Assembly: GCF_013374995.1 (NCBI RefSeq)
Contig: NZ_CP056030.1
Location: 4,744,501 to 4,808,500 of the forward strand
From: Pseudomonas eucalypticola
GTDB taxonomy: Bacteria > Pseudomonadota > Gammaproteobacteria > Pseudomonadales > Pseudomonadaceae
Length of the DNA: 64,000 bases
Reading direction: 5' to 3'
The position numbers and the translations under genes are program-made. Every line of letters begins with the position of its first letter. The stretch's first letter is position 1. Below are positions 1 through 64,000 of the stretch, piece by piece. The notes under the pieces were generated by a model. That model was not told where the DNA came from and searched no databases. It saw only the letters and a program-made list of their open reading frames with translations.

Positions 1-189
1 TTTTCATGCGGTTATGCCCTTTCGGGTAAAAACGCCTGTATTCACGGCAAACCGGCCACCGCGGCGCTGTGCACGCGCAGGCACGGGGCCCAGGCCGTGG
101 CGCGTGACCGGGCAGTCAGTCACGGCGCTTTACCTGGGCGGGCGGGCTGAGTAACGTCTGCGGCAAAACCTAATAAAGGAATACCCGTC
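1..189. other. Non-coding left edge upstream of the crotonase gene
   Basis: No convincing gene lies here. The stretch holds GC-rich imperfect inverted repeats around 60-125 and, just before the first gene, an AT-rich patch with a purine-rich ribosome-binding site (AAAGGA near 175-180). What lies to the left of the window is unknown. Confidence 0.5.
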
Positions 190-879
190 ATGAGCGAGTT
201 GATCGACTACCAACTGGACGATGGCGTCGCCACGCTGACCTTGAGCAACGGCAAGGTCAATGCGATTTCCCCCGACGTGATCGCTGCGTTCAACGCGGCG
301 CTGGATCGCGCCGAGCAGGACCGCGCGGTGGTGATCATCACCGGGCAGCCCGGCATCCTGTCCGGGGGCTATGACCTCAAGGTCATGACCGCGGGCCCGC
401 AACAGGCCATCGGCCTGGTTACCGCTGGCTCTACCCTCGCCCGCCGGTTGTTGTCGCACCCCTTCCCCGTGGTTGTCGCCTGCCCGGGCCATGCGGTGGC
501 CAAGGGCGCCTTCCTGTTGTTGTCGGTGGACTATCGCATTGGCGTCGAGGGGCCGTTCAGCATTGGCCTGAACGAAGTGCAGATCGGCATGACCATGCAC
601 CACGCGGGTATCGAGCTGGCGCGCGACCGGCTGGGCAAGGCGGCGTTCCACCGCTCGGTGATCAATGGTGAAATGTTCAACCCGCGCAGCGCGGTGGAGG
701 CCGGCTTCCTGGACGTGGTGGTGGGCGCCGAGCAACTGCGCGACACCGCCCTGGCCGCGGCGCAGCAATTGAAGAAGATCAACATGAGTGCCCACCGCAA
801 GACCAAGCTCAAGGTGCGCAAGGCGCTGCTGGACCTGCTGGACGACGCGATCATTCGTGACCAGGAGCATCCGCTCTGA
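190..879 (+). CDS. Crotonase / enoyl-CoA hydratase family protein
   Basis: The 229-residue protein has the crotonase core: a VNAI motif near residues 24-27, an oxyanion-hole segment SGGYDLKVM near 58-66, and GHAVAKGAFLLLS near 101-113 forming the second oxyanion backbone. It is shorter than typical enoyl-CoA hydratases (about 255-260), ending soon after the first C-terminal helices. Crotonases act on acyl-CoA thioesters in the cytoplasm; the exact reaction cannot be told from sequence. The ATG at 190 is preceded by an AAAGGA site. It is followed after about 120 bp by an acyltransferase gene on the same strand, which fits a lipid or acyl-CoA role, but an operon is not proven. Confidence 0.9.
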   Translation: MSELIDYQLDDGVATLTLSNGKVNAISPDVIAAFNAALDRAEQDRAVVIITGQPGILSGGYDLKVMTAGPQQAIGLVTAGSTLARRLLSHPFPVVVACPGHAVAKGAFLLLSVDYRIGVEGPFSIGLNEVQIGMTMHHAGIELARDRLGKAAFHRSVINGEMFNPRSAVEAGFLDVVVGAEQLRDTALAAAQQLKKINMSAHRKTKLKVRKALLDLLDDAIIRDQEHPL

Positions 880-998
880 CACGGCCTCAAGCTCCCACGC
901 CGGCACCCGCGGCTGTGTAGATGTGGTCCATTTAGTTAATTGATCCAATCCCGCACGTGACCTTACACTCCAGCGCTCTGCCAAAGGTGAGTCGCTGG

Positions 999-1718
999 AT
1001 GCTTTTTATCGTTCGCATGTTTCTGATGGGGCTGCATTTTCTTGCCGTGGGCGGCGTGGGCTTGCTGATTGGCCTGTGCCGCCCCTTCCACCCCGACAAC
1101 AGCCGGGTGTTCGCCCGCCTCTATTCACGCCCTGCCATCAGGATTCTGGGGCTGACGCTGGACGCTCAGGTGCGCCCTTTGTTCGAACAGCCGCCCGGCT
1201 GCGTGATCATCGCCAACCACCAATCCAACTATGACCTGTTCGTGCTGGGCCAGGTAGTGCCGCGCCGCACGGTGTGCATCGGCAAGAAAAGCCTCAAGTG
1301 GGTGCCCTTCTTCGGCCAGCTGTTCTGGTTGGGTGGCAACGTGCTGATCAACCGCGGCAACGCCTACCAGGCGCGCCGCGCCTTGCAGACCACCACTCGC
1401 ACCTTGAAGCGCGATACGTCCATCTGGGTGTTTCCGGAGGGCACGCGCAACCAGGGCAGCGAATTGCTGGCCTTCAAGAAAGGTGCCTTTCAAATGGCCA
1501 TCGATGCCGGGGTGCCTATTGTGCCGCTCTGTGTCAGCCGCTATGCCCGCAGCGTGCGCTGGAACCGCTGGCGTGCCGGGCGCGTGGCGGTGCGCTCGCT
1601 GCCGGCCATCCCCACGCAGGGGCTGACGAGCAAGGACATCCCGGCGCTGATGCAACAGTGCCGCGAACAGATGCAAGCGTGCATCGACGAACTGGAACGA
1701 CAGCTGCAGCACGCTTGA
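999..1718 (+). CDS. 1-acyl-sn-glycerol-3-phosphate acyltransferase family (PlsC-like)
   Basis: This 239-residue protein carries the PlsC acyltransferase signatures: the HX4D box in NHQSNYDLF and the FPEGTRN motif that binds the glycerol phosphate. An N-terminal hydrophobic segment (GLHFLAVGGVGLLIGL) anchors it to the inner membrane, where the family acylates lysophosphatidate or related lysolipids. I chose the ATG at 999 because AAAGGTGAG sits seven bases upstream. An in-frame GTG at 957 would add 14 residues but has no Shine-Dalgarno. Its exact acceptor is unknown, since Pseudomonas genomes carry several PlsC paralogues. Confidence 0.88.
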   Translation: MLFIVRMFLMGLHFLAVGGVGLLIGLCRPFHPDNSRVFARLYSRPAIRILGLTLDAQVRPLFEQPPGCVIIANHQSNYDLFVLGQVVPRRTVCIGKKSLKWVPFFGQLFWLGGNVLINRGNAYQARRALQTTTRTLKRDTSIWVFPEGTRNQGSELLAFKKGAFQMAIDAGVPIVPLCVSRYARSVRWNRWRAGRVAVRSLPAIPTQGLTSKDIPALMQQCREQMQACIDELERQLQHA

Positions 1719-1792
1719 ACCCTGCGCGGCTTGCCGACTCTGAACACAGAGACCAAGCTGCATTGACTGCCACCAGTACAAGAAGCCAAGCC

Positions 1793-2764
1793 ATGGGTAG
1801 AGTGGTTGCCGCGGCGGTATACAGCGCCGGAAAGAAAGTCGTGGACATCAGCCTGGACGATGGCGCGGCCTGGGCCAAGAGACCCGGGCACTTCGTCTGG
1901 ATCGGCCTGGAGCAACCCAACGCCGCCGAACTGGCCACCCTGCAACGCCAGTTCGGGCTGCATGAACTGGCGATCGAAGACGCGCTGGAAAAGCACAGCC
2001 GCCCCAAGCTGGAAACCTTCGGTGACGCGCTGTTCATCGTCACCTATTCGCCGGTACGGCTGGACGGCAAGCTGGAGTTCATTGAAACCCACATCTTCGC
2101 TGGCAAAGGCTATGTCATCACCGCCCGCAACGGCCATTCGGCGTCGTATTCCCTGGTGCGCCAGCGTTGCGAAGCCCGGCCGTTGCTGCTGGAGCACGGT
2201 GAGGATTTCGTGCTGTACGCTTTGCTGGACTTCGTCACGGAAAACTACCAGCCGGTCAGCGAGGCCATTCATGCCGAGATCGAGCAGATAGAAGCCAATG
2301 TACTGGCCGACTGCCTGCGCGAGGCCGATGTGCAGCGCTTGCACAGCCTGCGCCGGGAACTGCTGCGGCTGCGCCGTTATGTGGCGCCCATGGTGGAGAT
2401 CAGCGAGGAGTTGCAGCGCCTGTCCTTCCCCTTCATCGACAAGAACATGCGCCCGTATTTCCGCGACGTGGAGATCCATGTCACCCGGCAGATGGAAGAC
2501 CTGGGCACCATGCGTGACATCGCCAGCCAGACCATCGAGGTGGGCATGCTGCTGGAGTCTTCACGCCAGAGCATCGTGCAGCGCAAATTCGCGGCCTGGG
2601 CGGCGATCCTGGCGTTTCCCACGGCGGTGGCCGGCATCTACGGCATGAACTTCCAGAACATGCCGGAGCTGCACTGGCAGTACGGGTATTTCGCGGTGCT
2701 GGGGGGCATTGCGGTGGGGTGCACCGCGCTGTACATCAGCTTCAGGCGTTCGGGCTGGCTTTAG
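1793..2764 (+). CDS. CorA family divalent-cation transporter
   Basis: The 323-residue protein has the CorA layout: a large N-terminal cytoplasmic funnel, a long helix, and two C-terminal membrane segments. The first (FPTAVAGIYGMNFQNM) ends in the diagnostic GMN loop near residue 284. The second is YFAVLGGIAVGCTALYISF. Family members move Mg2+, Co2+ or, in the ZntB branch, Zn2+; the substrate is not decidable here. The reading frame is open far upstream to 1274, but similarity to the family starts at MGRVV, so the ATG at 1793 is used. It follows the plsC-like gene by 74 bp and converges on the amidotransferase gene. Confidence 0.92.
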   Translation: MGRVVAAAVYSAGKKVVDISLDDGAAWAKRPGHFVWIGLEQPNAAELATLQRQFGLHELAIEDALEKHSRPKLETFGDALFIVTYSPVRLDGKLEFIETHIFAGKGYVITARNGHSASYSLVRQRCEARPLLLEHGEDFVLYALLDFVTENYQPVSEAIHAEIEQIEANVLADCLREADVQRLHSLRRELLRLRRYVAPMVEISEELQRLSFPFIDKNMRPYFRDVEIHVTRQMEDLGTMRDIASQTIEVGMLLESSRQSIVQRKFAAWAAILAFPTAVAGIYGMNFQNMPELHWQYGYFAVLGGIAVGCTALYISFRRSGWL

Positions 2765-2769
2765 TAACG

Positions 2770-2789
2770 GGAGCTGGCTGGCCAGCTCC
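2770..2789. terminator. Bidirectional hairpin between convergent genes
   Basis: A near-perfect stem GGAGCTGGC / GCCAGCTCC with a 2-base loop sits between the 3' ends of the CorA-type and amidotransferase genes. No long T tract follows on either strand. It resembles other gene-end inverted repeats in this window. Confidence 0.55.
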
Positions 2790-2795
2790 TGCCGG

Positions 2796-3506
2796 TTACT
2801 GCTGCGCCACGAAGCGCAACATCCACTCACCGACCACGGTGCCCTGGTGCTCGCGCGCCAGGCTGGCCACTGCGGCGCTGTGCACGGCCTGGCCCAGGCT
2901 CTGCACGCGCAGGTCGAGCAACGCGCGGGAGTAGTCGTGCTGGAATTCCGGGTGGCCCTGGAAGCACAACACCTGGTTGCCGATGTGGTACGCCGCGTTC
3001 GGGCAGAATGCGCTGGAGGCGACCACAGTGGCCCCTTCAGGCAGCGCGGTCACTTGGTCCTGGTGGCTGATCAGCAACGCCAGCTCGCTGGCCGGTGGGT
3101 TCATCCATTCGGCCTGGGTGTCGACCTTGTAGTCATGCACGCCCACGCCCCAGCCCTGGCTGGCACGCTCGGCACGCCCGCCCAGCAGCAAGGCCAGCAA
3201 CTGGTGGCCGAAGCATACGCCCAGCAGCTTGTCGCCCCGCTTGTAACGCTCCAGCAGGTACGTCTTGAGGGTTTGAATCCAAGGGTCGGTACCGAACGAG
3301 TCGGCCTTGCTGCCCGTGACCAGGTAGGCGTCGAACACCTCGTCGTCAGCCGGGTAATCACCGTTCAACACGTTATGAATGACGAATTGCGCCGCGATGG
3401 GCTGGCGCGCGAACAACTGCTCGAACATCCGGCCGTAGCCCTGGTATTGGTCGACCAGCTCCGGCCGCAGGACATCGGTTTCCAGGATGCAGATACGTAA
3501 CGACAT
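2796..3506 (-). CDS. Class I glutamine amidotransferase domain protein
   Basis: This 236-residue stand-alone GATase I has the nucleophile elbow GVCFGHQ (Cys98) and the partner His185 and Glu187 in QGHPEF, so the triad is intact. Such single-domain proteins resemble the amidotransferase half of GMP synthase and the YfeJ/GuaA-like group; some hydrolyse gamma-glutamyl compounds. The ATG at 3506 (MSLRIC) is taken because the family begins with this beta strand; the open frame runs 10 codons further. It is monocistronic and convergent with the CorA-type gene. The physiological substrate is unknown. Confidence 0.88.
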   Translation of the reverse strand: MSLRICILETDVLRPELVDQYQGYGRMFEQLFARQPIAAQFVIHNVLNGDYPADDEVFDAYLVTGSKADSFGTDPWIQTLKTYLLERYKRGDKLLGVCFGHQLLALLLGGRAERASQGWGVGVHDYKVDTQAEWMNPPASELALLISHQDQVTALPEGATVVASSAFCPNAAYHIGNQVLCFQGHPEFQHDYSRALLDLRVQSLGQAVHSAAVASLAREHQGTVVGEWMLRFVAQQ

Positions 3507-3536
3507 AGAAAAAGTACCCGACACAGTAAGAGGCAA

Positions 3537-3925
3537 CAGTGCACGGCGCTGAGACTGCGCGAAACCGGGGCCGCTGGCAAGCCCAGCGGAGCATGAACCA
3601 TCCTGCCCTACCGTTCGGCGGCGCCTGACGAGTGGTCATTCCGGGTTCACGTACGATAACCGGCAACCGGCCTCTCTAGCATGGGAATCACTGGGTCGTT
3701 CCCCTGAACAATAGACAATTTGGCAATGGTGTCGCGATATGAACAGACGAAAGCGTTCTAAGGCACAGCCTGCGGGGGCCCTACTGTTACAAATATCGCC
3801 TTGGGTGGCTCGACGTGGCGGCAGTTCAGGTCGAGCAGGCGATCGCGACATCAGGTGCACGTCTTCGCCTGGCCAACAAGGCCCGCAGTCGGCGCAAAGG
3901 AAGAATAACAAGAAGGCAGCCAACC
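3537..3925. other. Intergenic stretch without a recognisable gene
   Basis: About 390 bp lie between the amidotransferase start and a possible micro-gene. Open frames here (for example a plus-strand frame from 3739) give low-complexity Arg/Gly/Ser-rich products with no family resemblance. It must contain the promoter of the minus-strand amidotransferase gene. I see no RNA gene or repeat. Confidence 0.5.
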
Positions 3926-4021
3926 ATGCTCAAACACGACAAAGTACGTCAGGCCGGCATTATCGTCGTCATTACCACGCTGTTGCTGATTCTCCCCAAC
4001 CTCTCTCGGCTGTTCGGGTGA
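3926..4021 (+). CDS. Possible 31-residue single-span membrane microprotein
   Basis: The frame MLKHDKVRQAGII... encodes a short basic N-terminus followed by a clean hydrophobic span (about residues 11-27, ending ILPNLSRLFG) and stops at 4021. A purine-rich AAGAAGG lies about 10 bases before the ATG, and a hairpin follows at 4053-4070. This is the pattern of a real membrane microprotein. I recognise no family, so it could be chance. Confidence 0.45.
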   Translation: MLKHDKVRQAGIIVVITTLLLILPNLSRLFG

Positions 4022-4052
4022 CCCACAGTCAGGCTACCGGATAAAAATTGCC

Positions 4053-4070
4053 GCCCTCGCTTTCGAGGGC
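4053..4070 (+). terminator. Hairpin after the microprotein frame
   Basis: GCCCTCG-CTTT-CGAGGGC forms a perfect 7-bp stem between the microprotein stop and the rhodanese-like gene. There is no T tract downstream, so it may be a weak terminator or a leader hairpin. Confidence 0.4.
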
Positions 4071-4117
4071 TGTGCATCTGTGCCAATCTTCCAGCCTGAA
4101 CCCTTGGAGATTGGCCC

Positions 4118-4528
4118 ATGCGCAGATGGATTGCCCCCCTCGTATTACTGATGAGCGCCCACGCCAACGCCTACGTCGACATCGACGAAGCGGTGGACCA
4201 GATAGGCAATGGCGTGGTCATTCTCGATGTGCGCAACAATGACCAGTTTGCCGCCGGCCATATCAACAATGCGCTGCAGGTGGACATCGCGCTTCGCCCT
4301 CTGTCTTCCAGCGACACCGATGCGCGCGGGCTGGCGTACCAGCTGGCCAAGGTGATCCAGAACAAGAGTCAGGTGGTGGTGATGTACAGCGACACCGATG
4401 CGAACGCCAACAAGGCCGAAGCGGCATTGAAGAAGGCTGGCTTCCTGAGCATCGTCAACGGTGGCAATTACATGGACTTGAACTCGGCGCTGTTCCGGCT
4501 GTGCCAGAAGGACAACTTCTACTGCTGA
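4118..4528 (+). CDS. Exported rhodanese-like domain protein lacking the catalytic cysteine
   Basis: The 136-residue product has an N-terminal signal peptide (RRWIAPLVLLMSAHANA) and a single rhodanese fold: VVILDVRNNDQFAAGHI is the classic early motif, and VVVMYSDTDANANKA occupies the position of the CRxGxR active loop. Here the loop reads YSDTDA from about residue 90, with no cysteine, so sulphurtransferase activity is not expected. The only cysteines are near the C-terminus (LCQKDNFYC) and could form a disulphide in the periplasm. A binding or structural role is more likely. TTGGAG precedes the ATG. Confidence 0.85.
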   Translation: MRRWIAPLVLLMSAHANAYVDIDEAVDQIGNGVVILDVRNNDQFAAGHINNALQVDIALRPLSSSDTDARGLAYQLAKVIQNKSQVVVMYSDTDANANKAEAALKKAGFLSIVNGGNYMDLNSALFRLCQKDNFYC

Positions 4529-4534
4529 GCTGCG

Positions 4535-4601
4535 GTGCCTGCCGGCACTGGCTGGCTCGCGAGCTTTAGCATCTGCAAAGCTCGCTGGCTGGCCAGCACC
4601 T
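4535..4601. terminator. Long inverted repeat between convergent genes
   Basis: Arms GCGAGCTTT (4559-4567) and AAAGCTCGC (4577-4585) are flanked by further complementary stretches (GGTGC...GCACC), giving an extended stem between the rhodanese-like and transglutaminase-like 3' ends. It is related in sequence to the repeat at 8905-8962. Confidence 0.55.
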
Positions 4602-4606
4602 GCCCG

Positions 4607-5410
4607 TCATTGAACCTGGATCTGCACCTGGGTGGTCGGCGTCACCACCACCTTGGCGTGCATCTGTTCGAAGCCACCGCCACGGCGCATGCCGCGTACC
4701 GGGCAGGCATCCAGGTAGTCCAGCCCCACCGCCAATTTCAGGTGCCGCTCCGGCTTGGCCAGTTCGTTGGTCACATCGAAACTGTACCAGGCATCGTCCA
4801 GCCAGGCTTCCGCCCAGGCATGGCTGGCCAGGTGCTCGCTGTCGCCGCTGAACAGGTAACCTGACACGTAGCGCGCCGGCACCCCCAGGCTGCGGGCGCA
4901 GGCCAGGAATGCATGGGTGTGATCCTGGCAGACGCCGGCACGGGCCGCGAACGCCTGGGCCGCGCTGGTGCCCACCTCGGTCGCGCCGGGGGTGTAGGTC
5001 ATGTGCTGGTTCAAGGCGTGCATCAGGTCGATCAGCGCGCTACGGTCGCTGCGCTGCTTGCATTGCTGGTCGGCGAAGGCCCGCAGTGCCTCGTCGGCCT
5101 CGGTAAGGCGGGTGAAGCGACGAAACGGCAGCGGCGACTGCGCTTCATGCTCGGCCTCGCGCGTTTCGTCGATGTCCACCTGGCCACGGGCACCGATGAT
5201 GATGTCGTGGTGCGGCTCGTCCAGGGTCAATACATGGAGGATATTGCCGAACGGGTCCAGCTGCGCGCGCACATGGCGCGGCAGGTCCAGTTGCCAGCTG
5301 AGCACGTGCTGGCGCTCGCTGTCGTGCGGGGTCAGGCGCAGGTACTGGATGCTGGCGCGCACCTCGTCTTCGTAGTGGTACGCAGTCTCGTGGCTTATGG
5401 AGAGTCTCAT
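4607..5410 (-). CDS. Transglutaminase-like cysteine protease family protein
   Basis: The 267-residue protein has an N-terminal beta domain (MRLSISHETAYHYEDEV) followed by a transglutaminase core with Cys in RAGVCQDHTHAF, His in ASHAWAEAWL and Asp in FDVTNE, so the catalytic triad is present. It is the third gene of a minus-strand operon: its ATG (5410) overlaps the stop of the alpha-E gene by 4 bp (ATGA). Families of this kind co-occur with ATP-grasp and alpha-E proteins in predicted peptide-ligating/cleaving systems. The substrate is unknown. The open frame extends to 5620, but that part overlaps the alpha-E coding region. Confidence 0.9.
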   Translation of the reverse strand: MRLSISHETAYHYEDEVRASIQYLRLTPHDSERQHVLSWQLDLPRHVRAQLDPFGNILHVLTLDEPHHDIIIGARGQVDIDETREAEHEAQSPLPFRRFTRLTEADEALRAFADQQCKQRSDRSALIDLMHALNQHMTYTPGATEVGTSAAQAFAARAGVCQDHTHAFLACARSLGVPARYVSGYLFSGDSEHLASHAWAEAWLDDAWYSFDVTNELAKPERHLKLAVGLDYLDACPVRGMRRGGGFEQMHAKVVVTPTTQVQIQVQ

Positions 5411-6357
5411 ACAGCCTCCAGGTAGGAACTGTGAATGGCGTTGCCCAATTCGGCGACCTTGGGGATGAATTCGGTGAGCCAGGCGTGCAGGCCTTCGTCG
5501 AGAATCTCGCCGATGCCGGTGTAGCGCAGGCGCGCGTCCAGCTCGGCGGCCAGGCGTTGGGCCGGGCGACCGTTGAGGCCCGGCAGCGAGGCCAGGATCT
5601 GGTCGATTTCCTCGGTGCACGCACGCAGCGAGCGCGGCACGTCGGCACGCAACAGCAACAGCTCAGCCACGTTGTGGGCCGATGGCGCGTCGCGGTAGAT
5701 CTCGGTGTAGGCCTCGAACGACGACAGGGCACGCAACAGGGCGCTCCACTGGTAGTAGCTGCGCGCCGAGCTCTCGTCCACCGACTCGGCTTCGTCACCC
5801 AGCATTTCGTAGCGGGCATCCACCAGCCGCAAGGTGTTGTCGGCGCGCTCGATGAAGGTACCCAGGCGAATGAAGCGAAACGCGTCGTTGCGCATGATGG
5901 TGCCGTAGCTGGCGCCGCGAAACAGGTGCGAACGCTCCTTGATCCATTCACAGAAGCGGCTTAGGCCATAACGCCCCAGGCCCTGCTCGGCGATGCCGCG
6001 GATTTCCAACCAGGTGGAGTTGATGTTTTCCCACATGTCGGCAGTGATGCGCCCACGTACGGCATGGGCACTGGCGCGGGCCGCGCCCAGGCAGCTGTAG
6101 ATGCTGGCCGGGTTGCTGGCGTCCAGGGCGAAAAAGTGCAGCAGCCGTTCGGCGTGCAGCTTGCCATGGCGCTCCAGGTAGTCGTCCAGGGTGCCGGTGA
6201 TCAGCAGCGGCATGGCCATTTCATCCAGGCCGTCACCGCGCCCGTCCTGTGGCATCAGCGACAGGGAATAGCTGACGTCGAGCATCCGTGCGAGGTTTTC
6301 GGCCCGCTCCAGGTAGCGCGACATCCAGTACAAGTCAGAGGCAGTTCTACTCAGCAT
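5407..6357 (-). CDS. Alpha-E (DUF403) domain protein
   Basis: This 316-residue, almost wholly helical protein begins MLSRTASDLYWMSRYLERAENLARML, which is the conserved start of the alpha-E/DUF403 family. The family has no proven enzymatic activity and is found beside circularly permuted ATP-grasp and transglutaminase-like genes. Here it sits between exactly those two: 12 bp after the ATP-grasp stop and overlapping the transglutaminase start by 4 bp. This indicates co-translation and probably a shared complex. Confidence 0.92.
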   Translation of the reverse strand: MLSRTASDLYWMSRYLERAENLARMLDVSYSLSLMPQDGRGDGLDEMAMPLLITGTLDDYLERHGKLHAERLLHFFALDASNPASIYSCLGAARASAHAVRGRITADMWENINSTWLEIRGIAEQGLGRYGLSRFCEWIKERSHLFRGASYGTIMRNDAFRFIRLGTFIERADNTLRLVDARYEMLGDEAESVDESSARSYYQWSALLRALSSFEAYTEIYRDAPSAHNVAELLLLRADVPRSLRACTEEIDQILASLPGLNGRPAQRLAAELDARLRYTGIGEILDEGLHAWLTEFIPKVAELGNAIHSSYLEAV

Positions 6358-6369
6358 TGGCAGGCATCC

Positions 6370-7779
6370 TTAATCCTCGACCACCCAGGTGTCCTTGGTT
6401 CCGCCACCCTGGGACGAGTTGACCACCAGCGAGCCCTCGCGCAGCGCCACGCGGGTCAGGCCGCCGGGCACCACACGGGTTTCGCGGCCGGCCAGGACGA
6501 ACGGGCGCAGGTCGATATGGCGCGGGGCAATGCCGTTTTCGACGAAGGTCGGGCAGGTCGACAGCGACAGCGTCGGTTGCGCGATGTAAGCATGGGGCCG
6601 GGCCTTGAGGCGGGCACGGAAGTTCTCGATCTCGGCGGCGCTGGCCGCCGGCCCCACGAGCATGCCGTAGCCGCCGGAACCCTGGGTTTCTTTGACCACC
6701 AGTTCGGGCAGGTGCGCCAGCACGTGGGACAGCTCTTCGGGTTTGCGGCACTGCCAAGTGGGCACGTTCTTGAGAATCGGCTCTTCATCCAGGTAGAAAC
6801 GGATCATGTCGGTGACATAGGGGTACACCGACTTGTCGTCGGCCACCCCGGTGCCGATGGCGTTGGCCAGAATGACGTTGCCCGAGCGGTACGCAGCCAG
6901 CAGCCCCGGCACGCCCAGCATCGATTCCGGGTTGAAGGCCAAGGGGTCCAGGTAGGCATCGTCCAGGCGCCGGTAGATCACATCCACGGCCTTGGGGCCA
7001 TCGGTGGTGCGCATGTACACCCGGTCGTCACGCACGAACAGGTCGGCGCCTTCCACCAGTTCCACGCCCATCTCCCGCGCCAGGAACGCATGCTCGAAGA
7101 ACGCACTGTTGAAGCGCCCGGGGGTCAGCACCACCACGCTGGGGTTGTCGATGGGGCTGGAGCTTTTCAGGGTGTCGAGCAACAGGCTGGGGTAGTGGTC
7201 GATAGGGGCGATGCGCTGGGCGGCGAACAGCTCGGGGAACAGGCGCATCATCATCTTGCGGTCTTCGAGCATGTAGCTCACGCCGCTGGGGGTGCGCAAA
7301 TTGTCTTCCAGGACGTAGTAGCTGCCGTCGCCGTCGCGCACCAGGTCTACCCCGGAAATGTGCGAGTAGATATCGCGGTGCAGGTTCAGCCCCTGCATCG
7401 CCAGCTGGTACTGCTCGTTGGCCAGCACCTGTTCGGCGGGGATGATCCCGGCCTTGATGATGCGCTGGTCGTGATACAGGTCGGCCAGGAACATGTTCAG
7501 CGCCTTCACGCGCTGGATACAGCCACGCTCCACCACCCGCCACTCGCTGGCCGGGATGCTGCGCGGAATGGTATCGAAAGGAATCAGCCGCTCGGTGCCC
7601 TGCTCATCGCCATAGAGCGTGAAGGTGATACCGGCGCGGTGGAACAGCAGATCGGCTTCCCGGCGCCGCTGGGCCAGGAGTTCTTCGGGGGTGTCGGCCA
7701 ACCAGCGGGCGAACTCCCGGTAATGCGGGCGGACAACGCCGCCGGCATCGTACATCTCATCATAAAAGGTGCGGATCAT
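6370..7779 (-). CDS. Circularly permuted ATP-grasp protein (DUF404/DUF407 type)
   Basis: The 469-residue protein starts MIRTFYDEMYD and has the hallmarks of the permuted ATP-grasp family: LNMFLADLYHDQRI, YYVLEDNLRTPSGVSYM, the ligand region VVKETQGSGGYGMLVG, and ALREGSLVVNSSQGGG near the end. ATP-grasp enzymes join a carboxylate to an amine through an acyl-phosphate; this group is predicted to make short peptides or amides. The ATG at 7779 is preceded by AAGGAG. It heads the three-gene operon with alpha-E and transglutaminase-like genes. Confidence 0.93.
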   Translation of the reverse strand: MIRTFYDEMYDAGGVVRPHYREFARWLADTPEELLAQRRREADLLFHRAGITFTLYGDEQGTERLIPFDTIPRSIPASEWRVVERGCIQRVKALNMFLADLYHDQRIIKAGIIPAEQVLANEQYQLAMQGLNLHRDIYSHISGVDLVRDGDGSYYVLEDNLRTPSGVSYMLEDRKMMMRLFPELFAAQRIAPIDHYPSLLLDTLKSSSPIDNPSVVVLTPGRFNSAFFEHAFLAREMGVELVEGADLFVRDDRVYMRTTDGPKAVDVIYRRLDDAYLDPLAFNPESMLGVPGLLAAYRSGNVILANAIGTGVADDKSVYPYVTDMIRFYLDEEPILKNVPTWQCRKPEELSHVLAHLPELVVKETQGSGGYGMLVGPAASAAEIENFRARLKARPHAYIAQPTLSLSTCPTFVENGIAPRHIDLRPFVLAGRETRVVPGGLTRVALREGSLVVNSSQGGGTKDTWVVED

Positions 7780-7919
7780 GCCGTACTCCTTGTCACCCGG
7801 ACACCAAGGCCATCGCAAGGCCCGTGCCAGCGGCATAAACGCTTATAAAACAATCGGTTGGCTAAAACCGCGGCGAACGACGCACCATTCCTGTGCGTGT
7901 TCCACCACAACCGGCTTGT

Positions 7920-7942
7920 GGACGCTTCATTGCGAAGCGTCC
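7920..7942 (-). terminator. Hairpin downstream of the rraB-like gene
   Basis: A perfect 9-bp stem GGACGCTTC / GAAGCGTCC with loop ATTGC lies about 60 bp past the stop of the minus-strand gene ending at 8000 and before the ATP-grasp operon. There is no T tract, so it could be a terminator or part of the operon leader. Confidence 0.45.
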
Positions 7943-7999
7943 TAAGGATAGCCGCAAGCCCCACGTTGTCAGCGTGAGGCTCGAACCTTTCACCTGATT

Positions 8000-8341
8000 T
8001 TATGCTTGAAGCCGTTGGACCTGATGCTTGACGCCCCACCCTTCGATCTCACCGCCCAGCGGTTCGATGACGGCCTCGAAGTCTTGCTCGAACTCGCCGA
8101 TGCCGCCATAGGTGGCGTACATCACCTTGCTGAGTTCCAGGTACCAGGCGCCGTCGTCCCGTTCACTGACCTGCGCATTGAGTGATTCACCCTGAAACTT
8201 TCCCGCCGCCGTACGCGCACGTTTCTCGTCCGGGAACACGGCATAAAACTCGATGGGGTGGATGCTGGCGAAATCGAATCCGCCTTCTTTCATGCGGCGC
8301 AGCACATGGGTGCTGATGTCTTCTTGATAGGCTGTGCTCAT
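8000..8341 (-). CDS. rraB: RraB-family regulator of RNase E activity
   Basis: The 113-residue acidic protein (DFASIHPIEFYAVFPDEKRARTAA, then DGAWYLELSKVMYATYGGIGEFEQDFEAVIEPLGG) matches the RraB/DUF1260 fold, whose E. coli member binds RNase E and modulates mRNA decay. It is about the usual length. The start at 8341 has GAGGACGATCC upstream. It is probably monocistronic. Whether this homologue acts on RNase E in Pseudomonas is inference. Confidence 0.8.
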   Translation of the reverse strand: MSTAYQEDISTHVLRRMKEGGFDFASIHPIEFYAVFPDEKRARTAAGKFQGESLNAQVSERDDGAWYLELSKVMYATYGGIGEFEQDFEAVIEPLGGEIEGWGVKHQVQRLQA

Positions 8342-8558
8342 GGATCGTCCTCCTCATCATTGATGGATAGACTTTCAGTACTTCCAGGACCTCCGTTGAC
8401 AGATGACTGCAAAGGGAATACGCGACCCGCTCGGGTCACCCGGAAACAAGCATGAAGCTGACAAGACAAGGTCACGACCAACGGTATTGGCCGCCCTCGG
8501 TTGCAGAGTAGCGCGAAGGCAGCGCCTGTGCCAGAGGGTCAGGCGCACGGGATGAGGA

Positions 8559-8795
8559 TCAGTCGACTGGTGTCACGGAAACGATTTCCATGGCATTCAT
8601 CTCCTTGAGCGCTTTCGCCGCCGGTTCCGGGGCGCGGTTGTCGAAGTCGTTCAGGTCGGCCTTCGCCAGCACGGGCCGGTAGTAGGCACGTACATGCCGG
8701 GCCGCTTCATCCTTGTCGGGACGCTGATCAGCATCGATTTGCAGGTTCAGTTGCTGACCATGCTCATCGATAAAAGCGATTTGCCACTTTTTCAT
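8559..8795 (-). CDS. Small conserved hypothetical protein
   Basis: This 78-residue protein starts MKKWQIAFIDEHGQQLNLQID, with an excellent GAGGAGA site before the ATG at 8795. It has a beta-hairpin-like start, a helical middle (DEAARHVRAYYRPV) and no membrane segment. I do not recognise a named family. It lies alone between the rraB-like gene and the sulfatase gene on the same strand. Confidence 0.75.
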   Translation of the reverse strand: MKKWQIAFIDEHGQQLNLQIDADQRPDKDEAARHVRAYYRPVLAKADLNDFDNRAPEPAAKALKEMNAMEIVSVTPVD

Positions 8796-8904
8796 CAGGA
8801 TCTCCTCGGCAGACTGAGGCAACCGCCTCACTTAACTTGACCGGGGGACGGGAGCATCGTTCCAAGGGAGTGCCAAATGGCAGCGCAGGCCCTGAAACGA
8901 CAGC

Positions 8905-8962
8905 GGGGGCTGGCTTGCCAGTGAGCTTTCAGCACGAAAAGCTCGCTGGCAAGCCAGCCCCC
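8905..8962. terminator. Strong long-stem inverted repeat downstream of the sulfatase gene
   Basis: Arms of about 25 bases (GGGGGCTGGCTTGCCAG... at 8905-8929 and its complement at 8938-8962) differ at one position and enclose a short loop. It lies just past the minus-strand stop at 8991. It is likely a terminator or REP-type mRNA-end element and is related to the repeat at 4535-4601. Confidence 0.65.
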
Positions 8963-8990
8963 ACCGGGGCCAGCATTGAATCACGACACG

Positions 8991-11069
8991 TTATTTCTTC
9001 GAGTCGGCAACTCCCGCGGTGTTGTCCAGCAGGCTCTTGGTGGCCGTCTGGATGAACGAGTCGAGCTTGTGCAGCAGGTCGGCCTGGTCAGGCTGATCGG
9101 CGATAGGCTCGGCTTTCGGGTCGCTGCCCAACTGGAAGCGGAACATGCGCGGCGGCATGTCCTTGGGCTGCACCAGGATCCGGTCGCCGGTGATGATGGC
9201 CACGGTCTGCTCGTTGCCCGACGGCTTGATCACGCCGAAGCCCTTGTCGCCTTCAGGCAGGTTCAGCAGGTCACGGCCCCAGCACTGGTTGCGGGTTTCG
9301 CCACCGAGACGGCCCATGATGGTCGGCACGATGTCGATCTGGGTACCCACGGTGTGGTTCACCGCACCGAATTTTTCCTGCAGGCCTTCACCGATCATCA
9401 GCATGGGCACGTTGAAGCGGCCTAGGTCCATTTCGGTGATCTGCTGCTCGTTGCCGAAACCATGGTCGCCGACGACGATGAACAGCGTGTCCTTGAAGTA
9501 CGGCTCTTTCTTGGCCTTCTCGAAGAACTGGCCCAGGGCCCAGTCCGAGTAGCGCATGGCCGTCAGGTGCTGGTTCAGCGGGCCACGATCAGTGACCTGG
9601 GGCACCGGCAGCGGCGACGGGATGGCATACGGGGTGTGGTTGGACAGGGTTTGCAGCAAGGCATAGAACGGCTTGCCGGCCTTGTCACGCTTGGCCAGTT
9701 CCTCGGCGCCACGGTCGAACATATCCTGGTCGGACACGCCCCAGGTAGGGTCGGAGAACACCGGGTTGACGAAGTCATTGCGGCCGATGAAGGTGGTCAT
9801 GCCCTGGTTGGCGAAGAAGCCCGACTGGTTGTCCCAGGCGAAATCACCGTTGTACACGTACACGTCATCGTAGTTGCGCGCACTGAGCAGCTCCGGCAGG
9901 CCCGACAGCTTGTGGGCGCCTTCGGGGGTCTGCATCAGGTATTCGAAGCCCGGCAGGTTGGGGAAGCAGCCCATGGTGGCGAACATGCCCTGGTGGGTAT
10001 GGGTGCCGTTGGAGAAGAAGTGGTCGAACAGCACGCCCTGCTTGGCCAACTGGTCGAAATACGGGGTGATGTTGCCCGGTGCGCCCAAGGCACCCACCGA
10101 GTGACCGGCGAAGCTTTCCATCAGGATCACCACGACGTTCTTGTAGCCCAGCACGTTCTGCGCCGGTGGCGTGAAGTCACGGCGCACGGCGGCAGTGTCA
10201 GCGTCCACCAGCTTGTCGTTGGTGGTCAGCAGCATGTTGCGCACGGTCTGCTGGGCATCATCCTCGGGGATGGTGGCTTTCCAGATGTTGTCGCGCTCGT
10301 CGGAGAAGCTGCTCTTGGCGGCGCCGATCAGGCTCAGGGTACCGTTGAGGCCCAGCTGGTTGGCGAAGTTCGAATCAGTGGTGTAGGCATCGCCCCAGCG
10401 CAGCGGCGGGCCCTGGCGCAGGGTGCCGCGGGCGGCGACCACGGCCACGGCCAGCAGCACCACGAACATGGCCACGCGGCCATACCACGGCGCCACCGGG
10501 CGGCGGCCACTGGCGACGTAGTCGGTACGCGGGCGGGTCATGCGGTCGATGCCCTTGAACACCAGGCTCAGCAGCCAGGTGACAATCGCCCAGGCCACCA
10601 GGTAACGCACCACGGGGTAGCCGTACCAGAGCATGCTCAGCACGGTCTTGGGGTCTTCCTTCACGTACTGGAACACCAGGCCGTTGAGGCGCTGGTGGAA
10701 TTCACGGAAGAAATCCAGTTCCATCAGGCCCAGGAACATCATGATGCTGGAGGTGATGGTCAGCCAGAAGCGCCACAGGCCGCGGCGCGCCATCAGCCAG
10801 GGCACCAGGGTGGCGATCACCAGCGGAATGAGCGTGTAGACCACCAGGCGCACATCGAAGCGCAGGCCATTGCCGAATGCTTCGACAAAGGTGGAGGCCG
10901 GGGTGTCGAGGATCATTTCACGGTTGTAGATCAGCAATGCCAGGCGCAGCAGGCTGAGCAGCACCATGATGGCAAGGCCGCTGAGCAAGGTGTAGGCAAG
11001 GTGGGATTTGACGGTCGGCTGCCGGCGTTTATACGCCTGCGCCGGTTCCAAGGCGTCCGTGATGGCCAT
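8991..11069 (-). CDS. LTA-synthase-family sulfatase (phospholipid-headgroup transferase)
   Basis: About five N-terminal membrane spans (residues roughly 30-240) precede a periplasmic alkaline-phosphatase-superfamily domain. Visible metal and catalytic motifs are VVVILMESFAGHS, the Thr nucleophile region NGTHTHQGMFA and VVGDHGFG. LTA-synthase-like enzymes transfer phosphoglycerol or phosphoethanolamine from phospholipids; in Gram-negatives some modify periplasmic glucans. The ATG at 11069 (MAITDAL, 692 aa) is preferred. A GTG at 11114 would add 15 polar residues without an obvious ribosome site. The acceptor is not known. Confidence 0.88.
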   Translation of the reverse strand: MAITDALEPAQAYKRRQPTVKSHLAYTLLSGLAIMVLLSLLRLALLIYNREMILDTPASTFVEAFGNGLRFDVRLVVYTLIPLVIATLVPWLMARRGLWRFWLTITSSIMMFLGLMELDFFREFHQRLNGLVFQYVKEDPKTVLSMLWYGYPVVRYLVAWAIVTWLLSLVFKGIDRMTRPRTDYVASGRRPVAPWYGRVAMFVVLLAVAVVAARGTLRQGPPLRWGDAYTTDSNFANQLGLNGTLSLIGAAKSSFSDERDNIWKATIPEDDAQQTVRNMLLTTNDKLVDADTAAVRRDFTPPAQNVLGYKNVVVILMESFAGHSVGALGAPGNITPYFDQLAKQGVLFDHFFSNGTHTHQGMFATMGCFPNLPGFEYLMQTPEGAHKLSGLPELLSARNYDDVYVYNGDFAWDNQSGFFANQGMTTFIGRNDFVNPVFSDPTWGVSDQDMFDRGAEELAKRDKAGKPFYALLQTLSNHTPYAIPSPLPVPQVTDRGPLNQHLTAMRYSDWALGQFFEKAKKEPYFKDTLFIVVGDHGFGNEQQITEMDLGRFNVPMLMIGEGLQEKFGAVNHTVGTQIDIVPTIMGRLGGETRNQCWGRDLLNLPEGDKGFGVIKPSGNEQTVAIITGDRILVQPKDMPPRMFRFQLGSDPKAEPIADQPDQADLLHKLDSFIQTATKSLLDNTAGVADSKK

Positions 11070-11171
11070 GTCGATTGAAGATCCGTGGATGGGTTTATTG
11101 GAATCGTGAAACACGAGGCGGCAAATGGTGCATCAAGATGGCAAGTGATGCACTGCAATTTTTAGACAGCG

Positions 11172-11254
11172 TCGCCCGCTTCCCGGGCTTCGCCCGGCCC
11201 AAAGGGTGGCTCGCATAACCCTGTGGGACCGGGCGAAGCTCAGGAAGCGGGCGA
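11172..11254. repeat. REP-like inverted pair
   Basis: TCGCCCGCTTCC...GGCTTCGCCCGG and the complementary CCGGGCGAAGCTC..GGAAGCGGGCGA face each other across a short spacer. The GGGACCGGGCGAAGCTC core is the same as in the 118-bp array at 18251-19076, so this is a dispersed copy of that family. Confidence 0.75.
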
Positions 11255-11299
11255 TACAGGTCCCACCCTCAAGTGGCGTGAGGTAGCACCAGGTAACAA

Positions 11300-11491
11300 T
11301 TAAAGGCGCACGTTGCCCCGGGGGCCGGCGATGGCCCAGATGATCAGGCCCAGCACCGGCAGCAGCAGGATCAACAGCACCCACAGCACTTTCATGCCCA
11401 CTTCGGCACTGCTCTTGACCACATTGATGATGGCCCAGATATCGAGCGCGAGGATGATCAGGCCAATCAGGCCGTTGAACATGGAACCCAT
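11300..11491 (-). CDS. PLDc_N-type two-helix membrane protein
   Basis: The 63-residue protein is two hydrophobic helices (GLIGLIILALDIWAIINVV and VLWVLLILLLPVLGLIIWAI) joined by a short polar turn and ending in GPRG. This matches the phospholipase-D-nuclease N-terminal (PLDc_N) small-protein family. No nuclease domain follows, as is usual for these stand-alone forms. The function is unknown. The neighbouring gene downstream is the sulfatase across a REP-like repeat. Confidence 0.82.
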   Translation of the reverse strand: MGSMFNGLIGLIILALDIWAIINVVKSSAEVGMKVLWVLLILLLPVLGLIIWAIAGPRGNVRL

Positions 11492-11548
11492 GGCAGACGC
11501 TCCAGGAAAGGGATTCCCCCTTCAGCGTAGCGCCACGGCGACAAACCG

Positions 11549-12079
11549 TCAGACGTGGACGGCGACTTTCAGCGCTTCCAGCGACGGCGCGGCCGCGATG
11601 TTCAGGCCTGCGCACAATTCCAGCACCCGTTCCACGTCCTTGCCGAATACCAGCACGCATTGCAGTTCGTCATCCAGCGGCTGGCTGAAATTCACCAGCG
11701 TGTAACCGCCATCTTCCTTGGCGAGGCTGCTCATTTGCACCTGGATGCGATTCAGCGCAGTGAGCGGCTCGACCTTCGCCAACTGCTTGGCCTTGAAATT
11801 GAACGTCACGCCCGCGCCGAACGAGTCGGTGATCTGCTGGAACAGGTCCTGGTATGTGTCGGCCTGGAACAGCACGGTGTCAGGCAGGCTGCCAACCACC
11901 ACCCATTCGCCCAGGGCGATGGGAAAACTGTCGTCGTAGTTGATGTCCGGGTTGGCGGCCAGGAAGGCGTCGGGGTCGGCGTAGGCTTGGGCAGCCTCGT
12001 CGGCGATGCGGGCAATGTCCGCTTCGCCCAGGCAGCCCGAGCTGATCTTGGTGATGAGTTCAATCAGTTGGTCTTTCAT
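11549..12079 (-). CDS. Conserved hypothetical protein
   Basis: The 176-residue soluble protein (MKDQLIELITKISSG...) has an N-terminal helical half and a C-terminal alpha/beta half with no motif I can name. There is no signal peptide or membrane span. The ATG at 12079 is preferred over an open frame to 12124, although its ribosome site is weak. It follows the ankyrin gene (stop at 12141) by 61 bp on the same strand, so the two may be co-transcribed. Confidence 0.7.
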   Translation of the reverse strand: MKDQLIELITKISSGCLGEADIARIADEAAQAYADPDAFLAANPDINYDDSFPIALGEWVVVGSLPDTVLFQADTYQDLFQQITDSFGAGVTFNFKAKQLAKVEPLTALNRIQVQMSSLAKEDGGYTLVNFSQPLDDELQCVLVFGKDVERVLELCAGLNIAAAPSLEALKVAVHV

Positions 12080-12140
12080 GGGGCGGCCCGCGGCGGTCAA
12101 AAAGGGCGCAAAGGATAGCCGCATTCGCGCCCCGAGGGTA

Positions 12141-12665
12141 TCAGGCCGTCAGTTTGGCCAGCTGGGCGGCGGTGTCCTGGGCGCCCATGGTCTGCGCCGC
12201 GGCCAGGGCGGTGGCGCCGTTGGCGTCCTTGGCGTGGGGGTCGGCACCCTGGCTCAACAGGTAGTCGACGATGGCGGTACGGTTGAACATGGCCGCCATC
12301 ATCAACGCGGTGCGGCCGTCGCCGCCAGCGCCTTCAACGCTGGCGCCACCTTCCACCAGCAGTTTGACCGTGGCCAGGTCGCCCTTGAAGGCCGCCCCGG
12401 CGATAGGGCTCTGGTTGTTGTCGTTGCGGATCTCGGGGTCGGCCTGGTGCGCCAGCAGCACCCGTACCGCGTCCTGGTGGCCATGGTAGGCCGCAAGCAT
12501 CAGCAGGGTGTCGCCCTTGTGGTTGCGCAGGTTCACCGGCAAGCCGTTGGCCAGCAGGCGGCCGAGCATGTCGGCGTCGCCCTTGCGCGCCACGTCGAAT
12601 ACCTGCGCGGCAAACTCGGCGGCTTCATCGGCGGTCATCTGGCGGGCTTCACGGGTGTCGGTCAT
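12141..12665 (-). CDS. Ankyrin-repeat protein
   Basis: The 174-residue protein is built of four or more ankyrin repeats from about residue 35 (GDTLLMLAAYHGHQDAVRVL, SPIAGAAFKGDLATVKLL, RTALMMAAMFNRTAIVDYLL, ATALAAAQTMGAQD). There is no signal sequence, so it is probably cytoplasmic. Ankyrin repeats bind protein partners; some Pseudomonas examples protect catalase, but no catalase gene is nearby. The ATG at 12665 is preceded by AAGGAGA. Confidence 0.9.
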   Translation of the reverse strand: MTDTREARQMTADEAAEFAAQVFDVARKGDADMLGRLLANGLPVNLRNHKGDTLLMLAAYHGHQDAVRVLLAHQADPEIRNDNNQSPIAGAAFKGDLATVKLLVEGGASVEGAGGDGRTALMMAAMFNRTAIVDYLLSQGADPHAKDANGATALAAAQTMGAQDTAAQLAKLTA

Positions 12666-12837
12666 GGGCTATCTCCTTGGCTAGTGACGAGCAGTGTCCG
12701 GTGACGCCGACAGCGGGTCAACAGAACCTGCCTATGGACGGCGCCAATGGAATTTATTGGCAATTCGTTGTCATAGACCATAGGGACTCAGGAAAAGTCT
12801 CCCTGCCCTCCTCCCCGGTTCGTCCTGAACCTGTCGC

Positions 12838-12877
12838 GCAAAATGCCGTGCAACAAATGACCATTCATGCATTTTGC
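12838..12877. promoter_or_regulatory. Inverted repeat upstream of a sigma-54-type promoter
   Basis: A perfect 9-bp inverted repeat, GCAAAATGC (12838-12846) and GCATTTTGC (12869-12877), is centred about 90 bp before the sigma-54 box at 12945. This is the distance at which enhancer-binding proteins bind, so it is a candidate activator site. A second smaller repeat, CGGTTT...AAACCG, lies at 12912-12932. Confidence 0.4.
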
Positions 12878-12944
12878 ACGAAAGCAAAAATTACCTTTTC
12901 GCTCAACCCCCCGGTTTTACGGGGCCAAACCGTGATGGCAAAAC

Positions 12945-12960
12945 TGGCACGGGCGCTGCA
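12945..12960 (+). promoter_or_regulatory. Predicted sigma-54 (-24/-12) promoter
   Basis: TGGCACGGGCGCTGCA matches the TGGCACG-N4-TTGCA consensus except for one T to C change, and has the invariant GG and GC at the correct spacing. It would start transcription near 12971, leaving a leader of about 33 nt with an AGGAG site before the gene at 13004. Confidence 0.65.
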
Positions 12961-13003
12961 CTCCTTACTCACAGGTTTGCCAACCAAAGAGCCAGGAGCT
13001 GAC

Positions 13004-13282
13004 ATGAACTTTATTCAAGAAAAATTCGCTTCCGTATTCGCCGGCTACGACGTCACCACTCAACCTCGTCCGGATGGCGCGGTATTGCTGACCCTGCGCG
13101 ACAATGAGGGCAAGGTGACCCGTCGCTCGATCTCCTACCAGCAATTGCACACGGCCGAGCAACTGACCTGGGTGATCAGCGCGATCCGTCGCGACCTTGC
13201 CGGCCAGGCCAGCGAACTGCCTGCCATCAACATGCTGCAGAGCCAGAACCGCTTCGCGCTGCCTACCTACCACTCCGCGTAA
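13004..13282 (+). CDS. DUF3509 family protein
   Basis: The 92-residue protein (MNFIQEKFASVFAGYDVTTQPRPDG...) fits the Pseudomonas-restricted DUF3509 family, with a beta-rich first half and a helical second half (TAEQLTWVISAIRRDLA). Its molecular role is unknown. The ATG at 13004 follows AGGAGCTGAC. The open frame runs upstream to 12677 but crosses a good sigma-54 box, so the short form is right. A REP-like pair and a strong terminator follow. Confidence 0.85.
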   Translation: MNFIQEKFASVFAGYDVTTQPRPDGAVLLTLRDNEGKVTRRSISYQQLHTAEQLTWVISAIRRDLAGQASELPAINMLQSQNRFALPTYHSA

Positions 13283-13303
13283 TGCCCAGGCTTCAGGCCC
13301 AAC

Positions 13304-13396
13304 CTTGTGGGAGCAGGCAAAGCCACGGAAAGGGACACCGCACACTCTGAGCCAGTGCGCTGGGTCTCGTTCCCCGGCTTTACCCGGTCCCACAAG
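13304..13396. repeat. REP-like inverted pair after the DUF3509 gene
   Basis: CTTGTGGGAGC.GGCAAAGCC and the opposing GGCTTTACCCGGTCCCACAAG flank a spacer of roughly 50 bp. The outer sequence CTTGTGGGA / TCCCACAAG also occurs in the 118-bp array, so this is another member of the dispersed family. Confidence 0.65.
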
Positions 13397-13417
13397 CGCC
13401 AGCGGGCGCTTGTTTTG
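13392..13417 (+). terminator. Intrinsic terminator of the DUF3509 gene
   Basis: A perfect 9-bp GC-rich stem ACAAGCGCC / GGCGCTTGT with a 4-base loop is followed by TTT. It overlaps the end of the REP-like pair and lies just before the convergent dioxygenase gene. Confidence 0.7.
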
Positions 13418-13419
13418 CC

Positions 13420-13965
13420 CTAGGTATCCAGACCCGGAAAACAGCGCGCGAGTTCCGTTCCGGTGTACTGGGCTGCCTGGTCCTGAGGCTGCTCGAACAA
13501 GCGAATCACGACCAGCCGCGGCGCCTCGCCCATGTCGAACCAGCGCGCCATGCCCGCTGGCACGGCAATGAGATCGTGCTTTTCGCACTGCACGGCATAC
13601 ACATAACCCTCGATGTGCAAGCTCAACAATCCCCGTCCCGCTACGAAATACCGAACCTCACGGCCAGCATGGCTGTGCTCGTCGAGAAATTTCTCACGCC
13701 ATTGCTGACGTTGCGGGTGGTCGCGGTCCAGGCTGATGACGTCCGCGTGGGGCGTGCCCCATTCGCTCATCAAGGGGTCGAGCACCGCGGCCAATGCCTG
13801 CAACACCTCGTCCTGGCCAGCGCCAGCCTGCACGCTTGCCTGCAGAGGCCGGCGCTCGAACCGCACCCCGTGTTCGGCCAGTGTCGCGGCAATGTCTTCG
13901 AAATGGGTGAGAACCTTGTTGGGAAGGTCGGGTGTGGACACCGAGTAGACGGACAGAATGCTCAT
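13420..13965 (-). CDS. mtnD: Acireductone dioxygenase-like cupin with an altered metal site
   Basis: The 181-residue protein follows the bacterial ARD fold: EHSHAGREVRYFVAGRGL supplies His97, His99 and Glu103, and CEKHDLIAVPAG leads into WFDMGE. In Klebsiella ARD the fourth Fe/Ni ligand is the His of PHWFDMG; here that position is Arg141 (MARWFDMG). The normal reaction is oxygen-dependent cleavage of the methionine-salvage acireductone. With one ligand lost, the activity is in doubt. The gene overlaps the MFS transporter gene by 4 bp, and no other mtn gene is near. The family call is firm; the function is not. Confidence 0.8.
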   Translation of the reverse strand: MSILSVYSVSTPDLPNKVLTHFEDIAATLAEHGVRFERRPLQASVQAGAGQDEVLQALAAVLDPLMSEWGTPHADVISLDRDHPQRQQWREKFLDEHSHAGREVRYFVAGRGLLSLHIEGYVYAVQCEKHDLIAVPAGMARWFDMGEAPRLVVIRLFEQPQDQAAQYTGTELARCFPGLDT

Positions 13966-15131
13966 GGCGGCGTTTCCTCTGCAAGCCGGGTGACGATGAT
14001 GGCAGCCGCAGCCAGCGCGGCGAGGCTGGCCAGGGCGAAGGTCCAGGTGGGCCCCAGGGTGTTCCAGCTGTAGCCGGAATACAACGCACCCAAGGCGCCG
14101 CCCGTGCCAGCCAGGGCCGCGTACAACGCCTGGCCCTGGCCTTGCTGACGGGGGCCGAACGTGCGCTGCACGAAGTGGATGCATGAAGCATGGAAACTGG
14201 CGAAGGTGGCCGCGTGCAGCACCTGGGCGAAAATCAGCCACCCCAGGTATTCGGCGGCACTGCCCAGCAGCCACCAGCGCAGCGCCGCCAACAGGAAACT
14301 GGCCGCCAACACGCGACGTACCGAATAGCGCCCCAGAAGGCGGCTCATGCCCAGGAACATCAGCACTTCGGCCACCACCCCTACCGCCCACAGCACGCCG
14401 ATGACCGCACGGCTGTAGCCCAGGTGCTCCAGGTGCAGGCTGAGAAAGGTGTAGTAAGGACCATGGCTGACCTGCATCAAGGCCACGCAGGCATAGAAGG
14501 CCAATACCCCGGGCGCCAGCAACTGGCGCAGGAAGCCTTCACCGGTCAGCCGCCGGGCATCGACCCGAGGCTGTACGTTGGGGACCCAGAAACTGCTGAC
14601 CACGATGCCGGCCATGATCGTTACCAGGGCATAGGGGTAGACGTCCAGGCTCCACCACTCGTACAACCGGCCCATGACCACCACCGTGAGAATGAACCCG
14701 ACGGAGCCCCACAATCGCACCTGGCTGTAGCGTGCCGGCTGCCCGTGCAAATGGGCCAGGGTGATGGTTTCGAACTGGGGCAGCACCGCGTGCCAGAAAA
14801 ACGCATGCAAGGCCATGACCATGGCCAGCCAGGCGTAGGTCTTGCTAATGAAAATCAGCGAGAAGCACCCCAGCGTGCAGACAGCGCCAAAACGCACGAT
14901 GGCCAGGCGCTGGCCGGTGCGGTCACCCAGCCAGCCCCACAGGTTCGGGGCCACGCAACGCATGAGCATGGGGATGGCGACCAGCTCGCCAATTCGCGCG
15001 CTGCTGAACCCCAGGTGGTCGAAGTACATCGCCAGGAAGGGCGCGGTGGCGCCCAGCAGCGCGAAATAGAACAGGTAGAACCCCGAGAGCCGCCAGTACG
15101 GAACCCCGCCAGCCCCGGGGGCCGGGGCCAT
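13962..15131 (-). CDS. MFS transporter, phenylpropionate-permease (HcaT-like) family
   Basis: The 389-residue protein has twelve predicted membrane spans, starting SGFYLFYFALLGATAPFLAMYF. The loop RLWGSVGFILTVVVMGRLYEW is characteristic of the nucleoside/PPP-permease MFS branch. Its substrate is not known. The ATG overlaps the aroC stop (TAATG), and its own end overlaps the dioxygenase start, so aroC, the transporter and the dioxygenase form one translationally coupled operon. The first codons were placed after the aroC stop; the longer open frame lies inside aroC. Confidence 0.9.
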   Translation of the reverse strand: MAPAPGAGGVPYWRLSGFYLFYFALLGATAPFLAMYFDHLGFSSARIGELVAIPMLMRCVAPNLWGWLGDRTGQRLAIVRFGAVCTLGCFSLIFISKTYAWLAMVMALHAFFWHAVLPQFETITLAHLHGQPARYSQVRLWGSVGFILTVVVMGRLYEWWSLDVYPYALVTIMAGIVVSSFWVPNVQPRVDARRLTGEGFLRQLLAPGVLAFYACVALMQVSHGPYYTFLSLHLEHLGYSRAVIGVLWAVGVVAEVLMFLGMSRLLGRYSVRRVLAASFLLAALRWWLLGSAAEYLGWLIFAQVLHAATFASFHASCIHFVQRTFGPRQQGQGQALYAALAGTGGALGALYSGYSWNTLGPTWTFALASLAALAAAAIIVTRLAEETPP

Positions 15132-16222
15132 TACAGCTGGCCCAGTACCGGGGTGGTGACGCGCACGTCGGCGTTCTGGCCGCGATGGCGCAGCAGGTGG
15201 TCCATCAGCACGATGGCCATCATGGCTTCGGCGATCGGCGTGGCGCGGATCCCCACGCACGGGTCGTGACGGCCCTTGGTGATGACTTCTACCGGGTTGC
15301 CGTGGATGTCGATGGAACGCCCCGGGGTGGTGATGCTCGAGGTCGGCTTCAGCGCCAGGTGCGCCACGATCGGCTGGCCCGAGGAAATGCCGCCCAGGAT
15401 GCCGCCGGCGTTGTTGCTGAGGAAGCCTTCCGGGGTCATTTCATCACGGTGCTCGGTGCCACGCTGGGACACGCACGCGAACCCGGCACCGATTTCAACG
15501 CCCTTCACCGCGTTGATGCTCATCAAGGCGTGGGCCAGTTCCGCGTCCAGGCGGTCGAAGATCGGCTCGCCCAGGCCCGGCTTGACGCCCTCGGCCACCA
15601 CGGTGATCTTGGCGCCCACCGAGTCCTGGTCACGGCGCAGCTGGTCCATGTAGGCCTCCAGCTCCGGTACCTTGTCCGGGTCGGGGCTGAAGAACGCATT
15701 GTCCTCTACCGAGTCCCAGCTCTTGAACGGGATTTCGATCGGGCCCAACTGGCTCATGTAGCCACGAATGATGATGCCCTGGGTAGCCAGGTACTTCTTG
15801 GCGATGGCGCCAGCGGCCACGCGCATGGCGGTTTCGCGGGCGGAACTGCGGCCACCGCCGCGGTAATCGCGCTCACCGAACTTGTGGTGCAGCGTGTAAT
15901 CGGCGTGGGCCGGGCGGAACAGATCCTTGATGGCCGAGTAGTCCTTGGACTTCTGGTCGGTGTTGCGGATCAGCAGGCCAATGGAGCAGCCGGTAGTACG
16001 GCCCTCGAACACGCCGGACAGGATCTCGACCTCGTCGGGTTCCTGGCGCTGGGTGGTATGGCGGCTGGTGCCAGGCTTGCGCCGGTCCAGGTCGCGCTGC
16101 AGGTCGTGCAGGGACAGCTCCAGGCCGGGCGGGCAGCCGTCGACGATGGCGACCAGCGCCGGGCCATGGCTCTCGCCAGCGGTGGTGACAGTGAACAGCT
16201 TGCCGTAGGTATTGCCGGACAT
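15131..16222 (-). CDS. aroC: Chorismate synthase
   Basis: The 363-residue enzyme converts 5-enolpyruvylshikimate-3-phosphate to chorismate with reduced flavin, the last common aromatic step. Signatures are [18 protein letters not shown] near the start, [18 protein letters not shown] in the middle, and [18 protein letters not shown] near the end. The length is typical. It is the first gene of the run with the MFS transporter and the ARD-like gene. The ATG at 16222 is the conserved start (MSGNTYG). Confidence 0.98.
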
Positions 16223-16357
16223 GCAGGACGCTCCGCGAATTCAGCCAAATCAGATCGGACATGGAGTATACGCACGCTGGCCGCCTGATTCATCCCTGGA
16301 TGTGCGAACCTTCGCCCATGGTATAAGTCCAAGCCCCATCCTCCCCATACTGGCTTG

Positions 16358-17311
16358 ATGATGCTACGTTTTGCTGCCCTCCTGATTCTGCTTGCAAGTC
16401 CCCTGCTGCAGGCGGCCCCCGTGGTTTCCCAGCGCCCCATCGACCTGGACACCGGCACCGGCGTGCTGCATGGCTCGCTGCTATTGCCGGTGTCCGACAA
16501 ACCGGTGCCGGTGGTACTGATCATTTCCGGCTCAGGCCCCACCGACCGCGACGGCAACAACCCGCAGGGTGGGCGCAACGACAGCCTGCGCAAGTTGGCC
16601 ATGCTGCTGGCGCGGCATGGCATCGCCAGCGTGCGCTATGACAAGCGCGGGGTGGCCACCGGCCTGCCGCTGGCGCCGGATGAGCGCACCTTGAGCGTAG
16701 AAGGCTACGTGGCCGATGCCCAGGCCTGGGCACGCCAGCTCAAAGCCGACCCGCATTACGGCCCGTTGATCCTGCTGGGCCACAGCGAAGGCGCCTTGAT
16801 CGCCACCCTGGCCGCCCCCGACGCTGGCGCCGCGGCAGTGATCTCCGTGGCGGGCAGCGGCCGGCCGCTGGACCAGGTCATCGCCGAGCAACTGAAGGGC
16901 CGCCTGCCGCCCGACCTGGAACAGCGCAGCACTCAGTTGCTGCAACGGCTCAAGGCCGGCCAGTACGACGGCGATGTGCCGGCCCCCTTGCAAGTGATCT
17001 TCCGCCCCAGCGTGCAGCCTTATCTGGTGTCGCTGCTGCGCCAGGACCCCGCCGCCGCGTTCGGCCGCCTGAAAGTTCCGGCACTGATCATCCAGGGCCG
17101 CAACGACATTCAGGTGGGCGTGGCCGACGCCCGTGCGCTCAAGGCGGCCAAGCCTGATGCACAGCTGGTAGTGGTGGACGGCATGAACCATGTGATGCGT
17201 ATCGTCGACAACAACCTCAAGGCCCAGGTGGCCTCCTACAACAACCCCAACCTGCCCCTGGCCGACGCCTTGGGTAACGCCCTGACAGGTTTCATCGGCA
17301 AGATTCACTGA
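16358..17311 (+). CDS. Exported alpha/beta-hydrolase
   Basis: About 317 residues with a signal peptide (MLRFAALLILLASPLLQAAP) and an alpha/beta-hydrolase fold. Visible motifs are IISGSGPTDRDGNN for the oxyanion hole, VRYDKRGVATG, the nucleophile elbow LGHSEGA, an acid region in IIQGRNDIQV, and the His in DGMNHVMR. This subgroup is annotated as peptidase- or esterase-like and acts in the periplasm. ATGs at 16358 and 16361 are both possible; TTG at 16355 is not needed. It is divergent from aroC. Confidence 0.9.
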   Translation: MMLRFAALLILLASPLLQAAPVVSQRPIDLDTGTGVLHGSLLLPVSDKPVPVVLIISGSGPTDRDGNNPQGGRNDSLRKLAMLLARHGIASVRYDKRGVATGLPLAPDERTLSVEGYVADAQAWARQLKADPHYGPLILLGHSEGALIATLAAPDAGAAAVISVAGSGRPLDQVIAEQLKGRLPPDLEQRSTQLLQRLKAGQYDGDVPAPLQVIFRPSVQPYLVSLLRQDPAAAFGRLKVPALIIQGRNDIQVGVADARALKAAKPDAQLVVVDGMNHVMRIVDNNLKAQVASYNNPNLPLADALGNALTGFIGKIH

Positions 17312-17331
17312 CCACGGCAAAAACCGCGCAA

Positions 17332-17354
17332 GTATCGGCAAACCCTGCCGATAC
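17332..17354 (+). terminator. Hairpin after the hydrolase gene
   Basis: GTATCGGCA-AACCC-TGCCGATAC is a perfect 9-bp stem 21 bp after the hydrolase stop and 55 bp before the next gene. It lacks a T run, so it may act as an attenuator or mRNA-end stabiliser. Confidence 0.5.
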
Positions 17355-17411
17355 GCCGATGCAGGTATCCACTTTGATACCCGCAGCGCTGCGCGAAAGA
17401 GGATCGCCGTG

Positions 17412-18212
17412 ATGACCGAGACGCAAACACCAGAGTCACCTGAAGTGGCCGTTGGACCTGACCAGGCTCCCGCGCCAGTGGAATTGCCGTGGGCGGACGT
17501 GGTGCCCGAGCACTTCAAGATGCTGCGCCTTGTGCCTTTGACGGTGGACCGTGTGACCGGCGCACGGCCCTTGCGCTTCGTGCAGTTCGGCCGCGCCGAG
17601 CGCCACGGCAAGGATTACAGCCTGCTGCGCATGGACATCCAGCTGCCGGCCCAGAAGGTGCGCAAAGACCAGAACCGCCTGGAAGTGTGGGCAAACCACC
17701 AGACCCGCACCCTGAGCGTCGGCCCCGAAACGGGTCTGCAGATGGAACCGCTGAACCGCGGCCTGGGCCGCTTCCTGATGGCGCAGGGGGTTATCTGGGC
17801 CCAGCGCAAGTGGGCCAATTACCGGTTCGAGGGTGCCGCGCTGGCCAGCAAGGACGGCCTCAACGAAGACACCCGCCTGCGCCGCGACCACGTGCTCAAG
17901 AGCCAGGGTTTGACGGTCACCTACACCGACGCCCAGCACCTCAAGGGCAGCTATGGGGATGTGCAGGTGGGCGAATTGATCGCCACCTGGAACGGCGAGA
18001 AGGTGCAGATGGTGGACATTCTCGACGCCGCCAACATGCTACAGCTGGCAGAGCAGAACCTGCAGGAACAGGAAGTGAAACTGCGCCAGCAGGAAGAACG
18101 GGTCAGCAAGCTCAAGCGCGAAGACAGCGGATTGCGCTTTACCATCAGTTGCCTGGTGGCGTTCGCCGTGTTCCAGGCCGGCTTGCTGATCTGGATTGCG
18201 ACCCACCGCTAG
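17412..18212 (+). CDS. Hypothetical protein with coiled coil and C-terminal membrane anchor
   Basis: The roughly 266-residue protein has a soluble N-terminal region with no recognised motif. It then has a heptad-rich helix (about residues 205-240, ANMLQLAEQNLQEQEVKLRQ onward) and a single C-terminal span (TISCLVAFAVFQAGLLIWIA). It therefore looks like a tail-anchored inner-membrane protein with most of its mass in the cytoplasm. GTG at 17409 and ATG at 17412 are adjacent alternative starts. The 118-bp repeat array follows directly. Confidence 0.75.
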   Translation: MTETQTPESPEVAVGPDQAPAPVELPWADVVPEHFKMLRLVPLTVDRVTGARPLRFVQFGRAERHGKDYSLLRMDIQLPAQKVRKDQNRLEVWANHQTRTLSVGPETGLQMEPLNRGLGRFLMAQGVIWAQRKWANYRFEGAALASKDGLNEDTRLRRDHVLKSQGLTVTYTDAQHLKGSYGDVQVGELIATWNGEKVQMVDILDAANMLQLAEQNLQEQEVKLRQQEERVSKLKREDSGLRFTISCLVAFAVFQAGLLIWIATHR

Positions 18213-18250
18213 CCCTCCCCTGCAGAAGGCGCGGAACCCACCGCCCACCC

Positions 18251-19076
18251 TGTGGGACCGTGCGCAGCTCGGGAAAAGCGCCCTGCGGGGTGTCAGGCGT
18301 TGCGCGGTGAACCCTTCCCGAGCTTCGCCCGGTCCCACAAGGCAACACCCCGAACCCACCGCCTACCCTGTGGGACCGGGCGCAGCTCGGGAAAAGCGCC
18401 CCGCGGGGTGTCAGGCGTTGCGCGGTGAACCCTTCCCGAGCTTCGCCCGGTCCCACAAGGCAATACCCCGAACCCACCGGCAACCCTGTTGGACCGGGCG
18501 CAGCTCGGGAAAAGCGCCCCGCGGGGTGTCAGGCGTTGCGCGGTGAACCCTTCCCGAGCTTCGCCCGGTCCCACAAGGCAACACCCCGAACCCACCGGCA
18601 ACCCTGTGGGACCGTGCGCAGCTCGGGAAAAGCGCCCCGCGGGGTGTCAGGCGTTGCGCGGTGAACCCTTCCCGAGCTTCGCCCGGTCCCACAAGGCAAC
18701 ACCCCGAACCCACCGGCAACCCTGTGGGACCGGGCGTAGCTCGGGAAAAGCGCACCGCAGGGTGTCAGGTGTTGCGCGGTGAACCCTTCCCGAGCTTCGC
18801 CCAGTCCCACAAGGCAATACCCCGAACCCACCGGCAACCCTGTGGGACCGTGCGCAGCTCGGGAAAAGCGCCCCGCGGGGTGTCAGGCGTTGCGCGGTGA
18901 ACCCTTCCCGAGCTTCGCCCGGTCCCACAAGGCAACACCCCGAACCCACCGCCAACCCCGTTGGACTGGGCGCAGCTCGGGAAAAGCGCCCCGCGGGGTG
19001 TCAGGCGTTGCGCGGTGAACCCTTCCCGAGCTTCGCCCGGTTCCACAAGGCAATACCCCGAACCCACCGGCAACCC
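18251..19076. repeat. Seven-copy 118-bp tandem array of paired REP-like elements
   Basis: Seven units of exactly 118 bp start at 18251, 18369, 18487, 18605, 18723, 18841 and 18959, with partial edges at 18231-18250 and from 19077. Each unit holds a forward arm (TGTGGGACCGGGCGCAGCTC...) and the reverse-complement arm (TTCCCGAGCTTCGCCCGGTC...) about 45 bp apart. The array therefore contains 14 arms, and each unit can fold into a long stem. Units differ at a few sites (for example GTGCGC versus GGGCGC, CAACACC versus CAATACC). It fills the gap between convergent genes. The repeats code for nothing; 118 is not a multiple of three. Confidence 0.95.
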
Positions 19077-19102
19077 TGTGGGGCCAGGTGCCGCGTGGAG
19101 GG

Positions 19103-20011
19103 TCAGATACGCGAAGCGAACAGCGCCTGGTGTTCGCGGCACTGGGCGGCGCTGAGCATGAACACGCCGTGCCCGCCGCGCTGGAATTCCAGCCAGTGGA
19201 AATCCACTTCCGGGTATAGCGCTTCGACGTGCACCTGGCTGTTGCCCACCTCAACGATCAGCAGGCCTTTCTCGGTCAGGTGGTCAGCCGCTTCGGCCAG
19301 CATGCGCCGCACCAGGTTCAGGCCATCGTCGCCACAGGCCAGGCCCAGCTCCGGCTCGTGCTGGTACTCGTCGGGCATGTCGGCGAAGTCTTCAGCGTCC
19401 ACGTACGGCGGGTTCGACACGATCAGGTCAAAGCGCTGCCCCGGCAGGCCATCGAAGCCATCGCCCTGCACGGTATACACACGCTCTTCCAGGCCATGGC
19501 GCTCGATGTTCTGGTTGGCCACTTCCAAGGCTTCGAACGACAGGTCGGCCAAGGCCACTTCGGCGTCCTGGAACACGTCGGCGCACGCGATGCCGATGCA
19601 GCCCGAGCCGGTGCACAGGTCCAGGATGCGCGCCGGCGGATTGGCCAGCCACGGCGAGAAGCCGTCTTCGATCAGCTCGCCAATGGGCGAGCGCGGAATC
19701 AGCACGCGCTCGTCGACGATGAACGACATGCCGCAGAACCAGGCTTCGTTGAGCAGGTAAGGCACCGGCACGCGGTCTTCGATGCGGCGTTTGAGCAGCG
19801 CCTGGATATGCGCGATCTCGTCTTCTTCCAACCGGCAGTCCAGGTAGCTGTCGGCGATCTGGAACGGCAGGTGCACCGCGCCCAGCACCAGCAGGCGGGC
19901 CTCGTCCCAGGCATTGTCGGTGCCGTGGCCGAAATACAGCTCTTCCCCATGGAAACGGCTGACAGCCCAACGAATGTGGTCGCGCAGGGTGCGCAGGCGG
20001 GAAGTGATCAC
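19103..20011 (-). CDS. prmB: 50S ribosomal protein L3 N5-glutamine methyltransferase
   Basis: The 302-residue class I SAM methyltransferase methylates a glutamine of ribosomal protein L3. SAM motif I is [16 protein letters not shown], and the glutamine-methylase signature NPPY occurs in [13 protein letters not shown]. The N-terminal helical domain ([16 protein letters not shown]) distinguishes PrmB from the release-factor enzyme PrmC. The ATG at 20011 gives the usual length. It faces the repeat array at its 3' end. Confidence 0.95.
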
Positions 20012-20200
20012 GGCAGACTCCTTTGGATACAGCCGCGCATTCTAACAGCGAAGGCCGGGGAATGGGCGCCCTGCTGGCTTTTCGCCCGGCCACGCCACCC
20101 GGCAATCGCCCGGATTCTGCACAGTGGTTGTGCGAAGCGATTCACAGAACGGCTCCAGCAGTGGAGAATGTGGCAAAAGCCCTATCCAAAGGAGCCCCCG

Positions 20201-20791
20201 ATGTCCGATACAAAGACGATGTTCCAACTGACTGGCCGCGGCCATCCCCCTGCCGATCTCAGCCGTGCCAGCCTGGTGATCATCGACGCCCAGCGTGAAT
20301 ACCTCAAGGGCCCCTTGGCCCTGGTGGGTATCGACGAAGCGGTGGCCAATATCGCCCGCCTGCTCAAGGCCGCGCGCGCCGCCCACCGCCCCATCGTGCA
20401 CGTACGCCACCTGGGCACCGTGGGCGGCCTGTTCGACCCCCAGGGCGACCGCGGCAAGTTCATCCCGGGCCTGGAGCCGCTGGGTGACGAGCCGATCATT
20501 GAAAAGAACATGCCCAACGCGTTCAACAACACCGCCCTGCACCAGACCCTGCAGGAAAAAGGCCCCATCGACCTGATCGTCTGCGGGTTCATGACCCATT
20601 CGAGCATCAGCACCACCGTGCGCGCGGCCAAGGACTACGGCTACCGCAGCACCTTGGTGGAAGATGCCTGCGCTACCCGCGACCTGCCCTTCAAGGATGG
20701 CGTGGTGCCTGCCGCCACCGTCAAGCAAGTGGGCATGGCCACCATGAATGACAACTTCGCCTGCGTGGCGCAGACCGACGACCTGGTCTGA
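20201..20791 (+). CDS. Isochorismatase-superfamily hydrolase with Ser at the nucleophile position
   Basis: The 196-residue protein has the cysteine-hydrolase fold: Asp in VIIDAQREY and Lys in IEKNMPNAF are the usual catalytic partners. The third motif reads VCGFMTHSSISTTVRAA, where most cysteine hydrolases have TxxCV, so residue 135 is Ser rather than Cys. It may act through another mechanism, as isochorismatases do, or use the nearby Cys128. The ATG at 20201 follows AAAGGAG. The substrate is unknown. Confidence 0.85.
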   Translation: MSDTKTMFQLTGRGHPPADLSRASLVIIDAQREYLKGPLALVGIDEAVANIARLLKAARAAHRPIVHVRHLGTVGGLFDPQGDRGKFIPGLEPLGDEPIIEKNMPNAFNNTALHQTLQEKGPIDLIVCGFMTHSSISTTVRAAKDYGYRSTLVEDACATRDLPFKDGVVPAATVKQVGMATMNDNFACVAQTDDLV

Positions 20792-20924
20792 CCCGTCATG
20801 ATCCGGCGGCCGTGCCTGCGGCCGCCCATCCGATAAAAGCACTCATTTCCTCAAATTGCGCCGCAGGTCGGAACCCCGACGCCGCTGGCGAGTCGAAGGC
20901 CGGATATTCACTGAGGAAATCGGA

Positions 20925-21245
20925 ATGAAGTTATCCGATGGTTTTGACGCTCGCCGCCTGCGCCCGCGCGGCCCCCGCAACTGGGGCACCCGCCTGGGGC
21001 AGGCCTTCGCGGCCGTGCTCGCCACCCTGGGCGTGCTGCTGGCCCTGGCCGGCGCCGCCAGCCTGTTCGGCCACCCCCCGGCCCTGGGCGACCTGAATGC
21101 CAGCAAGACCGGCGCCAGCCTGCTGGTGGTCTTCGGCCTGTTGCTGCTGTACCTGGGTGTGGGCCTGTGGCGCCGCTGCCGTCGTCGTCGCCAGCGCAGT
21201 CGCGAACTGAACCTGGCGCCGCACCTGATGAAAAAGCACGATTGA
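20925..21245 (+). CDS. Small two-span membrane protein
   Basis: The 106-residue protein has a basic N-terminus (FDARRLRPRGPRNWGTRLG), two hydrophobic spans (FAAVLATLGVLLALAGAASLF and SLLVVFGLLLLYLGVGLW) and a very basic tail (RRCRRRRQRSR). It has no recognised family. The ATG at 20925 is preceded by GAGGAAAT. It lies 35 bp upstream of the Smr gene on the same strand, so the two may be co-expressed. Confidence 0.8.
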   Translation: MKLSDGFDARRLRPRGPRNWGTRLGQAFAAVLATLGVLLALAGAASLFGHPPALGDLNASKTGASLLVVFGLLLLYLGVGLWRRCRRRRQRSRELNLAPHLMKKHD

Positions 21246-21280
21246 CTCGCGTAAACTAGGCCTCCGTAGTGGAGGCTGAC

Positions 21281-21838
21281 ATGCAAGACGACGATTTTTC
21301 CCTGTTCAGTAGCGAGATGCGCGGCGTCAAGCCGATCAAGCATGACCGCGCCGACACAGGCAAACCCAAGCCCGACCGCCAGCAGCTGGCCGCCGCCCGC
21401 CAAGCGGCGACCGTGCGCCAGGACGCCACCACCGTCGACGGCCTGTCCGACCAGTTCGTGATTGACGTGGGCCCCGAAGACGACCTGCACTGGGCCCGCG
21501 ACGGCGTCCAGGAAAGCCAGATGCGCAAGCTCAAGAGCGGCCAGATCCCGTTCGAAGGCAGCCTGGACCTGCACGGCATGACCGTGGAAAAAGCCCGCGA
21601 GACCCTCTGGGCCTTCCTGGCAGAGGCCACCAAGTTCGAAATCCGCTGCGTGCGCGTGACCCACGGCAAGGCCGTGCGCCTGGATGGCAAGCGCCCGATG
21701 ATCAAAAGCCACGTCAACACCTGGCTGCGACAACATGCCCAGGTGCTGGGCTTTACCTCGTGCCAGGCCCGCCACGGTGGCGCGGGCGCCGTGTACGTGA
21801 TGCTCAAGCGCACCATGCTCGAAGGGCGCGACGAGTAA
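21281..21838 (+). CDS. Smr-domain protein
   Basis: The 185-residue protein has a disordered charged N-terminus and a C-terminal Smr (MutS2-related) domain: [28 protein letters not shown] and [15 protein letters not shown]. Smr domains are small nucleases or nucleic-acid binders; the LDLHG and TGKG-like (THGK) motifs are those of the YfcN/SmrA-type stand-alone proteins. I use the ATG at 21281, which has GGAGG eight bases before it, rather than the GTG at 21269. Confidence 0.92.
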
Positions 21839-21908
21839 AGCTTGCGCTTGCAGCCACGCGGCCGTCGCCGTAACCTTCGCGTTTGCAAAAATTCCCACAG
21901 GTAGATCC

Positions 21909-22454
21909 ATGTCCCTGGAACAGCACTACACCGCGATTCTCGGCAAACTCGGCGAGGACGTATCCCGCGAAGGCCTGCTCGACACGCCAAAGCGTGCCGC
22001 CAAAGCCATGCAGTACCTTTGCCGCGGTTATGAACAAACCCTGGAAGAAGTGACCAACGGCGCCCTCTTCAGCTCCGACAACAGCGAGATGGTGCTGGTC
22101 AAGGACATCGAGTTGTACTCGCTGTGCGAGCACCACCTGCTGCCGTTCATCGGCAAGGCTCACGTGGCCTACATTCCCAGCGGCAAGGTGCTGGGCCTGT
22201 CCAAGGTAGCGCGCATCGTCGACATGTACGCCCGTCGCCTGCAGATCCAGGAAAACCTCAGCCGCCAGATCGCCGAGGCGGTCCAGCAGGTGACCGGTGC
22301 CCTGGGCGTCGCGGTGGTCATCGAGGCCAAGCACATGTGCATGATGATGCGCGGCGTGGAGAAGCAGAACTCGTCGATGATCACGTCGGTGATGCTCGGC
22401 GAGTTCCGCGACAACGCCGCGACCCGCAGCGAATTCCTCAGCCTGATCAAGTGA
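21909..22454 (+). CDS. folE: GTP cyclohydrolase I
   Basis: The 181-residue enzyme converts GTP to 7,8-dihydroneopterin triphosphate for folate (and other pterin) synthesis. The zinc and active-site motifs [20 protein letters not shown] and [13 protein letters not shown] are intact, so it is the zinc-dependent FolE1 type. The length is slightly below the E. coli enzyme. It precedes the glutaredoxin-like gene by 16 bp and is probably co-transcribed with it. Confidence 0.97.
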
Positions 22455-22470
22455 TCGGAAGGACACCGGC

Positions 22471-22839
22471 ATGTTGATGAAAGCCTTGCGCGTGGGCCTC
22501 GGCCAGTTGATCGTGGTCGGCGACCTGCTGACCCGTGGCGGCAAGCTCAAGCGCAGCCCCGAGGCACAAGCGGGCGTGGAGCAGCAGGCCCGCGGTCTGA
22601 GCCTCTACCAGTTCCACGCCTGCCCGTTCTGCGTGAAAACCCGCCGTACCCTGCACAAGCTCAATGTGCCCGTGGTGCTGCGCGACGCCAAGAATGACGA
22701 ACAGCACCGCCAGGCGCTGCTCAACGAAGGCGGCCGCGTCAAAGTGCCGTGCCTGCGCATCGAAGAGAATGGCATGACCACCTGGATGTACGAATCCAAG
22801 GTGATCATCGCGTACCTCAACAAGCGCTTCGCGGCCTAG
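22471..22839 (+). CDS. Glutaredoxin/GST-N-domain protein with CPFC motif
   Basis: The 122-residue protein has an N-terminal amphipathic leader of about 40 residues followed by a glutaredoxin fold. ACPFCVKTRRTLHKLNV holds the redox CxxC, RVKVPCLRIE is the cis-Pro strand, and MYESKVIIAYLNKRF is the last helix. It probably handles thiol-disulphide exchange with glutathione. GGAAGGA precedes the ATG. It follows folE closely. Confidence 0.9.
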   Translation: MLMKALRVGLGQLIVVGDLLTRGGKLKRSPEAQAGVEQQARGLSLYQFHACPFCVKTRRTLHKLNVPVVLRDAKNDEQHRQALLNEGGRVKVPCLRIEENGMTTWMYESKVIIAYLNKRFAA

Positions 22840-22858
22840 ATCGCTTCCTGCCTTTCGA

Positions 22859-22905
22859 CGCTTCGCCCGGCCACGCACGTGCGTGACCGGGCGCAGCTCG
22901 CGAAG
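22859..22905. repeat. REP-like inverted repeat between convergent genes
   Basis: CGCTTCGCCCGG and CCGGGCGCAGCTCGCGAAG pair around the palindrome CGCACGTGCG. The arms share the CTTCGCCCGG / CCGGGCGCAGCTC core with the 118-bp array. It separates the glutaredoxin-like and GST 3' ends and may serve as a bidirectional terminator. Confidence 0.65.
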
Positions 22906-22910
22906 ACGAT

Positions 22911-23507
22911 CTACATCGCCACATGCCCAGGCTGCGCCTGAACCCGCTTGAGCCAGGCCTCGATGCCCGGGTACGCCGACAGGTCGAACCCGCCCTCATG
23001 GGCCACATGGGTGTAGGCATACAGCGCGATATCAGCGATGGAATACTGGTCCCCCACCAGGAACGGCGTCAGTTGCAACTGCCGCTCCATCACCCGTAGC
23101 GCCTTCTTGCCCCGCACCTGGCAATCTTCGTATTCCTTGAGGCGCTCCTGGGGCATGTTCAGGTACAGCTGAATGAACCGCGCCACGGCGATGTAGGGTT
23201 CGTGGCTGTATTGCTCGAAGAACTGCCACTGCAGCACCTGGGTGCGCAACCGCGGCTCGCTGGGCAAGTACGGCGTGCCGTCGGCAAGGAAGTTGAGGAT
23301 GGCGTTGGACTCCCACAGGCAGGTGCCGTCTTCCAGCTCAAGCACCGGGATCTTGCCATTGGGGTTCTTGGCCAGGAACTCCGGGGTCTGGGTGTCGCCA
23401 CCCAGGATGTCGATGTCCACCCATTCATAGGGCAACCCCAGCAGGTGCAGCATCAGCTTGACCTTGTAGCAGTTACCCGAGCGGTGATCGCCATAAACCT
23501 TGTACAT
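22911..23507 (-). CDS. Glutathione S-transferase
   Basis: The 198-residue protein has the thioredoxin-fold N-terminal domain with the catalytic Ser in DHRSGNCYKVKL, the cis-Pro loop GKIPVLELEDG, and the ESNAILNFLADG glutathione-binding motif. An all-helical C-terminal domain with the N-capping motif YSIADIALYAYTHV follows. The substrate is unknown. It sits 9 bp after the aminotransferase gene, so the two form an operon controlled from the operator region at 24720-24776. Confidence 0.93.
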   Translation of the reverse strand: MYKVYGDHRSGNCYKVKLMLHLLGLPYEWVDIDILGGDTQTPEFLAKNPNGKIPVLELEDGTCLWESNAILNFLADGTPYLPSEPRLRTQVLQWQFFEQYSHEPYIAVARFIQLYLNMPQERLKEYEDCQVRGKKALRVMERQLQLTPFLVGDQYSIADIALYAYTHVAHEGGFDLSAYPGIEAWLKRVQAQPGHVAM

Positions 23508-23516
23508 AAACCCTCC

Positions 23517-24686
23517 TTAAGCGGCCGCCTGGGCAGCCTGAGCCTGACGGATAACCTGTGCCAACCGCGACAGCCCTTCATGCAGGCGGTGCGGGGCGAC
23601 GTGACTGAAATTCAACCGCAGGCAACCCGGATTGGCGGCCGGGTCGGCGAAAAACGGCTCCCCGGGCATGAACGCGACATCCTGGGCCATGGCCGCAGCC
23701 AGCAAGGTGCGGGTGTCGATCGGCTGTTTCAAGGTCAGCCAGAAGAATAGGCCGCCCTGGGGCACGTGCCAATCGGCCAGGTCAGTGAAGTGTTGCAGCA
23801 GCGCCTGCTGCATGGCATCGCGGCGTTCACGATAGAAATCGCGCAATCGCGCCAGGTGCTCACGATACTGCTGCGTACCCAGCCACTGCATGGCCTGCCA
23901 TTGCCCCAGGCGGTTGGTGTGCAAGTCAGCCGCCTGCTTGAGCCGCAGCAGATGCGGGAACAGGTCAGGGCTGGCGATCAGGTAGCCAACCCGCAGGCCC
24001 GGCAGCAGCGTCTTGGACACGGTGCCGGTATAGATCCAGCTGGCCTGGCGCAATCGCCCGGCAATAGGCGCCGCCATGACGCCGTCATAGGTCAGCTCGC
24101 GATACGGTTCGTCTTCGATCAGGGTTACGCCGAACTCATCCAGCAACGCCGCCACCTGGCCACGCACCGCTTCGCTGTAGCGCACGCCTGACGGGTTCTG
24201 GAACGTGGGAATCAGGTACGCAAACGCCGGAGCGTGTTGCTCGAACTGGCGCCGCAGGGCAGCCAGATCCGGCCCGTCGCGCGTTACAGGCACGCTGAGG
24301 CACTGGGCGCCGAACAGCTGGAAGGTCTGCAATGCGGCGAGGTAGGTAGGGCCTTCCAGCACCACCTCGGTGCCTGTGTCGATGTACAGCTTGGCGGCCA
24401 GATCCAGCGCCTGCTGGGACCCGCTGAGCACCAGCACCTGGCTTGCCTGGCAGGCGATGCCCTGGGCTCGGGCCTCGGCCGCCAGTAACTCGCGCAGCGC
24501 GGGCTCACCCTCGCTGGGGCCGTATTGCCCCATGCAAGCGGGCATGCCGGCCCACTCGATGGCAGGCAGCATCGCTTCGGCCGGCAAGCCGCCAGCGAAC
24601 GACATGACTTCCGGGCGCTGGGCCGCGGCAAGGATCTCGCGGATCAACGAACTCTTGAGGCGTGTGACACGTTCTGAGAAAGCCAT
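23517..24686 (-). CDS. PLP-dependent aminotransferase, class I/II (2-aminoadipate/MocR-core type)
   Basis: The 389-residue protein is a fold-type I aminotransferase: MSFAGGLPAEAMLP, GSQQALDLAAKLYID, LIPTFQNPSGVRYS, EDEPYRELTYDG, and the PLP-lysine in YTGTVSKTLLPGLRVGY. This resembles 2-aminoadipate/valine-pyruvate-type transaminases related to MocR effector domains, but has no DNA-binding domain. The ATG at 24686 starts MAFSERVTRLKSSL; the longer open frame is rejected because it would run through the divergent promoter and the marR gene. Confidence 0.9.
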   Translation of the reverse strand: MAFSERVTRLKSSLIREILAAAQRPEVMSFAGGLPAEAMLPAIEWAGMPACMGQYGPSEGEPALRELLAAEARAQGIACQASQVLVLSGSQQALDLAAKLYIDTGTEVVLEGPTYLAALQTFQLFGAQCLSVPVTRDGPDLAALRRQFEQHAPAFAYLIPTFQNPSGVRYSEAVRGQVAALLDEFGVTLIEDEPYRELTYDGVMAAPIAGRLRQASWIYTGTVSKTLLPGLRVGYLIASPDLFPHLLRLKQAADLHTNRLGQWQAMQWLGTQQYREHLARLRDFYRERRDAMQQALLQHFTDLADWHVPQGGLFFWLTLKQPIDTRTLLAAAMAQDVAFMPGEPFFADPAANPGCLRLNFSHVAPHRLHEGLSRLAQVIRQAQAAQAAA

Positions 24687-24719
24687 GGGACCACCGCTGG
24701 CAAAGACGTCATTGAATAG

Positions 24720-24734
24720 GTCAAACTGCTTGAC
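24720..24734. promoter_or_regulatory. Palindromic operator, copy 1
   Basis: GTCAA-ACTGC-TTGAC is a perfect palindrome with a 5-bp spacer in the divergent aminotransferase/MarR promoter region. An identical half-site pair occurs exactly 42 bp downstream. Confidence 0.7.
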
Positions 24735-24761
24735 TGAACTTACGACGCCAGCCCTGGATAC

Positions 24762-24776
24762 GTCAATATGCTTGAC
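24762..24776. promoter_or_regulatory. Palindromic operator, copy 2, overlapping the marR start
   Basis: GTCAA-TATGC-TTGAC repeats the half-sites and spacing of copy 1. It covers the ATG (24768) of the regulator gene, so binding here would block the regulator's own expression. Confidence 0.7.
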
Positions 24777-25202
24777 CTTAAAAACACCGCGACCCAACAG
24801 GTGGCCATGGAAGCGTTCTTCTACGGCTACCAGGCCTTCACCGCCAAGGCCGACGAGATGCTCGCCCGGCGCGGGCTGAGCCGTGTGCACCAGCGCATTG
24901 TGTTTTTCATCGCGCGCTACCCGGCCATCGGTGTCAGTGAGCTGCTGGAAAAACTGGGGGTAACCAAGCAGGCGCTGAACATGCCGCTGCGCCAATTGAT
25001 CGAGATGCAGTTGGTCACCAGCACCGCGCCAGCCAGTGACAAGCGCAAGCGCATGCTGGGCCTGACGGCCGAGGGCGCGCGGTTCGAAGAAGCGTTGCGC
25101 AAGGAGCAGGTGAGGCTGTTGCAACGGGTGTTCGCCGAGGCTGGGCCTGAGGCGGTGGAGGGATGGCTGGCGGTCAATACCGCGCTCGGGCTGGCGCTGT
25201 AA
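24768..25202 (+). CDS. MarR-family transcriptional regulator
   Basis: The 144-residue winged-helix protein has the MarR layout: an N-terminal dimerisation helix, HQRIVFFIARYPAIGVSELLEKLGVTKQALNMPLRQLI as the helix-turn-helix, SDKRKRMLGLTAEG as the wing, and a C-terminal helix. It is divergent from the aminotransferase-GST operon, and the 81-bp gap carries two identical palindromes. It very probably represses both transcripts. The inducer is unknown. Confidence 0.92.
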   Translation: MLDLKNTATQQVAMEAFFYGYQAFTAKADEMLARRGLSRVHQRIVFFIARYPAIGVSELLEKLGVTKQALNMPLRQLIEMQLVTSTAPASDKRKRMLGLTAEGARFEEALRKEQVRLLQRVFAEAGPEAVEGWLAVNTALGLAL

Positions 25203-25322
25203 GCGCTGTGCGAGCATTAGTTGCACTGTATGGCCAAATGTTGCGGTGGCTGTACCGCACGCTTTTCCAGGCGCAGGTTTAGGCTTTGACCCCTGCCCTC
25301 ACCCGCTCAAGGATTTGCACCC

Positions 25323-26513
25323 ATGACCGACGCCTCCCCCGCGCACCTGCGCCCGCTGGCCGACACGTCTCCTTCCGCCGTGGTGGCCGGTTTCATCGCC
25401 ATGATGACCGGCTACACCAGTTCACTGGTGCTGATGTTCCAGGCCGGCCAGGCTGCCGGGCTCACCACCGCGCAGATTTCCTCGTGGATATGGGCGCTGT
25501 CCATCGGCATGGCGGTGTGCAGCATCGGCCTGTCCCTGCGCTACCGCACGCCCATCACCGTGGCCTGGTCAACGCCGGGGGCGGCGCTGCTGATCACCAG
25601 CCTGGGCCATGTGAATTACAGCGAAGCCATCGGCGCCTATATCACCTGTGCGGTCCTGGTGGTGATCTGTGGCCTGACCGGCAGCTTCGAAAAGCTGGTC
25701 AAGCGCCTGCCCTCCTCCCTGGCCGCGGCACTGTTGGCGGGCATTCTGTTCAAGATCGGCAGCGAGATTTTCGTCGCCGCGCAGCACCGCACGGTGCTGG
25801 TGCTGGGCATGTTCTTCACTTACCTGCTGGTCAAGCGGGTATCGCCGCGCTATGCCGTGCTGTGCGCGCTGGTGCTCGGCACCCTGCTGTCGGGGCTGAT
25901 GGGCCTGCTGGACTTCAGCCAGTTCCACCTGGAAGTGGCGACGCCCGTATGGACGACCCCGTCGTTCTCCCTGGCGGCGACCATCAGTATCGGCATCCCG
26001 CTGTTCGTGGTGGCCATGACCTCGCAGAACATGCCGGGCATCGCCGTGCTCCGTGCCGACGGCTACCAGGTACCGGCCTCGCCGCTGATCTCGGTAACGG
26101 GTTTCGCCTCGCTGCTGCTGGCGCCGTTCGGTTCCCACGGCATCAACCTGGCGGCCATCAGCGCGGCGATCTGCACTGGCCCTCACGCCCATGAAGACCC
26201 GACCAAGCGCTACACCGCGGCAGTGTGGTGCGGCATTTTCTATGGCATCGCCGGAGTGTTCGGCGCCACGCTGGCCGCGCTGTTCGCAGCCTTGCCGAAG
26301 GAACTGGTACTGTCGATCGCTGCATTGGCCTTGTTCGGCTCGATCATCAATGGCCTGAGCATTGCCATGAACGAACCGAAGGAACGCGAGGCGGCACTGA
26401 TCACCTTCATGGTCACGGCGTCGGGCTTCACCCTGTTTTCGGTAGGGTCGGCATTTTGGGGGATTGTGGCGGGTGTGTTGACGCTGATGATTCTGAACTG
26501 GCGCAAGGCCTAA
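25323..26513 (+). CDS. benE: BenE-family benzoate/H+ symporter
   Basis: The 396-residue polytopic protein has about twelve spans and matches BenE throughout (AVVAGFIAMMTGYTSSLVLMFQ, TVAWSTPGAALLITS, SQNMPGIAVLRADGY, GSHGINLAAISAAICTGPHA). Family members import benzoate in P. putida and Acinetobacter. No ben or cat gene is adjacent, so the substrate here may be another aromatic acid. The ATG at 25323 gives the full family length. Confidence 0.9.
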   Translation: MTDASPAHLRPLADTSPSAVVAGFIAMMTGYTSSLVLMFQAGQAAGLTTAQISSWIWALSIGMAVCSIGLSLRYRTPITVAWSTPGAALLITSLGHVNYSEAIGAYITCAVLVVICGLTGSFEKLVKRLPSSLAAALLAGILFKIGSEIFVAAQHRTVLVLGMFFTYLLVKRVSPRYAVLCALVLGTLLSGLMGLLDFSQFHLEVATPVWTTPSFSLAATISIGIPLFVVAMTSQNMPGIAVLRADGYQVPASPLISVTGFASLLLAPFGSHGINLAAISAAICTGPHAHEDPTKRYTAAVWCGIFYGIAGVFGATLAALFAALPKELVLSIAALALFGSIINGLSIAMNEPKEREAALITFMVTASGFTLFSVGSAFWGIVAGVLTLMILNWRKA

Positions 26514-26528
26514 GTCTCGGGTTGCTCG

Positions 26529-26573
26529 TTTCCGGTCCCACAGGGTACACACCCACCCCTGCAGGACCGGAAA
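26529..26573. terminator. Hairpin between convergent benE and chemoreceptor genes
   Basis: TTTCCGGTCC.CAGGG and the complementary CCCTG.GGACCGGAAA form a long stem with a 12-base loop. The GGTCCCACAGGG sequence relates it to the REP-like family seen elsewhere in the window. Confidence 0.6.
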
Positions 26574-26586
26574 AGGCTGGCACGGT

Positions 26587-28521
26587 TCAGAGCCTGAAAT
26601 GCCCCACCATCCCACGCAACTCGGTACCCAACTGCGCCAACTCGATACTCGACGCCGCATTCCCGCGCATGGCCAACGCCGACTGGTCGGCACTGGCGCG
26701 AATGCTGGTGACGCTGCGGTTGATCTCCTCGGCCACCGAGCTCTGCTGCTCGGCCGCTGCGGCGATCTGCTGGTTCATCTGCTGAATCTGCGACACCGCG
26801 CTGGCGATGCTGCCCAGCGCGCTCTCGGTCTGCAGCGCGTCGGTGACCGCCAGCCTGACCAATTCACCACTGTTCTGGATCTGCGCGACCGACGCCTCGG
26901 CGCTGGCACGCAGGGTACTGACCAGCCCCTCTATCTCGGCGGTGGACTGCTGGGTACGCTTGGCCAACGCCCGCACTTCGTCGGCGACCACGGCGAAACC
27001 CCGGCCCTGCTCGCCAGCCCGCGCCGCCTCGATGGCAGCATTGAGCGCCAGCAGGTTAGTCTGCTCGGCGACGCTCTTGATCACCGCGACCACGCTGCCG
27101 ATGCTCTGGATTTCGTTGCTCAGGCTTTCGATGCTGCGGCTGGCTGAATCCGCGGCACCGGCCAGTTGCTCGATACGCTGCATGCTCTCGCGCACCACCT
27201 GCTGGCCGCTGTCCACCTTGGCATCGGCGGACTGGGCTGCCAGCGCTGCCTGTTCGGCATTGCGGGCCACATCGTGCACGGTGGCGGTCATCTGGTTCAT
27301 GGCAGTCGCCACCTGCTCGGTTTCCTGCTGCTGGCTGCTGACCTCCAGGTTGGTCTGCTCGGTCACCGCCGACAGCGAGTGGGCCGAACTGGACAGTTGC
27401 TCGATGCCCGCCTGCAACCCGCTGACGATGCCGCTCAAACCATTGCCCATCTGCTGCATGGCGGCCAGTAACTGGCCGATCTCGTCACGGCGGTCCACCT
27501 CGATGCTGCCACTGAGATCGCCAGCGGCGATCTGCTGCGCCCGGCCGATCACCCGGCGCAAGGGCTGCACCACCAGGCGGGTGATGCCCCAAGCCGCCAG
27601 CATGCCCACCAGCAGCGCCAGCAACGAGGCGCCGATGATCAACACGGTGTTCTTTTTCAACTCGCCCTGCATGGCCATGTCTTGGGCGCTGGTGGCCTGG
27701 TCGACACGGCTCACCACTTCATCGGCGCGCGCCCGGAGCTGGGCGTAGACCGGTTTTTCCTGGTGCAACAGGTCGGTGTATTCACCCAACTTGTCACTGA
27801 AGCTGGCGATGTGGTCGCAGACCTCATTGAGTACGGTCTGGTAACCCGCATCCTGCACCTGCGCCTTGAGCGCTGTGGCCTGCTTCAGGGCCTCGGCGGC
27901 CTGCTCGATCTTGCCACCGCCCGTATCGTCCTCCACCCCCTTGCGGCTCTGGTCCAGGCGCACCCGCGCGGCGTCCATGGCCTGCAGCATCAACCGCGCC
28001 ACCTGGGCCACGTCGTTGGCCTGGGTGATCAATTCACTGCCTTTTTCGCCTTTGGACTCCTTGAGCGCATAAGTGCCGTCGTCGGACAAACCCGCTTGCA
28101 GCACATCGAGGTTGTTAGCGACGGTGGTCACCGACCAACTCGCCATGTCCAAGGCCAAGTCCTTGGCCTGGCTGATGTCCACGAACTGGTCGAATGCCTT
28201 GCGGTAGGCCGCCAGCGCCGCCGGAACACCCTCGACGCCCGCGGCATCGGCGGCCAGCTGGTCAACCCCCTTGCGCAGGGCTTCGGCGGTCTTGGGGTCG
28301 GCATGCAGGGCGAATTCCTGCTCCAGCAGGCGCACGCGCAGCAAGCGGCTATTGAGTGCCGACATCTGCTTGAGGCCATCGAAGCGCTGGCTGATGCTGG
28401 CCAACGACCACACGCCGATACCGGCCACCAGCGCGGTCAGCAACAGCACCAAGGCAAAGCCCAGGCCCATCTTCTTCGCCATGCCCAGATTGGCAAAACG
28501 TCCACTGCCGGCCGCTGTCAT
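26587..28521 (-). CDS. Methyl-accepting chemotaxis protein with large helical sensor domain
   Basis: The 644-residue receptor has an N-terminal span ([22 protein letters not shown]), a periplasmic all-helical domain of about 250 residues, and a second span ([21 protein letters not shown]). A HAMP domain follows, then a signalling hairpin with the conserved [20 protein letters not shown] tip. The size and helicity of the sensor fit a helical bimodular (HBM) domain as in P. putida McpS, which binds organic acids; this is inference. The start at ATG 28521 has GGGGGA upstream. It lacks a C-terminal CheR-binding pentapeptide. Confidence 0.93.
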
Positions 28522-28661
28522 TGCGCGTTCCCCCCGAGTCAATGGCCACAGAGTGGCAACGGCGAGGGGCGAGGCACAAGATCCTGGCGTCGGAATACTG
28601 GCAAAAAGCTATAACCGTGTCGCTGTCAGCAACGTCAGCGGCGTTTTCGGCACGGGTGACC

Positions 28662-29423
28662 TCAGATAGCGGTAGCGCCGCCATCCACCAACAAGGAATG
28701 GCCGGTGGTGAACGCCGCCCCGTCGCTGCACAGGTACAACACTGCGCTGGCCACCTCCTCCACCTTGCCGACCCGCCCTACCGGGTGCATGGCAGCGGCG
28801 AATTCGGCCTTGCGGGGGTCGGCCTCGTATGCGCGACGGTACATGTCGGTGTCGATCACCGCCGGGCACACCGCATTCACGCGAATGCGCTTCTTGGCGT
28901 ATTCGATGGCCGCCGACTGGGTCAGGCCAATCACAGCGTGCTTGGACGCTGCGTAGATACTCATCTTCGGCGCCGCCCCCACCCCCGCCACCGAAGCGGT
29001 GTTGACGATGGCACCCCCGCCCTGGGCCAGCATCACCGGCAACTGGTACTTCATGCACAGCCACACGCCCTTGACGTTCACGCCCATGATGGCGTCGAAC
29101 TGCGCCTCAGTGCCTTCGGCCAGGCGGCTGTTCTCGATCTCGATGCCCGCATTGTTGAAGGCATAGTCGACCCGGCCGTACAGCGTGACAGCCTGGTCCA
29201 TCATCGCCCGCACCTCGGCTTCCACGGTGACGTCACACCGCAGAAAACGCGCTTCACCACCCGCCTCGCGGATGAGCGCCGCAGTGGCCTCACCACCCTG
29301 AGCGTCCAGGTCCACTACCACCACGTGCAGGCCCTCGGCGGCAAAGGCCTGCGCCGTGGCCCTGCCAATGCCTGCCGCCGCGCCTGTCACCAGTGCCACT
29401 TGCCCGGAAAATGCCATGCCCAT
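28662..29423 (-). CDS. Short-chain dehydrogenase/reductase
   Basis: The 253-residue classical SDR has the cofactor motif TGAAAGIG, NNAG in the fourth strand, a catalytic Ser in VNTASVAG, and YAASK as the catalytic Tyr-Lys pair. Asp at the end of strand 2 (VVVDLDAQGG) suggests NAD+ preference. The substrate is not known. It is divergent from the CurA-type reductase gene. Confidence 0.93.
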   Translation of the reverse strand: MGMAFSGQVALVTGAAAGIGRATAQAFAAEGLHVVVVDLDAQGGEATAALIREAGGEARFLRCDVTVEAEVRAMMDQAVTLYGRVDYAFNNAGIEIENSRLAEGTEAQFDAIMGVNVKGVWLCMKYQLPVMLAQGGGAIVNTASVAGVGAAPKMSIYAASKHAVIGLTQSAAIEYAKKRIRVNAVCPAVIDTDMYRRAYEADPRKAEFAAAMHPVGRVGKVEEVASAVLYLCSDGAAFTTGHSLLVDGGATAI

Positions 29424-29596
29424 GGGGCCACTCCTGCGAAAGATGGGGGGTCAGCCGAGTCTAGCCAAGCGCGCGCCGCACTGCGCATCACTATTGGCCA
29501 GCTGTATCGAAGCGTATTCGGCGCAACGGTTACACTTGCAGACCGGCCCTTGCGCCCTTATCAACAGGGCACCCCCTGCCTGCGAGAGTGACTGCC

Positions 29597-30598
29597 ATGA
29601 CCGAAGCGAACCGCCAATTCCTGCTTGCCCGCCGCCCTGTCGGCGCGGCCAGCCGTGAAGACTTCACCTTTCAGACCGTGCCCTTGGCCGACCTCAGCGA
29701 CGGCCAGATCCGCGTGAAGAACGCGTACTTGTCCCTGGACCCGGCCATGCGTGGCTGGATGAACGAGGGCAAGTCCTACATCGCGCCCGTCGGCCTCGGC
29801 GATGTGATGCGGGCGCTGGGCGTTGGCCAGGTGACCGCCTCGAAGCACCCGGCCTTCAAGGTAGGTGACTACGTCAACGGCGCCTTGGGCGTGCAGGACT
29901 ATTTCCAAGGCGAACCCAAGGGTTTCTACCCCATCGACCCGACACTGGCGCCGCTGCCGCTGTACCTGTCGGCCTTGGGCATGACCGGGATGACGGCCTA
30001 TTTCGCCCTGCTGGAAACCGGCGCGCCGAAGGCAGGCGACACGGTGGTCATCTCGGGCGCCGCCGGGGCGGTGGGCAGCGTCGCCGGGCAGATCGCCAAG
30101 ATCAAGGGCTGCCGCGTGATCGGCATTGCCGGTGGCCAGGAGAAATGCCAATCGTTGATCGACGAACTGGGCTTTGACGGAGTCATCGACTACAAGCGTG
30201 AAGACGTGGCCGCCGGCCTCAAGCGTGAATGCCCCAAGGGCGTGGACGTGTATTTCGACAACGTCGGCGGCGACATTCTCGACGCCGTGCTCAGCCGCCT
30301 GGCGCCCCACGCGCGGGTGGTGATCTGTGGCGCCATCAGCCAGTACAACAGCAAGACCGGGGTCAAGGGCCCAGCCAACTACCTGTCACTGCTGGTGAAC
30401 CGGGCGCGCATGGAAGGGTTCGTGGTCATGGACCACGCCGCCAAGTTCGCCGCGGCCGGGCAGGAAATCGCCGGCTGGCTGGCCAAGGGGCAGCTCAAGA
30501 GCAAGGAGCATGTGGTGGAGGGGCTGGAGACCTTCCCCGAGACGCTGCAGAAGCTGTTCAGCGGGGAAAATTTCGGCAAATTGGTGCTGAAGGTCTAA
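29597..30598 (+). CDS. NADP-dependent medium-chain reductase (CurA-like)
   Basis: The 333-residue zinc-free MDR enzyme has the family start QFLLARRPVGAASREDF, the dinucleotide motif SGAAGAVGSVAGQIAK, and VYFDNVGGDILDAVL. Homologues reduce alpha,beta-unsaturated ketones and aldehydes, including curcumin in E. coli CurA. I chose the ATG at 29597 over GTG 29588. It converges on pyrF across a hairpin. Confidence 0.92.
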   Translation: MTEANRQFLLARRPVGAASREDFTFQTVPLADLSDGQIRVKNAYLSLDPAMRGWMNEGKSYIAPVGLGDVMRALGVGQVTASKHPAFKVGDYVNGALGVQDYFQGEPKGFYPIDPTLAPLPLYLSALGMTGMTAYFALLETGAPKAGDTVVISGAAGAVGSVAGQIAKIKGCRVIGIAGGQEKCQSLIDELGFDGVIDYKREDVAAGLKRECPKGVDVYFDNVGGDILDAVLSRLAPHARVVICGAISQYNSKTGVKGPANYLSLLVNRARMEGFVVMDHAAKFAAAGQEIAGWLAKGQLKSKEHVVEGLETFPETLQKLFSGENFGKLVLKV

Positions 30599-30622
30599 GA
30601 CGGGCGCTGGCCTTTTTTCCTT

Positions 30623-30659
30623 CGCCCAGTGCTGCTAGGGGTACCTGCAGCACCGGGCG
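30623..30659. terminator. Bidirectional hairpin between convergent genes
   Basis: CGCCC.GTGCTG and CAGCAC.GGGCG pair across a 13-base loop in the gap between the reductase and pyrF. A T6 tract lies on the left shoulder (30613-30618), which is downstream for the minus-strand pyrF transcript. Confidence 0.6.
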
Positions 30660-30688
30660 ACGTTCGGAAACGCAGCGAGGCCGACGGA

Positions 30689-31390
30689 TCAGGCGTTGAG
30701 CTGGGCCACTACATCGGCCAGCGCCTGCGCCGGGTCTTTGGCCTGGCTGATGGGACGCCCGATCACCAGGTAGTCAGAACCGGCATCCAGGGCCTGGCGC
30801 GGGGTCAGGATGCGGCGCTGGTCGTCCTGGGCGCTGCCGGCCGGGCGAATGCCCGGGGTCACCAGTTGCAGCGACGGGTGCGCAGCCTTCAGGGCCTGGG
30901 CCTCCAGGGCCGAGCACACCAGGCCATCCATGCCAGCCTTGTCGGCCAGGGCCGCCAGGCGCAGCACCTGCTCCTGGGGCTCGATGTCCAGGCCGATGCC
31001 CGCCAGGTCTTCACGCTCCATGCTGGTCAGCACGGTCACGCCGATCAGCAGCGGCTTGGCGCCGGTACGCTGGTCCAGCACCTCGCGGCACGCCGCCATC
31101 ATGCGCAGGCCGCCCGAGCAATGCACGTTGACCATCCATACGCCCATTTCGGCCGCCGCCTTCACCGCCATGGCGGTGGTGTTGGGGATATCGTGGAATT
31201 TCAGGTCCAGGAACACCTCGAAGCCCTTGTCATTCAGGGTTTCGACGATGCCCGAGGCGCTGCTGGTGAACAATTCCTTGCCGACCTTCACGCGGCACAG
31301 CTTGGGGTCCAGCTGGTCGGCCAGTTTCAGGGCGGCGTCACGGGTGGGGAAATCCAGGGCGACGATGATGGGAGTCTGGCAAGCGGACAT
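30689..31390 (-). CDS. pyrF: Orotidine 5'-phosphate decarboxylase
   Basis: The 233-residue TIM-barrel enzyme makes UMP from OMP. The catalytic motif [10 protein letters not shown] (Asp-Lys-Asp) is intact, [14 protein letters not shown] is the family start, and [17 protein letters not shown] is the phosphate-binding region. The length is typical of bacterial PyrF. It is monocistronic here, with a small GGGGCGC/GCGCCCC hairpin at 31445-31460 before it. Confidence 0.97.
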
Positions 31391-31546
31391 GGGCGGGCTC
31401 TCAAGGGGGCAAGTCGAAATCGGCGCGCATTGTAGCGGATTTTAGGGGCGCTGGCGCCCCACAAACAGGCACGGCCTGCCCTTAGCCTAGCCCACCCATC
31501 TCTACCTGCGACACCAAACCCGCCATTGCGACCCCTTTTGCCCGGC

Positions 31547-31562
31547 TGGCACGGCCACTGCA
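31547..31562 (+). promoter_or_regulatory. Predicted sigma-54 promoter of the ethanolamine permease gene
   Basis: TGGCACGGCCACTGCA matches TGGCACG-N4-TTGCA with one mismatch. It lies exactly 59 bp before the ATG, the same distance as the box before the DUF3509 gene. A nitrogen-source transporter under sigma-54 control makes biological sense. Confidence 0.68.
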
Positions 31563-31605
31563 CGCAAAACAGCACGAACGTTCCAATCCACACGAGGGAG
31601 CCGTC

Positions 31606-32970
31606 ATGACTACGCAACTCAAGCCCACCTTGGGCACGCTGCACCTGTGGGGCATCGCGGTAGGGCTGGTGATTTCCGGCGAGTATTTTGGCTGGAGTTA
31701 CGGCTGGGGCGTGGCCGGCACCCTGGGGTTCCTGGTGACCTCGTTGATGGTGGCCACCCTTTACACCTGTTTTATCTTCAGTTTCACCGAGCTGACCACG
31801 GCCATTCCCCACGCGGGCGGGCCCTTTGCCTACAGCCGCCGCGCCTTCGGCGAAAAAGGCGGGCTGATCGCGGGCCTGGCCACCCTGATCGAGTTCGTCT
31901 TCGCCCCACCGGCCATCGCGCTCGCCATTGGCGCCTACCTCAACGTCCAGTGGCCCGCCCTGGACCCGCGCCACGCGGCGCTGGGCGCGTACATCGTGTT
32001 CATGCTGCTGAACATCCTCGGCGTGCAACTGGCCGCTACCTTTGAACTGGTGGTGTGCATCCTCGCCGTGATCGAGCTGCTGGTGTTCATGGGCGTAGTG
32101 GCGCCGGGCTTCAGCGTCAGCAACTTCGTGGCCAACGGCTGGGCCGGCGACAACACCTTCAGCCTTGGCGCGGTGGGCGGCATGTTCGCCGCCATCCCGT
32201 TCGCCATCTGGTTCTTCCTGGCCATCGAAGGCGCGGCCATGGCGGCCGAGGAAGCCAAGGACCCGAAACGTACCATTCCCAAAGCCTACATCAGCGGCAT
32301 CCTCACCCTGGTGCTGCTGGCCGTGGGCGTGATGTTCTTCGCCGGCGGCGTGGGCGACTGGCGGGCCCTGGCGAACATCAATGACCCGCTGCCCCAGGCG
32401 ATGAAAATCGTGGTGGGCGAAGGCTCGGGCTGGCTGCACATGCTGGTGTGGATCGGCCTGTTCGGCCTGGTGGCCAGCTTCCACGGCATCATCCTTGGCT
32501 ATTCTCGCCAGTGCTTCGCCCTCGCCCGCGCCGGCTACCTGCCGCGCGGCCTGGCCAAGCTGTCGCGGTTCCAGACCCCGCACCGCGCCATCATTGCGGG
32601 CGGCGTGGTCGGCATCGCGGCCATCTACAGCGACGGCCTGATCAACCTGGGCGGCATGAGCCTGACCGCGGCGATGATCACCATGGCCGTGTTCGGCGCC
32701 ATCGTCATGTACATCATGAGCATGCTCAGCCTGTTCAAACTGCGCCGCAGCGAACCGAACCTGGAGCGCAGCTTCCGCGCCCCTGGCTACCCCATCGTAC
32801 CGGGCATCGCCCTGGTGCTGGCGGTGGTGTGCCTGGTCGCCATGGCTTGGTTCAACGCCCTGATCGGCCTGATCTTCCTGGCGTTCATGGTGGTGGGTTT
32901 CCTGTATTTCCTGTTGACCGGGGCGGCCCGCGCCCGCGCGCCCGCCGATGCCATGCTCACTGGCGTGTAG
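31606..32970 (+). CDS. eat: Ethanolamine permease (APC superfamily)
   Basis: The 454-residue twelve-span transporter closely follows the ethanolamine permease subfamily: LKPTLGTLHLWGIAVGLVIS, GEYFGWSYGWGVAGT, IPHAGGPFAYSRRAFG, and EGAAMAAEEAKDPKRTIPKAY. It imports ethanolamine as a nitrogen or carbon source. EutBC lyase genes are not in this window. A GAGGGAG site precedes the ATG, and a sigma-54 box lies upstream, suggesting NtrC- or EatR-type activation. Confidence 0.9.
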   Translation: MTTQLKPTLGTLHLWGIAVGLVISGEYFGWSYGWGVAGTLGFLVTSLMVATLYTCFIFSFTELTTAIPHAGGPFAYSRRAFGEKGGLIAGLATLIEFVFAPPAIALAIGAYLNVQWPALDPRHAALGAYIVFMLLNILGVQLAATFELVVCILAVIELLVFMGVVAPGFSVSNFVANGWAGDNTFSLGAVGGMFAAIPFAIWFFLAIEGAAMAAEEAKDPKRTIPKAYISGILTLVLLAVGVMFFAGGVGDWRALANINDPLPQAMKIVVGEGSGWLHMLVWIGLFGLVASFHGIILGYSRQCFALARAGYLPRGLAKLSRFQTPHRAIIAGGVVGIAAIYSDGLINLGGMSLTAAMITMAVFGAIVMYIMSMLSLFKLRRSEPNLERSFRAPGYPIVPGIALVLAVVCLVAMAWFNALIGLIFLAFMVVGFLYFLLTGAARARAPADAMLTGV

Positions 32971-33080
32971 CGAACGCCTTATAATGGAACCACTGCCGAG
33001 CGCTTGGGCTCCAACGGAGTACAAGCCCCGTCTTTCGCCGCCAGCCTGGCGGCGAGCTCGGCGCTCAAGGAGAAGTGGCC

Positions 33081-33248
33081 ATGCCGTGGTATGCCTGGTT
33101 GATTCTGGTGGTCGCGATCGGCTCGATCGTCGGCGGCCTGATGATGTTGCGTGACAGCGCCAACAAGGTGGAGCTGACCGATGAACAGCGGCGCAAAGTG
33201 GCGCAGCGCAATGCCGAGGCCGATGCTCGGGATGCACAGAACCGCTGA
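33081..33248 (+). CDS. DUF2897 small membrane protein
   Basis: This 55-residue protein begins MPWYAWLILVVAIGSIVGGL: one membrane span followed by a charged helical tail (VELTDEQRRKVAQRNAEADARDAQNR). The composition and length match the DUF2897 family found across Pseudomonas. AAGGAGAAG lies at the right distance from the ATG. The function is unknown. It sits 110 bp after the permease gene. Confidence 0.82.
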   Translation: MPWYAWLILVVAIGSIVGGLMMLRDSANKVELTDEQRRKVAQRNAEADARDAQNR

Positions 33249-33308
33249 TGACCGGCGCCCAGGCCGATCGCCGCCGGGTCGCATCAGGGTGAAGCTTACC
33301 CAGTAGGC

Positions 33309-33316
33309 GGTCGACC
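33309..33316. promoter_or_regulatory. Short palindrome in the tetR promoter region
   Basis: GGTCGACC is a perfect 8-bp palindrome about 55 bp before the TetR-family GTG, next to GTTAAC. TetR-family (NemR-like) regulators often autoregulate through such sites. Eight bases alone is weak evidence. Confidence 0.25.
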
Positions 33317-33369
33317 TTTCTGTTAACATGATACCCACCATCCCATAAGCCATTCGGAGGGTATCGCCC

Positions 33370-33936
33370 GTGCGTTACTCTGCAGACCATAAAGCTCAGA
33401 CCCACGACCGTATCGTCAAGGAAGCCGCAGCGCGATTTCGCCGTGATGGCATCGCCGCCACTGGCCTGCAGCCCCTGATGAAAGCGTTGGGCCTTACCCA
33501 CGGCGGCTTTTATGCGCACTTCAAATCCAAGGATGAGCTGGTGGAAACCGCACTGCAGGCGGCCACCGACGAGCTGACCGAGGTGTGCGAAAAGGCCTTT
33601 GCCAAGCACAACCCCCTGCACAGCTTCATCGACACCTACCTGAGCCCCGCCCACCGCGACGCACCCGAGCGTGGCTGCCCGCTGCCGACCATGGCAGCGG
33701 AACTGGGACAACGGGGCCAGGCCAGTAGCGTCACCGACCGCGGGGTACAAGACCGCCTGGCGCGAATCGCGGCCACGCTGAACGCCGACGACGCCGATGA
33801 ACGAAGCGTGGTCATGCTGTCGACACTGGTGGGGGCATTGATGCTGTCGCGCAGCGTCGAAGATCCACAGCTGTCGCTGCGCATCCTCGACACCGCCCGC
33901 GAGGCGCTCAAGCGGCAGGCCGACGAAGCCTGCTGA
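33370..33936 (+). CDS. TetR/AcrR-family transcriptional regulator
   Basis: The 188-residue protein has a TetR helix-turn-helix at residues about 10-55 (RIVKEAAARFRRDGIAATGL, THGGFYAHFKSKDELVE) and a C-terminal TetR_C-type ligand domain including PERGCPLPTMAAELG. That motif places it with YxaF/NemR-like regulators of stress or lipid genes. Translation starts at GTG 33370 behind GGAGGG. It converges on the FabF-like gene; the target is not evident. Confidence 0.9.
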   Translation: MRYSADHKAQTHDRIVKEAAARFRRDGIAATGLQPLMKALGLTHGGFYAHFKSKDELVETALQAATDELTEVCEKAFAKHNPLHSFIDTYLSPAHRDAPERGCPLPTMAAELGQRGQASSVTDRGVQDRLARIAATLNADDADERSVVMLSTLVGALMLSRSVEDPQLSLRILDTAREALKRQADEAC

Positions 33937-33942
33937 GCCCCG

Positions 33943-35214
33943 TCACGTCCAGCGCTTGAACAGCGCGCTGGCGTTCACCCCGCCGAAGCCGAAGCCATTG
34001 GACAGGGCATACTCGATCAGCACCTTGCGCGGCTGGCCGCTGACCAGGTCCAGGCCTTCGGCCAGTTCATCCGGGTGTTCCAGATTCAATGTCGCTGGCG
34101 CGACCTGATCACGCAGCGCCAACACGGTGAAAATCGCCTCGATGCCGCCTGCGGCGCCCAGCAAGTGCCCGGTCGCCGATTTGGTCGAGGTGATGGCCGG
34201 CCCGTTGCCCGTGCCAAACACTGAACGAATCGCCGCCAATTCGCCCTTGTCACCCACCGGCGTCGAGGTGGCGTGGGCATTGAGGTGCTGCACCTGTGCA
34301 GGCACGACACCGCCCTGGGCCAACGCCTGGGCCATGGCGCGCCGCGCCCCGCTGCCGTCCTCCGGCCCCGCCGTCAGGTGATAGGCGTCGGCACTGGTGC
34401 CGTACCCCACCAGTTCCGCCAGAGGCGTGGCGCCCCGGGCCAGGGCGTGGTCCAGCGCCTCGATCACCAGCATCCCGGCGCCTTCACCCATCACGAAACC
34501 ATCACGGTCACGATCGAATGGCCGCGAGGCTTTATGCGGGGTGTCGTTGAAGGCGGTGGACAGCGCTCGGGCAGCCGCAAATCCACCCAGGCTGACGCGG
34601 TCGATTGCTGCTTCGGCCCCGCCGCATACCGCGATGTCCGCTTCGCCGGCGCGAATCAGCCGTGCGGCATCGCCAATGGCTTGCACCCCAGCGGCGCAAG
34701 CCGTGACCGGCGCGCCCAGCGGGCCCTTGAAGCCATGCTGGATCGAGACATGGCCAGCCGCCAGGTTCACCAGGAAAGCGGGAATGGTGAACGGCGACAA
34801 TTTGCGCGGCCCACGGGCGTCGGTGGTGCGTACGGCATCGACGATGGTACCGAACCCGCCGATACCCGAACCAATGACCGTGGCCGTACGCTCGCGCTCG
34901 CCTTGCTCGGTTGGCGCCCACCTTGCCTGGGCCAGAGCCTCCCGGGCAGCCGCCAGCGCGAACAGGATGAACCGGTCCATTTTCTTCTGCTCCTTGGCCG
35001 GCGCGGCGGTATCAGGGTCGAAGCCGGCCTGCGGGTCTTGAGCCAGGGTCGGTACCCTGCCACCAACCCGCGCAGGCAGGTCGGCGACAACCTCCTCGGG
35101 CAACAGGTCCAACCCGGACTGGCCTTGAAGCAGGCGGCGCCATACGGTTTCTACGCCACAGCCCAGTGGAGAGACCAGGCCCATGCCGGTGATGACGATT
35201 CTGCGGTTGTGCAT
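33943..35214 (-). CDS. fabF: Beta-ketoacyl-ACP synthase II (FabF-like paralogue)
   Basis: The 423-residue condensing enzyme has the KAS triad: Cys in PVTACAAG, His in NAHATSTPVGD, and His in SATGHLLGAAGG. It elongates acyl chains on ACP with malonyl-ACP. It stands alone, away from the fab cluster with acpP, so it is probably a second FabF with a special or conditional role. The ATG at 35214 (MHNRRIVITG) follows AAGGAAA; an upstream GTG (35235) adds seven residues. Confidence 0.93.
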   Translation of the reverse strand: MHNRRIVITGMGLVSPLGCGVETVWRRLLQGQSGLDLLPEEVVADLPARVGGRVPTLAQDPQAGFDPDTAAPAKEQKKMDRFILFALAAAREALAQARWAPTEQGERERTATVIGSGIGGFGTIVDAVRTTDARGPRKLSPFTIPAFLVNLAAGHVSIQHGFKGPLGAPVTACAAGVQAIGDAARLIRAGEADIAVCGGAEAAIDRVSLGGFAAARALSTAFNDTPHKASRPFDRDRDGFVMGEGAGMLVIEALDHALARGATPLAELVGYGTSADAYHLTAGPEDGSGARRAMAQALAQGGVVPAQVQHLNAHATSTPVGDKGELAAIRSVFGTGNGPAITSTKSATGHLLGAAGGIEAIFTVLALRDQVAPATLNLEHPDELAEGLDLVSGQPRKVLIEYALSNGFGFGGVNASALFKRWT

Positions 35215-35443
35215 CTTGATTTCCTTGCCTGACACCTGTGACGGTCAACGAAGAGACGGGGGTACGCCCCCCCGCCCCTTTAGATTACGACCACAATACT
35301 ATCCGCTTGATATGACGATCAACATTTAATTATCCGGCAAGGGCTACAAGGGGCATTCGGCTGATGGAAATTCTGAGGAACGTGTTCGCTCGGTGGATGT
35401 ATGATCACCGATACATTGCCCAGCCAACACAAGGACGATTCAC

Positions 35444-35767
35444 ATGAAGGCATTCATTCTGCTGCTGGCAGCCACCCTTACCGGGTGTGGCACGGTGACC
35501 ACCGTCATGCGCGACGACCAGGTCACGATCAAGAACCTTAACGATGCGAAGACGTATTGCGGCGCGGTGCCCAGGGTTTATAGCGGCGTGATGTACGACT
35601 TCTGCTCGCTACACGCCCCCCTGCCCGCCGGGGATACCACCCAGGCGTCCACTTCGAGGACCCTGGGCTATCTGGTCGAAATGGGCGCCTCTGCCACCCT
35701 CGATACGCTGGCCCTGCCGTACACGCTGGTACGGCAGCACCAGGATGGCAGCATCGTTCTCAACTGA
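35444..35767 (+). CDS. YceK/YidQ-family lipoprotein
   Basis: The 107-residue protein has a lipoprotein signal with lipobox LTGC (about residues 13-16). The mature part has the family pattern YCGAVPRVYSGVMYDFC and ends in LDTLALPYTLVRQHQDG. It should be lipid-anchored in the envelope. Family function is unknown. It is divergent from the FabF-like gene. Confidence 0.88.
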   Translation: MKAFILLLAATLTGCGTVTTVMRDDQVTIKNLNDAKTYCGAVPRVYSGVMYDFCSLHAPLPAGDTTQASTSRTLGYLVEMGASATLDTLALPYTLVRQHQDGSIVLN

Positions 35768-35867
35768 TGGCTGCACAGGCGGCTCTGTACGAAATGCATC
35801 CCAGCTCGGCCATGCTGCGTTGAAAACAGGCCTTCGCGGGAATACCTTTCATACAGGCCCTAGCGGG

Positions 35868-36185
35868 TTACTCCAGCGCGAGTTTTTCGCGGTTCTTGTC
35901 CAGGAGTGACTTGCCGATCCCCTTGACCTCCAGCAGTTCGTCGACCGAGCTGAAGGGGCCATTGGCGTCACGGTGAGCAACGATCGCCTGGGCTTTTGCC
36001 AAACCGATCCCGGCGAGTTCGCGTTGCAGGGTTTCGGCATCTGCCTTGTTGAGGCTGACCTTGTCGCCCTGCACCACCATCGCAGACGTGCTGGGCTGAG
36101 GGGCGGCAGGCGGGGCCGCGTTGGCGGCGATGGAGACGCTGGCGAGGATGACGAACAGCAGGGACGCGAGAGAAGGTATACGCAT
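35868..36185 (-). CDS. Exported ComEA-like helix-hairpin-helix protein
   Basis: The 105-residue protein has a signal peptide (IPSLASLLFVILASVSIAANA) and a ComEA HhH domain: VSLNKADAETLQRELAGIGLAKAQAIVAHR, then VDELLEVKGIGKSLLDKNR. Such proteins bind DNA in the periplasm and may take part in uptake. A homologue occupies the same place next to wbpM in P. aeruginosa, which supports the position of the O-antigen locus. The ATG at 36185 has GGAGC upstream. Confidence 0.92.
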   Translation of the reverse strand: MRIPSLASLLFVILASVSIAANAAPPAAPQPSTSAMVVQGDKVSLNKADAETLQRELAGIGLAKAQAIVAHRDANGPFSSVDELLEVKGIGKSLLDKNREKLALE

Positions 36186-36339
36186 TGGGAAGCTCCATGA
36201 CATCAATGGGTTCAAGGGCGGCTTTCCTGAGCCGCCTCTTTAACCTAGCTCACCCTGTGAAGCAGGCAAATGTGCATTGGTAATGGGATATGTCTCCGGG
36301 GAGAAGGGGGCGTAGCCGGATATTCCAGGACCAACCCGC

Positions 36340-36582
36340 CTACGCGCTCCGCGCCTTGACGTTCAGGGTTGGGTGAACCGAAGCGTGGGAATCATGGGCC
36401 TGAGTCATTGCCAGGAAGACAGAGGACAGGTGCTCCCTGTCCACACGTAAATAACGCGCACCATCAACTAATCCCTGCATGGCTGCGGCCACGACGAAAT
36501 CGAAAGGTAATCCCATTTCGACGGCAGCTCCGGCGACGGCGTCCAACGCCTGTTGCAATATCAGCTCACGATCAGTCGACAC
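36340..36582 (-). CDS. Small helical protein, paralogue A
   Basis: The 80-residue helical protein starts at GTG 36582 behind GGGAGAGG. Its first 60 residues (RELILQQALDAVAGAAVEMG, AMQGLVDGARYLRV, LSSVFLAMTQAH) align without gaps to the next upstream gene. It has no signal, membrane span or recognised domain. The two are a tandem duplication of unknown function. Confidence 0.72.
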   Translation of the reverse strand: MSTDRELILQQALDAVAGAAVEMGLPFDFVVAAAMQGLVDGARYLRVDREHLSSVFLAMTQAHDSHASVHPTLNVKARSA

Positions 36583-36674
36583 TGGCAGCCTCTCCCTCTA
36601 TCAGAGAGGCAGGCTATAACAATGCGCAACTGTTGTGCTAGCAGTACTGCCGTGAGTCAAGCGTCGCGTCGCTA

Positions 36675-36932
36675 TTAGGATTCCATGCGCGACAGACGCT
36701 CACGCTCCGCCCTTACCTGATCAGGCCGGGCGGCCTGGGCAAAATGCGCCAGTGCCATCTCATTTATCACCGAGTTCAGGGCAGATTCCTTGATCCAACG
36801 GTAGGAGGCGTTGGCAAGAAGCCCATTCATGGCATTCGAGACAAGGACATCCGTTTCGACTCCCATATCCTTGGCCGCTCCCAACATAGCGATCAGTGCT
36901 TGCTCGAGCACCGCTTCCCTTTCAAATGGCAT
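36675..36932 (-). CDS. Small helical protein, paralogue B
   Basis: The 85-residue protein (MPFEREAVLEQALIAMLGAAKDMG, AMNGLLANASYRWI, LNSVINEMALAH) parallels paralogue A position by position for about 60 residues, then diverges into a charged tail. The ATG at 36932 has a strong AAGGAGG site, so I use it rather than the longer frame. It lies between wbpM and the ComEA-like gene, just outside the O-antigen locus. Confidence 0.78.
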   Translation of the reverse strand: MPFEREAVLEQALIAMLGAAKDMGVETDVLVSNAMNGLLANASYRWIKESALNSVINEMALAHFAQAARPDQVRAERERLSRMES

Positions 36933-37112
36933 GGCGAATAGCCTCCTTTCAGTGGGAAAAACTATACCCCACCGTATGAGCAAAATGATACAAAGGATGT
37001 CGATGTGAAAAATTTATCATCCTGGCATTGGCACGAATCGGCCCAGGGCAGCGCTACCGAAGGCGTGCGGGGAGTAGAGATCAGGTAGACCGCGGCGGTT
37101 GATCAGGCAGGT

Positions 37113-39107
37113 TCAGAGATCGCTGCGCTGCTGCTGGTATATCCAGTCCACGATGTCGCCATCCGGTGCGTAACCACTCACCGTTTCGCGCAGCAGTTGG
37201 CGCACAGTCGCGTAATCATCCGCGTCGAGGGCGGCAAGCAGCTGTGCGAAGCGCTCCTTCAGCAGATCCCAATGAAGGTGGTCCTCGCGAGCACTCATGA
37301 TCATTGGGTGGCGGGTGGCCTCTACGTTGTCGCCTATCAGCAACTCTTCGTACAGCTTTTCTCCAGGCCGCAGGCCGGTAAACTCGATGGAGATATCGCC
37401 TTGAGGGTTACGTTCGGAGCGTACGCTGAGACCTGAGAGGTGGACCATTTTTTCCGCAAGCTCGGCAATGCGGACCGGCTCCCCCATGTCGAGCACGAAC
37501 ACGTCACCGCCCCGCCCCATGGATCCCGCCTGGATCACCAGTTGAGCGGCTTCTGGAATGGTCATGAAGTAGCGAGTGATTTTGGGGTGCGTGACCGTCA
37601 GGGGGCCACCTGTCCTGATTTGCTTGTAAAACAACGGAATGACGGAGCCTGACGACCCAAGCACATTGCCAAAGCGAACCATGGTGAAGCGGGTTTTGTT
37701 GACGCGCGCTACGTTGGCAGGATCACCGTACAATACCGGTGCCAGTTCCCTGCTGAGCGCCTGCAACGTCATTTCGGCGAGTCGCTTGGTGCTCCCCATG
37801 ATGTTCGTCGGCCTGACAGCCTTATCAGTGGAAATAAGCACGAAGTTGGCAACCCCTACCTGCAAGGCTGCTTGCGCAGTGTTCAGCGTGCCGATGACAT
37901 TGTTCAGCACACCCTCCGCGATGTTGTGCTCGACCATGGGAACATGTTTATAAGCAGCTGCATGATAAACGGTATCGATACCCCAGGTTGTCATCACATC
38001 CAGCAACTTGGCGGGATGACGGACCGAGCCCAGGATTGGAAGCAGCTTTACATTGAATGCCTCGCGGTTCTGACGCTGCTCCAATTCAGTGATGATGGTG
38101 TAAAGGTTGAATTCGCTGTGTTCGAACAGGACGAGCAAGCGGGGCTGGAGCGACAAGATTTGCCGACAAAGCTCCGAGCCGATGGACCCTCCCGCGCCGG
38201 TAACCATGACAGCCTTGCCCTTGACACAATGCTCGAGCAAATCGTCTTGGGCAGGCACCGCATCGCGTCCCAGCAGGTCGGCGATATCCACTTCCTGGAT
38301 ATCATCGACCTTGACCCGCCCGCTGGCGAGGTCAGTGAAGTTGGGAACACTGCGCACATGCAGGGGAAAGCCCTCGAGAAAGCCCAGAATCTCCCTGCGC
38401 CGAGCACGAGTGGTCGACGGCAGCGCCAGCAGCAACTCCTGAGCGCCGGTAACATCGATCATTTGCTGGATATGTTTGGGCTTGAACACCTGAAGCCCGG
38501 AGATGACCCGGTCAGCGATGCTGCTATCGTCATCGATAAATGCCACGGGGCGCATCACCCGCCCCATGCGCAGGGCGGCGACTAATTGGTTGCCTGCTAC
38601 CCCGGCACCGTAAATCGCGACCTTGGTCAGTCCTTCATCACGTGTCCGAAACGGGACGTAGTTGACCGACGTGAACCAGTCGCCCATAAAGTATTGCCGC
38701 ATCCCCAGGCGCAGGCCACCGATGATGACAAGGCTCAACCACCAATAATTGAAGATGATGGAGCGAGGGACCACGACTTCATGATTGCTGTACCAATAGA
38801 CAACTACCGCCAGGATCAGAGAGGACAAACTGACGGCTTTGACGATGGCGACCAACGCATCATTGCCGAAATAGCGCATCACGGCACGGTACATGCCGAA
38901 GCGAATGAACAACGGGATGGCAACCACTGGCGCACACAGGAACAGCCAGAAATGGACGCGCCACGGATTGTACATGTCCTCTATGCCGAGTCGGACCATG
39001 AACGCCAGCCACAGAGCCGCCCAAACCAGAAGGACATCTGTCCCCACCTGGAGTAGTCGCTTGGTGCGCCTTGGCAATGCAAGCAAGTAAGCTCTTAATT
39101 TGTCCAT
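37113..39107 (-). CDS. wbpM: UDP-GlcNAc C6 dehydratase / nucleotide-sugar epimerase, WbpM family
   Basis: The 664-residue inner-membrane enzyme has four N-terminal spans, a first Rossmann domain (VAIYGAGVAGNQLVAAL) and a C-terminal SDR domain. The latter has TGAGGSIGSELCRQI and the catalytic region STDKAVRPTNIMGSTKRLAE, where Met replaces the usual Tyr as in WbpM. It makes the 4-keto-6-deoxy intermediate for QuiNAc/FucNAc-type sugars needed for O-antigen priming. The ATG at 39107 is used. It marks one edge of the O-antigen locus. Confidence 0.95.
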   Translation of the reverse strand: MDKLRAYLLALPRRTKRLLQVGTDVLLVWAALWLAFMVRLGIEDMYNPWRVHFWLFLCAPVVAIPLFIRFGMYRAVMRYFGNDALVAIVKAVSLSSLILAVVVYWYSNHEVVVPRSIIFNYWWLSLVIIGGLRLGMRQYFMGDWFTSVNYVPFRTRDEGLTKVAIYGAGVAGNQLVAALRMGRVMRPVAFIDDDSSIADRVISGLQVFKPKHIQQMIDVTGAQELLLALPSTTRARRREILGFLEGFPLHVRSVPNFTDLASGRVKVDDIQEVDIADLLGRDAVPAQDDLLEHCVKGKAVMVTGAGGSIGSELCRQILSLQPRLLVLFEHSEFNLYTIITELEQRQNREAFNVKLLPILGSVRHPAKLLDVMTTWGIDTVYHAAAYKHVPMVEHNIAEGVLNNVIGTLNTAQAALQVGVANFVLISTDKAVRPTNIMGSTKRLAEMTLQALSRELAPVLYGDPANVARVNKTRFTMVRFGNVLGSSGSVIPLFYKQIRTGGPLTVTHPKITRYFMTIPEAAQLVIQAGSMGRGGDVFVLDMGEPVRIAELAEKMVHLSGLSVRSERNPQGDISIEFTGLRPGEKLYEELLIGDNVEATRHPMIMSAREDHLHWDLLKERFAQLLAALDADDYATVRQLLRETVSGYAPDGDIVDWIYQQQRSDL

Positions 39108-39663
39108 AGATCCGTCAGCCAACCGCCTATTCCGTTATATGCCTCATGCATCGTAGTCCACAGTAGCCCCTGCGGCATGAAATTCCTATCCCCGCCAAGC
39201 TGTTGCGGCGACCACCCTGATCGTCGCCATTTTTCCATCGCCGGTTGAGCCTGTCCACAGGCTGCCGCCCTCGCTCCAGCGCAAAAGCGTAAGCCATTTT
39301 TTCGGACAACAAGAACCGGGCCAATCAGGCGCATTACGCGAGTTGGAAGCCGTCAGGCACCACGTGCCGCAACATTTGTTGACGAGATGCCACACCCTAT
39401 GCCGTCAACAGGCTGGTCTGCTGCGCTACCATTTGCCCGGGCGACTTGCGCCTGACTGCCATTCACTCGGCAAGTTCCACAAACCGTGAAAAATCTTATC
39501 GCTCACGTAAAGAGCAAATCTCGTTATGATCAACGCAGCCACGGCGCTGAAGAGTGCCGACGCTAAATGCAATTGATTAATACTCGCACCGCGAGATACC
39601 ACGTTTTACCCGGCATTTACCGACCGACCCTGCGGCGGGACACAAAAAAGGCATGACAGGCAA
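39108..39663. other. Intergenic region between divergent wbpM and GT2 genes
   Basis: About 555 bp without a believable gene. It is clearly more AT-rich towards the right (39480-39660), as expected of a divergent promoter for wbpM and the O-antigen glycosyltransferases. I found no JUMPstart/ops element and no tRNA. Open frames here lack family features. Confidence 0.6.
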
Positions 39664-40596
39664 ATGACAAGCAATATCGCAGAGGTCGCGGTTCTGCTCT
39701 GCACCTTCAATGGTGAACAGTTTCTAGACGAACAGTTGCGTTCAATCGTGCAGCAGACGCACCCGCGATGGACCCTCTACGTCTCCGACGACGGCTCTAC
39801 CGATGCAACGCTCGCTATCTTGCGTGCCTATCAGCAGCGCCTTGGCGCCGAACGGCTTGTAATAATGAACGGCCCCAGGGGCGGGTTCGGAAAAAATTTC
39901 ATGTCCCTGGTCGGCAACAAGAGCCTCGCGGCCGATTATTACGCGTTCTGCGATCAAGACGACTTGTGGTTCCCGGACAAATTGGAGCGCGGCATTCGCG
40001 CGTTGGAAGCACTGCCTGCCGCAGAACCTGGCCTGTACTGCTCCCGGACCCGGCTGATCGACGAACAACGTCGGCATATTGGCTATTCTCCGCTCTTCAA
40101 TCGATCACCAAGCTTCAGCAATGCACTGGTCCAGAGCATCGCCGGCGCCAACACCATGCTCATCAACGATGCTGCACGCAACCTCCTGTGCCTGGTTGAT
40201 GAGAGTGCCCCGATCGTCGCGCATGACTGGCTGACCTACATGATTGTCTGTGGCTGTGGCGGGACCACTATTTTTGATCCGACCCCATCGATCGATTACC
40301 GCCAGCACAGCGGCAATCTGATAGGCGCGAATTCAAGCATCCGCCAGCGTCTGGAGCGCCTGGGGAAGATGCTCACAGGGCGGTTCAGTCATTGGAGCGA
40401 ACAAAATATTGTCGCGCTGGGGAATATCAGGCCTTTTTTGAGCCCGGCAAGTGCCCATATCTTGCAGCAATTCGAAACAGCCCGAAGAAGCCCACTGGCA
40501 CGACGGATATGCCTGATGCAGAAAGCCGGTGTATATCGGCAAACGCTACAGGGGAATATCACCTTGCTGATTGCAGCCACCTTGAACAAGATCTGA
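39664..40596 (+). CDS. GT2 glycosyltransferase (rhamnosyltransferase-like)
   Basis: The 310-residue enzyme has a GT-A fold: AVLLCTFNGEQFLDEQLRSI, VSDDGSTDATL with the first Asp, FCDQDDLWFPDKL with the metal-binding DxD-like motif, and HDWLTYMIVCG with the acceptor acid. It is in the same subfamily as the GT2 at the other end of the locus (SDQDDLWHPDKL, DYRQHP.N.VGAN). It probably adds an early or adaptor sugar of the O-antigen in the cytoplasm. The donor is inferred, not shown. Confidence 0.9.
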   Translation: MTSNIAEVAVLLCTFNGEQFLDEQLRSIVQQTHPRWTLYVSDDGSTDATLAILRAYQQRLGAERLVIMNGPRGGFGKNFMSLVGNKSLAADYYAFCDQDDLWFPDKLERGIRALEALPAAEPGLYCSRTRLIDEQRRHIGYSPLFNRSPSFSNALVQSIAGANTMLINDAARNLLCLVDESAPIVAHDWLTYMIVCGCGGTTIFDPTPSIDYRQHSGNLIGANSSIRQRLERLGKMLTGRFSHWSEQNIVALGNIRPFLSPASAHILQQFETARRSPLARRICLMQKAGVYRQTLQGNITLLIAATLNKI

Positions 40597-41069
40597 ACCT
40601 GCGTGAAACGATCAAGCGCGCGCGGGGCCTCAATTCCCCCCCATTCAGCCACCATTTTATTTATGGTAACGTTGACGGCTGAGTGTGTTCGACAACCTCA
40701 AAGCGCTGTAAAGGCGACACCACCTTTCCCGCTCCCTTGCTTGTCAAGGAAGAGGGTGTCGGGGCAGACCTTTTTTCGCCGAACCACCCGCAGCGATGTT
40801 TTCCCTGTCGCCCCCCTTGGCGAGCCCCCGTGTACGCAGATCGAATGGAAACGGACTGAAGATGAGGCACACGACGATTTTCTTGACCGGGCAGCACATC
40901 AGCCGGCGCCCCTTCAGCTTCCCGACCTGCGTCTGCGCAGGCACGTTCGCATGGCACCGCGCCCTTGCGCGCGCTCTTTCTGCTTGACGACCTCCCCCAT
41001 TCCGAACATTGCCGCACGTTGCGGCAACGGCCCCGCTTGCTTTGAATTTTCTGTGGAGACTCTGCGTCG
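40597..41069. other. Non-coding gap inside the O-antigen run
   Basis: About 470 bp separate two same-strand genes. Frames in this gap give low-complexity products with no recognisable family. A weak stem CCTTG-CTTGT-CAAGG followed by a T6 run (around 40738-40773) could end the upstream transcript. The remainder could be a promoter/leader for wzm or the remains of a decayed gene. Confidence 0.45.
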
Positions 41070-41168
41070 ATGAATGCAACCCCTCTCGCCACCCCTGAGG
41101 TCACTTCCTTTCAGCCAAGCGTTTCTGACATCTGCCATACCCCGGCCATGCCCCGGGGGCTGCAATGA
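41070..41168 (+). CDS. Possible 32-codon leader ORF coupled to wzm
   Basis: An ATG at 41070, with TGGAGAC eight bases before it, opens 32 codons (MNATPLATPEVTSFQPSVSD...) and its stop overlaps the wzm ATG as ATGA. It could be a leader peptide coupling translation to wzm, or the original wzm N-terminus separated by a frameshift. No product is known. Confidence 0.35.
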   Translation: MNATPLATPEVTSFQPSVSDICHTPAMPRGLQ

Positions 41169-41992
41169 ATCCGCATCTCGCCCCCCCATCAAGCCCAATC
41201 AGCATGGTGCGCAGCCTGTGGACCAACAGGCAACTGATTGGGCAAATGACCAAGCGAGAGGTCATTGGACGGTATCGCGGCTCAGTCATGGGCCTGGCCT
41301 GGTCATTCTTCAACCCGGTCTTGATGCTGGCCGTTTATACCTTCGTCTTCTCGGAAATTTTCAACTCTCGCTGGGCGGGCATGGACCCTGGCAAAGGCGG
41401 TTTCGCCATACTGCTCTTCGTCGGCATGATCGTGCACGGGGTGTTCGCAGAGTGCGCCAACCGCTCGCCGTCCCTGATCATGTCCAACGCCAACTACGTG
41501 AAGAAAGTGCTGTTCCCTATCGAAATACTGCCGGTCATCTCTCTCGGCTCGGCGATTTTCCACGGCTGCATCAGCCTCATCGTGCTGTTGCTGGCACAAC
41601 TGGCGCTCGCCCATACACTCTGCTGGACCGCCGTGTTCTTCCCGCTCGTACTGATCCCGTTGATTCTGGGGACCCTGGGCATCAGCTGGCTGCTCGCGTC
41701 GTTGGGCGTGTACCTGCGTGACGTGGGGCAAATCATCGGGGTATTGACGACCGTCCTCATGTTCTTGTCTCCGGTACTCTACCCCATCGCCTCCCTTCCA
41801 GAGGTCTACCGCCCCTGGATGCAACTCAACCCGCTCACTTACATCATCGAGGAAAGCCGCAGCGTGTTGCTGATGGGCAATCTTCCGCAGTGGGATCATC
41901 TGGTCGTGGCCATGTTGGTAGGCGTGGTAATGGCCGCAGCGGGCTTCTGGCTCTTTCAAAAAACTCGCAAGGGGTTTGCCGATGTCCTCTGA
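41165..41992 (+). CDS. wzm: O-antigen ABC exporter, permease subunit
   Basis: The 275-residue ABC-2 type permease has six membrane spans. The cytoplasmic N-terminal segment MTKREVIGRYRGSVMGLAWSFFNP and the loop TYIIEESRSVLLMG are characteristic of Wzm. With Wzt it moves completed undecaprenyl-linked polysaccharide across the inner membrane. The ATG at 41165 is used; MVRSLW at 41204 is an alternative. It overlaps wzt by 11 bp, and a possible leader ORF overlaps its start. Confidence 0.93.
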   Translation: MNPHLAPPSSPISMVRSLWTNRQLIGQMTKREVIGRYRGSVMGLAWSFFNPVLMLAVYTFVFSEIFNSRWAGMDPGKGGFAILLFVGMIVHGVFAECANRSPSLIMSNANYVKKVLFPIEILPVISLGSAIFHGCISLIVLLLAQLALAHTLCWTAVFFPLVLIPLILGTLGISWLLASLGVYLRDVGQIIGVLTTVLMFLSPVLYPIASLPEVYRPWMQLNPLTYIIEESRSVLLMGNLPQWDHLVVAMLVGVVMAAAGFWLFQKTRKGFADVL

Positions 41993-43343
41993 TGACTTCG
42001 CGATCAGCGTCCAAGATGTCTCGAAGTGCTTCTACACCTATGAGAAACCATCAGACCGCTTGAAACAATCCATTGTGCCGAGGCTGCAACGGTTCCTCGG
42101 CGACAAGGTGACCAGCTACGGCAAAGAGTTCTGGGCGCTGCGCAATGTTTCATTCGATGTACAGAAAGGTGAGACCGTCGGCATCGTTGGCAGAAACGGT
42201 TCGGGCAAGTCGACCTTGCTTCAAATCATTTGCGGCACGTTGATGCCCACCACTGGCCAGATAGCGACTCAGGGCAGAATTGCCGCACTGCTGGAACTGG
42301 GGTCGGGTTTCAACCCCGAGTTCAGTGGCCGTGAAAACGTGTACCTCAATGGCGCCGTGCTTGGTTTGAGCAAAGACGAAATTGATGACCGCTTCGATGC
42401 GATTGCCGGCTTCGCTGACATTGGCGAGTTCATCGATCAACCCGTCAAAGCCTATTCCAGTGGTATGGCGGTGCGGTTGGCCTTCGCCGTCCAGGCCCAG
42501 GTGGACCCCGAGATCCTCATCGTCGACGAAGCACTTTCCGTCGGTGATGCGCGCTTCCAAGCCAAATGCTTCGAGCGCTTGAGGCAACTGAAGGAAAACG
42601 GCACCAGCATTCTGCTGGTAACCCACGCCAGCGAGCAGGTCGTTACCCATTGCAACCGGGCCATCCTGCTGGATCGTAGCCGAGTGGAAATGATCGGTAG
42701 CTCACGACCGGTCGTGAACCGTTACCTGGACATCCTGTTCGGGCGGGAGAAACGTCCCGAGGCGCTCAGCCCTCCCGACGCTGACACGCTTAGCACGGAA
42801 GCCCGCGAGCTCAGCCCTGCAGACCCTGTGCTGGATTTCAATACCGACGTTTTCTCGACAAGGATTGGGTACAATCCCCATGAGTATCGCTGGGGTGACG
42901 GGGGCGCAACCATCCTCGACTACCACCTTTCGGCCAACGGTCGTGAGTTTCCCAATAGCGTGGAATCAGGTGAAGAGGTTGTGCTCCAGGTAGCTGTGCG
43001 CTTCAACCGTATGATCGTCAATCCCATCCTGGGCTTTACCCTCAAGACCAAGGAGGGGGTGACCGTCTACGGCACCAACTCTTTCATGCTGGAGTGTGAC
43101 GGCGTGCAGAGCATAGGTGCCGCCGGCAGCCACGCCAAGGCATGCCTGCGGTTTGCCGCGCGACTGGGTTCAGGCGACTTTTTCATTTCGCTGGGACTGG
43201 CTTCCCGCGAAGGAGAGGAGATCGTGCCGCACGACCGGCGCTATGACTCACTGCACTTCGTAGTAGCACCAACACCTAAATTGCTCGGCCTGATTGATCT
43301 GGCTGTCTCAATGGAAATTGATCAGGTGAATGAGAATGTTTGA
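41982..43343 (+). CDS. wzt: O-antigen ABC exporter, ATPase with carbohydrate-binding C-terminal domain
   Basis: The roughly 453-residue protein has an ABC ATPase domain: Walker A GRNGSGKST near residue 70, signature YSSGMAVRLAFA, Walker B ILIVDEAL. Its C-terminal beta-sandwich (from about residue 290) carries the Wzt-C motif YNPHEYRWGDGGA. In E. coli O8/O9a that domain recognises the chain-end modification before export. Its presence implies that this O-chain also carries a terminal cap, which fits the methyltransferase domain encoded by the next gene. Confidence 0.94.
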   Translation: MSSDDFAISVQDVSKCFYTYEKPSDRLKQSIVPRLQRFLGDKVTSYGKEFWALRNVSFDVQKGETVGIVGRNGSGKSTLLQIICGTLMPTTGQIATQGRIAALLELGSGFNPEFSGRENVYLNGAVLGLSKDEIDDRFDAIAGFADIGEFIDQPVKAYSSGMAVRLAFAVQAQVDPEILIVDEALSVGDARFQAKCFERLRQLKENGTSILLVTHASEQVVTHCNRAILLDRSRVEMIGSSRPVVNRYLDILFGREKRPEALSPPDADTLSTEARELSPADPVLDFNTDVFSTRIGYNPHEYRWGDGGATILDYHLSANGREFPNSVESGEEVVLQVAVRFNRMIVNPILGFTLKTKEGVTVYGTNSFMLECDGVQSIGAAGSHAKACLRFAARLGSGDFFISLGLASREGEEIVPHDRRYDSLHFVVAPTPKLLGLIDLAVSMEIDQVNENV

Positions 43344-46300
43344 TCTGGAACAGCAAGGATACGTCCTGAACGCGCTCACCGGCATATGGGAGCGGGACGA
43401 CTATGCAGGCATCGCCTACAGCGATGGGGACACCACCGAAATCAAGCTTGGGAAGATTCTGCGCGAGGCCAGCGACCTATCGGCGCTCTCTTCTGAATTG
43501 CGGGAACACTGCACAGACTGGGCAACGCTTTATCACCTGAGTTCTGCTCGCGGAAACATCCTGCGCCCATTCGAGCAGTATCTGAATAGCGATATTCTGG
43601 AAATCGGTGCAGGTTGCGGCGCCATCAGCCGGTATCTCGGGGAGTGCGGGGGCAATGTTCTAAGCCTGGAGGGAAGCCCCCGCCGCGCGCAGATGGCTGC
43701 CAGCCGCACGCGCGACCTGGACAATGTCACCGTGTTGGCCGAACGGTTCGATGATTTCAAGACAGATCATCGCTTTGACGTCATCACGCTGATTGGCGTC
43801 CTTGAATACGCCAGCATGTTCAGTAATGCCGAAGACCCAGCGCTTGGCATGCTCGAACGTATCCGCAGCCTCCTCAAGCCCAATGGCCATCTGTTCATTG
43901 CCATCGAAAACCAGTTAGGGCTGAAATACTTCGCTGGCGCGCCGGAAGACCATTTGGGCGTGCCCATGTACGGCATCGAAGGCCGGTACCTGAAGGGTCA
44001 GCCAAAGACCTTTGGCCGCAAGGAACTTGCCGAGCTGATCAAGCGCGCAGGATTCGCGCAGTCTGAATTTCTGTCCCCAAGCCCCGACTACAAGTTACCC
44101 AACTCGATCACTACCGAAAGGGGGCTCGGCAGCAGAGACTTCGATGCCGCAGCGTTGGCCTGGCAGAATGTGAAGAAGGACCCGCAACTGCCTGGCGAAA
44201 CCTTTTTCAACCTTGAGCAGGCGTGGCCCGTCGTGATTGATAACGGGCTGGGCATGGACATGGCTAACTCGTTTCTGATCGCAGCGTCTCAGGACCTTCA
44301 GCCAACCGTTCCGGAAAATGTCCTCGCCTACCACTACAGCACTGGTCGGAAGACGTCCTATTGCAAGGAGTCGCGCTTTGTCGATACGGCGGACGGCATC
44401 GTGGTCAAATACCGACGCCTCGACTCACAGGAAGCTGCGGTAGCATCGCGCGGTTTCAACTATATCCTGCCGGAACAGGATCGCTACGTACGAGGACATG
44501 TTCTCTCGGAAGACTTCCTGGATATCGCCGCCACCCAGAATTGGACCATCGATGATTTCGGCGGCTTCGTCACCCAGTACATCCGCGCCCTCCAGGGCCT
44601 GCTTGCCCAACGCGGCGAGTCAGTAGAACTGAACGCCGTGGACGCGGTGCTGCCCGGTATCTTCCTGGACGCCGTACCACAGAATATCGTTATCAATGAT
44701 GAACACACTCCCTCGCTGATCGACATCGAATGGGAGGTCACCTCGGGGGTGTCCCTTGGTCACCTTCTGATGCGTGCATTGTTGTTGCTGATTGCGTCGG
44801 CAAATCCATTCGTCGCCAGCCCAGCGATGCCAAGCCGCCGTCAGTTCGTCATTGGCGTACTCAAGGCGGCTGGGCTTTCGGTCACGCACCGACAGTTGGA
44901 CAGCTACGTGGCACTGGAGGCTGAGTTCCAGGAAACCGTCACTGGCCGCGCTGCTGCTGAATTCCTGGACTGGGCACCGGACGAGCCCGTTCACCAGAAA
45001 AAACCCGTCACCCGGGCGGTGATGCACACCAAACTGTATTGCAGCGATGCGCAGGGCACTTTCTCCGAAGCATCCACGGCAACGGCCGAAGTGTTCCCAG
45101 GCAAACAAACGCTCAGCTTCGACCTTTCGAATTTCGAGCAGCCGTTGCGCACCATCCGCTTTGATCCGGTCGACACACGGATTTCCTTCTCGATCAATTA
45201 CATGCGCGTCATCAGTCACGGCGAGACGCTGTGGGCCTGGAGTGGCCGCCTGGACGAACTGAAAGGCGTCGCTGGCTTGATGCAGGTGGCTCGACCGGAT
45301 TATTCGGGCTTCTTTCTCAGCATGGACAGCGACCCCCACTTCGAATTGCCAATCGACCTCTCCACCCTGAGTGCCTTCACGCATCTGACCCTTGAGCTGG
45401 AGCTCGTCATTCATACCGACGAGCACGTCGCACAAGAGCTGAAACAGGGCAGCCATGAGGAAGTGAATAGCCCTCAGAAAGACCTGCACGCCCCGCTTCA
45501 GTTACTGTTGGGCATCAACAAGAAACTCAACAACCTGCTGACTGACCGAGAGGGCCGCATCAGGGAGCTGACAGCCGAGCTGGATCTGCGACAACAGCAC
45601 GGTGAACTCTTTGAATCGAACCTTAACACCAAGGGTGGGGGTGCAGATGCGCATCCGTCTCGGTCGACGGTTGCCGATTCCATCGTGCAGAACCTCATGG
45701 GTGAATACTCCAGGCAGATGAGCAAGCGCATTACAGACCTGCTCGCCGCAAAACAGCAACTTGACGAGCACTTCCGACAAGCGCTTGTCATTCATGGCAA
45801 CAACGCCGAATTGCCCGACGGTGTGCAACTGGGCCAGCAGAGCGTGATGAGCTTGATAGACATTGCCGTGCCAGGCGCTTCTGAAGACCTCGCGGAAAAC
45901 ACCTTGCTGCAAATCAGCGCGCCTGCGTGTAACGAGCAGGTCCGGCAGTTGCAAGCCGAAGTTGCCGCACTTCATCAACAGTTGCAGCAAATGCAGATCG
46001 AAAAGGATACGCATATCCATAATCTGAACCTGCATATCCTTGCGCTGGCCCGGTCCACGAGCTGGCGTATCACCCGACCATTGCGAGTATCCGTGCGCGG
46101 CGCCCGCATGATCAACGATGGCGCCAAGCTGCTACCCTCCATCGTTCGCCGCGGTGGCGGCGTCGGTGCCACCCTGCGCAAAGCTGCTCGCGTACTGAGG
46201 GCTCAGGGTGTGCAGGGTGTGATCGCACATTTGAACTGGTTTCGGAACAATACCTCGCTGGACCTCACGTCCCTTGAGCGCAAGGAAACCAGCGATCGCC

Positions 46301-48006
46301 ACGACTACACCACGTGGGTCGAGCACTATGACACCCTTGATGACACCACTCGCTGGAAGCTGAAGGAGCAGATTCGCCTGTGGCCGAAAACCCCGGTCAT
46401 CTCGATAATCATGCCCGTGTACAACCCGCCCATTGCCCTGCTGGAAGAGGCTGTCGCCAGTGTGCAGAACCAGCTCTACAGCAAATGGGAGCTCTGCATT
46501 GCCGATGATGCGTCGACGAACCCGGAGGTTGCCGAATACCTCAAGAGCGTAAGCAAGAAAGACGCTCGCATAAAAGTCAGTTTCAGGGAAAAGAACGGCC
46601 ACATCTCGGAGGCAAGCAATTCGGCCCTGGCGTTGGCGACTGGCGCATTTGTCGCGCTGATGGACAACGATGACTTGATTGCGGAGCACGCGCTCTATTG
46701 GATTGCCAAGACGATCAACGAAAATCCCCAGGCCGGCATCATCTACTCGGATGAGGATAAAATTGATAACAATGGCGTCCGTTCAGCGCCTTACTTCAAA
46801 TCCTCCTGGAACAAGTTCCTGTTCCGCTCGCAGAACATGATTTGTCATTTGGGCGCCTATCGTCGCGACTTGGTCAATCAGCTGGGAGGTTTCCGTGTAG
46901 GTTTCGAAGGCTCTCAGGATTACGACCTGGCGCTGCGATGCAGTGATGCGATTGACCCGTCAGCCATTATTCATATTCCTCGCGTCCTCTATCACTGGCG
47001 CATGCACTCGGGTAGCACGGCGCTGGCCGGCAATGAAAAACCCTACGCCGCACTGGCCGGCGTACGCGCTCTGGACGAGCATCTGCAACGTATCGGCTGC
47101 GCAGGCCATACGGAGTTATTGCCGACAGGCATGTATCGTGTGCATTACGAGGTTCCATCGCCCGCGCCGCTGGTCAGCCTGGTGATACCGACCAAGAACG
47201 CCCACGCATTGGTGAAGCAATGCATTGATAGCATCATTGGCCTCTCGACTTACCCCGCCTACGAAATCATTTTGGTAGACAACGGTTCGGACGAGCCCGC
47301 TTCAATCGAATACTTCGAATCGTTGAAAAACGTGCCCAATGTGAGAGTCGTCCGCGATGACGGGCCGTTCAATTACTCGGCCATCAACAACCGCGCGGTC
47401 GAGATCGCCAATGGGGAGCTTGTCGGCCTGATCAATAATGACATCGAAGTCATCACGCCAGAGTGGCTGGATGAAATGGTGGCAATCGCTATGCAGCCGG
47501 GGGTCGGCGCAGTAGGTGCCAGGCTGTGGTACCCCGATGATCGCCTGCAGCATGGTGGCGTTGTCGTGGGCGTGGGTGGCGTTGCAGGCCACTCCCACAA
47601 ATATCTGCCTAAAGGTCACCATGGCTACTTTGGCCGCGCCGAACTGATTCAGGAGTTCTCGGCGGTAACTGCGGCTTGCCTGATCATCAAAAAGTCGATT
47701 TTCAACGAAGTTCATGGCTTGGACGAAGTCAACCTCTCCGTGGCATTCAACGATGTCGATTTTTGCCTGCGCGTTCAGGAAGCCGGCTATGTCAACGTCT
47801 GGACCCCGTACGCAGAGCTTTATCATCATGAGTCGGCGACACGCGGCCTTGAAGACACGCCAGCCAAGAAAGAACGCTTCACGAACGAAGTGTTATATAT
47901 GAAGGGGCGTTGGCCGAAGATTGAGCAGGACTATACCTACAACCCGAACCTGACCCTTGAGCATGAGGATTTTGGCTTGGCTTGGCCGCCGCGGGTGACG
48001 CCGTAG
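43330..48006 (+). CDS. Giant methyltransferase / kinase-like / coiled-coil / dual-GT2 fusion (O-chain synthesis and capping)
   Basis: In this 1558-residue protein I see, in order: a SAM methyltransferase (about residues 60-300; motif I DILEIGAGCGAISRYL at 88); a kinase-like region (about 330-520) with VVKYRR around Lys360, a catalytic-loop-like FLDAVPQNIVI (Asp447, Asn452) and LIDIEWE (Asp465); a beta-rich module (about 560-700); coiled-coil stretches (about 720-775 and 865-905) ending in SWRITRPLR; and two GT2 domains (about 1022-1250 with MDNDD, and 1279-1550 with LINNDIE). The order methyltransferase, kinase, coiled coil mirrors E. coli WbdD, which caps O9a chains and sets their length. 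Here the polymerising transferases appear fused on. It overlaps wzt by 14 bp. The kinase call is the least certain part. Confidence 0.85.
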   Translation: MRMFDLEQQGYVLNALTGIWERDDYAGIAYSDGDTTEIKLGKILREASDLSALSSELREHCTDWATLYHLSSARGNILRPFEQYLNSDILEIGAGCGAISRYLGECGGNVLSLEGSPRRAQMAASRTRDLDNVTVLAERFDDFKTDHRFDVITLIGVLEYASMFSNAEDPALGMLERIRSLLKPNGHLFIAIENQLGLKYFAGAPEDHLGVPMYGIEGRYLKGQPKTFGRKELAELIKRAGFAQSEFLSPSPDYKLPNSITTERGLGSRDFDAAALAWQNVKKDPQLPGETFFNLEQAWPVVIDNGLGMDMANSFLIAASQDLQPTVPENVLAYHYSTGRKTSYCKESRFVDTADGIVVKYRRLDSQEAAVASRGFNYILPEQDRYVRGHVLSEDFLDIAATQNWTIDDFGGFVTQYIRALQGLLAQRGESVELNAVDAVLPGIFLDAVPQNIVINDEHTPSLIDIEWEVTSGVSLGHLLMRALLLLIASANPFVASPAMPSRRQFVIGVLKAAGLSVTHRQLDSYVALEAEFQETVTGRAAAEFLDWAPDEPVHQKKPVTRAVMHTKLYCSDAQGTFSEASTATAEVFPGKQTLSFDLSNFEQPLRTIRFDPVDTRISFSINYMRVISHGETLWAWSGRLDELKGVAGLMQVARPDYSGFFLSMDSDPHFELPIDLSTLSAFTHLTLELELVIHTDEHVAQELKQGSHEEVNSPQKDLHAPLQLLLGINKKLNNLLTDREGRIRELTAELDLRQQHGELFESNLNTKGGGADAHPSRSTVADSIVQNLMGEYSRQMSKRITDLLAAKQQLDEHFRQALVIHGNNAELPDGVQLGQQSVMSLIDIAVPGASEDLAENTLLQISAPACNEQVRQLQAEVAALHQQLQQMQIEKDTHIHNLNLHILALARSTSWRITRPLRVSVRGARMINDGAKLLPSIVRRGGGVGATLRKAARVLRAQGVQGVIAHLNWFRNNTSLDLTSLERKETSDRHDYTTWVEHYDTLDDTTRWKLKEQIRLWPKTPVISIIMPVYNPPIALLEEAVASVQNQLYSKWELCIADDASTNPEVAEYLKSVSKKDARIKVSFREKNGHISEASNSALALATGAFVALMDNDDLIAEHALYWIAKTINENPQAGIIYSDEDKIDNNGVRSAPYFKSSWNKFLFRSQNMICHLGAYRRDLVNQLGGFRVGFEGSQDYDLALRCSDAIDPSAIIHIPRVLYHWRMHSGSTALAGNEKPYAALAGVRALDEHLQRIGCAGHTELLPTGMYRVHYEVPSPAPLVSLVIPTKNAHALVKQCIDSIIGLSTYPAYEIILVDNGSDEPASIEYFESLKNVPNVRVVRDDGPFNYSAINNRAVEIANGELVGLINNDIEVITPEWLDEMVAIAMQPGVGAVGARLWYPDDRLQHGGVVVGVGGVAGHSHKYLPKGHHGYFGRAELIQEFSAVTAACLIIKKSIFNEVHGLDEVNLSVAFNDVDFCLRVQEAGYVNVWTPYAELYHHESATRGLEDTPAKKERFTNEVLYMKGRWPKIEQDYTYNPNLTLEHEDFGLAWPPRVTP

Positions 48007-48029
48007 CTGACCAGAGCAGTGGCCACTGC

Positions 48030-48060
48030 ACGGGTCGGGATACCTTTGTCCCGACCCGTT
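48030..48060 (+). terminator. Strong hairpin ending the wzm-wzt-fusion transcript
   Basis: ACGGGTCGGGA-TACCTTTG-TCCCGACCCGT is a perfect 11-bp stem 24 bp past the stop of the fusion gene. No long T run follows, so termination may be partial. It divides the locus into two transcriptional blocks. Confidence 0.7.
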
Positions 48061-48169
48061 CCATTGAAGCGACCTGCTTGAATGATCAGGCAGCAGGGAC
48101 GCAACCGTTTCGCGCTAACATCACCCGTCGCCTACGACAGGCGAGATTACCAGCCGACAGACAAGAGCC

Positions 48170-49438
48170 ATGCGCAAAGACCATTACCCTTTGATTAAAG
48201 ACCGCCCTGTCAGACTGACGCTAGCTTCTGCTTTCGTCGCTCTGGTCGTCCTCTGGTCACTCACCATCGCCTTCCACGGCGCCCCTGATGAATCGACCCA
48301 CTTCTTCCTTCTGGATTACCTGTACACAAACCACCACTTCCCGCTTCATACCGTTATCGATCAGCCCTTTCATGGGACGGTGAGCCTCCATACCTGGGCC
48401 CCCGGCGATTTCTGGTATCACGGACTGCCGTTTCCGCATGTGCTTGGCGGCCTCGTGACCACCTATGTCGGCAGTTTCATCCTCCCGCAGAACCTGCTTT
48501 ATTTAGGCGCCAGGGCCTTCAATTGGCTATTGGCAGGGTTGTTCTTCTCGGCGATCTATCGAATTGGGACATCCCAGAACCTGGGCACGAAACGCGCCGC
48601 GCTCATAGCCGGGATCATTTGCCTTATCCCACAGGTTACCTTCATTTTTGCCTACTTCAATAGCGATGCGTATGGCATTACCGTCATAGCACTGGCTTTG
48701 GCGGCACTACTGGAATACAAAGCAACACCGACATTGAAGACCGCGCTCGCCGCTGGATTCTTCATTGGTTTGACGTGCTTGGCAAAAATATACTTCCTGC
48801 CAAGCCTGGTTTTCTTCGCGGTGACGCTTACATTACAAACAGTCTGTGTGAAGCCTTCCAGAACACGCCTGCTGGCACTCATTCTATTGACCGCCTTTGT
48901 CACATGCCTACCCATGCTCGCGTATACCTACCATCTTTTTGGTGAAGTCAGTGGTGTTTCCGGCCAGGCTGAGTTCGTCAACATGCATCGCGAAAGCGCA
49001 GCCGCAGCCGGTGGCACCTGCTACTTGATGTGCAAGAACGGCTTGGTAGATCTCCACACCTTGATCCCATGGCTTACTACGTCAGCCAAAAGCTACTTCT
49101 CATTGACGGGGTGGATGAGCATCGCACTGTCTCAAACCCACTACATCATCGCACTGGCGGCGATGACAGGGCTCGTCCTGGCAACACTATTCCTGCTCAT
49201 CAGGAAGCCTGCCAACTTTGCGCTCAAGGACTTCAACCTGAACTTCGCCATCCCCAGCATCATGATCCTGGGTTTATTTCCAGCGATCGTTCTATTTAGC
49301 ATCATCGGCTCTCAGCTGGCGATGCCGCAACCTCAGGGGCGATACCTTTTCGTGACAATCCCCTTCCTTGGCTACTTGATTGCAATGCTGGTTTCCACTC
49401 ACCCGCTCACTCACTACCAGGCGGGTAAAACTCAATGA
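48170..49438 (+). CDS. Polytopic membrane protein, GT-C / DUF2142-like
   Basis: The 422-residue protein has about ten spans. Its first periplasmic loop begins GAPDESTHFFLLDYLY, like the acidic DE motif that follows span 1 in GT-C glycosyltransferases and the PDEPxHF motif of DUF2142 proteins. GT-C enzymes use polyprenyl-linked sugars on the periplasmic side. With gtrA and a gtrB-like gene nearby, this is the best candidate for the serotype-specific transferase. The sequence is visibly more AT-rich than its flanks. Its stop overlaps the next start (ATGA). Confidence 0.75.
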   Translation: MRKDHYPLIKDRPVRLTLASAFVALVVLWSLTIAFHGAPDESTHFFLLDYLYTNHHFPLHTVIDQPFHGTVSLHTWAPGDFWYHGLPFPHVLGGLVTTYVGSFILPQNLLYLGARAFNWLLAGLFFSAIYRIGTSQNLGTKRAALIAGIICLIPQVTFIFAYFNSDAYGITVIALALAALLEYKATPTLKTALAAGFFIGLTCLAKIYFLPSLVFFAVTLTLQTVCVKPSRTRLLALILLTAFVTCLPMLAYTYHLFGEVSGVSGQAEFVNMHRESAAAAGGTCYLMCKNGLVDLHTLIPWLTTSAKSYFSLTGWMSIALSQTHYIIALAAMTGLVLATLFLLIRKPANFALKDFNLNFAIPSIMILGLFPAIVLFSIIGSQLAMPQPQGRYLFVTIPFLGYLIAMLVSTHPLTHYQAGKTQ

Positions 49439-50022
49439 GCCTCAACACTGGAAAATTGAAGAACATCCTGTTGGCCGCTGCTTTTATCTGGTTATGCACA
49501 GCCAACATCAGTGCACTCCACCGTAATTTCATGGAAGCCCAGAATATTGGCCTGACGCCTGCTGTCAAGCTTCTGGACACACTATCAAATCATAACGTGA
49601 GTGCTTGGCAACGCGAAAACGCCGGGATTTCCTCCGCACTGCTCGCAACCCACTTACGTATTTCGGGTGATACCCTGAGCATCACACCTTCAACTTCGAC
49701 CGAGCCCGTCAAGCTCTCGATCGACCATTATGAAAATAATGGAAATACTTACACTGCCACCGGTTGGGCCTATGCCAAAGGCGCTGATAATGCGCAGATA
49801 GTACTCATTTACAAAGGGAAAACGCTTGCCGTTTCCCCCCTAAACGGCGCACGCCCCGATGTTGCTGTTGCATTAGGCACCCCACAGGCGCAAACATCTG
49901 GCTTCAGTCTCCAGTTCAAAAGCGAGTCGCCGGTCGAGCAGTGCGATATCCGTTATTATGTAATTTCCGAAACACTGACCGCTTACTCAGCCCCCCCTAT
50001 TTGCAGCAATCTGAATCATTAA
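49435..50022 (+). CDS. Membrane-anchored protein, possible C-terminal part of the GT-C enzyme
   Basis: The 195-residue protein begins with one span (ILLAAAFIWLCTANISALH) and then a beta-rich, probably periplasmic domain without a recognised family. The span resembles the last helix of DUF2142/GT-C proteins, and the gene is coupled by ATGA to the polytopic gene. The pair may therefore be a split version of one protein. Codon composition is AT-rich like its partner, suggesting shared acquisition. Function is unknown. Confidence 0.65.
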   Translation: MSLNTGKLKNILLAAAFIWLCTANISALHRNFMEAQNIGLTPAVKLLDTLSNHNVSAWQRENAGISSALLATHLRISGDTLSITPSTSTEPVKLSIDHYENNGNTYTATGWAYAKGADNAQIVLIYKGKTLAVSPLNGARPDVAVALGTPQAQTSGFSLQFKSESPVEQCDIRYYVISETLTAYSAPPICSNLNH

Positions 50023-50031
50023 GGATCCGAC

Positions 50032-51117
50032 ATGTCGAATATACCTCTTTTTTCTGCAAAAGCCGTTAACGCCGGCCTGGATTTTCAAACGCCTATTAAC
50101 ACGGTATTGAATCGCCATTGGTACATCATGGGCGAAGAGGTGGCGAGCTTCGAGGGGGAGTTTGCCAATTACGTGGGCGTATCAAACTGCATCAGCGTAG
50201 CCAACGGTTCCGAGGCCCTCGAACTCGCCTTGAAAGCCCTTGGCGTGAGTAGTGATTCAAAAGTGATAGCGGTTGCCAATGCAGGGTTCTATAGCAGTAC
50301 AGCGATTCATGCCGTGGGCGCTACCCCACTCTATGTAGACATCGACGCCGCTCTGTTGACCTTGTGCCCACAAAAGCTCCGCGAAGCCTTGGCCCAGAAG
50401 CCGGCGGCGATCATCGTCACGCATTTGTACGGTCAACTCGCCAATATCGAAGAGATCATCGCAATAGCTGACGCTGCCGGTGTTCCTGTGCTGGAAGATT
50501 GCGCCCAGGCCCACGGCGCTCGTCGCAACGGCAAGCAGGCGGGTAGCTTCGGGACGATTGCGTGTTTCAGTTTTTACCCCACGAAAAACCTCGGCGCGCT
50601 GGGCGACGGTGGTGCGATTGTTACCAACGATGACACCCTGGCTGGCAAGGTTCGCCAACTTCGCCAATACGGCTGGTCGAGCAAGTACACCGTTGCAGTG
50701 CCAGGTGGCCGCAATAGCCGGCTGGACGAGATGCAGGCCGCCATCTTGCGGGTCAAACTTCCACACCTGGACCAATGGAACGCGCAACGCCGCGCTATCG
50801 CAGCACGCTACAACAGTGCGTTCAAGAGCCTGCCGTTGCAGTTGCCGGCTTCGGTCGGTGAGGACTACGTCGCACATCTGTATGTAGTGCGTAGTGATGA
50901 CCGCACCGGCCTCGCGGCCTTCTTGAAGGAGCAAGGTGTCACTACCGACATCCATTACCCTATCGCTGACCACCATCAACCTGCCTACCAGTCTTCCTGT
51001 ACCCTGCCGGTTACCGAAAGCGCATGCGATCAGGTAATATCATTCCCTTGTTTCCCTGGCCTTACCGACGAGGAAGTCGGGCGCGTCATCGATGCCGTAA
51101 CACGGTTTTTTTCATAA
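50032..51117 (+). CDS. Sugar 3-aminotransferase, DegT/DnrJ/EryC1 family (FdtB/QdtB-like)
   Basis: The 361-residue PLP enzyme has ANGSEALELALKALG, VLEDCAQAHGARRNGK with the cofactor Asp, and the PLP-Lys motif FSFYPTKNLGALGDGG. It fits enzymes that aminate C3 of dTDP-3-keto-6-deoxyhexoses to give the precursor of Fuc3NAc or Qui3NAc. The matching ketoisomerase and acetyltransferase are fused in the gene at 52060. Sugar stereochemistry cannot be told from sequence. Confidence 0.9.
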   Translation: MSNIPLFSAKAVNAGLDFQTPINTVLNRHWYIMGEEVASFEGEFANYVGVSNCISVANGSEALELALKALGVSSDSKVIAVANAGFYSSTAIHAVGATPLYVDIDAALLTLCPQKLREALAQKPAAIIVTHLYGQLANIEEIIAIADAAGVPVLEDCAQAHGARRNGKQAGSFGTIACFSFYPTKNLGALGDGGAIVTNDDTLAGKVRQLRQYGWSSKYTVAVPGGRNSRLDEMQAAILRVKLPHLDQWNAQRRAIAARYNSAFKSLPLQLPASVGEDYVAHLYVVRSDDRTGLAAFLKEQGVTTDIHYPIADHHQPAYQSSCTLPVTESACDQVISFPCFPGLTDEEVGRVIDAVTRFFS

Positions 51118-51127
51118 GGAGATAGGC

Positions 51128-52063
51128 TTGCTCACCCTGGTCATACCGGTTTACAAAAACGAAGGGTCGATCCCTGACCTACTGGCGGCTATCACAGGAT
51201 TGAACCAGAAGCTCGATGGCGAGCTGGAAGTGGTGTTCGTGGTTGATGGTAGCCCCGATCGGTGTTACGAGCTGTTGAGCAAGGCCCTGCCGTCACAGCA
51301 ATTTGTTTCGAAACTGATATTGCTGTCGCGTAACTTCGGCTCTTTCATGGCGATACGTACCGGACTGCAGCACGGTACCGGGACTCGATTCGCGGTGATG
51401 GCGGCTGATCTGCAGGAGCCACCGGAACTCGTCCTGGAGATGGATCGCATTCTTCGTACCGAGCCGATTGATGTCGTGGTGGGCGCCAGAGAGGGTCGGA
51501 AGGACCCGCTCCTCTCGCGCACGGCTTCGCGGATTTTCTGGGGTATGTATCGCCGTTATGTCGTACCTGAGATTCCGCCAGGCGGCGTCGACATGTTTGG
51601 CTGCAATGCCGCTTTCCGCGATACCTTGTTGACGCTCGACGAACGCCATAGCTCCCTGATTGCGCAAATCTTCTGGCTTGGCTACCGCCGCAAATGCATC
51701 ACCTACTCACGCAATGAACGTGAGCACGGGAAATCAGCCTGGACTTTCCGCAAGAAGGTCAACTACCTGATGGACAGCGTGTTCTCTTTCACCGACCTGC
51801 CCATTCGCCTGCTCATACGCGTGGGCGGTGGCGGTGCGGCACTTGCGGCGCTGCTGGGCCTGTTTATTGCGGCCGCACGGCTGCACGGTATGATCCAGGT
51901 CCCCGGCTACGCAATGATCATGCTGGCGATCACTTTTTTGGGGTGCGCCAACCTGCTTGGCCTGGGCATCGTCGGGTCGTACGCCTGGCGCACCTACGAA
52001 AACACCAAGAACCGACCTTTGGCTATCCCAATGCGTGTGGATAGCTTCGGAGCAAAGCAATGA
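51128..52063 (+). CDS. gtrB: Polyprenyl-phosphate glycosyltransferase (GtrB-like)
   Basis: The 311-residue enzyme has a GT2 domain of the dolichol-phosphate-mannose-synthase type ([40 protein letters not shown] with the DxD-like site) and two C-terminal spans (about residues 235-255 and 265-290). It would load a nucleotide sugar onto undecaprenyl phosphate on the cytoplasmic face. The start is TTG at 51128 behind AAGGAGA. It lies in a tight run with the sugar-synthesis genes and gtrA. Confidence 0.9.
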
Positions 52064-53010
52064 CTGAAGCGGCTCGTGATTTTTTTGTCCATTCGCATGC
52101 GCTATGTGAAAGCCAGAACATCGGTAAAGGTACCCGAGTCTGGGCATTTGCCCACATCCTTCCAGAAGCGAAGCTCGGCGCCGACTGCAATGTGTGTGAC
52201 CAGGTCTTCATCGAGAACGATGTGGTCATCGGTGACCGAGTGACCATCAAATGCGGCGTGCAGGTGTGGGACGGTATCGAGATTGAGGACGATGTATTCA
52301 TCGGCCCTAACGTGACGTTCACCAACGACCGCTTTCCGCGCAGCAAAGTGTACCCTGAGACCTTCGCCAAGACGGTCATTCGCAAGGGCGCATCCCTTGG
52401 CGCCAACTGCACCATTCTGCCTGGCATTGTCATCGATACCAATGCAATGGTCGGCGCCGGCGCCGTCGTCACCCGCTCGGTTCCGCCAAACGCCATCGTC
52501 GTGGGCAACCCTGCCAAGATCATTGGCTATGTCAACGCCAAACCTGGCAGCGCCCAGCAGGAAGCCGTTTCAGGTCAAGCCCAGCCGGTGATCCAAACGT
52601 CCGTGGATCAGGTCACCCTGCACTCACTGACGGAGGTAACCGATATCCGCGGTAGCCTGTCGGTAGGTGAGTTCGACCGAGCCATTCCCTTCAACGCCGA
52701 GCGCTACTTCCTGGTATACGACGTCCCCACCGCGGAGACGCGAGGCGAGCATGCGCATCGCAAATGCCACCAATTCCTCATCGCGGTGAAAGGCACTGTG
52801 CACGTCGTGGCGGATGACGGCGTGAACCGCGAAGAGTTTATTCTCGATAAGCCGAACACAGGCATCCATCTGCCGCCAATGACGTGGGGCATACAATACC
52901 GTTACTCGAGCGACGCGGTATTACTCGTATTTGCCTCGCACTATTATGATTCGTCGGACTATATCCGCAATTACGACGAGTTCATCAAACTGAAGAACAG
53001 CAGCCGCTGA
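52060..53010 (+). CDS. Fused sugar N-acetyltransferase and dTDP-4-keto-6-deoxyhexose 3,4-ketoisomerase (WxcM-like)
   Basis: Residues about 1-170 form a left-handed beta-helix acetyltransferase (hexapeptide runs such as [19 protein letters not shown] and [25 protein letters not shown]). Residues about 185-316 are a cupin of the FdtA/WxcM ketoisomerase family ([44 protein letters not shown]). The fusion supplies the first and last steps of dTDP-Fuc3NAc or dTDP-Qui3NAc synthesis from dTDP-4-keto-6-deoxyglucose, with the aminotransferase at 50032 in between. It overlaps both neighbours. Confidence 0.93.
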
Positions 53011-53411
53011 TGCTTCGCGCCGTCTTCGACAAGCTGACGCATTTCAGCTTCATTCGTTTCCTGATGTCGGGCGGTTTCAACACCGCCCTCACCTACGCTA
53101 TCTACCTGTTGCTTTTGAACCTGACGTCTTATCAGGTCAGCTATAGCGTGGCCTATGGGACGGGTATTCTGATTGCATTCTTGCTTAATCGCTTCTTTGT
53201 TTTCAAAACCCACCAGGGTTTGCGCTCTATCCTGCTCTTCCCGTTGGTCTATGTGGCCCAATACCTGGCAAGCCTGGGCATCCTCTGGGTATGGATAGAC
53301 CAGTTGCATCTGGACGCCAGGCTAGGGCCCCTGGCCGCGATCGTGCTGACCATACCCCTGACTTATGGTCTCTCCAAGCTCATCTTCGGCGCTCAAAAGC
53401 CCAGCGACTGA
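53010..53411 (+). CDS. gtrA: GtrA-family flippase
   Basis: The 133-residue protein has four spans and the GtrA signature FLMSGGFNTALTYAIYLLL and GTGILIAFLLNRFFVFK. GtrA proteins are thought to flip undecaprenyl-phosphate-linked sugars to the periplasm for O-antigen side-branch addition. It overlaps the acetyltransferase-ketoisomerase stop by one base and ends the plus-strand run, converging on wbpL. Confidence 0.93.
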   Translation: MLRAVFDKLTHFSFIRFLMSGGFNTALTYAIYLLLLNLTSYQVSYSVAYGTGILIAFLLNRFFVFKTHQGLRSILLFPLVYVAQYLASLGILWVWIDQLHLDARLGPLAAIVLTIPLTYGLSKLIFGAQKPSD

Positions 53412-53418
53412 GTGCGCT

Positions 53419-54426
53419 TTACTCGCGACTGCCTGCCTTGAAGCGATATGCCAAGAGGCAGAGCGGCGCGTAGGCTAGCGCCAACCCTGCAATACCATAG
53501 GCAGGGTTGAACGCCGCCCAGGCCGCGATCGGCAACAACCAGCACACGTTGATAACCACCACGCCCATCGTCACCGTGCGGTGGCTGACGTAGTGGCGCG
53601 AAGCGAATTGGTACGCGTGGCTGCGGTGAGCCTGATACACCTTGTCCCCACGCAACAGCCGATGCAACAAAGTCCACGTGGCATCAACCACGAACACCCC
53701 TAGCAATATCAACCAACTCCACAGGAAAGCGCTATTGGACCAGGCCCCCTGCAAGGCCAGCGCACCAATGATCAACCCGAGGAAACCGCTGCCAGCATCG
53801 CCCATGAAAATTTTCGCGGGCGGAAAATTCCAGATCAGGAAGCCGGCCACCGCCGTGCACATCACCAATGGGTATCCGATCAATTCAGTATGGCCGGTCA
53901 CCCCATAGATCAGGCAAGCACCGGCACACACGAAAATCGCTTCGGCGCTTGCCAGGCCATCAATGCCATCCATGAAGTTATAAAGGTTCAGCACCCAGAC
54001 GAGGTAGACCAGTGCCAACCCTGCCCCTGACCAACCAAGGTCGATCTGACCCCACGGCGTCGCCAGCGGAGCCAGGCCGCCCAGCCAGAACAGCGCCCAC
54101 CCCGCCGCCACGAAATGCCCCAGCAAGCGCCAGCGCGCAGCAATGTGCCCATGGTCATCTGCGAAACCGAGAATCGACACCAGTACCCCCGCTCCCAGAT
54201 AGGCTATTGCAGAAGACTCGCTGGCGAGCCCGACCGACGCCAGTGCCGGCACGGCGAGCAGGAATGTCACGACGATGGAAACACCACCCCCGCGAGGTGT
54301 AGGAATCGAGTGAGAGCTTCGTTCATTGGGCACGTCTATCAAGCTTCGTGCCAATGCGTATCGCCGCAGCAGCCCGGTCATGGCGAACGACAGAAGGAGA
54401 ACGGCGACGCAAATCCAAATGATCAT
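53419..54426 (-). CDS. wbpL: Undecaprenyl-phosphate sugar-1-phosphate transferase
   Basis: The 335-residue protein has about ten to eleven spans and belongs to the MraY/WecA/WbpL family: VPNERSSHSIPTPRGGGVSI near the start, LNLYNFMDGIDGLAS, the catalytic-loop FMGDAGSGFLG, and RSHAYQFASRHYVSH near the end. It transfers a HexNAc-1-phosphate (FucNAc or QuiNAc type) to undecaprenyl phosphate and so primes O-antigen assembly. The ATG at 54426 overlaps the epimerase stop (ATGA). Confidence 0.95.
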   Translation of the reverse strand: MIIWICVAVLLLSFAMTGLLRRYALARSLIDVPNERSSHSIPTPRGGGVSIVVTFLLAVPALASVGLASESSAIAYLGAGVLVSILGFADDHGHIAARWRLLGHFVAAGWALFWLGGLAPLATPWGQIDLGWSGAGLALVYLVWVLNLYNFMDGIDGLASAEAIFVCAGACLIYGVTGHTELIGYPLVMCTAVAGFLIWNFPPAKIFMGDAGSGFLGLIIGALALQGAWSNSAFLWSWLILLGVFVVDATWTLLHRLLRGDKVYQAHRSHAYQFASRHYVSHRTVTMGVVVINVCWLLPIAAWAAFNPAYGIAGLALAYAPLCLLAYRFKAGSRE

Positions 54427-55373
54427 GCTCTGGTCTGGCTCATGAAGTAATGCACAGTACGATTTATCCCTTCGACCGTTCGCATGGGTGGTGTCCAGCC
54501 CAGCAGGTTGTTGTTCTTTTCGATGTCCACCTGCAAGGACGCCGTTAGTCGCTGAAGTACACCACGTCTGCCCAGCAGCCCGGCAGCCCACCCCAGCATC
54601 CAGACAGGCACGGGCAGCAAGCGAGCCCGCCTGCCCATGGCATCGGCGATAACAGCGAGCAACCGTGAGGTAGAAATGGGTTCTTGATCACTCGCCAGGA
54701 ATATCTGATTGGCCGCTGCCGGGTGCTGTAGGCAGACACGCACAAGGTCCACGAGGTTATCCAGATAGACCAGACTGCGGCGGTTATCTATGGCGCCCAG
54801 AGGCAATGGCACGCCGCGGCGCACCCACCGCAGCATCGCCAGGAAGTTAGCCTTAACCCCGGGCCCGTACACCAATGGGGGACGGATGATTACGACCTGC
54901 ATTCCGCCCTCGGCAGCCAACGCCATTAAGGCGGTTTCCGCCTCCGATTTGGAAATGCCATAGGCGTCCTGAGGCGCCGGTGCATCGTCGGCATAAAACT
55001 TCCGGCCCGGGAGGGTCACCTCACCGTTCACCTTGATGGAACTGAGATAGATGAAACGTTTCACACCGCTCGCTTGGGCATGTCGAGCCAGCGCCAGTGT
55101 GGCGTCGACATTGGCTTGCCGAAAGGCCGCTAACGCATCACCCGCTGTTTCATGCATCACATGAACTCGCGCCGCGCAGTGAACGACCACATCGATATCG
55201 GTCAGAATGGGCAGACAATCAGGCCGGGCCAGGTCGAATTGGCGAGCAGGACTGTGCGCATCACCCCGCACGCAAGAAATGATACTGAGCAATGGTATCT
55301 GCTCGAGGGCGCGCACTATCGCCCCCCCGACAAACCCCGTGGCACCGGTCACCAGTACAGCTGTGGAACTCAT
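54423..55373 (-). CDS. NAD-dependent nucleotide-sugar epimerase/reductase (WbpV/WbpK-like)
   Basis: The 316-residue extended SDR has the NAD motif TGATGFVGGAIVRAL, VVVHCAARVHVM, SSIKVNGE, and YGISKSEAE as the catalytic Tyr-Lys pair. With WbpM it would complete the UDP-FucNAc or UDP-QuiNAc used by WbpL; WbpK- and WbpV-type enzymes reduce the 4-keto group. It overlaps both the GT2 upstream and wbpL downstream by 4 bp, so all three are co-translated. Confidence 0.92.
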   Translation of the reverse strand: MSSTAVLVTGATGFVGGAIVRALEQIPLLSIISCVRGDAHSPARQFDLARPDCLPILTDIDVVVHCAARVHVMHETAGDALAAFRQANVDATLALARHAQASGVKRFIYLSSIKVNGEVTLPGRKFYADDAPAPQDAYGISKSEAETALMALAAEGGMQVVIIRPPLVYGPGVKANFLAMLRWVRRGVPLPLGAIDNRRSLVYLDNLVDLVRVCLQHPAAANQIFLASDQEPISTSRLLAVIADAMGRRARLLPVPVWMLGWAAGLLGRRGVLQRLTASLQVDIEKNNNLLGWTPPMRTVEGINRTVHYFMSQTRA

Positions 55374-56290
55374 CCCTCGTACCCCGCCGTGAATGTCGCC
55401 AGAAGGCAGGCCAGCCGAAACATCCACTGGTCACGGCGCCTACGCCGGCACTGCGTCGCATAGGAGAACAAGGCAAGCAGGGTTCGCCGCGAGAGATTGC
55501 CGTTCCCGGGGAGCACCGCCCAAGGCCGCCCAATCAATTGCGAAATAAGCGCGACCTGACCAAACCACCAACCATCACGGATACGCGAGAGTCTTTGCAG
55601 CAGCGACTTGAGCCCTACGTTGGCGCCCACCTGGTTGTGAGGATGCTGTCGGTAATCCAGGCCTGGGCGAGAATCAATGTACCAGCCGTACCCGTGACTG
55701 CGCGCAAAGGCATAGATAAACCAATCATGCAGCGTAATAGCCTGCGCGGCATCCCAATGCGCACATAAGTGCACCTTGAAGGCGCTCGCCAAGGGAGCTG
55801 CCAGCACGTAGGTGCAACCAGGCCCTGCCGCTTCGAACAGATGGTCCCATGCAACCTGTGGCTGCGCCTTGTCCAACAGGCGGCGGCGACCATCCGGCCA
55901 GAACGCAGTGACATTGCTGGAGTAGGCTTGCGGTTCGCTGAACAACAGATATTCGGTGGCACGCTGAAGCTTATCTGGATGCCAGAGATCATCCTGATCG
56001 GATAATGCGATGAAATCGAAAGGCGAGATGTCCACGTCTCGGAACAGGCGGAAGAAGTTCCGCCCTGCCCCGCCCAGCCGGCCGGGCGAAGCCAACACCT
56101 GAGCGTTGCTATGCTGACGCGCATATCCCTCGCACCAGGCTTGGGTATCATCGCTGGAAAGGTCGACGCTGATGAATATCGTTACATCAACTTGGTGCTG
56201 CGCCTGGATCGAGGCCAGCTGCTGTTCGATCCAACGCATCCCATTATAAGCGGCCAACAGTACGGCGACGCGTGGCTTTACCATTGGCAT
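55370..56290 (-). CDS. GT2 glycosyltransferase (rhamnosyltransferase-like), distal copy
   Basis: The roughly 306-residue enzyme has VAVLLAAYNGMRWIEQQLASI, SVDLSSDDTQAW, ALSDQDDLWHPDKLQRA and LHDWFIYAFARSHGYG. These motifs mirror the GT2 at 39664, and the two share DYRQHP/DYRQHS and VGAN/IGAN near the end. It probably adds the second sugar to the WbpL-made primer. ATGs at 56290 and 56284 are both possible; neither has a strong ribosome site. It leads the epimerase-wbpL operon. Confidence 0.88.
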   Translation of the reverse strand: MPMVKPRVAVLLAAYNGMRWIEQQLASIQAQHQVDVTIFISVDLSSDDTQAWCEGYARQHSNAQVLASPGRLGGAGRNFFRLFRDVDISPFDFIALSDQDDLWHPDKLQRATEYLLFSEPQAYSSNVTAFWPDGRRRLLDKAQPQVAWDHLFEAAGPGCTYVLAAPLASAFKVHLCAHWDAAQAITLHDWFIYAFARSHGYGWYIDSRPGLDYRQHPHNQVGANVGLKSLLQRLSRIRDGWWFGQVALISQLIGRPWAVLPGNGNLSRRTLLALFSYATQCRRRRRDQWMFRLACLLATFTAGYEG

Positions 56291-56452
56291 CAATCGTTTA
56301 CCAAAAACGAAACGAGGGCCGCTATTCTAGCTTGATACCTAAGCAAAAATCACTGTTCAGCAACGTTTGCAAATAAGGTCCACCGATGAAGCTTCCGGGG
56401 TCTTGTTCCGATTTTGGTTACTTGGAACGGAAAGCGTTCAGGCGCCTTTGCA

Positions 56453-56469
56453 ACTTGCCCTAAGCAAGT
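56453..56469 (-). terminator. Hairpin downstream of the LapA-domain gene
   Basis: ACTTGC-CCTAA-GCAAGT is a perfect 6-bp stem just past the minus-strand stop at 56500. A second small stem GAACG-GAAAG-CGTTC lies at 56425-56439. They mark the boundary between the ihfB transcript and the O-antigen genes. Confidence 0.4.
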
Positions 56470-56499
56470 CATAACCGGACGAACGACGGTATATGAGCT

Positions 56500-56739
56500 T
56501 CACAAGCCTTTACCGGGAAGCCGCCGACGCCGAAGCAATACTAGCGCCGTAAAGATCGGAGCAATGATCATGCCCATAAGGAAGGCGAGAGTCAGTAGAA
56601 GAGAGACCGGAAGTTGCGGCGCAGATCGCCCCAGGACAACGATAGAAACCGGTTGTGGGTTTTCTATTGCGAATACCACTCCGGCTGCCGCCACGATTAG
56701 TACCAATACAACCAGCAGAAGCCTTCTCAACCTTCCCAC
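56500..56739 (-). CDS. LapA-domain (DUF1049) inner-membrane protein
   Basis: The 79-residue protein has two spans (LLLVVLVLIVAAAGVVFAIEN and VSLLLTLAFLMGMIIAPIF) around a short NPQPVSIVVLG strand, the usual LapA/YciS pattern. In E. coli LapA works with LapB in controlling LPS synthesis through LpxC turnover; no lapB is beside it here. It follows ihfB by 21 bp, the standard arrangement, and abuts the O-antigen locus. Confidence 0.9.
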   Translation of the reverse strand: MGRLRRLLLVVLVLIVAAAGVVFAIENPQPVSIVVLGRSAPQLPVSLLLTLAFLMGMIIAPIFTALVLLRRRRLPGKGL

Positions 56740-56760
56740 AGCATTCTCCTCCCGAAAGGG

Positions 56761-57060
56761 TCACGCGTGCTCATGTTCTTCATCCTCATTGACCCGATCC
56801 CGCAACTCCTTCCCCGGCTTGAAATGAGGCACAAACTTCCCATCCAGACTGACTGACTGCCCAGTCTTCGGGTTACGCCCCACCCGCGGCGCGCGATAGT
56901 GCAACGAGAAGCTGCCGAACCCACGAATCTCAATGCGGTCCCCGGTCGCCAAGCACTGTGACATCTGTTCAAGCATGGTCTTGATAGCCAGCTCCACATC
57001 CTTGGATGAGAGCAAGCCTTGATGGGTGACAATACGGTCGATCAGTTCAGATTTCGTCAT
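56761..57060 (-). CDS. ihfB: Integration host factor subunit beta
   Basis: The 99-residue HU/IHF-fold protein begins [23 protein letters not shown] and has the DNA-bending arm [26 protein letters not shown] with the intercalating Pro. With IhfA it bends DNA at promoters and replication or recombination sites. Its position beside the O-antigen locus matches himD in P. aeruginosa. The ribosome site AAGGGAAA precedes the ATG. Confidence 0.97.
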
Positions 57061-57194
57061 ATTTTTCCCTTCTTTATCAAGAAGCTAGACAATCGCTTGA
57101 AAGGTTTTAGCATGGCTGGAGGGTTTTGAACAGCCCGCATATTGACTTGTTGCAAAGCTTTACGGTAGCTCGGCGCGGTATCCTCCCAGAAACC

Positions 57195-57482
57195 TCATGA
57201 CTGCTTGCACTTCACCACCAAGCTGCGGCTCGACAGCCCTGCAGGATTGATACCAAACGGGTAGTCTGGGGTATCGTCCGTCAGGTCCGTCGTCTTCGCC
57301 AATACGTTGTAACCTGAGCTTCCACAGGCCTGCTCCGCCCGTTCATAGCATTTGTCCCAGGAAGATGTAATGCCTGAGCAATTGATGTGCAGCGTTGCTA
57401 CGCCCCTGATCTCATGCGAAGACATTGAGGCGGCGCACCCCGACAACGCCACGCAGAATGCCGCCAGCAGTAGTCCTTTCAT
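57195..57482 (-). CDS. Small lipoprotein of unknown function
   Basis: The 95-residue protein has a lipoprotein signal (MKGLLLAAFCVALSGC) with lipobox LSGC. The mature domain has four further cysteines (HINCSG, KCYERAEQACG, VVKCKQS), so one or two disulphides are likely. The pattern TxxxxCYERAxxxCGxxGY occurs in several small Pseudomonas lipoproteins without known function. The ATG at 57482 is used. Confidence 0.82.
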   Translation of the reverse strand: MKGLLLAAFCVALSGCAASMSSHEIRGVATLHINCSGITSSWDKCYERAEQACGSSGYNVLAKTTDLTDDTPDYPFGINPAGLSSRSLVVKCKQS

Positions 57483-57657
57483 TCTTTGATCCTTGTGCTG
57501 CACCCAAACCGCGCAACTCTCCTAGGCCGAGGTGCGTGCATGCCCTGTTTTAGGTAGACAGCTGATTTCACTAGAGATTCTCCCTCGCCAAGGTATTTCT
57601 TGCAGAGGGTAAGCGTGGCGTTCCTTCATGACTGTTTAATGTAGCAACGCTGAGGAA

Positions 57658-57673
57658 TTTCGCCCGGGCGAAA
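57658..57673. other. Perfect 16-bp palindrome
   Basis: TTTCGCCCGGGCGAAA is an uninterrupted perfect palindrome in the gap between the lipoprotein and cold-shock genes. With no loop it is more like a protein-binding site than a terminator, but no regulator is indicated. Confidence 0.45.
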
Positions 57674-57694
57674 CAGAGAATGGCGCAGGCAAAA

Positions 57695-57722
57695 CCAAGG
57701 CAGCATCAAACAGCTGCCCTGG
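57695..57722 (-). terminator. Hairpin after the first cold-shock gene
   Basis: CCA.GGCAGC and GCTGCC.TGG pair across an 8-base loop (ATCAAACA) just past the minus-strand cold-shock stop at 57733. It is followed on that strand by TTGGTTTTGC. Confidence 0.55.
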
Positions 57723-57732
57723 CGCGCCAGAC

Positions 57733-57939
57733 TCAGAGCGGCGTCACACCTTTGGCTTGCGGCCCTTTCGGCCCATTGGTATCAATGTCGAAAGAAACCG
57801 CCTGGTTTTCAGCCAGGGACTTGAAGCCATCGACCTTGATTTCCTTGAAGTGCACAAACACGTCAGGACCACCGCCATCAACCGTGATGAACCCAAAGCC
57901 CTTGTCGTTGTTGAACCATTTAACTTTACCGGTAGCCAT
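57733..57939 (-). CDS. Cold-shock protein (CspA family)
   Basis: The 68-residue single cold-shock domain has both RNA-binding motifs: KGFGFI (RNP1) and VFVHF (RNP2), in [20 protein letters not shown]. It should act as an RNA chaperone in the cytoplasm. The ATG at 57939 has AAGGAAC upstream. It is the last of three adjacent cold-shock-domain genes on this strand. Confidence 0.95.
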
Positions 57940-57974
57940 TTGCTGTTCCTTGGAGGCGGTGATCGAGCCTAGGC

Positions 57975-58184
57975 TCACTCCACAACCTCGATGTTGATTG
58001 CATAAAGCCTGCCGTCCGGGCCCTCCTGGACCTCGTAGGTAACGGCCTGGCCTGGAAGAAAGGTGGGGCCACCCTCCACGCTGGATTTGACCCTGAAGAA
58101 GATCTCACGGCCATCGGCGTCATTGGTGATGTACCCGATACCCGCCCTGCTGGAGTCGAGCGGCTCATCCGCGTGCTTTTCCAT
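57975..58184 (-). CDS. Divergent cold-shock-domain-like protein
   Basis: The 69-residue protein sits between two normal csp genes. Its core ([21 protein letters not shown], then [27 protein letters not shown]) keeps the spacing and beta strands of a cold-shock domain. However, RNP1 is degraded (GIGYI for GFGFI) and RNP2 reads IFFRV instead of VFVHF. The N-terminal 12 residues are unusual. It may have lost RNA binding or gained another ligand. It is 6 bp from its upstream neighbour's stop. Confidence 0.7.
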
Positions 58185-58190
58185 GGCGGC

Positions 58191-58391
58191 CTACTCGTTT
58201 TCGACGTCGATCGCCTGCTCACCTTTGGCTGTGCGCTCGACCGTGAAGGTAACCCTCTGGCCTTCCGTCAGGCTCTTGTAGCCCGGCGCCTTGATGGCCT
58301 TGTAATGGACGAACAGGTCATTGCCGCTCTCGGATGAGATAAAGCCAAACCCCTTGTCGTTGTTGAACCATTTGACTGTGCCCGTCGGCAT
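58191..58391 (-). CDS. Cold-shock protein (CspA family)
   Basis: The 66-residue cold-shock domain [21 protein letters not shown] has intact RNP1 (KGFGFI) and RNP2 (LFVHY). The ATG at 58391 follows AAGGAGA. It is the first gene of a three-gene cold-shock run that lies between rpsA and ihfB. Confidence 0.95.
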
Positions 58392-58699
58392 GAAACCATC
58401 TCCTTGAAAAATCAAATAGGCAGATTGCGGGAACCTGCATGCATCCTGCGGACACCTGTATCGATCCGGCCAGGTAACGACGATAGTGCGCGAGGGATGC
58501 ACGCGGATCAACGAGGGGTTTGTTTCAAAAATGAACGGTGTCGGACCGGTTGGCGGGGGGTGTGATAAGCCGGGATGCAGGCTGTAGGAAAATAGGTACG
58601 AGGCGTCTTCCGGAGGGGCCGCTCCGCGTGGAGCACAGAAATCGCAGGCATGAAAAAGGGCGACCGAAGTCGCCCTTTTTCTTAATGGTCAGTCAGAAC
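58392..58699. other. Region between rpsA and the cold-shock genes
   Basis: About 300 bp with no gene. It contains the rpsA terminator on its right side and the cold-shock promoter and long 5' leader region on its left, as expected for cold-shock mRNAs. Confidence 0.55.
58652..58681 (-). terminator. Intrinsic terminator of rpsA
   Basis: GAAAAAGGGCGAC-CGAA-GTCGCCCTTTTTC is a textbook stem with flanking A and T tracts, 19 bp past the minus-strand rpsA stop. It works in either direction. Confidence 0.92.
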
Positions 58700-60388
58700 T
58701 TAGTTCTGCTTTTCCATTTGAGCACGCAGCAGGTCACCCAGGGTGGTTGGACCGGTTGCGATGTCCGAAGCAGCTGGCTTGTCGCGCAGGCTCTGGATTG
58801 CTTCTTTCTCGTCTTCAACGTCTTTCGACTTGATGGACAAGTTGATCACGCGCGACTTGCGGTCAACGCTGATGATCTTGGCTTCGACTTCTTCGCCTTC
58901 CTTCAGGACGTTACGCGCGTCTTCAACGCGGTCACGGCTGATTTCGGAAGCTTTCAGAGTGGCTTCGATGTCGTCGGCCAGGGTGATGATGGCGCCCTTG
59001 GCGTCAACTTCTTTAACGGTACCGCGAACGATAGCGCCTTTGTCGTTGACAGCAACGTAGTTGGAGAACGGATCGCTTTCCAGTTGCTTGATGCCCAGGG
59101 AGATACGCTCACGCTCTGGATCAACCGACAGGATCACGGTGTTCAGCTCATCGCCTTTCTTGTAGCGGCGTACTGCTTCTTCGCCAGCTTCGTTCCAGGA
59201 GATGTCGGACAGGTGAACCAGACCGTCGATGCCGCCGTCCAGACCAATGAAGATACCGAAATCGGTGATCGACTTGATGGTGCCGGAGATTTCGTCGCCC
59301 TTGTTGAACTGGCCAGAGAAGTCTTCCCATGGGTTCGACTTGCACTGCTTGATGCCCAGGGAGATACGACGACGCTCTTCGTCGATGTCCAGAACCATGA
59401 CTTCCACTTCGTCGCCGACTTGTACGACTTTCGAAGGGTGGATGTTCTTGTTGGTCCAGTCCATTTCGGAAACGTGTACCAGACCTTCAACGCCTTCTTC
59501 CAGCTCAGCGAAGCAGCCGTAGTCGGTCAGGTTGGTCACGCGCGCCATGACGCGGGTGTTCTCTGGGTAACGAGCCTTGATAGCAACCCATGGGTCTTCA
59601 CCCAGTTGCTTGAAGCCCAGGGAAACGCGGTTGCGCTCGCGATCGTACTTCAGAACCTTGACGTCGATCTCGTCGCCAACGTTGACCACTTCGGAAGGGT
59701 GCTTGATGCGCTTCCAGGCCATGTCGGTGATGTGCAGCAGGCCGTCCACGCCGCCCAGGTCCACGAAGGCGCCGTAGTCGGTGAGGTTCTTGACGATACC
59801 CTTGACTTGCTGGCCTTCCTGCAGCGATTCCAGCAGAGCTTCGCGCTCGGCCGAGTTCTCTGCTTCCAGGACGCTGCGACGGGAAACGACAACGTTGTTG
59901 CGCTTCTGGTCCAGCTTGATGACCTTGAATTCCAGCTCTTTGCCTTCCAGGTGCGTGGTATCACGAACCGGACGGACATCAACCAGGGAACCAGGCAGGA
60001 ACGCACGGATGCCGTTAACGTCGACAGTGAAGCCGCCTTTAACCTTACCGTTGATAACGCCCTTGACCACTTCTTCGGCGGCGAAAGCTGCTTCCAGAAC
60101 AATCCAGCACTCGGCGCGCTTGGCTTTTTCACGGGACAGCTTGGTTTCGCCAAAGCCGTCTTCGACCGCGTCCAGCGCAACGTGAACTTCGTCACCGACC
60201 TTGATGGTCAGCTCGCCAGCTTCGTTGTAGAACTGCTCGAGCGGGATGACGCCCTCGGACTTCAGACCAGCGTGGACAGTAACCCAGTCACCGTCGATAT
60301 CGACAACGATACCGGTGATGATCGCACCTGGTTGAAGGTTGAGGGTTTTCAGGCTTTCTTCAAAGAGTTCTGCAAAGCTTTCGCTCAT
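58700..60388 (-). CDS. rpsA: 30S ribosomal protein S1
   Basis: The 562-residue protein consists of six S1 (OB-fold) repeats, visible as recurrent GxVxxxxxxGxxVDxGGVxGLxHxSD segments (for example [20 protein letters not shown] and [20 protein letters not shown]). It brings mRNA to the ribosome. The length is as expected for Pseudomonas. It lies between cmk and the cold-shock genes and has its own strong terminator. Confidence 0.98.
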
Positions 60389-60468
60389 TTTAATTCCTGT
60401 AGATTTGGGCGGAGAAAACGCCCATCAGCCGCACTCCAGACAATGCGGGTTCGTTCATAGTAAAGAAG

Positions 60469-60500
60469 GCGCACGGGCTAGGGACTGGTTTCCCGTGCGC
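60469..60500 (-). terminator. Hairpin after cmk
   Basis: GCGCACGGG and CCCGTGCGC form a perfect 9-bp stem just past the cmk stop, followed on the minus strand by CTTCTTTACT. It may be a partial terminator between cmk and rpsA. Confidence 0.65.
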
Positions 60501-60507
60501 TTTCTGG

Positions 60508-61197
60508 TCACCCGGCGATATCGCGGATTGCGATTTCGCTCATGATGCGTTCCAGCACCTGCTCGATGGACAATTCCGTGGAATCCAGCTGAATGGCGTC
60601 GGCCGCCGGTTTGAGCGGGGCCACCGCTCGCTGGGTGTCGCGTTCATCACGCGCACGTATCTCATCTAGCAGACTCGACAGACTAACATCTTCGCCTTTG
60701 CCCTTCAACTGCAAGTAACGTCGACGCGCACGCTCCTCGGCACTGGCGGTCAGGAAGACCTTCAATGGCGCATCGGGGAACACCACGGTGCCCATGTCAC
60801 GGCCGTCGGCGATCAGCCCCGGGGCCTCGCGAAAGGCGCGCTGGCGCTGCAGCAAGGCTTCGCGCACGGCCGGCAGGGCCGCGACTTTCGACGCGCCGGC
60901 GCCGGCGGTTTCAGTGCGGATGACGGTGCTGACTTCATCGCCTTCCAGAATGATGCGTTGCAGCTGACCTTCGGTCGCGGCGATGAACTGAACATCCAGA
61001 TGAGCGGCAAGCTGAGCCAGCAGCACTTCATTGTCCAGGGCCACGCCATGGTTGCCGGCATTGAAGGCCAGCAGGCGGTACAAGGCGCCGGAGTCAAGCA
61101 GGTTCCAGCCCAGGCGCTTGGCCAGGATGCCGGCCACGGTGCCCTTGCCAGAGCCACTAGGGCCGTCGATGGTAATTACTGGCGCGTGGGAAATCAC
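60508..61197 (-). CDS. cmk: Cytidylate kinase
   Basis: The 229-residue P-loop kinase has [20 protein letters not shown] at the start, [13 protein letters not shown] for nucleotide monophosphate binding, and the [10 protein letters not shown] lid. It phosphorylates CMP and dCMP. Translation starts at GTG 61197, overlapping the stop of the tyrA-aroA gene (GTGA), so the two are coupled. The open frame further upstream lies inside that gene. Confidence 0.96.
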
Positions 61198-63440
61198 GAC
61201 TTGCCCTCTTCGGTTACACGGATCCCGACCTGGCCACACAGCGCCAGGAAGTTGGGAAAGGAGGTGGCGACATTGGCGCAATCGAGGATGCGCACCGGCC
61301 CGCTGGCCCGCAACGCCGCCACACTGAAGGCCATGGCGATGCGGTGATCGCCGTGGGCCTGGATTTCGCCGCCGCGCAGCGCGCCACCGTCGATGATTAT
61401 GCCATCTTCGGTTGGCTGACAGGTTACACCCAGGGCACTCAGACCATCGGCCATGACCTGGATGCGGTCCGATTCCTTCACCCGCAGCTCCTGGGCACCG
61501 CGTAGCACGGTGCGACCCTGGGCGCAGGCGGCGGCGACGAACAGCACCGGGAACTCATCGATGGCCAGGGGCACCAGCGCCTCGGGAATCTCGATCCCCT
61601 TGAGCACGGCTGAGCGCACCTGCAGGTCGGCCACGGGCTCGCCGCCGACCTCACGCAGGTTGTGCAGGCTGATGTCAGCCCCCATCAGCTTGAGGATATC
61701 GATGACGCCGGTGCGCGTCGGGTTGATCCCTACATGTTCCAGCACCAGGTCGGAGCCTTCGGCGATGGAGGCGGCTACCAGGAAGAACGCCGCCGAGGAG
61801 ATATCCCCCGGCACTTCAATGCGCGTGGCCGCCAGGCCGTGGCCCGATGCCAACGCCACCGTGGCACCCTGGACAGCCACCGGGTAGCCGAAGCCCTGCA
61901 GCATGCGCTCGGTATGGTCGCGGGTCGGCGCTGGCTCGGTGACGCGGGTTTCGCCCTCGGCATACAGGCCGGCCAGCAGCAGGCTGGATTTGACCTGGGC
62001 GCTGGCCATGGGCAAGGTGTAATCAATGGCCCGCAGGCGCTGGCCGCCTTGAAGGGTCAATGGCGGCAAACCGTCGGCACCGGCCTCGATGCGCGCCCCC
62101 ATGGCCTGCAGCGGCGCGGTGACGCGACTCATTGGCCGGCGCGACAACGAAGCATCCCCGGTCAGTTGGCTATCGAAGCGCTGGGCGGCCAACAGCCCCG
62201 CCAGCAGGCGCATGGACGTACCCGAATTGCCGACATAGAGGGGGCCTGGCGCCGGCTGCAACCCGTGCAGGCCAACACCATGAATGACCAGCCGACCATG
62301 GTGCGGCCCCTCGATGACCACCCCCATGTCGCGGAACGCCTGCAGGGTAGCCAGTGCATCCTCACCTTCAAGGAAGCCTTCGACTTCGGTCATGCCTTGC
62401 GCAAGGGAGCCCAGCATGATCGAGCGATGGGAAATGGATTTATCGCCTGGCATGCGCACGCTGCCCGACAGGCGGCCGCCCGGTTGCGCAAGGAAGTTCA
62501 AGCCCTTGACCGCGCGCTTGTCCATATACGCCCGACGGGCGAGGATCTTGCCGAAATGTTCGCGCGCCACCCGGGCACGGGTAAACACCCCCAGCATATG
62601 GTGACCATCACCGGCGGCCACGGCCTCGCGCAGCACATCCAGGTCACTGCGGAAGGTGTCCAGGGTGCGCAGCACGGCATCGCGGTTGGCCAGGAAGATG
62701 TCATGCCACATCACCGGATCGCTGCCTGCGATACGGGTAAAGTCGCGAAAACCGCCGGCGGCGTAGCGGAAGATGTCGAGGTTTTCGTTGCGCTTGGCCA
62801 ACGAGTCCACCAGGCCGAAAGCCAGCAAATGCGGCAAGTGGCTGGTGGCGGCCAGGACTTCGTCGTGGCGCTCGATGGCCATGTGCTCGACGTCCGCCCC
62901 CAGGGCACGCCACAGCGCATCCACCACCGACAGCGCGCGGGGCGAGGTTTCGTCCAGCGGCGTCAGGATGACTTTGTGGCGGCGGAACAGCTCGGCGTTG
63001 GAGGCCTCTACCCCGCTCTGCTCGGAGCCGGCGATCGGATGGCCGGGCACGAAGTTGAGCAACTGCCGCGGCGCCAGCACCTCGCGGGCGGCGCGCACGA
63101 CATTGCCCTTGGCGCTGCCCACGTCGGTGAGTATCGCGTCGCCCAGGTCGAGCCGCGCCAGCATGCCCAGGAGTTTTTCCATGGCCAGGATGGGCACGGC
63201 CAACTGGATCACGTCAGCCCCCTGGCAAGCGGCAGCCAGGTCTTCTTCACAGCGGTCGACCACCCCCAGTTCCACCGCCAGCTTGCGCGACTGCGGATCC
63301 AGGTCCAGGCCCACCACTTCGCCGCACAGGCCGCTTTCGCGCACGCCCTTGGCGAAGGAACCACCAATCAGCCCCAGGCCGACGACCACCAGACGGCCGA
63401 TCAACGGCGTGGGTGTTGCAACAGAGGAAAAATCAGGCAC
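61194..63440 (-). CDS. aroA: Bifunctional prephenate/cyclohexadienyl dehydrogenase and EPSP synthase
   Basis: The 748-residue fusion has a TyrA part (residues about 1-300: [30 protein letters not shown]) and an AroA part (from about 320: [50 protein letters not shown]). It covers one tyrosine-branch step and the shikimate step before AroC. This tyrA-aroA fusion is a known Pseudomonas feature. It overlaps hisC by 8 bp and cmk by 4 bp, which implies an operon. Confidence 0.97.
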
Positions 63441-64000
63441 GAGCCAGAACCTTGCTCAACGCTTCCAGGAAACGGGCGTTTTCGGTAGGCAGGCCAATGG
63501 TCACCCGCAGGTGCTGAGGCATGCCGTAATTGGCGACCGGGCGCACGATCACCCCTTCCTGCAACAGCCCCTGGAACACTGGCGCGGCCACGCGGCCCAG
63601 GTCGATGCACAGGAAGTTGCCCTTGGACGGGATCCAGCCAAGGCCCAGTTCGCGGCAGCCGTTTTCCAACTGCTGCATGCCGAACTCATTGAGCTCGCGG
63701 CTCTTGGCCAGGTAGTCGCTGTCGGTCAGCGCCGCGCAGGCGGCGGCCAGGGCCAGGCTGTTGACGTTGAACGGCTGACGCACGCGGTTGAGCACATCGG
63801 CGATCACCGGCGACGACAACGCGTAACCTACCCGCAACGCTGCCAGGCCGTAGGCCTTGGAGAAGGTGCGTGATACCAGCAGGTTGGGGAATTCGGCCAG
63901 GTAGTCCAGGCCGTCCGGCAGGTCGCCACCGGTCGCGTACTCGATATAGGCCTCGTCCAGCACCACCAGCACATCGGACGGCACGTCACGCAGAAAGGCT
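63433..64000 (-). CDS. hisC: Histidinol-phosphate/aromatic aminotransferase, partial
   Basis: Only the C-terminal 188 or so residues are in the window; the gene runs past the right edge. The visible part has VVLDEAYIEYA, the PLP-lysine motif SRTFSKAYGLAALRVGYA, and FLCIDLG, all typical of class I/II HisC. In Pseudomonas the copy in front of tyrA-aroA (hisC2) often also acts on aromatic keto acids. Confidence 0.95.
   Translation of the reverse strand, partial: AFLRDVPSDVLVVLDEAYIEYATGGDLPDGLDYLAEFPNLLVSRTFSKAYGLAALRVGYALSSPVIADVLNRVRQPFNVNSLALAAACAALTDSDYLAKSRELNEFGMQQLENGCRELGLGWIPSKGNFLCIDLGRVAAPVFQGLLQEGVIVRPVANYGMPQHLRVTIGLPTENARFLEALSKVLARA

Follow-up and report, generated by a model that had tools for sequence, protein, structure and literature searches.

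The window analysed here is a 64-kb stretch of Pseudomonas eucalypticola DNA (NZ_CP056030.1). A single ATG-initiated frame on its forward strand (43330-48006) encodes a protein of 1558 amino acids, hereafter the window protein. The 5' end of this gene overlaps the 3' end of wzt by 14 bases, and wzm and wzt lie immediately upstream (Table 1). The protein is ordered as a methyltransferase, a kinase-like domain, a presumed beta-rich module, a variable spacer, and two GT2 modules. A Pfam scan of the window proteins (E ≤ 0.01) placed the methyltransferase at residues 85-243 and the GT2 domains at 1025-1185 and 1280-1502. These matches, and the overlap with wzt, agree with the initial annotation, which had read a methyltransferase and two GT2 domains in one frame directly after a Wzt with a carbohydrate-binding C-terminus.

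Table 1. Features of the locus in window coordinates; P0139 is the Klebsiella pneumoniae homologue discussed in the text.
Feature	Coordinates	Strand	Evidence or remark
Nucleotide-sugar dehydratase, WbpM-like	37113..39122	-	PF02719
GT2 glycosyltransferase	39664..40596	+	PF00535; possible adaptor enzyme, role inferred
wzm, ABC-2 permease	41165..41992	+	PF01061, E 3.4e-31
wzt, ATPase with C-terminal carbohydrate-binding domain	41976..43343	+	Wzt_C PF14524, E 6.9e-31
Class I SAM methyltransferase domain, residues 1-320	43330..44289	+	PF08242/PF13489; 65% identity to P0139
Kinase-like domain, residues 321-560	44290..45009	+	R340, K346, D447, N452, D465, E467, W468; 32% identity to P0139
Presumed beta-rich module, residues 561-700	45010..45429	+	Occupies the place of the ORF6(O7) Ig-like carbohydrate-binding module
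Variable spacer, presumed coiled-coil ruler, residues 701-884	45430..45981	+	Family-level heptad signal
Conserved connector joining spacer to GT2 modules, residues 885-1010	45982..46359	+	Conserved residues
GT2 module 1, residues 1011-1265	46360..47124	+	PF00535; DND at 1112-1114; 36% identity to P0139 module 1
GT2 module 2, residues 1266-1558, and stop	47125..48006	+	PF13641; 38% identity to P0139 module 2
Membrane protein, weakly DUF2142/PMT_2-like	48170..49438	+	Pfam matches below threshold; possible side-chain GT-C, role inferred
DegT-type sugar aminotransferase	50032..51117	+	PF01041; PDB 7b0d, E 6.7e-91; QdtB 3frk, E 1.4e-79
GT2, polyprenyl-phosphate sugar transferase type	51128..52063	+	NF047588 and NF007986, both under cut-off
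WxcM-like bifunctional acetyltransferase/3-keto isomerase	52060..53010	+	PDB 4mzu, E 1.3e-123; PF05523
Initiating sugar-phosphate transferase, WbpL-like	53419..54591	-	PF00953

Residues 285-445 of Wzt match PDB 2r5o (E 3.7e-27), which we take to be the Wzt C-terminal domain of E. coli O9a, presumably a system with a methyl-phosphate cap. The names WbpM and WbpL for the two minus-strand genes are likewise our assumption. The genes for dTDP-L-rhamnose (rmlB, rmlA, rmlC, and rmlD) are clustered elsewhere in the genome.

The closest characterized counterpart is ORF6(O7) of K. pneumoniae. The window protein has a full-length homologue in P0139 (K. pneumoniae, 1414 aa), to which it is 43% identical at residues 3-708 and 35% at 875-1550. 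P0139 was taken as ORF6(O7) on the basis of its length and seven matching residues. All seven published ORF6(O7) residues are present in P0139, and each aligns with an identical residue of the window protein. Six belong to the SAM site (window Y30, Y68, G93, G95, E114, and Y160, for Y28, Y66, G91, G93, E112, and Y158), and the seventh, D447, corresponds to the catalytic D441; N452, D465, E467, and W468 are also common to P0139. The O7 study demonstrated that ORF6(O7) adds phosphate and methyl to the chain end and polymerizes rhamnose; the D441A kinase mutant is dead, and the GT modules, with two rhamnosyltransferase activities, add rhamnose (PMC11231755). ORF6(O7) thus resembles the window protein in domain order, in catalytic and SAM-site residues, and in its two C-terminal GT2 modules, and its cluster likewise contains wzm-wzt. 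The homology to ORF6(O7), which spans the full length, and the shared published residues support the initial proposal that a predicted polymerase and chain terminator are combined in one polypeptide. The architecture is not novel, since ORF6(O7) is already known as such; the window protein extends a known design.

The two proteins also differ. The stretch opposite window residues 701-880 comprises only about 48 residues in P0139, and the presumed beta-rich module is, at the sequence level, 17% identical over 130 aligned residues. The O7 system employs a separate ribofuranosyltransferase, whereas none was recognized among the Pfam-scanned neighbours of the window gene, so the repeat unit probably differs from O7. 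The window gene's neighbours point to an amino-deoxy side sugar.

The spacer is the least conserved part of the protein. In an alignment of the window protein with 119 homologues (120 sequences, its duplicate P0002 having been dropped), residues 701-850 contain no invariant position and vary in length. The connector that follows is different: D893, H897, N900, S909, P917, and R919 are invariant or almost so. The initial annotation had assigned a coiled coil to the spacer, an assignment favoured by a heptad signal across the family, though not by the window protein taken singly. By an ad hoc heptad score with self-chosen residue weights, rather than a standard coiled-coil program, 87 of the 120 spacers exceed 95% of their own shuffles. 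The heptad peak falls inside the 700-1010 spacer in 94 of 120 sequences, with the spacer averaging 17% of protein length. The window protein peaks at about residues 859-894 and falls under the 95th percentile of 60 shuffles.

Family spacers are also enriched in tandem DNA repeats. Of 21 arrays, counted so as not to overlap, 15 have a period that is a multiple of the heptad, and six arrays consist of copies that match at 95-100%. This enrichment is a family-level observation and may be new. The repeats could, however, reflect a general repetitiveness of coiled-coil genes instead of selection on chain length, and this explanation is somewhat the better bet. The window's own gene carries no tandem array, and spacer-length differences show no excess of multiples of 7 or 18 (5 of 47 each, p 0.12 for 18). 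That comparison used disjoint nearest pairs drawn from the 160 of 168 sequences with all anchors, which yielded 20 pairs of equal and 47 of unequal length (67 in all); none of the 16 moduli tried on the unequal pairs was significant. Stepping of spacer length by 18 residues was rejected, as it is absent from the disjoint pairs; it appears in two of nine listed clades of at least four members and in non-independent pairs. Against general repetitiveness stand the six near-identical arrays and the array density, which is 0.276 per kb in the ruler but 0.016 elsewhere in the same loci, with no other coiled-coil genes as control.

Alternatively, the spacer may be a flexible linker, with chain length governed by the transporter or by the relative amounts of the enzymes. 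The weak coiled-coil signal of the window protein is consistent with this reading, but the heptad signal across the family and the enriched heptad-multiple repeats argue against it, as does the ruler of WbdD, reported to have been demonstrated through insertions and truncations (PMC5082667). A simple linker is unlikely. By analogy, the spacer of the window protein may act as its chain-length setter.

The kinase-like domain lacks a clear relative in structural or domain databases. In the window protein the segment has no Pfam match at E ≤ 0.01. A profile of 46 kinase-segment members had a single PDB match at E ≤ 10, to an old yellow enzyme that is unrelated (E 0.76), and the same members matched 16 Pfam families, one member each, with a best E of 0.0019; neither result was accepted as kinship. 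Alignment to APH kinases with hhalign is weak (E 0.038, probability 1.4%), yet it coincides with the catalytic motif, and its score of 20.5 compares with 12.1-14.3 for four control families. The individual residues are more telling. D447, N452, D465, E467, and W468 are invariant in all 120 sequences; the same holds for the 80 named loci but for D465, which is present in 79. The catalytic positions first noted at D447, N452, and D465 hold. However, the kinase lysine proposed at K360 was rejected, because lysine occupies this position in just two of 120 sequences, one of them the window protein, and in 13 of the 80 loci. The conserved basic residues are R340 (120/120 sequences and 80/80 loci) and K346 (120/120 and 79/80). 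At the level of residues, 321-560 is a predicted kinase-like domain with the counterpart of the ORF6(O7) catalytic aspartate. A simple methyl-ether cap, with a kinase-like domain that is only structural or regulatory, is quite improbable: methyl ends are reported for K. pneumoniae O5, beside phospho-methyl for O3 (PMC11231755), WsaE is described as making a 2-O-methyl cap (PMC2943079), and the kinase domain is less similar to P0139 than the methyltransferase (32% vs 65% identity), but the invariance of the catalytic Asp, Asn, and metal-site motif would be unexpected in a dead domain, and ORF6(O7) is reported to require D441 (PMC11231755).

Other known systems share parts of this design. The initial annotation drew a parallel with WbdD/WbdA of E. 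coli O9a, where a methyltransferase, kinase, and coiled coil likewise cap an ABC-exported chain. There the polymerase WbdA is a separate protein, whereas the GT2 modules of the window protein share a frame with the terminator. The O7 study describes the ORF6(O7) and WbdD methyltransferase-kinases as distinct and their kinases as quite different (PMC11231755), and no WbdD-named chain occurs among 34 PDB hits (E ≤ 0.001) of the family profile, an absence that is weak evidence. Judged from these comparisons, the parallel with WbdD holds for the presumed manner of working but probably not for kinship. WbbB of K. pneumoniae O12, a further precedent for the fusion, is described as a single polypeptide that serves as polymerase, ruler, and terminator at once (PMC11231755); its terminator is a Kdo transferase, whereas the window protein begins with a methyltransferase and a kinase-like domain. 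WsaE of Geobacillus stearothermophilus, likened here by description, combines a methyltransferase with two rhamnosyltransferases in a protein whose gene overlaps wzt (PMC2943079). The account of WsaE gives three domains, no kinase among them, and an S-layer glycan (PMC2943079), in contrast to the kinase-like domain of the window protein. The Lcin_0519 family of Legionella is a predicted methyltransferase-kinase, often with a coiled coil and with Wzt/Wzm among its neighbours, and P. syringae and K. pneumoniae are listed as holders (PMC9758233). It resembles the window protein as a methyltransferase-kinase beside Wzt/Wzm; Lcin_0519 itself is likened by description.

Taken together, the window protein is very probably (roughly 0.85) a fused polymerase-terminator of the same type as ORF6 of K. 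pneumoniae O7, serving an O-polysaccharide that depends on an ABC transporter. Established here are the arrangement of genes and domains, the full-length homology, and the retention of published catalytic residues; what the homologue does as a kinase, methyltransferase, and rhamnosyltransferase is taken from the O7 paper. From these we infer by analogy the window protein's own activities, sugar, exact cap, and ruler function. In the proposed mechanism, the two C-terminal GT2 modules would lengthen a chain, probably of L-rhamnose, on a membrane lipid carrier. The N-terminal kinase-like domain would phosphorylate the non-reducing end, and the methyltransferase would methylate the terminal phosphate, stopping growth. 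The spacer probably keeps the capping sites distant from the polymerase and would thereby impose a lower limit on chain length. Wzt would then recognize the cap through its C-terminal domain and let the chain into Wzm export, and side sugars of the 3-acetamido-3,6-dideoxyhexose type could be added later.

The terminator half recurs beside Wzt in most of the named loci. The 80 named loci are the best 80 of 369 and, because of that choice, are biased to the window's relatives. In 74 of them Wzt lies at most 600 bp upstream of the terminator half, with a Wzt_C match in 71, and the terminator half is joined to differing polymerases or to none. On the tree, the labels 'other' and 'split' are coarse (11 of the 30 'other' proteins were Pfam-scanned; a twelfth scanned, L110, is of the GT2 class), and the count of changes omits two loci cut at contig ends. 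In the 66 loci (of 80) that have the complete set of four parts, terminator identity correlates with Wzt-C (rho 0.88) no better than with Wzt-N (0.91) or Wzm (0.86), so specific co-evolution of Wzt-C and terminator is unsupported.

The distribution of the gene is uneven. A whole-protein search of 57 relatives gave a match in 52. Among the matches listed, the methyltransferase-kinase half (residue 3 to at least 700) is confined to three of 36 genus genomes (the window's own, G003, and G018), the other relatives being matched by way of the GT2 part or just the methyltransferase; the gene is thus patchy. Within 229 genomes of the class, Wzt-C-like domains at 37-41% identity are found in the window's genome and in G113, G199, and G250, and weaker matches (21-35%) in 14 more. 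Those three each have a terminator match, but the nearby one in G199 spans residues 15-323 only, and in G113 and G250 it lies on a separate contig from the Wzt-C-like gene. Four others of the 229 (G076, G153, G179, and G253) have a long terminator match and no Wzt-C match. Farther afield, two Legionella loci, one in L. gratiana and one in L. santicrucis, show 45% matches to the window, with Wzm-Wzt adjoining.

The family-level data suggest a retained cap-and-export apparatus combined with changing polymerases, and a ruler that varies by repeats. Tentatively, the methyltransferase-kinase may be a portable cap cassette that travels with Wzm-Wzt and has repeatedly been joined to unrelated polymerases, with the ruler an evolvable tandem-repeat element, although this whole picture is somewhat unlikely. 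If true, O-chain length would be retuned, in register, whenever heptad-multiple DNA units are gained or lost, and this could happen quickly where copies are near-identical. Disrupting wzm, wzt, and a gene that the authors name as likely wbdD is reported to confer tailocin resistance on P. syringae pv. actinidiae (PMC12608077). Because O-chains are targets of phages and tailocins in Pseudomonas, reading this protein as the probable builder, measurer, and capper of the chain would ease interpretation of such loci. It also offers a mechanistic reading for a gene that is patchy in many Pseudomonas species and whose relatives databases mostly call 'glycosyltransferase'.

The initial annotation described a single 1558-residue frame, directly after a Wzt with a C-terminal carbohydrate-binding domain, that unites a SAM methyltransferase with two GT2 domains, and all of this was borne out (Table). 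In the window protein, Pfam (E ≤ 0.01) places the methyltransferase at residues 85-243 and the GT2 domains at 1025-1185 and 1280-1502, and recognises no domain in residues 320-1000. The start of the fusion gene overlaps the end of wzt by 14 bases, and wzm and wzt also overlap. The Wzt_C domain matches PDB 2r5o (E 3.7e-27), presumably the Wzt-C of E. coli O9a.

Table. Coordinates of the fusion gene and the two exporter genes in the window
Feature	Position	Strand	Remark
fusion gene	43330-48006	+	single 1558-residue frame
wzt	41976-43343		Wzt_C Pfam domain, E 6.9e-31
wzm	41165-41992		

At E ≤ 0.001, a search with residues 1-900 of the window protein, which scored 7994 candidates, found at least 1114 relatives. 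Those listed number 120, one of them a copy of the window protein; their lengths run from 1412 to 1644 residues, their Pfam accessions include methyltransferase and GT2 families, and all named source organisms belong to Pseudomonas. In the accessible part of its description, ORF6(O7) of Klebsiella pneumoniae comprises a methyltransferase, an unannotated 223-residue kinase, an Ig-like CBM, a coiled coil, and two GT2 modules, both rhamnosyltransferases; the chain end is phosphorylated and methylated, and the D441A substitution abolishes activity (Kelly et al. 2024, PMC11231755). A second search, with an enterobacterial relative as query (7990 candidates scored, at least 1367 relatives, 120 listed), retrieved P0139, a 1414-residue K. 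pneumoniae protein. It has Y28, Y66, G91, G93, E112, Y158, and D441, all seven residues published for ORF6(O7), and it stops at the position that the accessible text gives for the end of GT module 2. Because residues and length agree, rather than through an accession link, we infer that P0139 is ORF6(O7). Each of the seven positions is aligned with an identical residue in the window protein, and BLASTP finds 43% identity to P0139 over residues 3-708 and 35% over 875-1550. By segment, identity is 65% in the methyltransferase, 32% in the kinase, 17% in the CBM-like part, 15% in the spacer (41 aligned residues), 24% in the connector, and 36% and 38% in the GT2 modules. The seven identical residues and the two blocks of identity place the window protein, by sequence, in the ORF6(O7) kind. 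The initial annotation was largely right in its observation and mostly right in its functional reading, but not as to novelty: this kind was already known and experimentally proven, and the window protein adds a member, the fusion not being new.

Scanning named genome contigs yielded 369 relatives, and the counts per locus below use the best 80 of them. In the kinase-like domain, D447, N452, D465, E467, and W468 are shared without exception by 119 homologues and the window protein itself, 120 sequences in all; in the 80 loci the same residues are invariant except D465, present in 79. Three of the kinase-like residues first proposed (D447, N452, D465) therefore stand, but K360 is ruled out as a conserved kinase lysine: Lys occupies position 360 in 2 of 120 sequences, of which the window protein is one, and in 13 of the 80 loci, and the conserved basic residues are instead R340 and K346. 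Sequence-profile searches of PDB and Pfam gave the domain no significant link to any known kinase. Likewise, the ORF6(O7) kinase lacks sequence similarity to known kinases according to its authors, in the accessible part of PMC11231755. A profile comparison with APH kinases was weak (score 20.5, E 0.038, probability 1.4%; four control families 12.1-14.3), and its alignment pairs the catalytic D..N and LDWE motifs.

Spacer length (residue 560 to 1023) varies between 319 and 547 residues across the 120 sequences, and no position within 701-850 is invariant. In the 80 loci the presumed ruler was defined as the interval between the methyltransferase-kinase match and the first GT2 match; where no GT2 match was present, 400 residues were used. 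Within the ruler, 19 loci together carry 21 tandem arrays (period ≥ 15 bp), a density of 0.276 per kb; the rest of the 80 loci has 20, or 0.016 per kb. The period is a whole number of 21-bp units in 15 of the 21 ruler arrays vs 3 of the 20 others (Fisher p 4e-4, only indicative because arrays are pooled over related loci). Copies match at 95-100% in 6 of the 21; these lie in loci L077, L078, L086, L103, L111, and L112, with periods of 21, 42, or 126 bp, all multiples of 21 bp, or one heptad, within the presumed coiled-coil coding region. The window's own fusion gene has no such array, and among 47 disjoint pairs with unequal spacers, length differences divisible by 7 (5 pairs) or 18 (5 pairs) are not in excess; both results count against a simple repeat story. 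In the P. syringae group, the spacers of homologues P0091, P0104, P0111, P0112, P0119, P0101, and P0148 read as degenerate 18-residue repeats, and multiples of 18 separate many spacer lengths inside two clades. Variants with a longer or shorter coiled coil show that this part of WbdD sets chain length, as the accessible part of PMC5082667 reports. No report of repeat variation in such rulers was recognised from titles and abstract openings among the literature matches listed, though one may exist.

Downstream of the fusion gene, a sugar aminotransferase (top PDB match 7b0d, E 6.7e-91; QdtB 3frk, E 1.4e-79) and a WxcM-like isomerase/acetyltransferase (PDB 4mzu, E 1.3e-123) are encoded, which suggests a side sugar of the amino-deoxy type. 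Genes at 48170-53010 resemble those for acetamido-dideoxyhexose side-sugar synthesis, possibly also extracytoplasmic transfer; Pfam recognised no flippase among the window neighbours scanned. The window's nucleotide-sugar dehydratase and initiating sugar-phosphate transferase are WbpM-like and WbpL-like. The O-chains of P. syringae are generally described as rhamnans with side sugars. The genes rmlB, rmlA, rmlC, and rmlD cluster at another site of the genome, away from the fusion gene. A frame of ~990 residues adjoining the rml genes (L140:5913-8882, + strand) has an APH-kinase domain match (G000:C1:361089-361763), and 13 further genomes among the matches listed have a comparable match in a frame of 971-1016 residues.

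The terminator half is joined to varied C-terminal parts or to none. Among the best 80 of 369 loci, 30 have GT2 pairs like the window protein's, the C-terminal part differs or is unrecognised in another 30, 18 proteins are no longer than 800 residues, and the contig ends within the remaining 2. In 74 of the 80, a Wzt gene lies ≤ 600 bp upstream of the terminator gene, and 71 show a Wzt_C match. Pfam scans of 12 of the proteins recognised, in the C-terminal part, WbsX with RgpF (L076, L081, L083), WbsX alone (L108), GT1 with RgpF (L122), GT2 with GT1/GT4-type domains (L092, L098, L118), one GT2 (L104), GT1 (L126), and two GT2 with GT1 domains (L110), and no domain past the methyltransferase in L115. 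On a tree of 82 terminators, from a quick, short search and with several long branches, three coarse classes need 12 changes (minimum possible 2), the GT2 class at least 4. Terminator identity correlates with that of Wzt-C, and shared descent alone may be the cause, because Wzt-N and Wzm track the terminator equally well. Distribution in the genus is patchy, with the terminator half in only 3 of 36 Pseudomonas genomes among the matches listed. P. floridensis (L053/L054) and P. alliivorans (L056/L063) each have two such loci, from separate tree branches. Related terminators also occur on contigs binned as Micrarchaeota, Anaerolineaceae, and Bacteroidetes (L111, L120, L082, L077), reflecting either wide transfer or mis-binned contigs. 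The principle is already in the O7 paper, whose accessible part describes some orthologues with GT modules and others ending past the coiled coil (PMC11231755); the present analysis adds the breadth of C-terminal partners and the count of changes.
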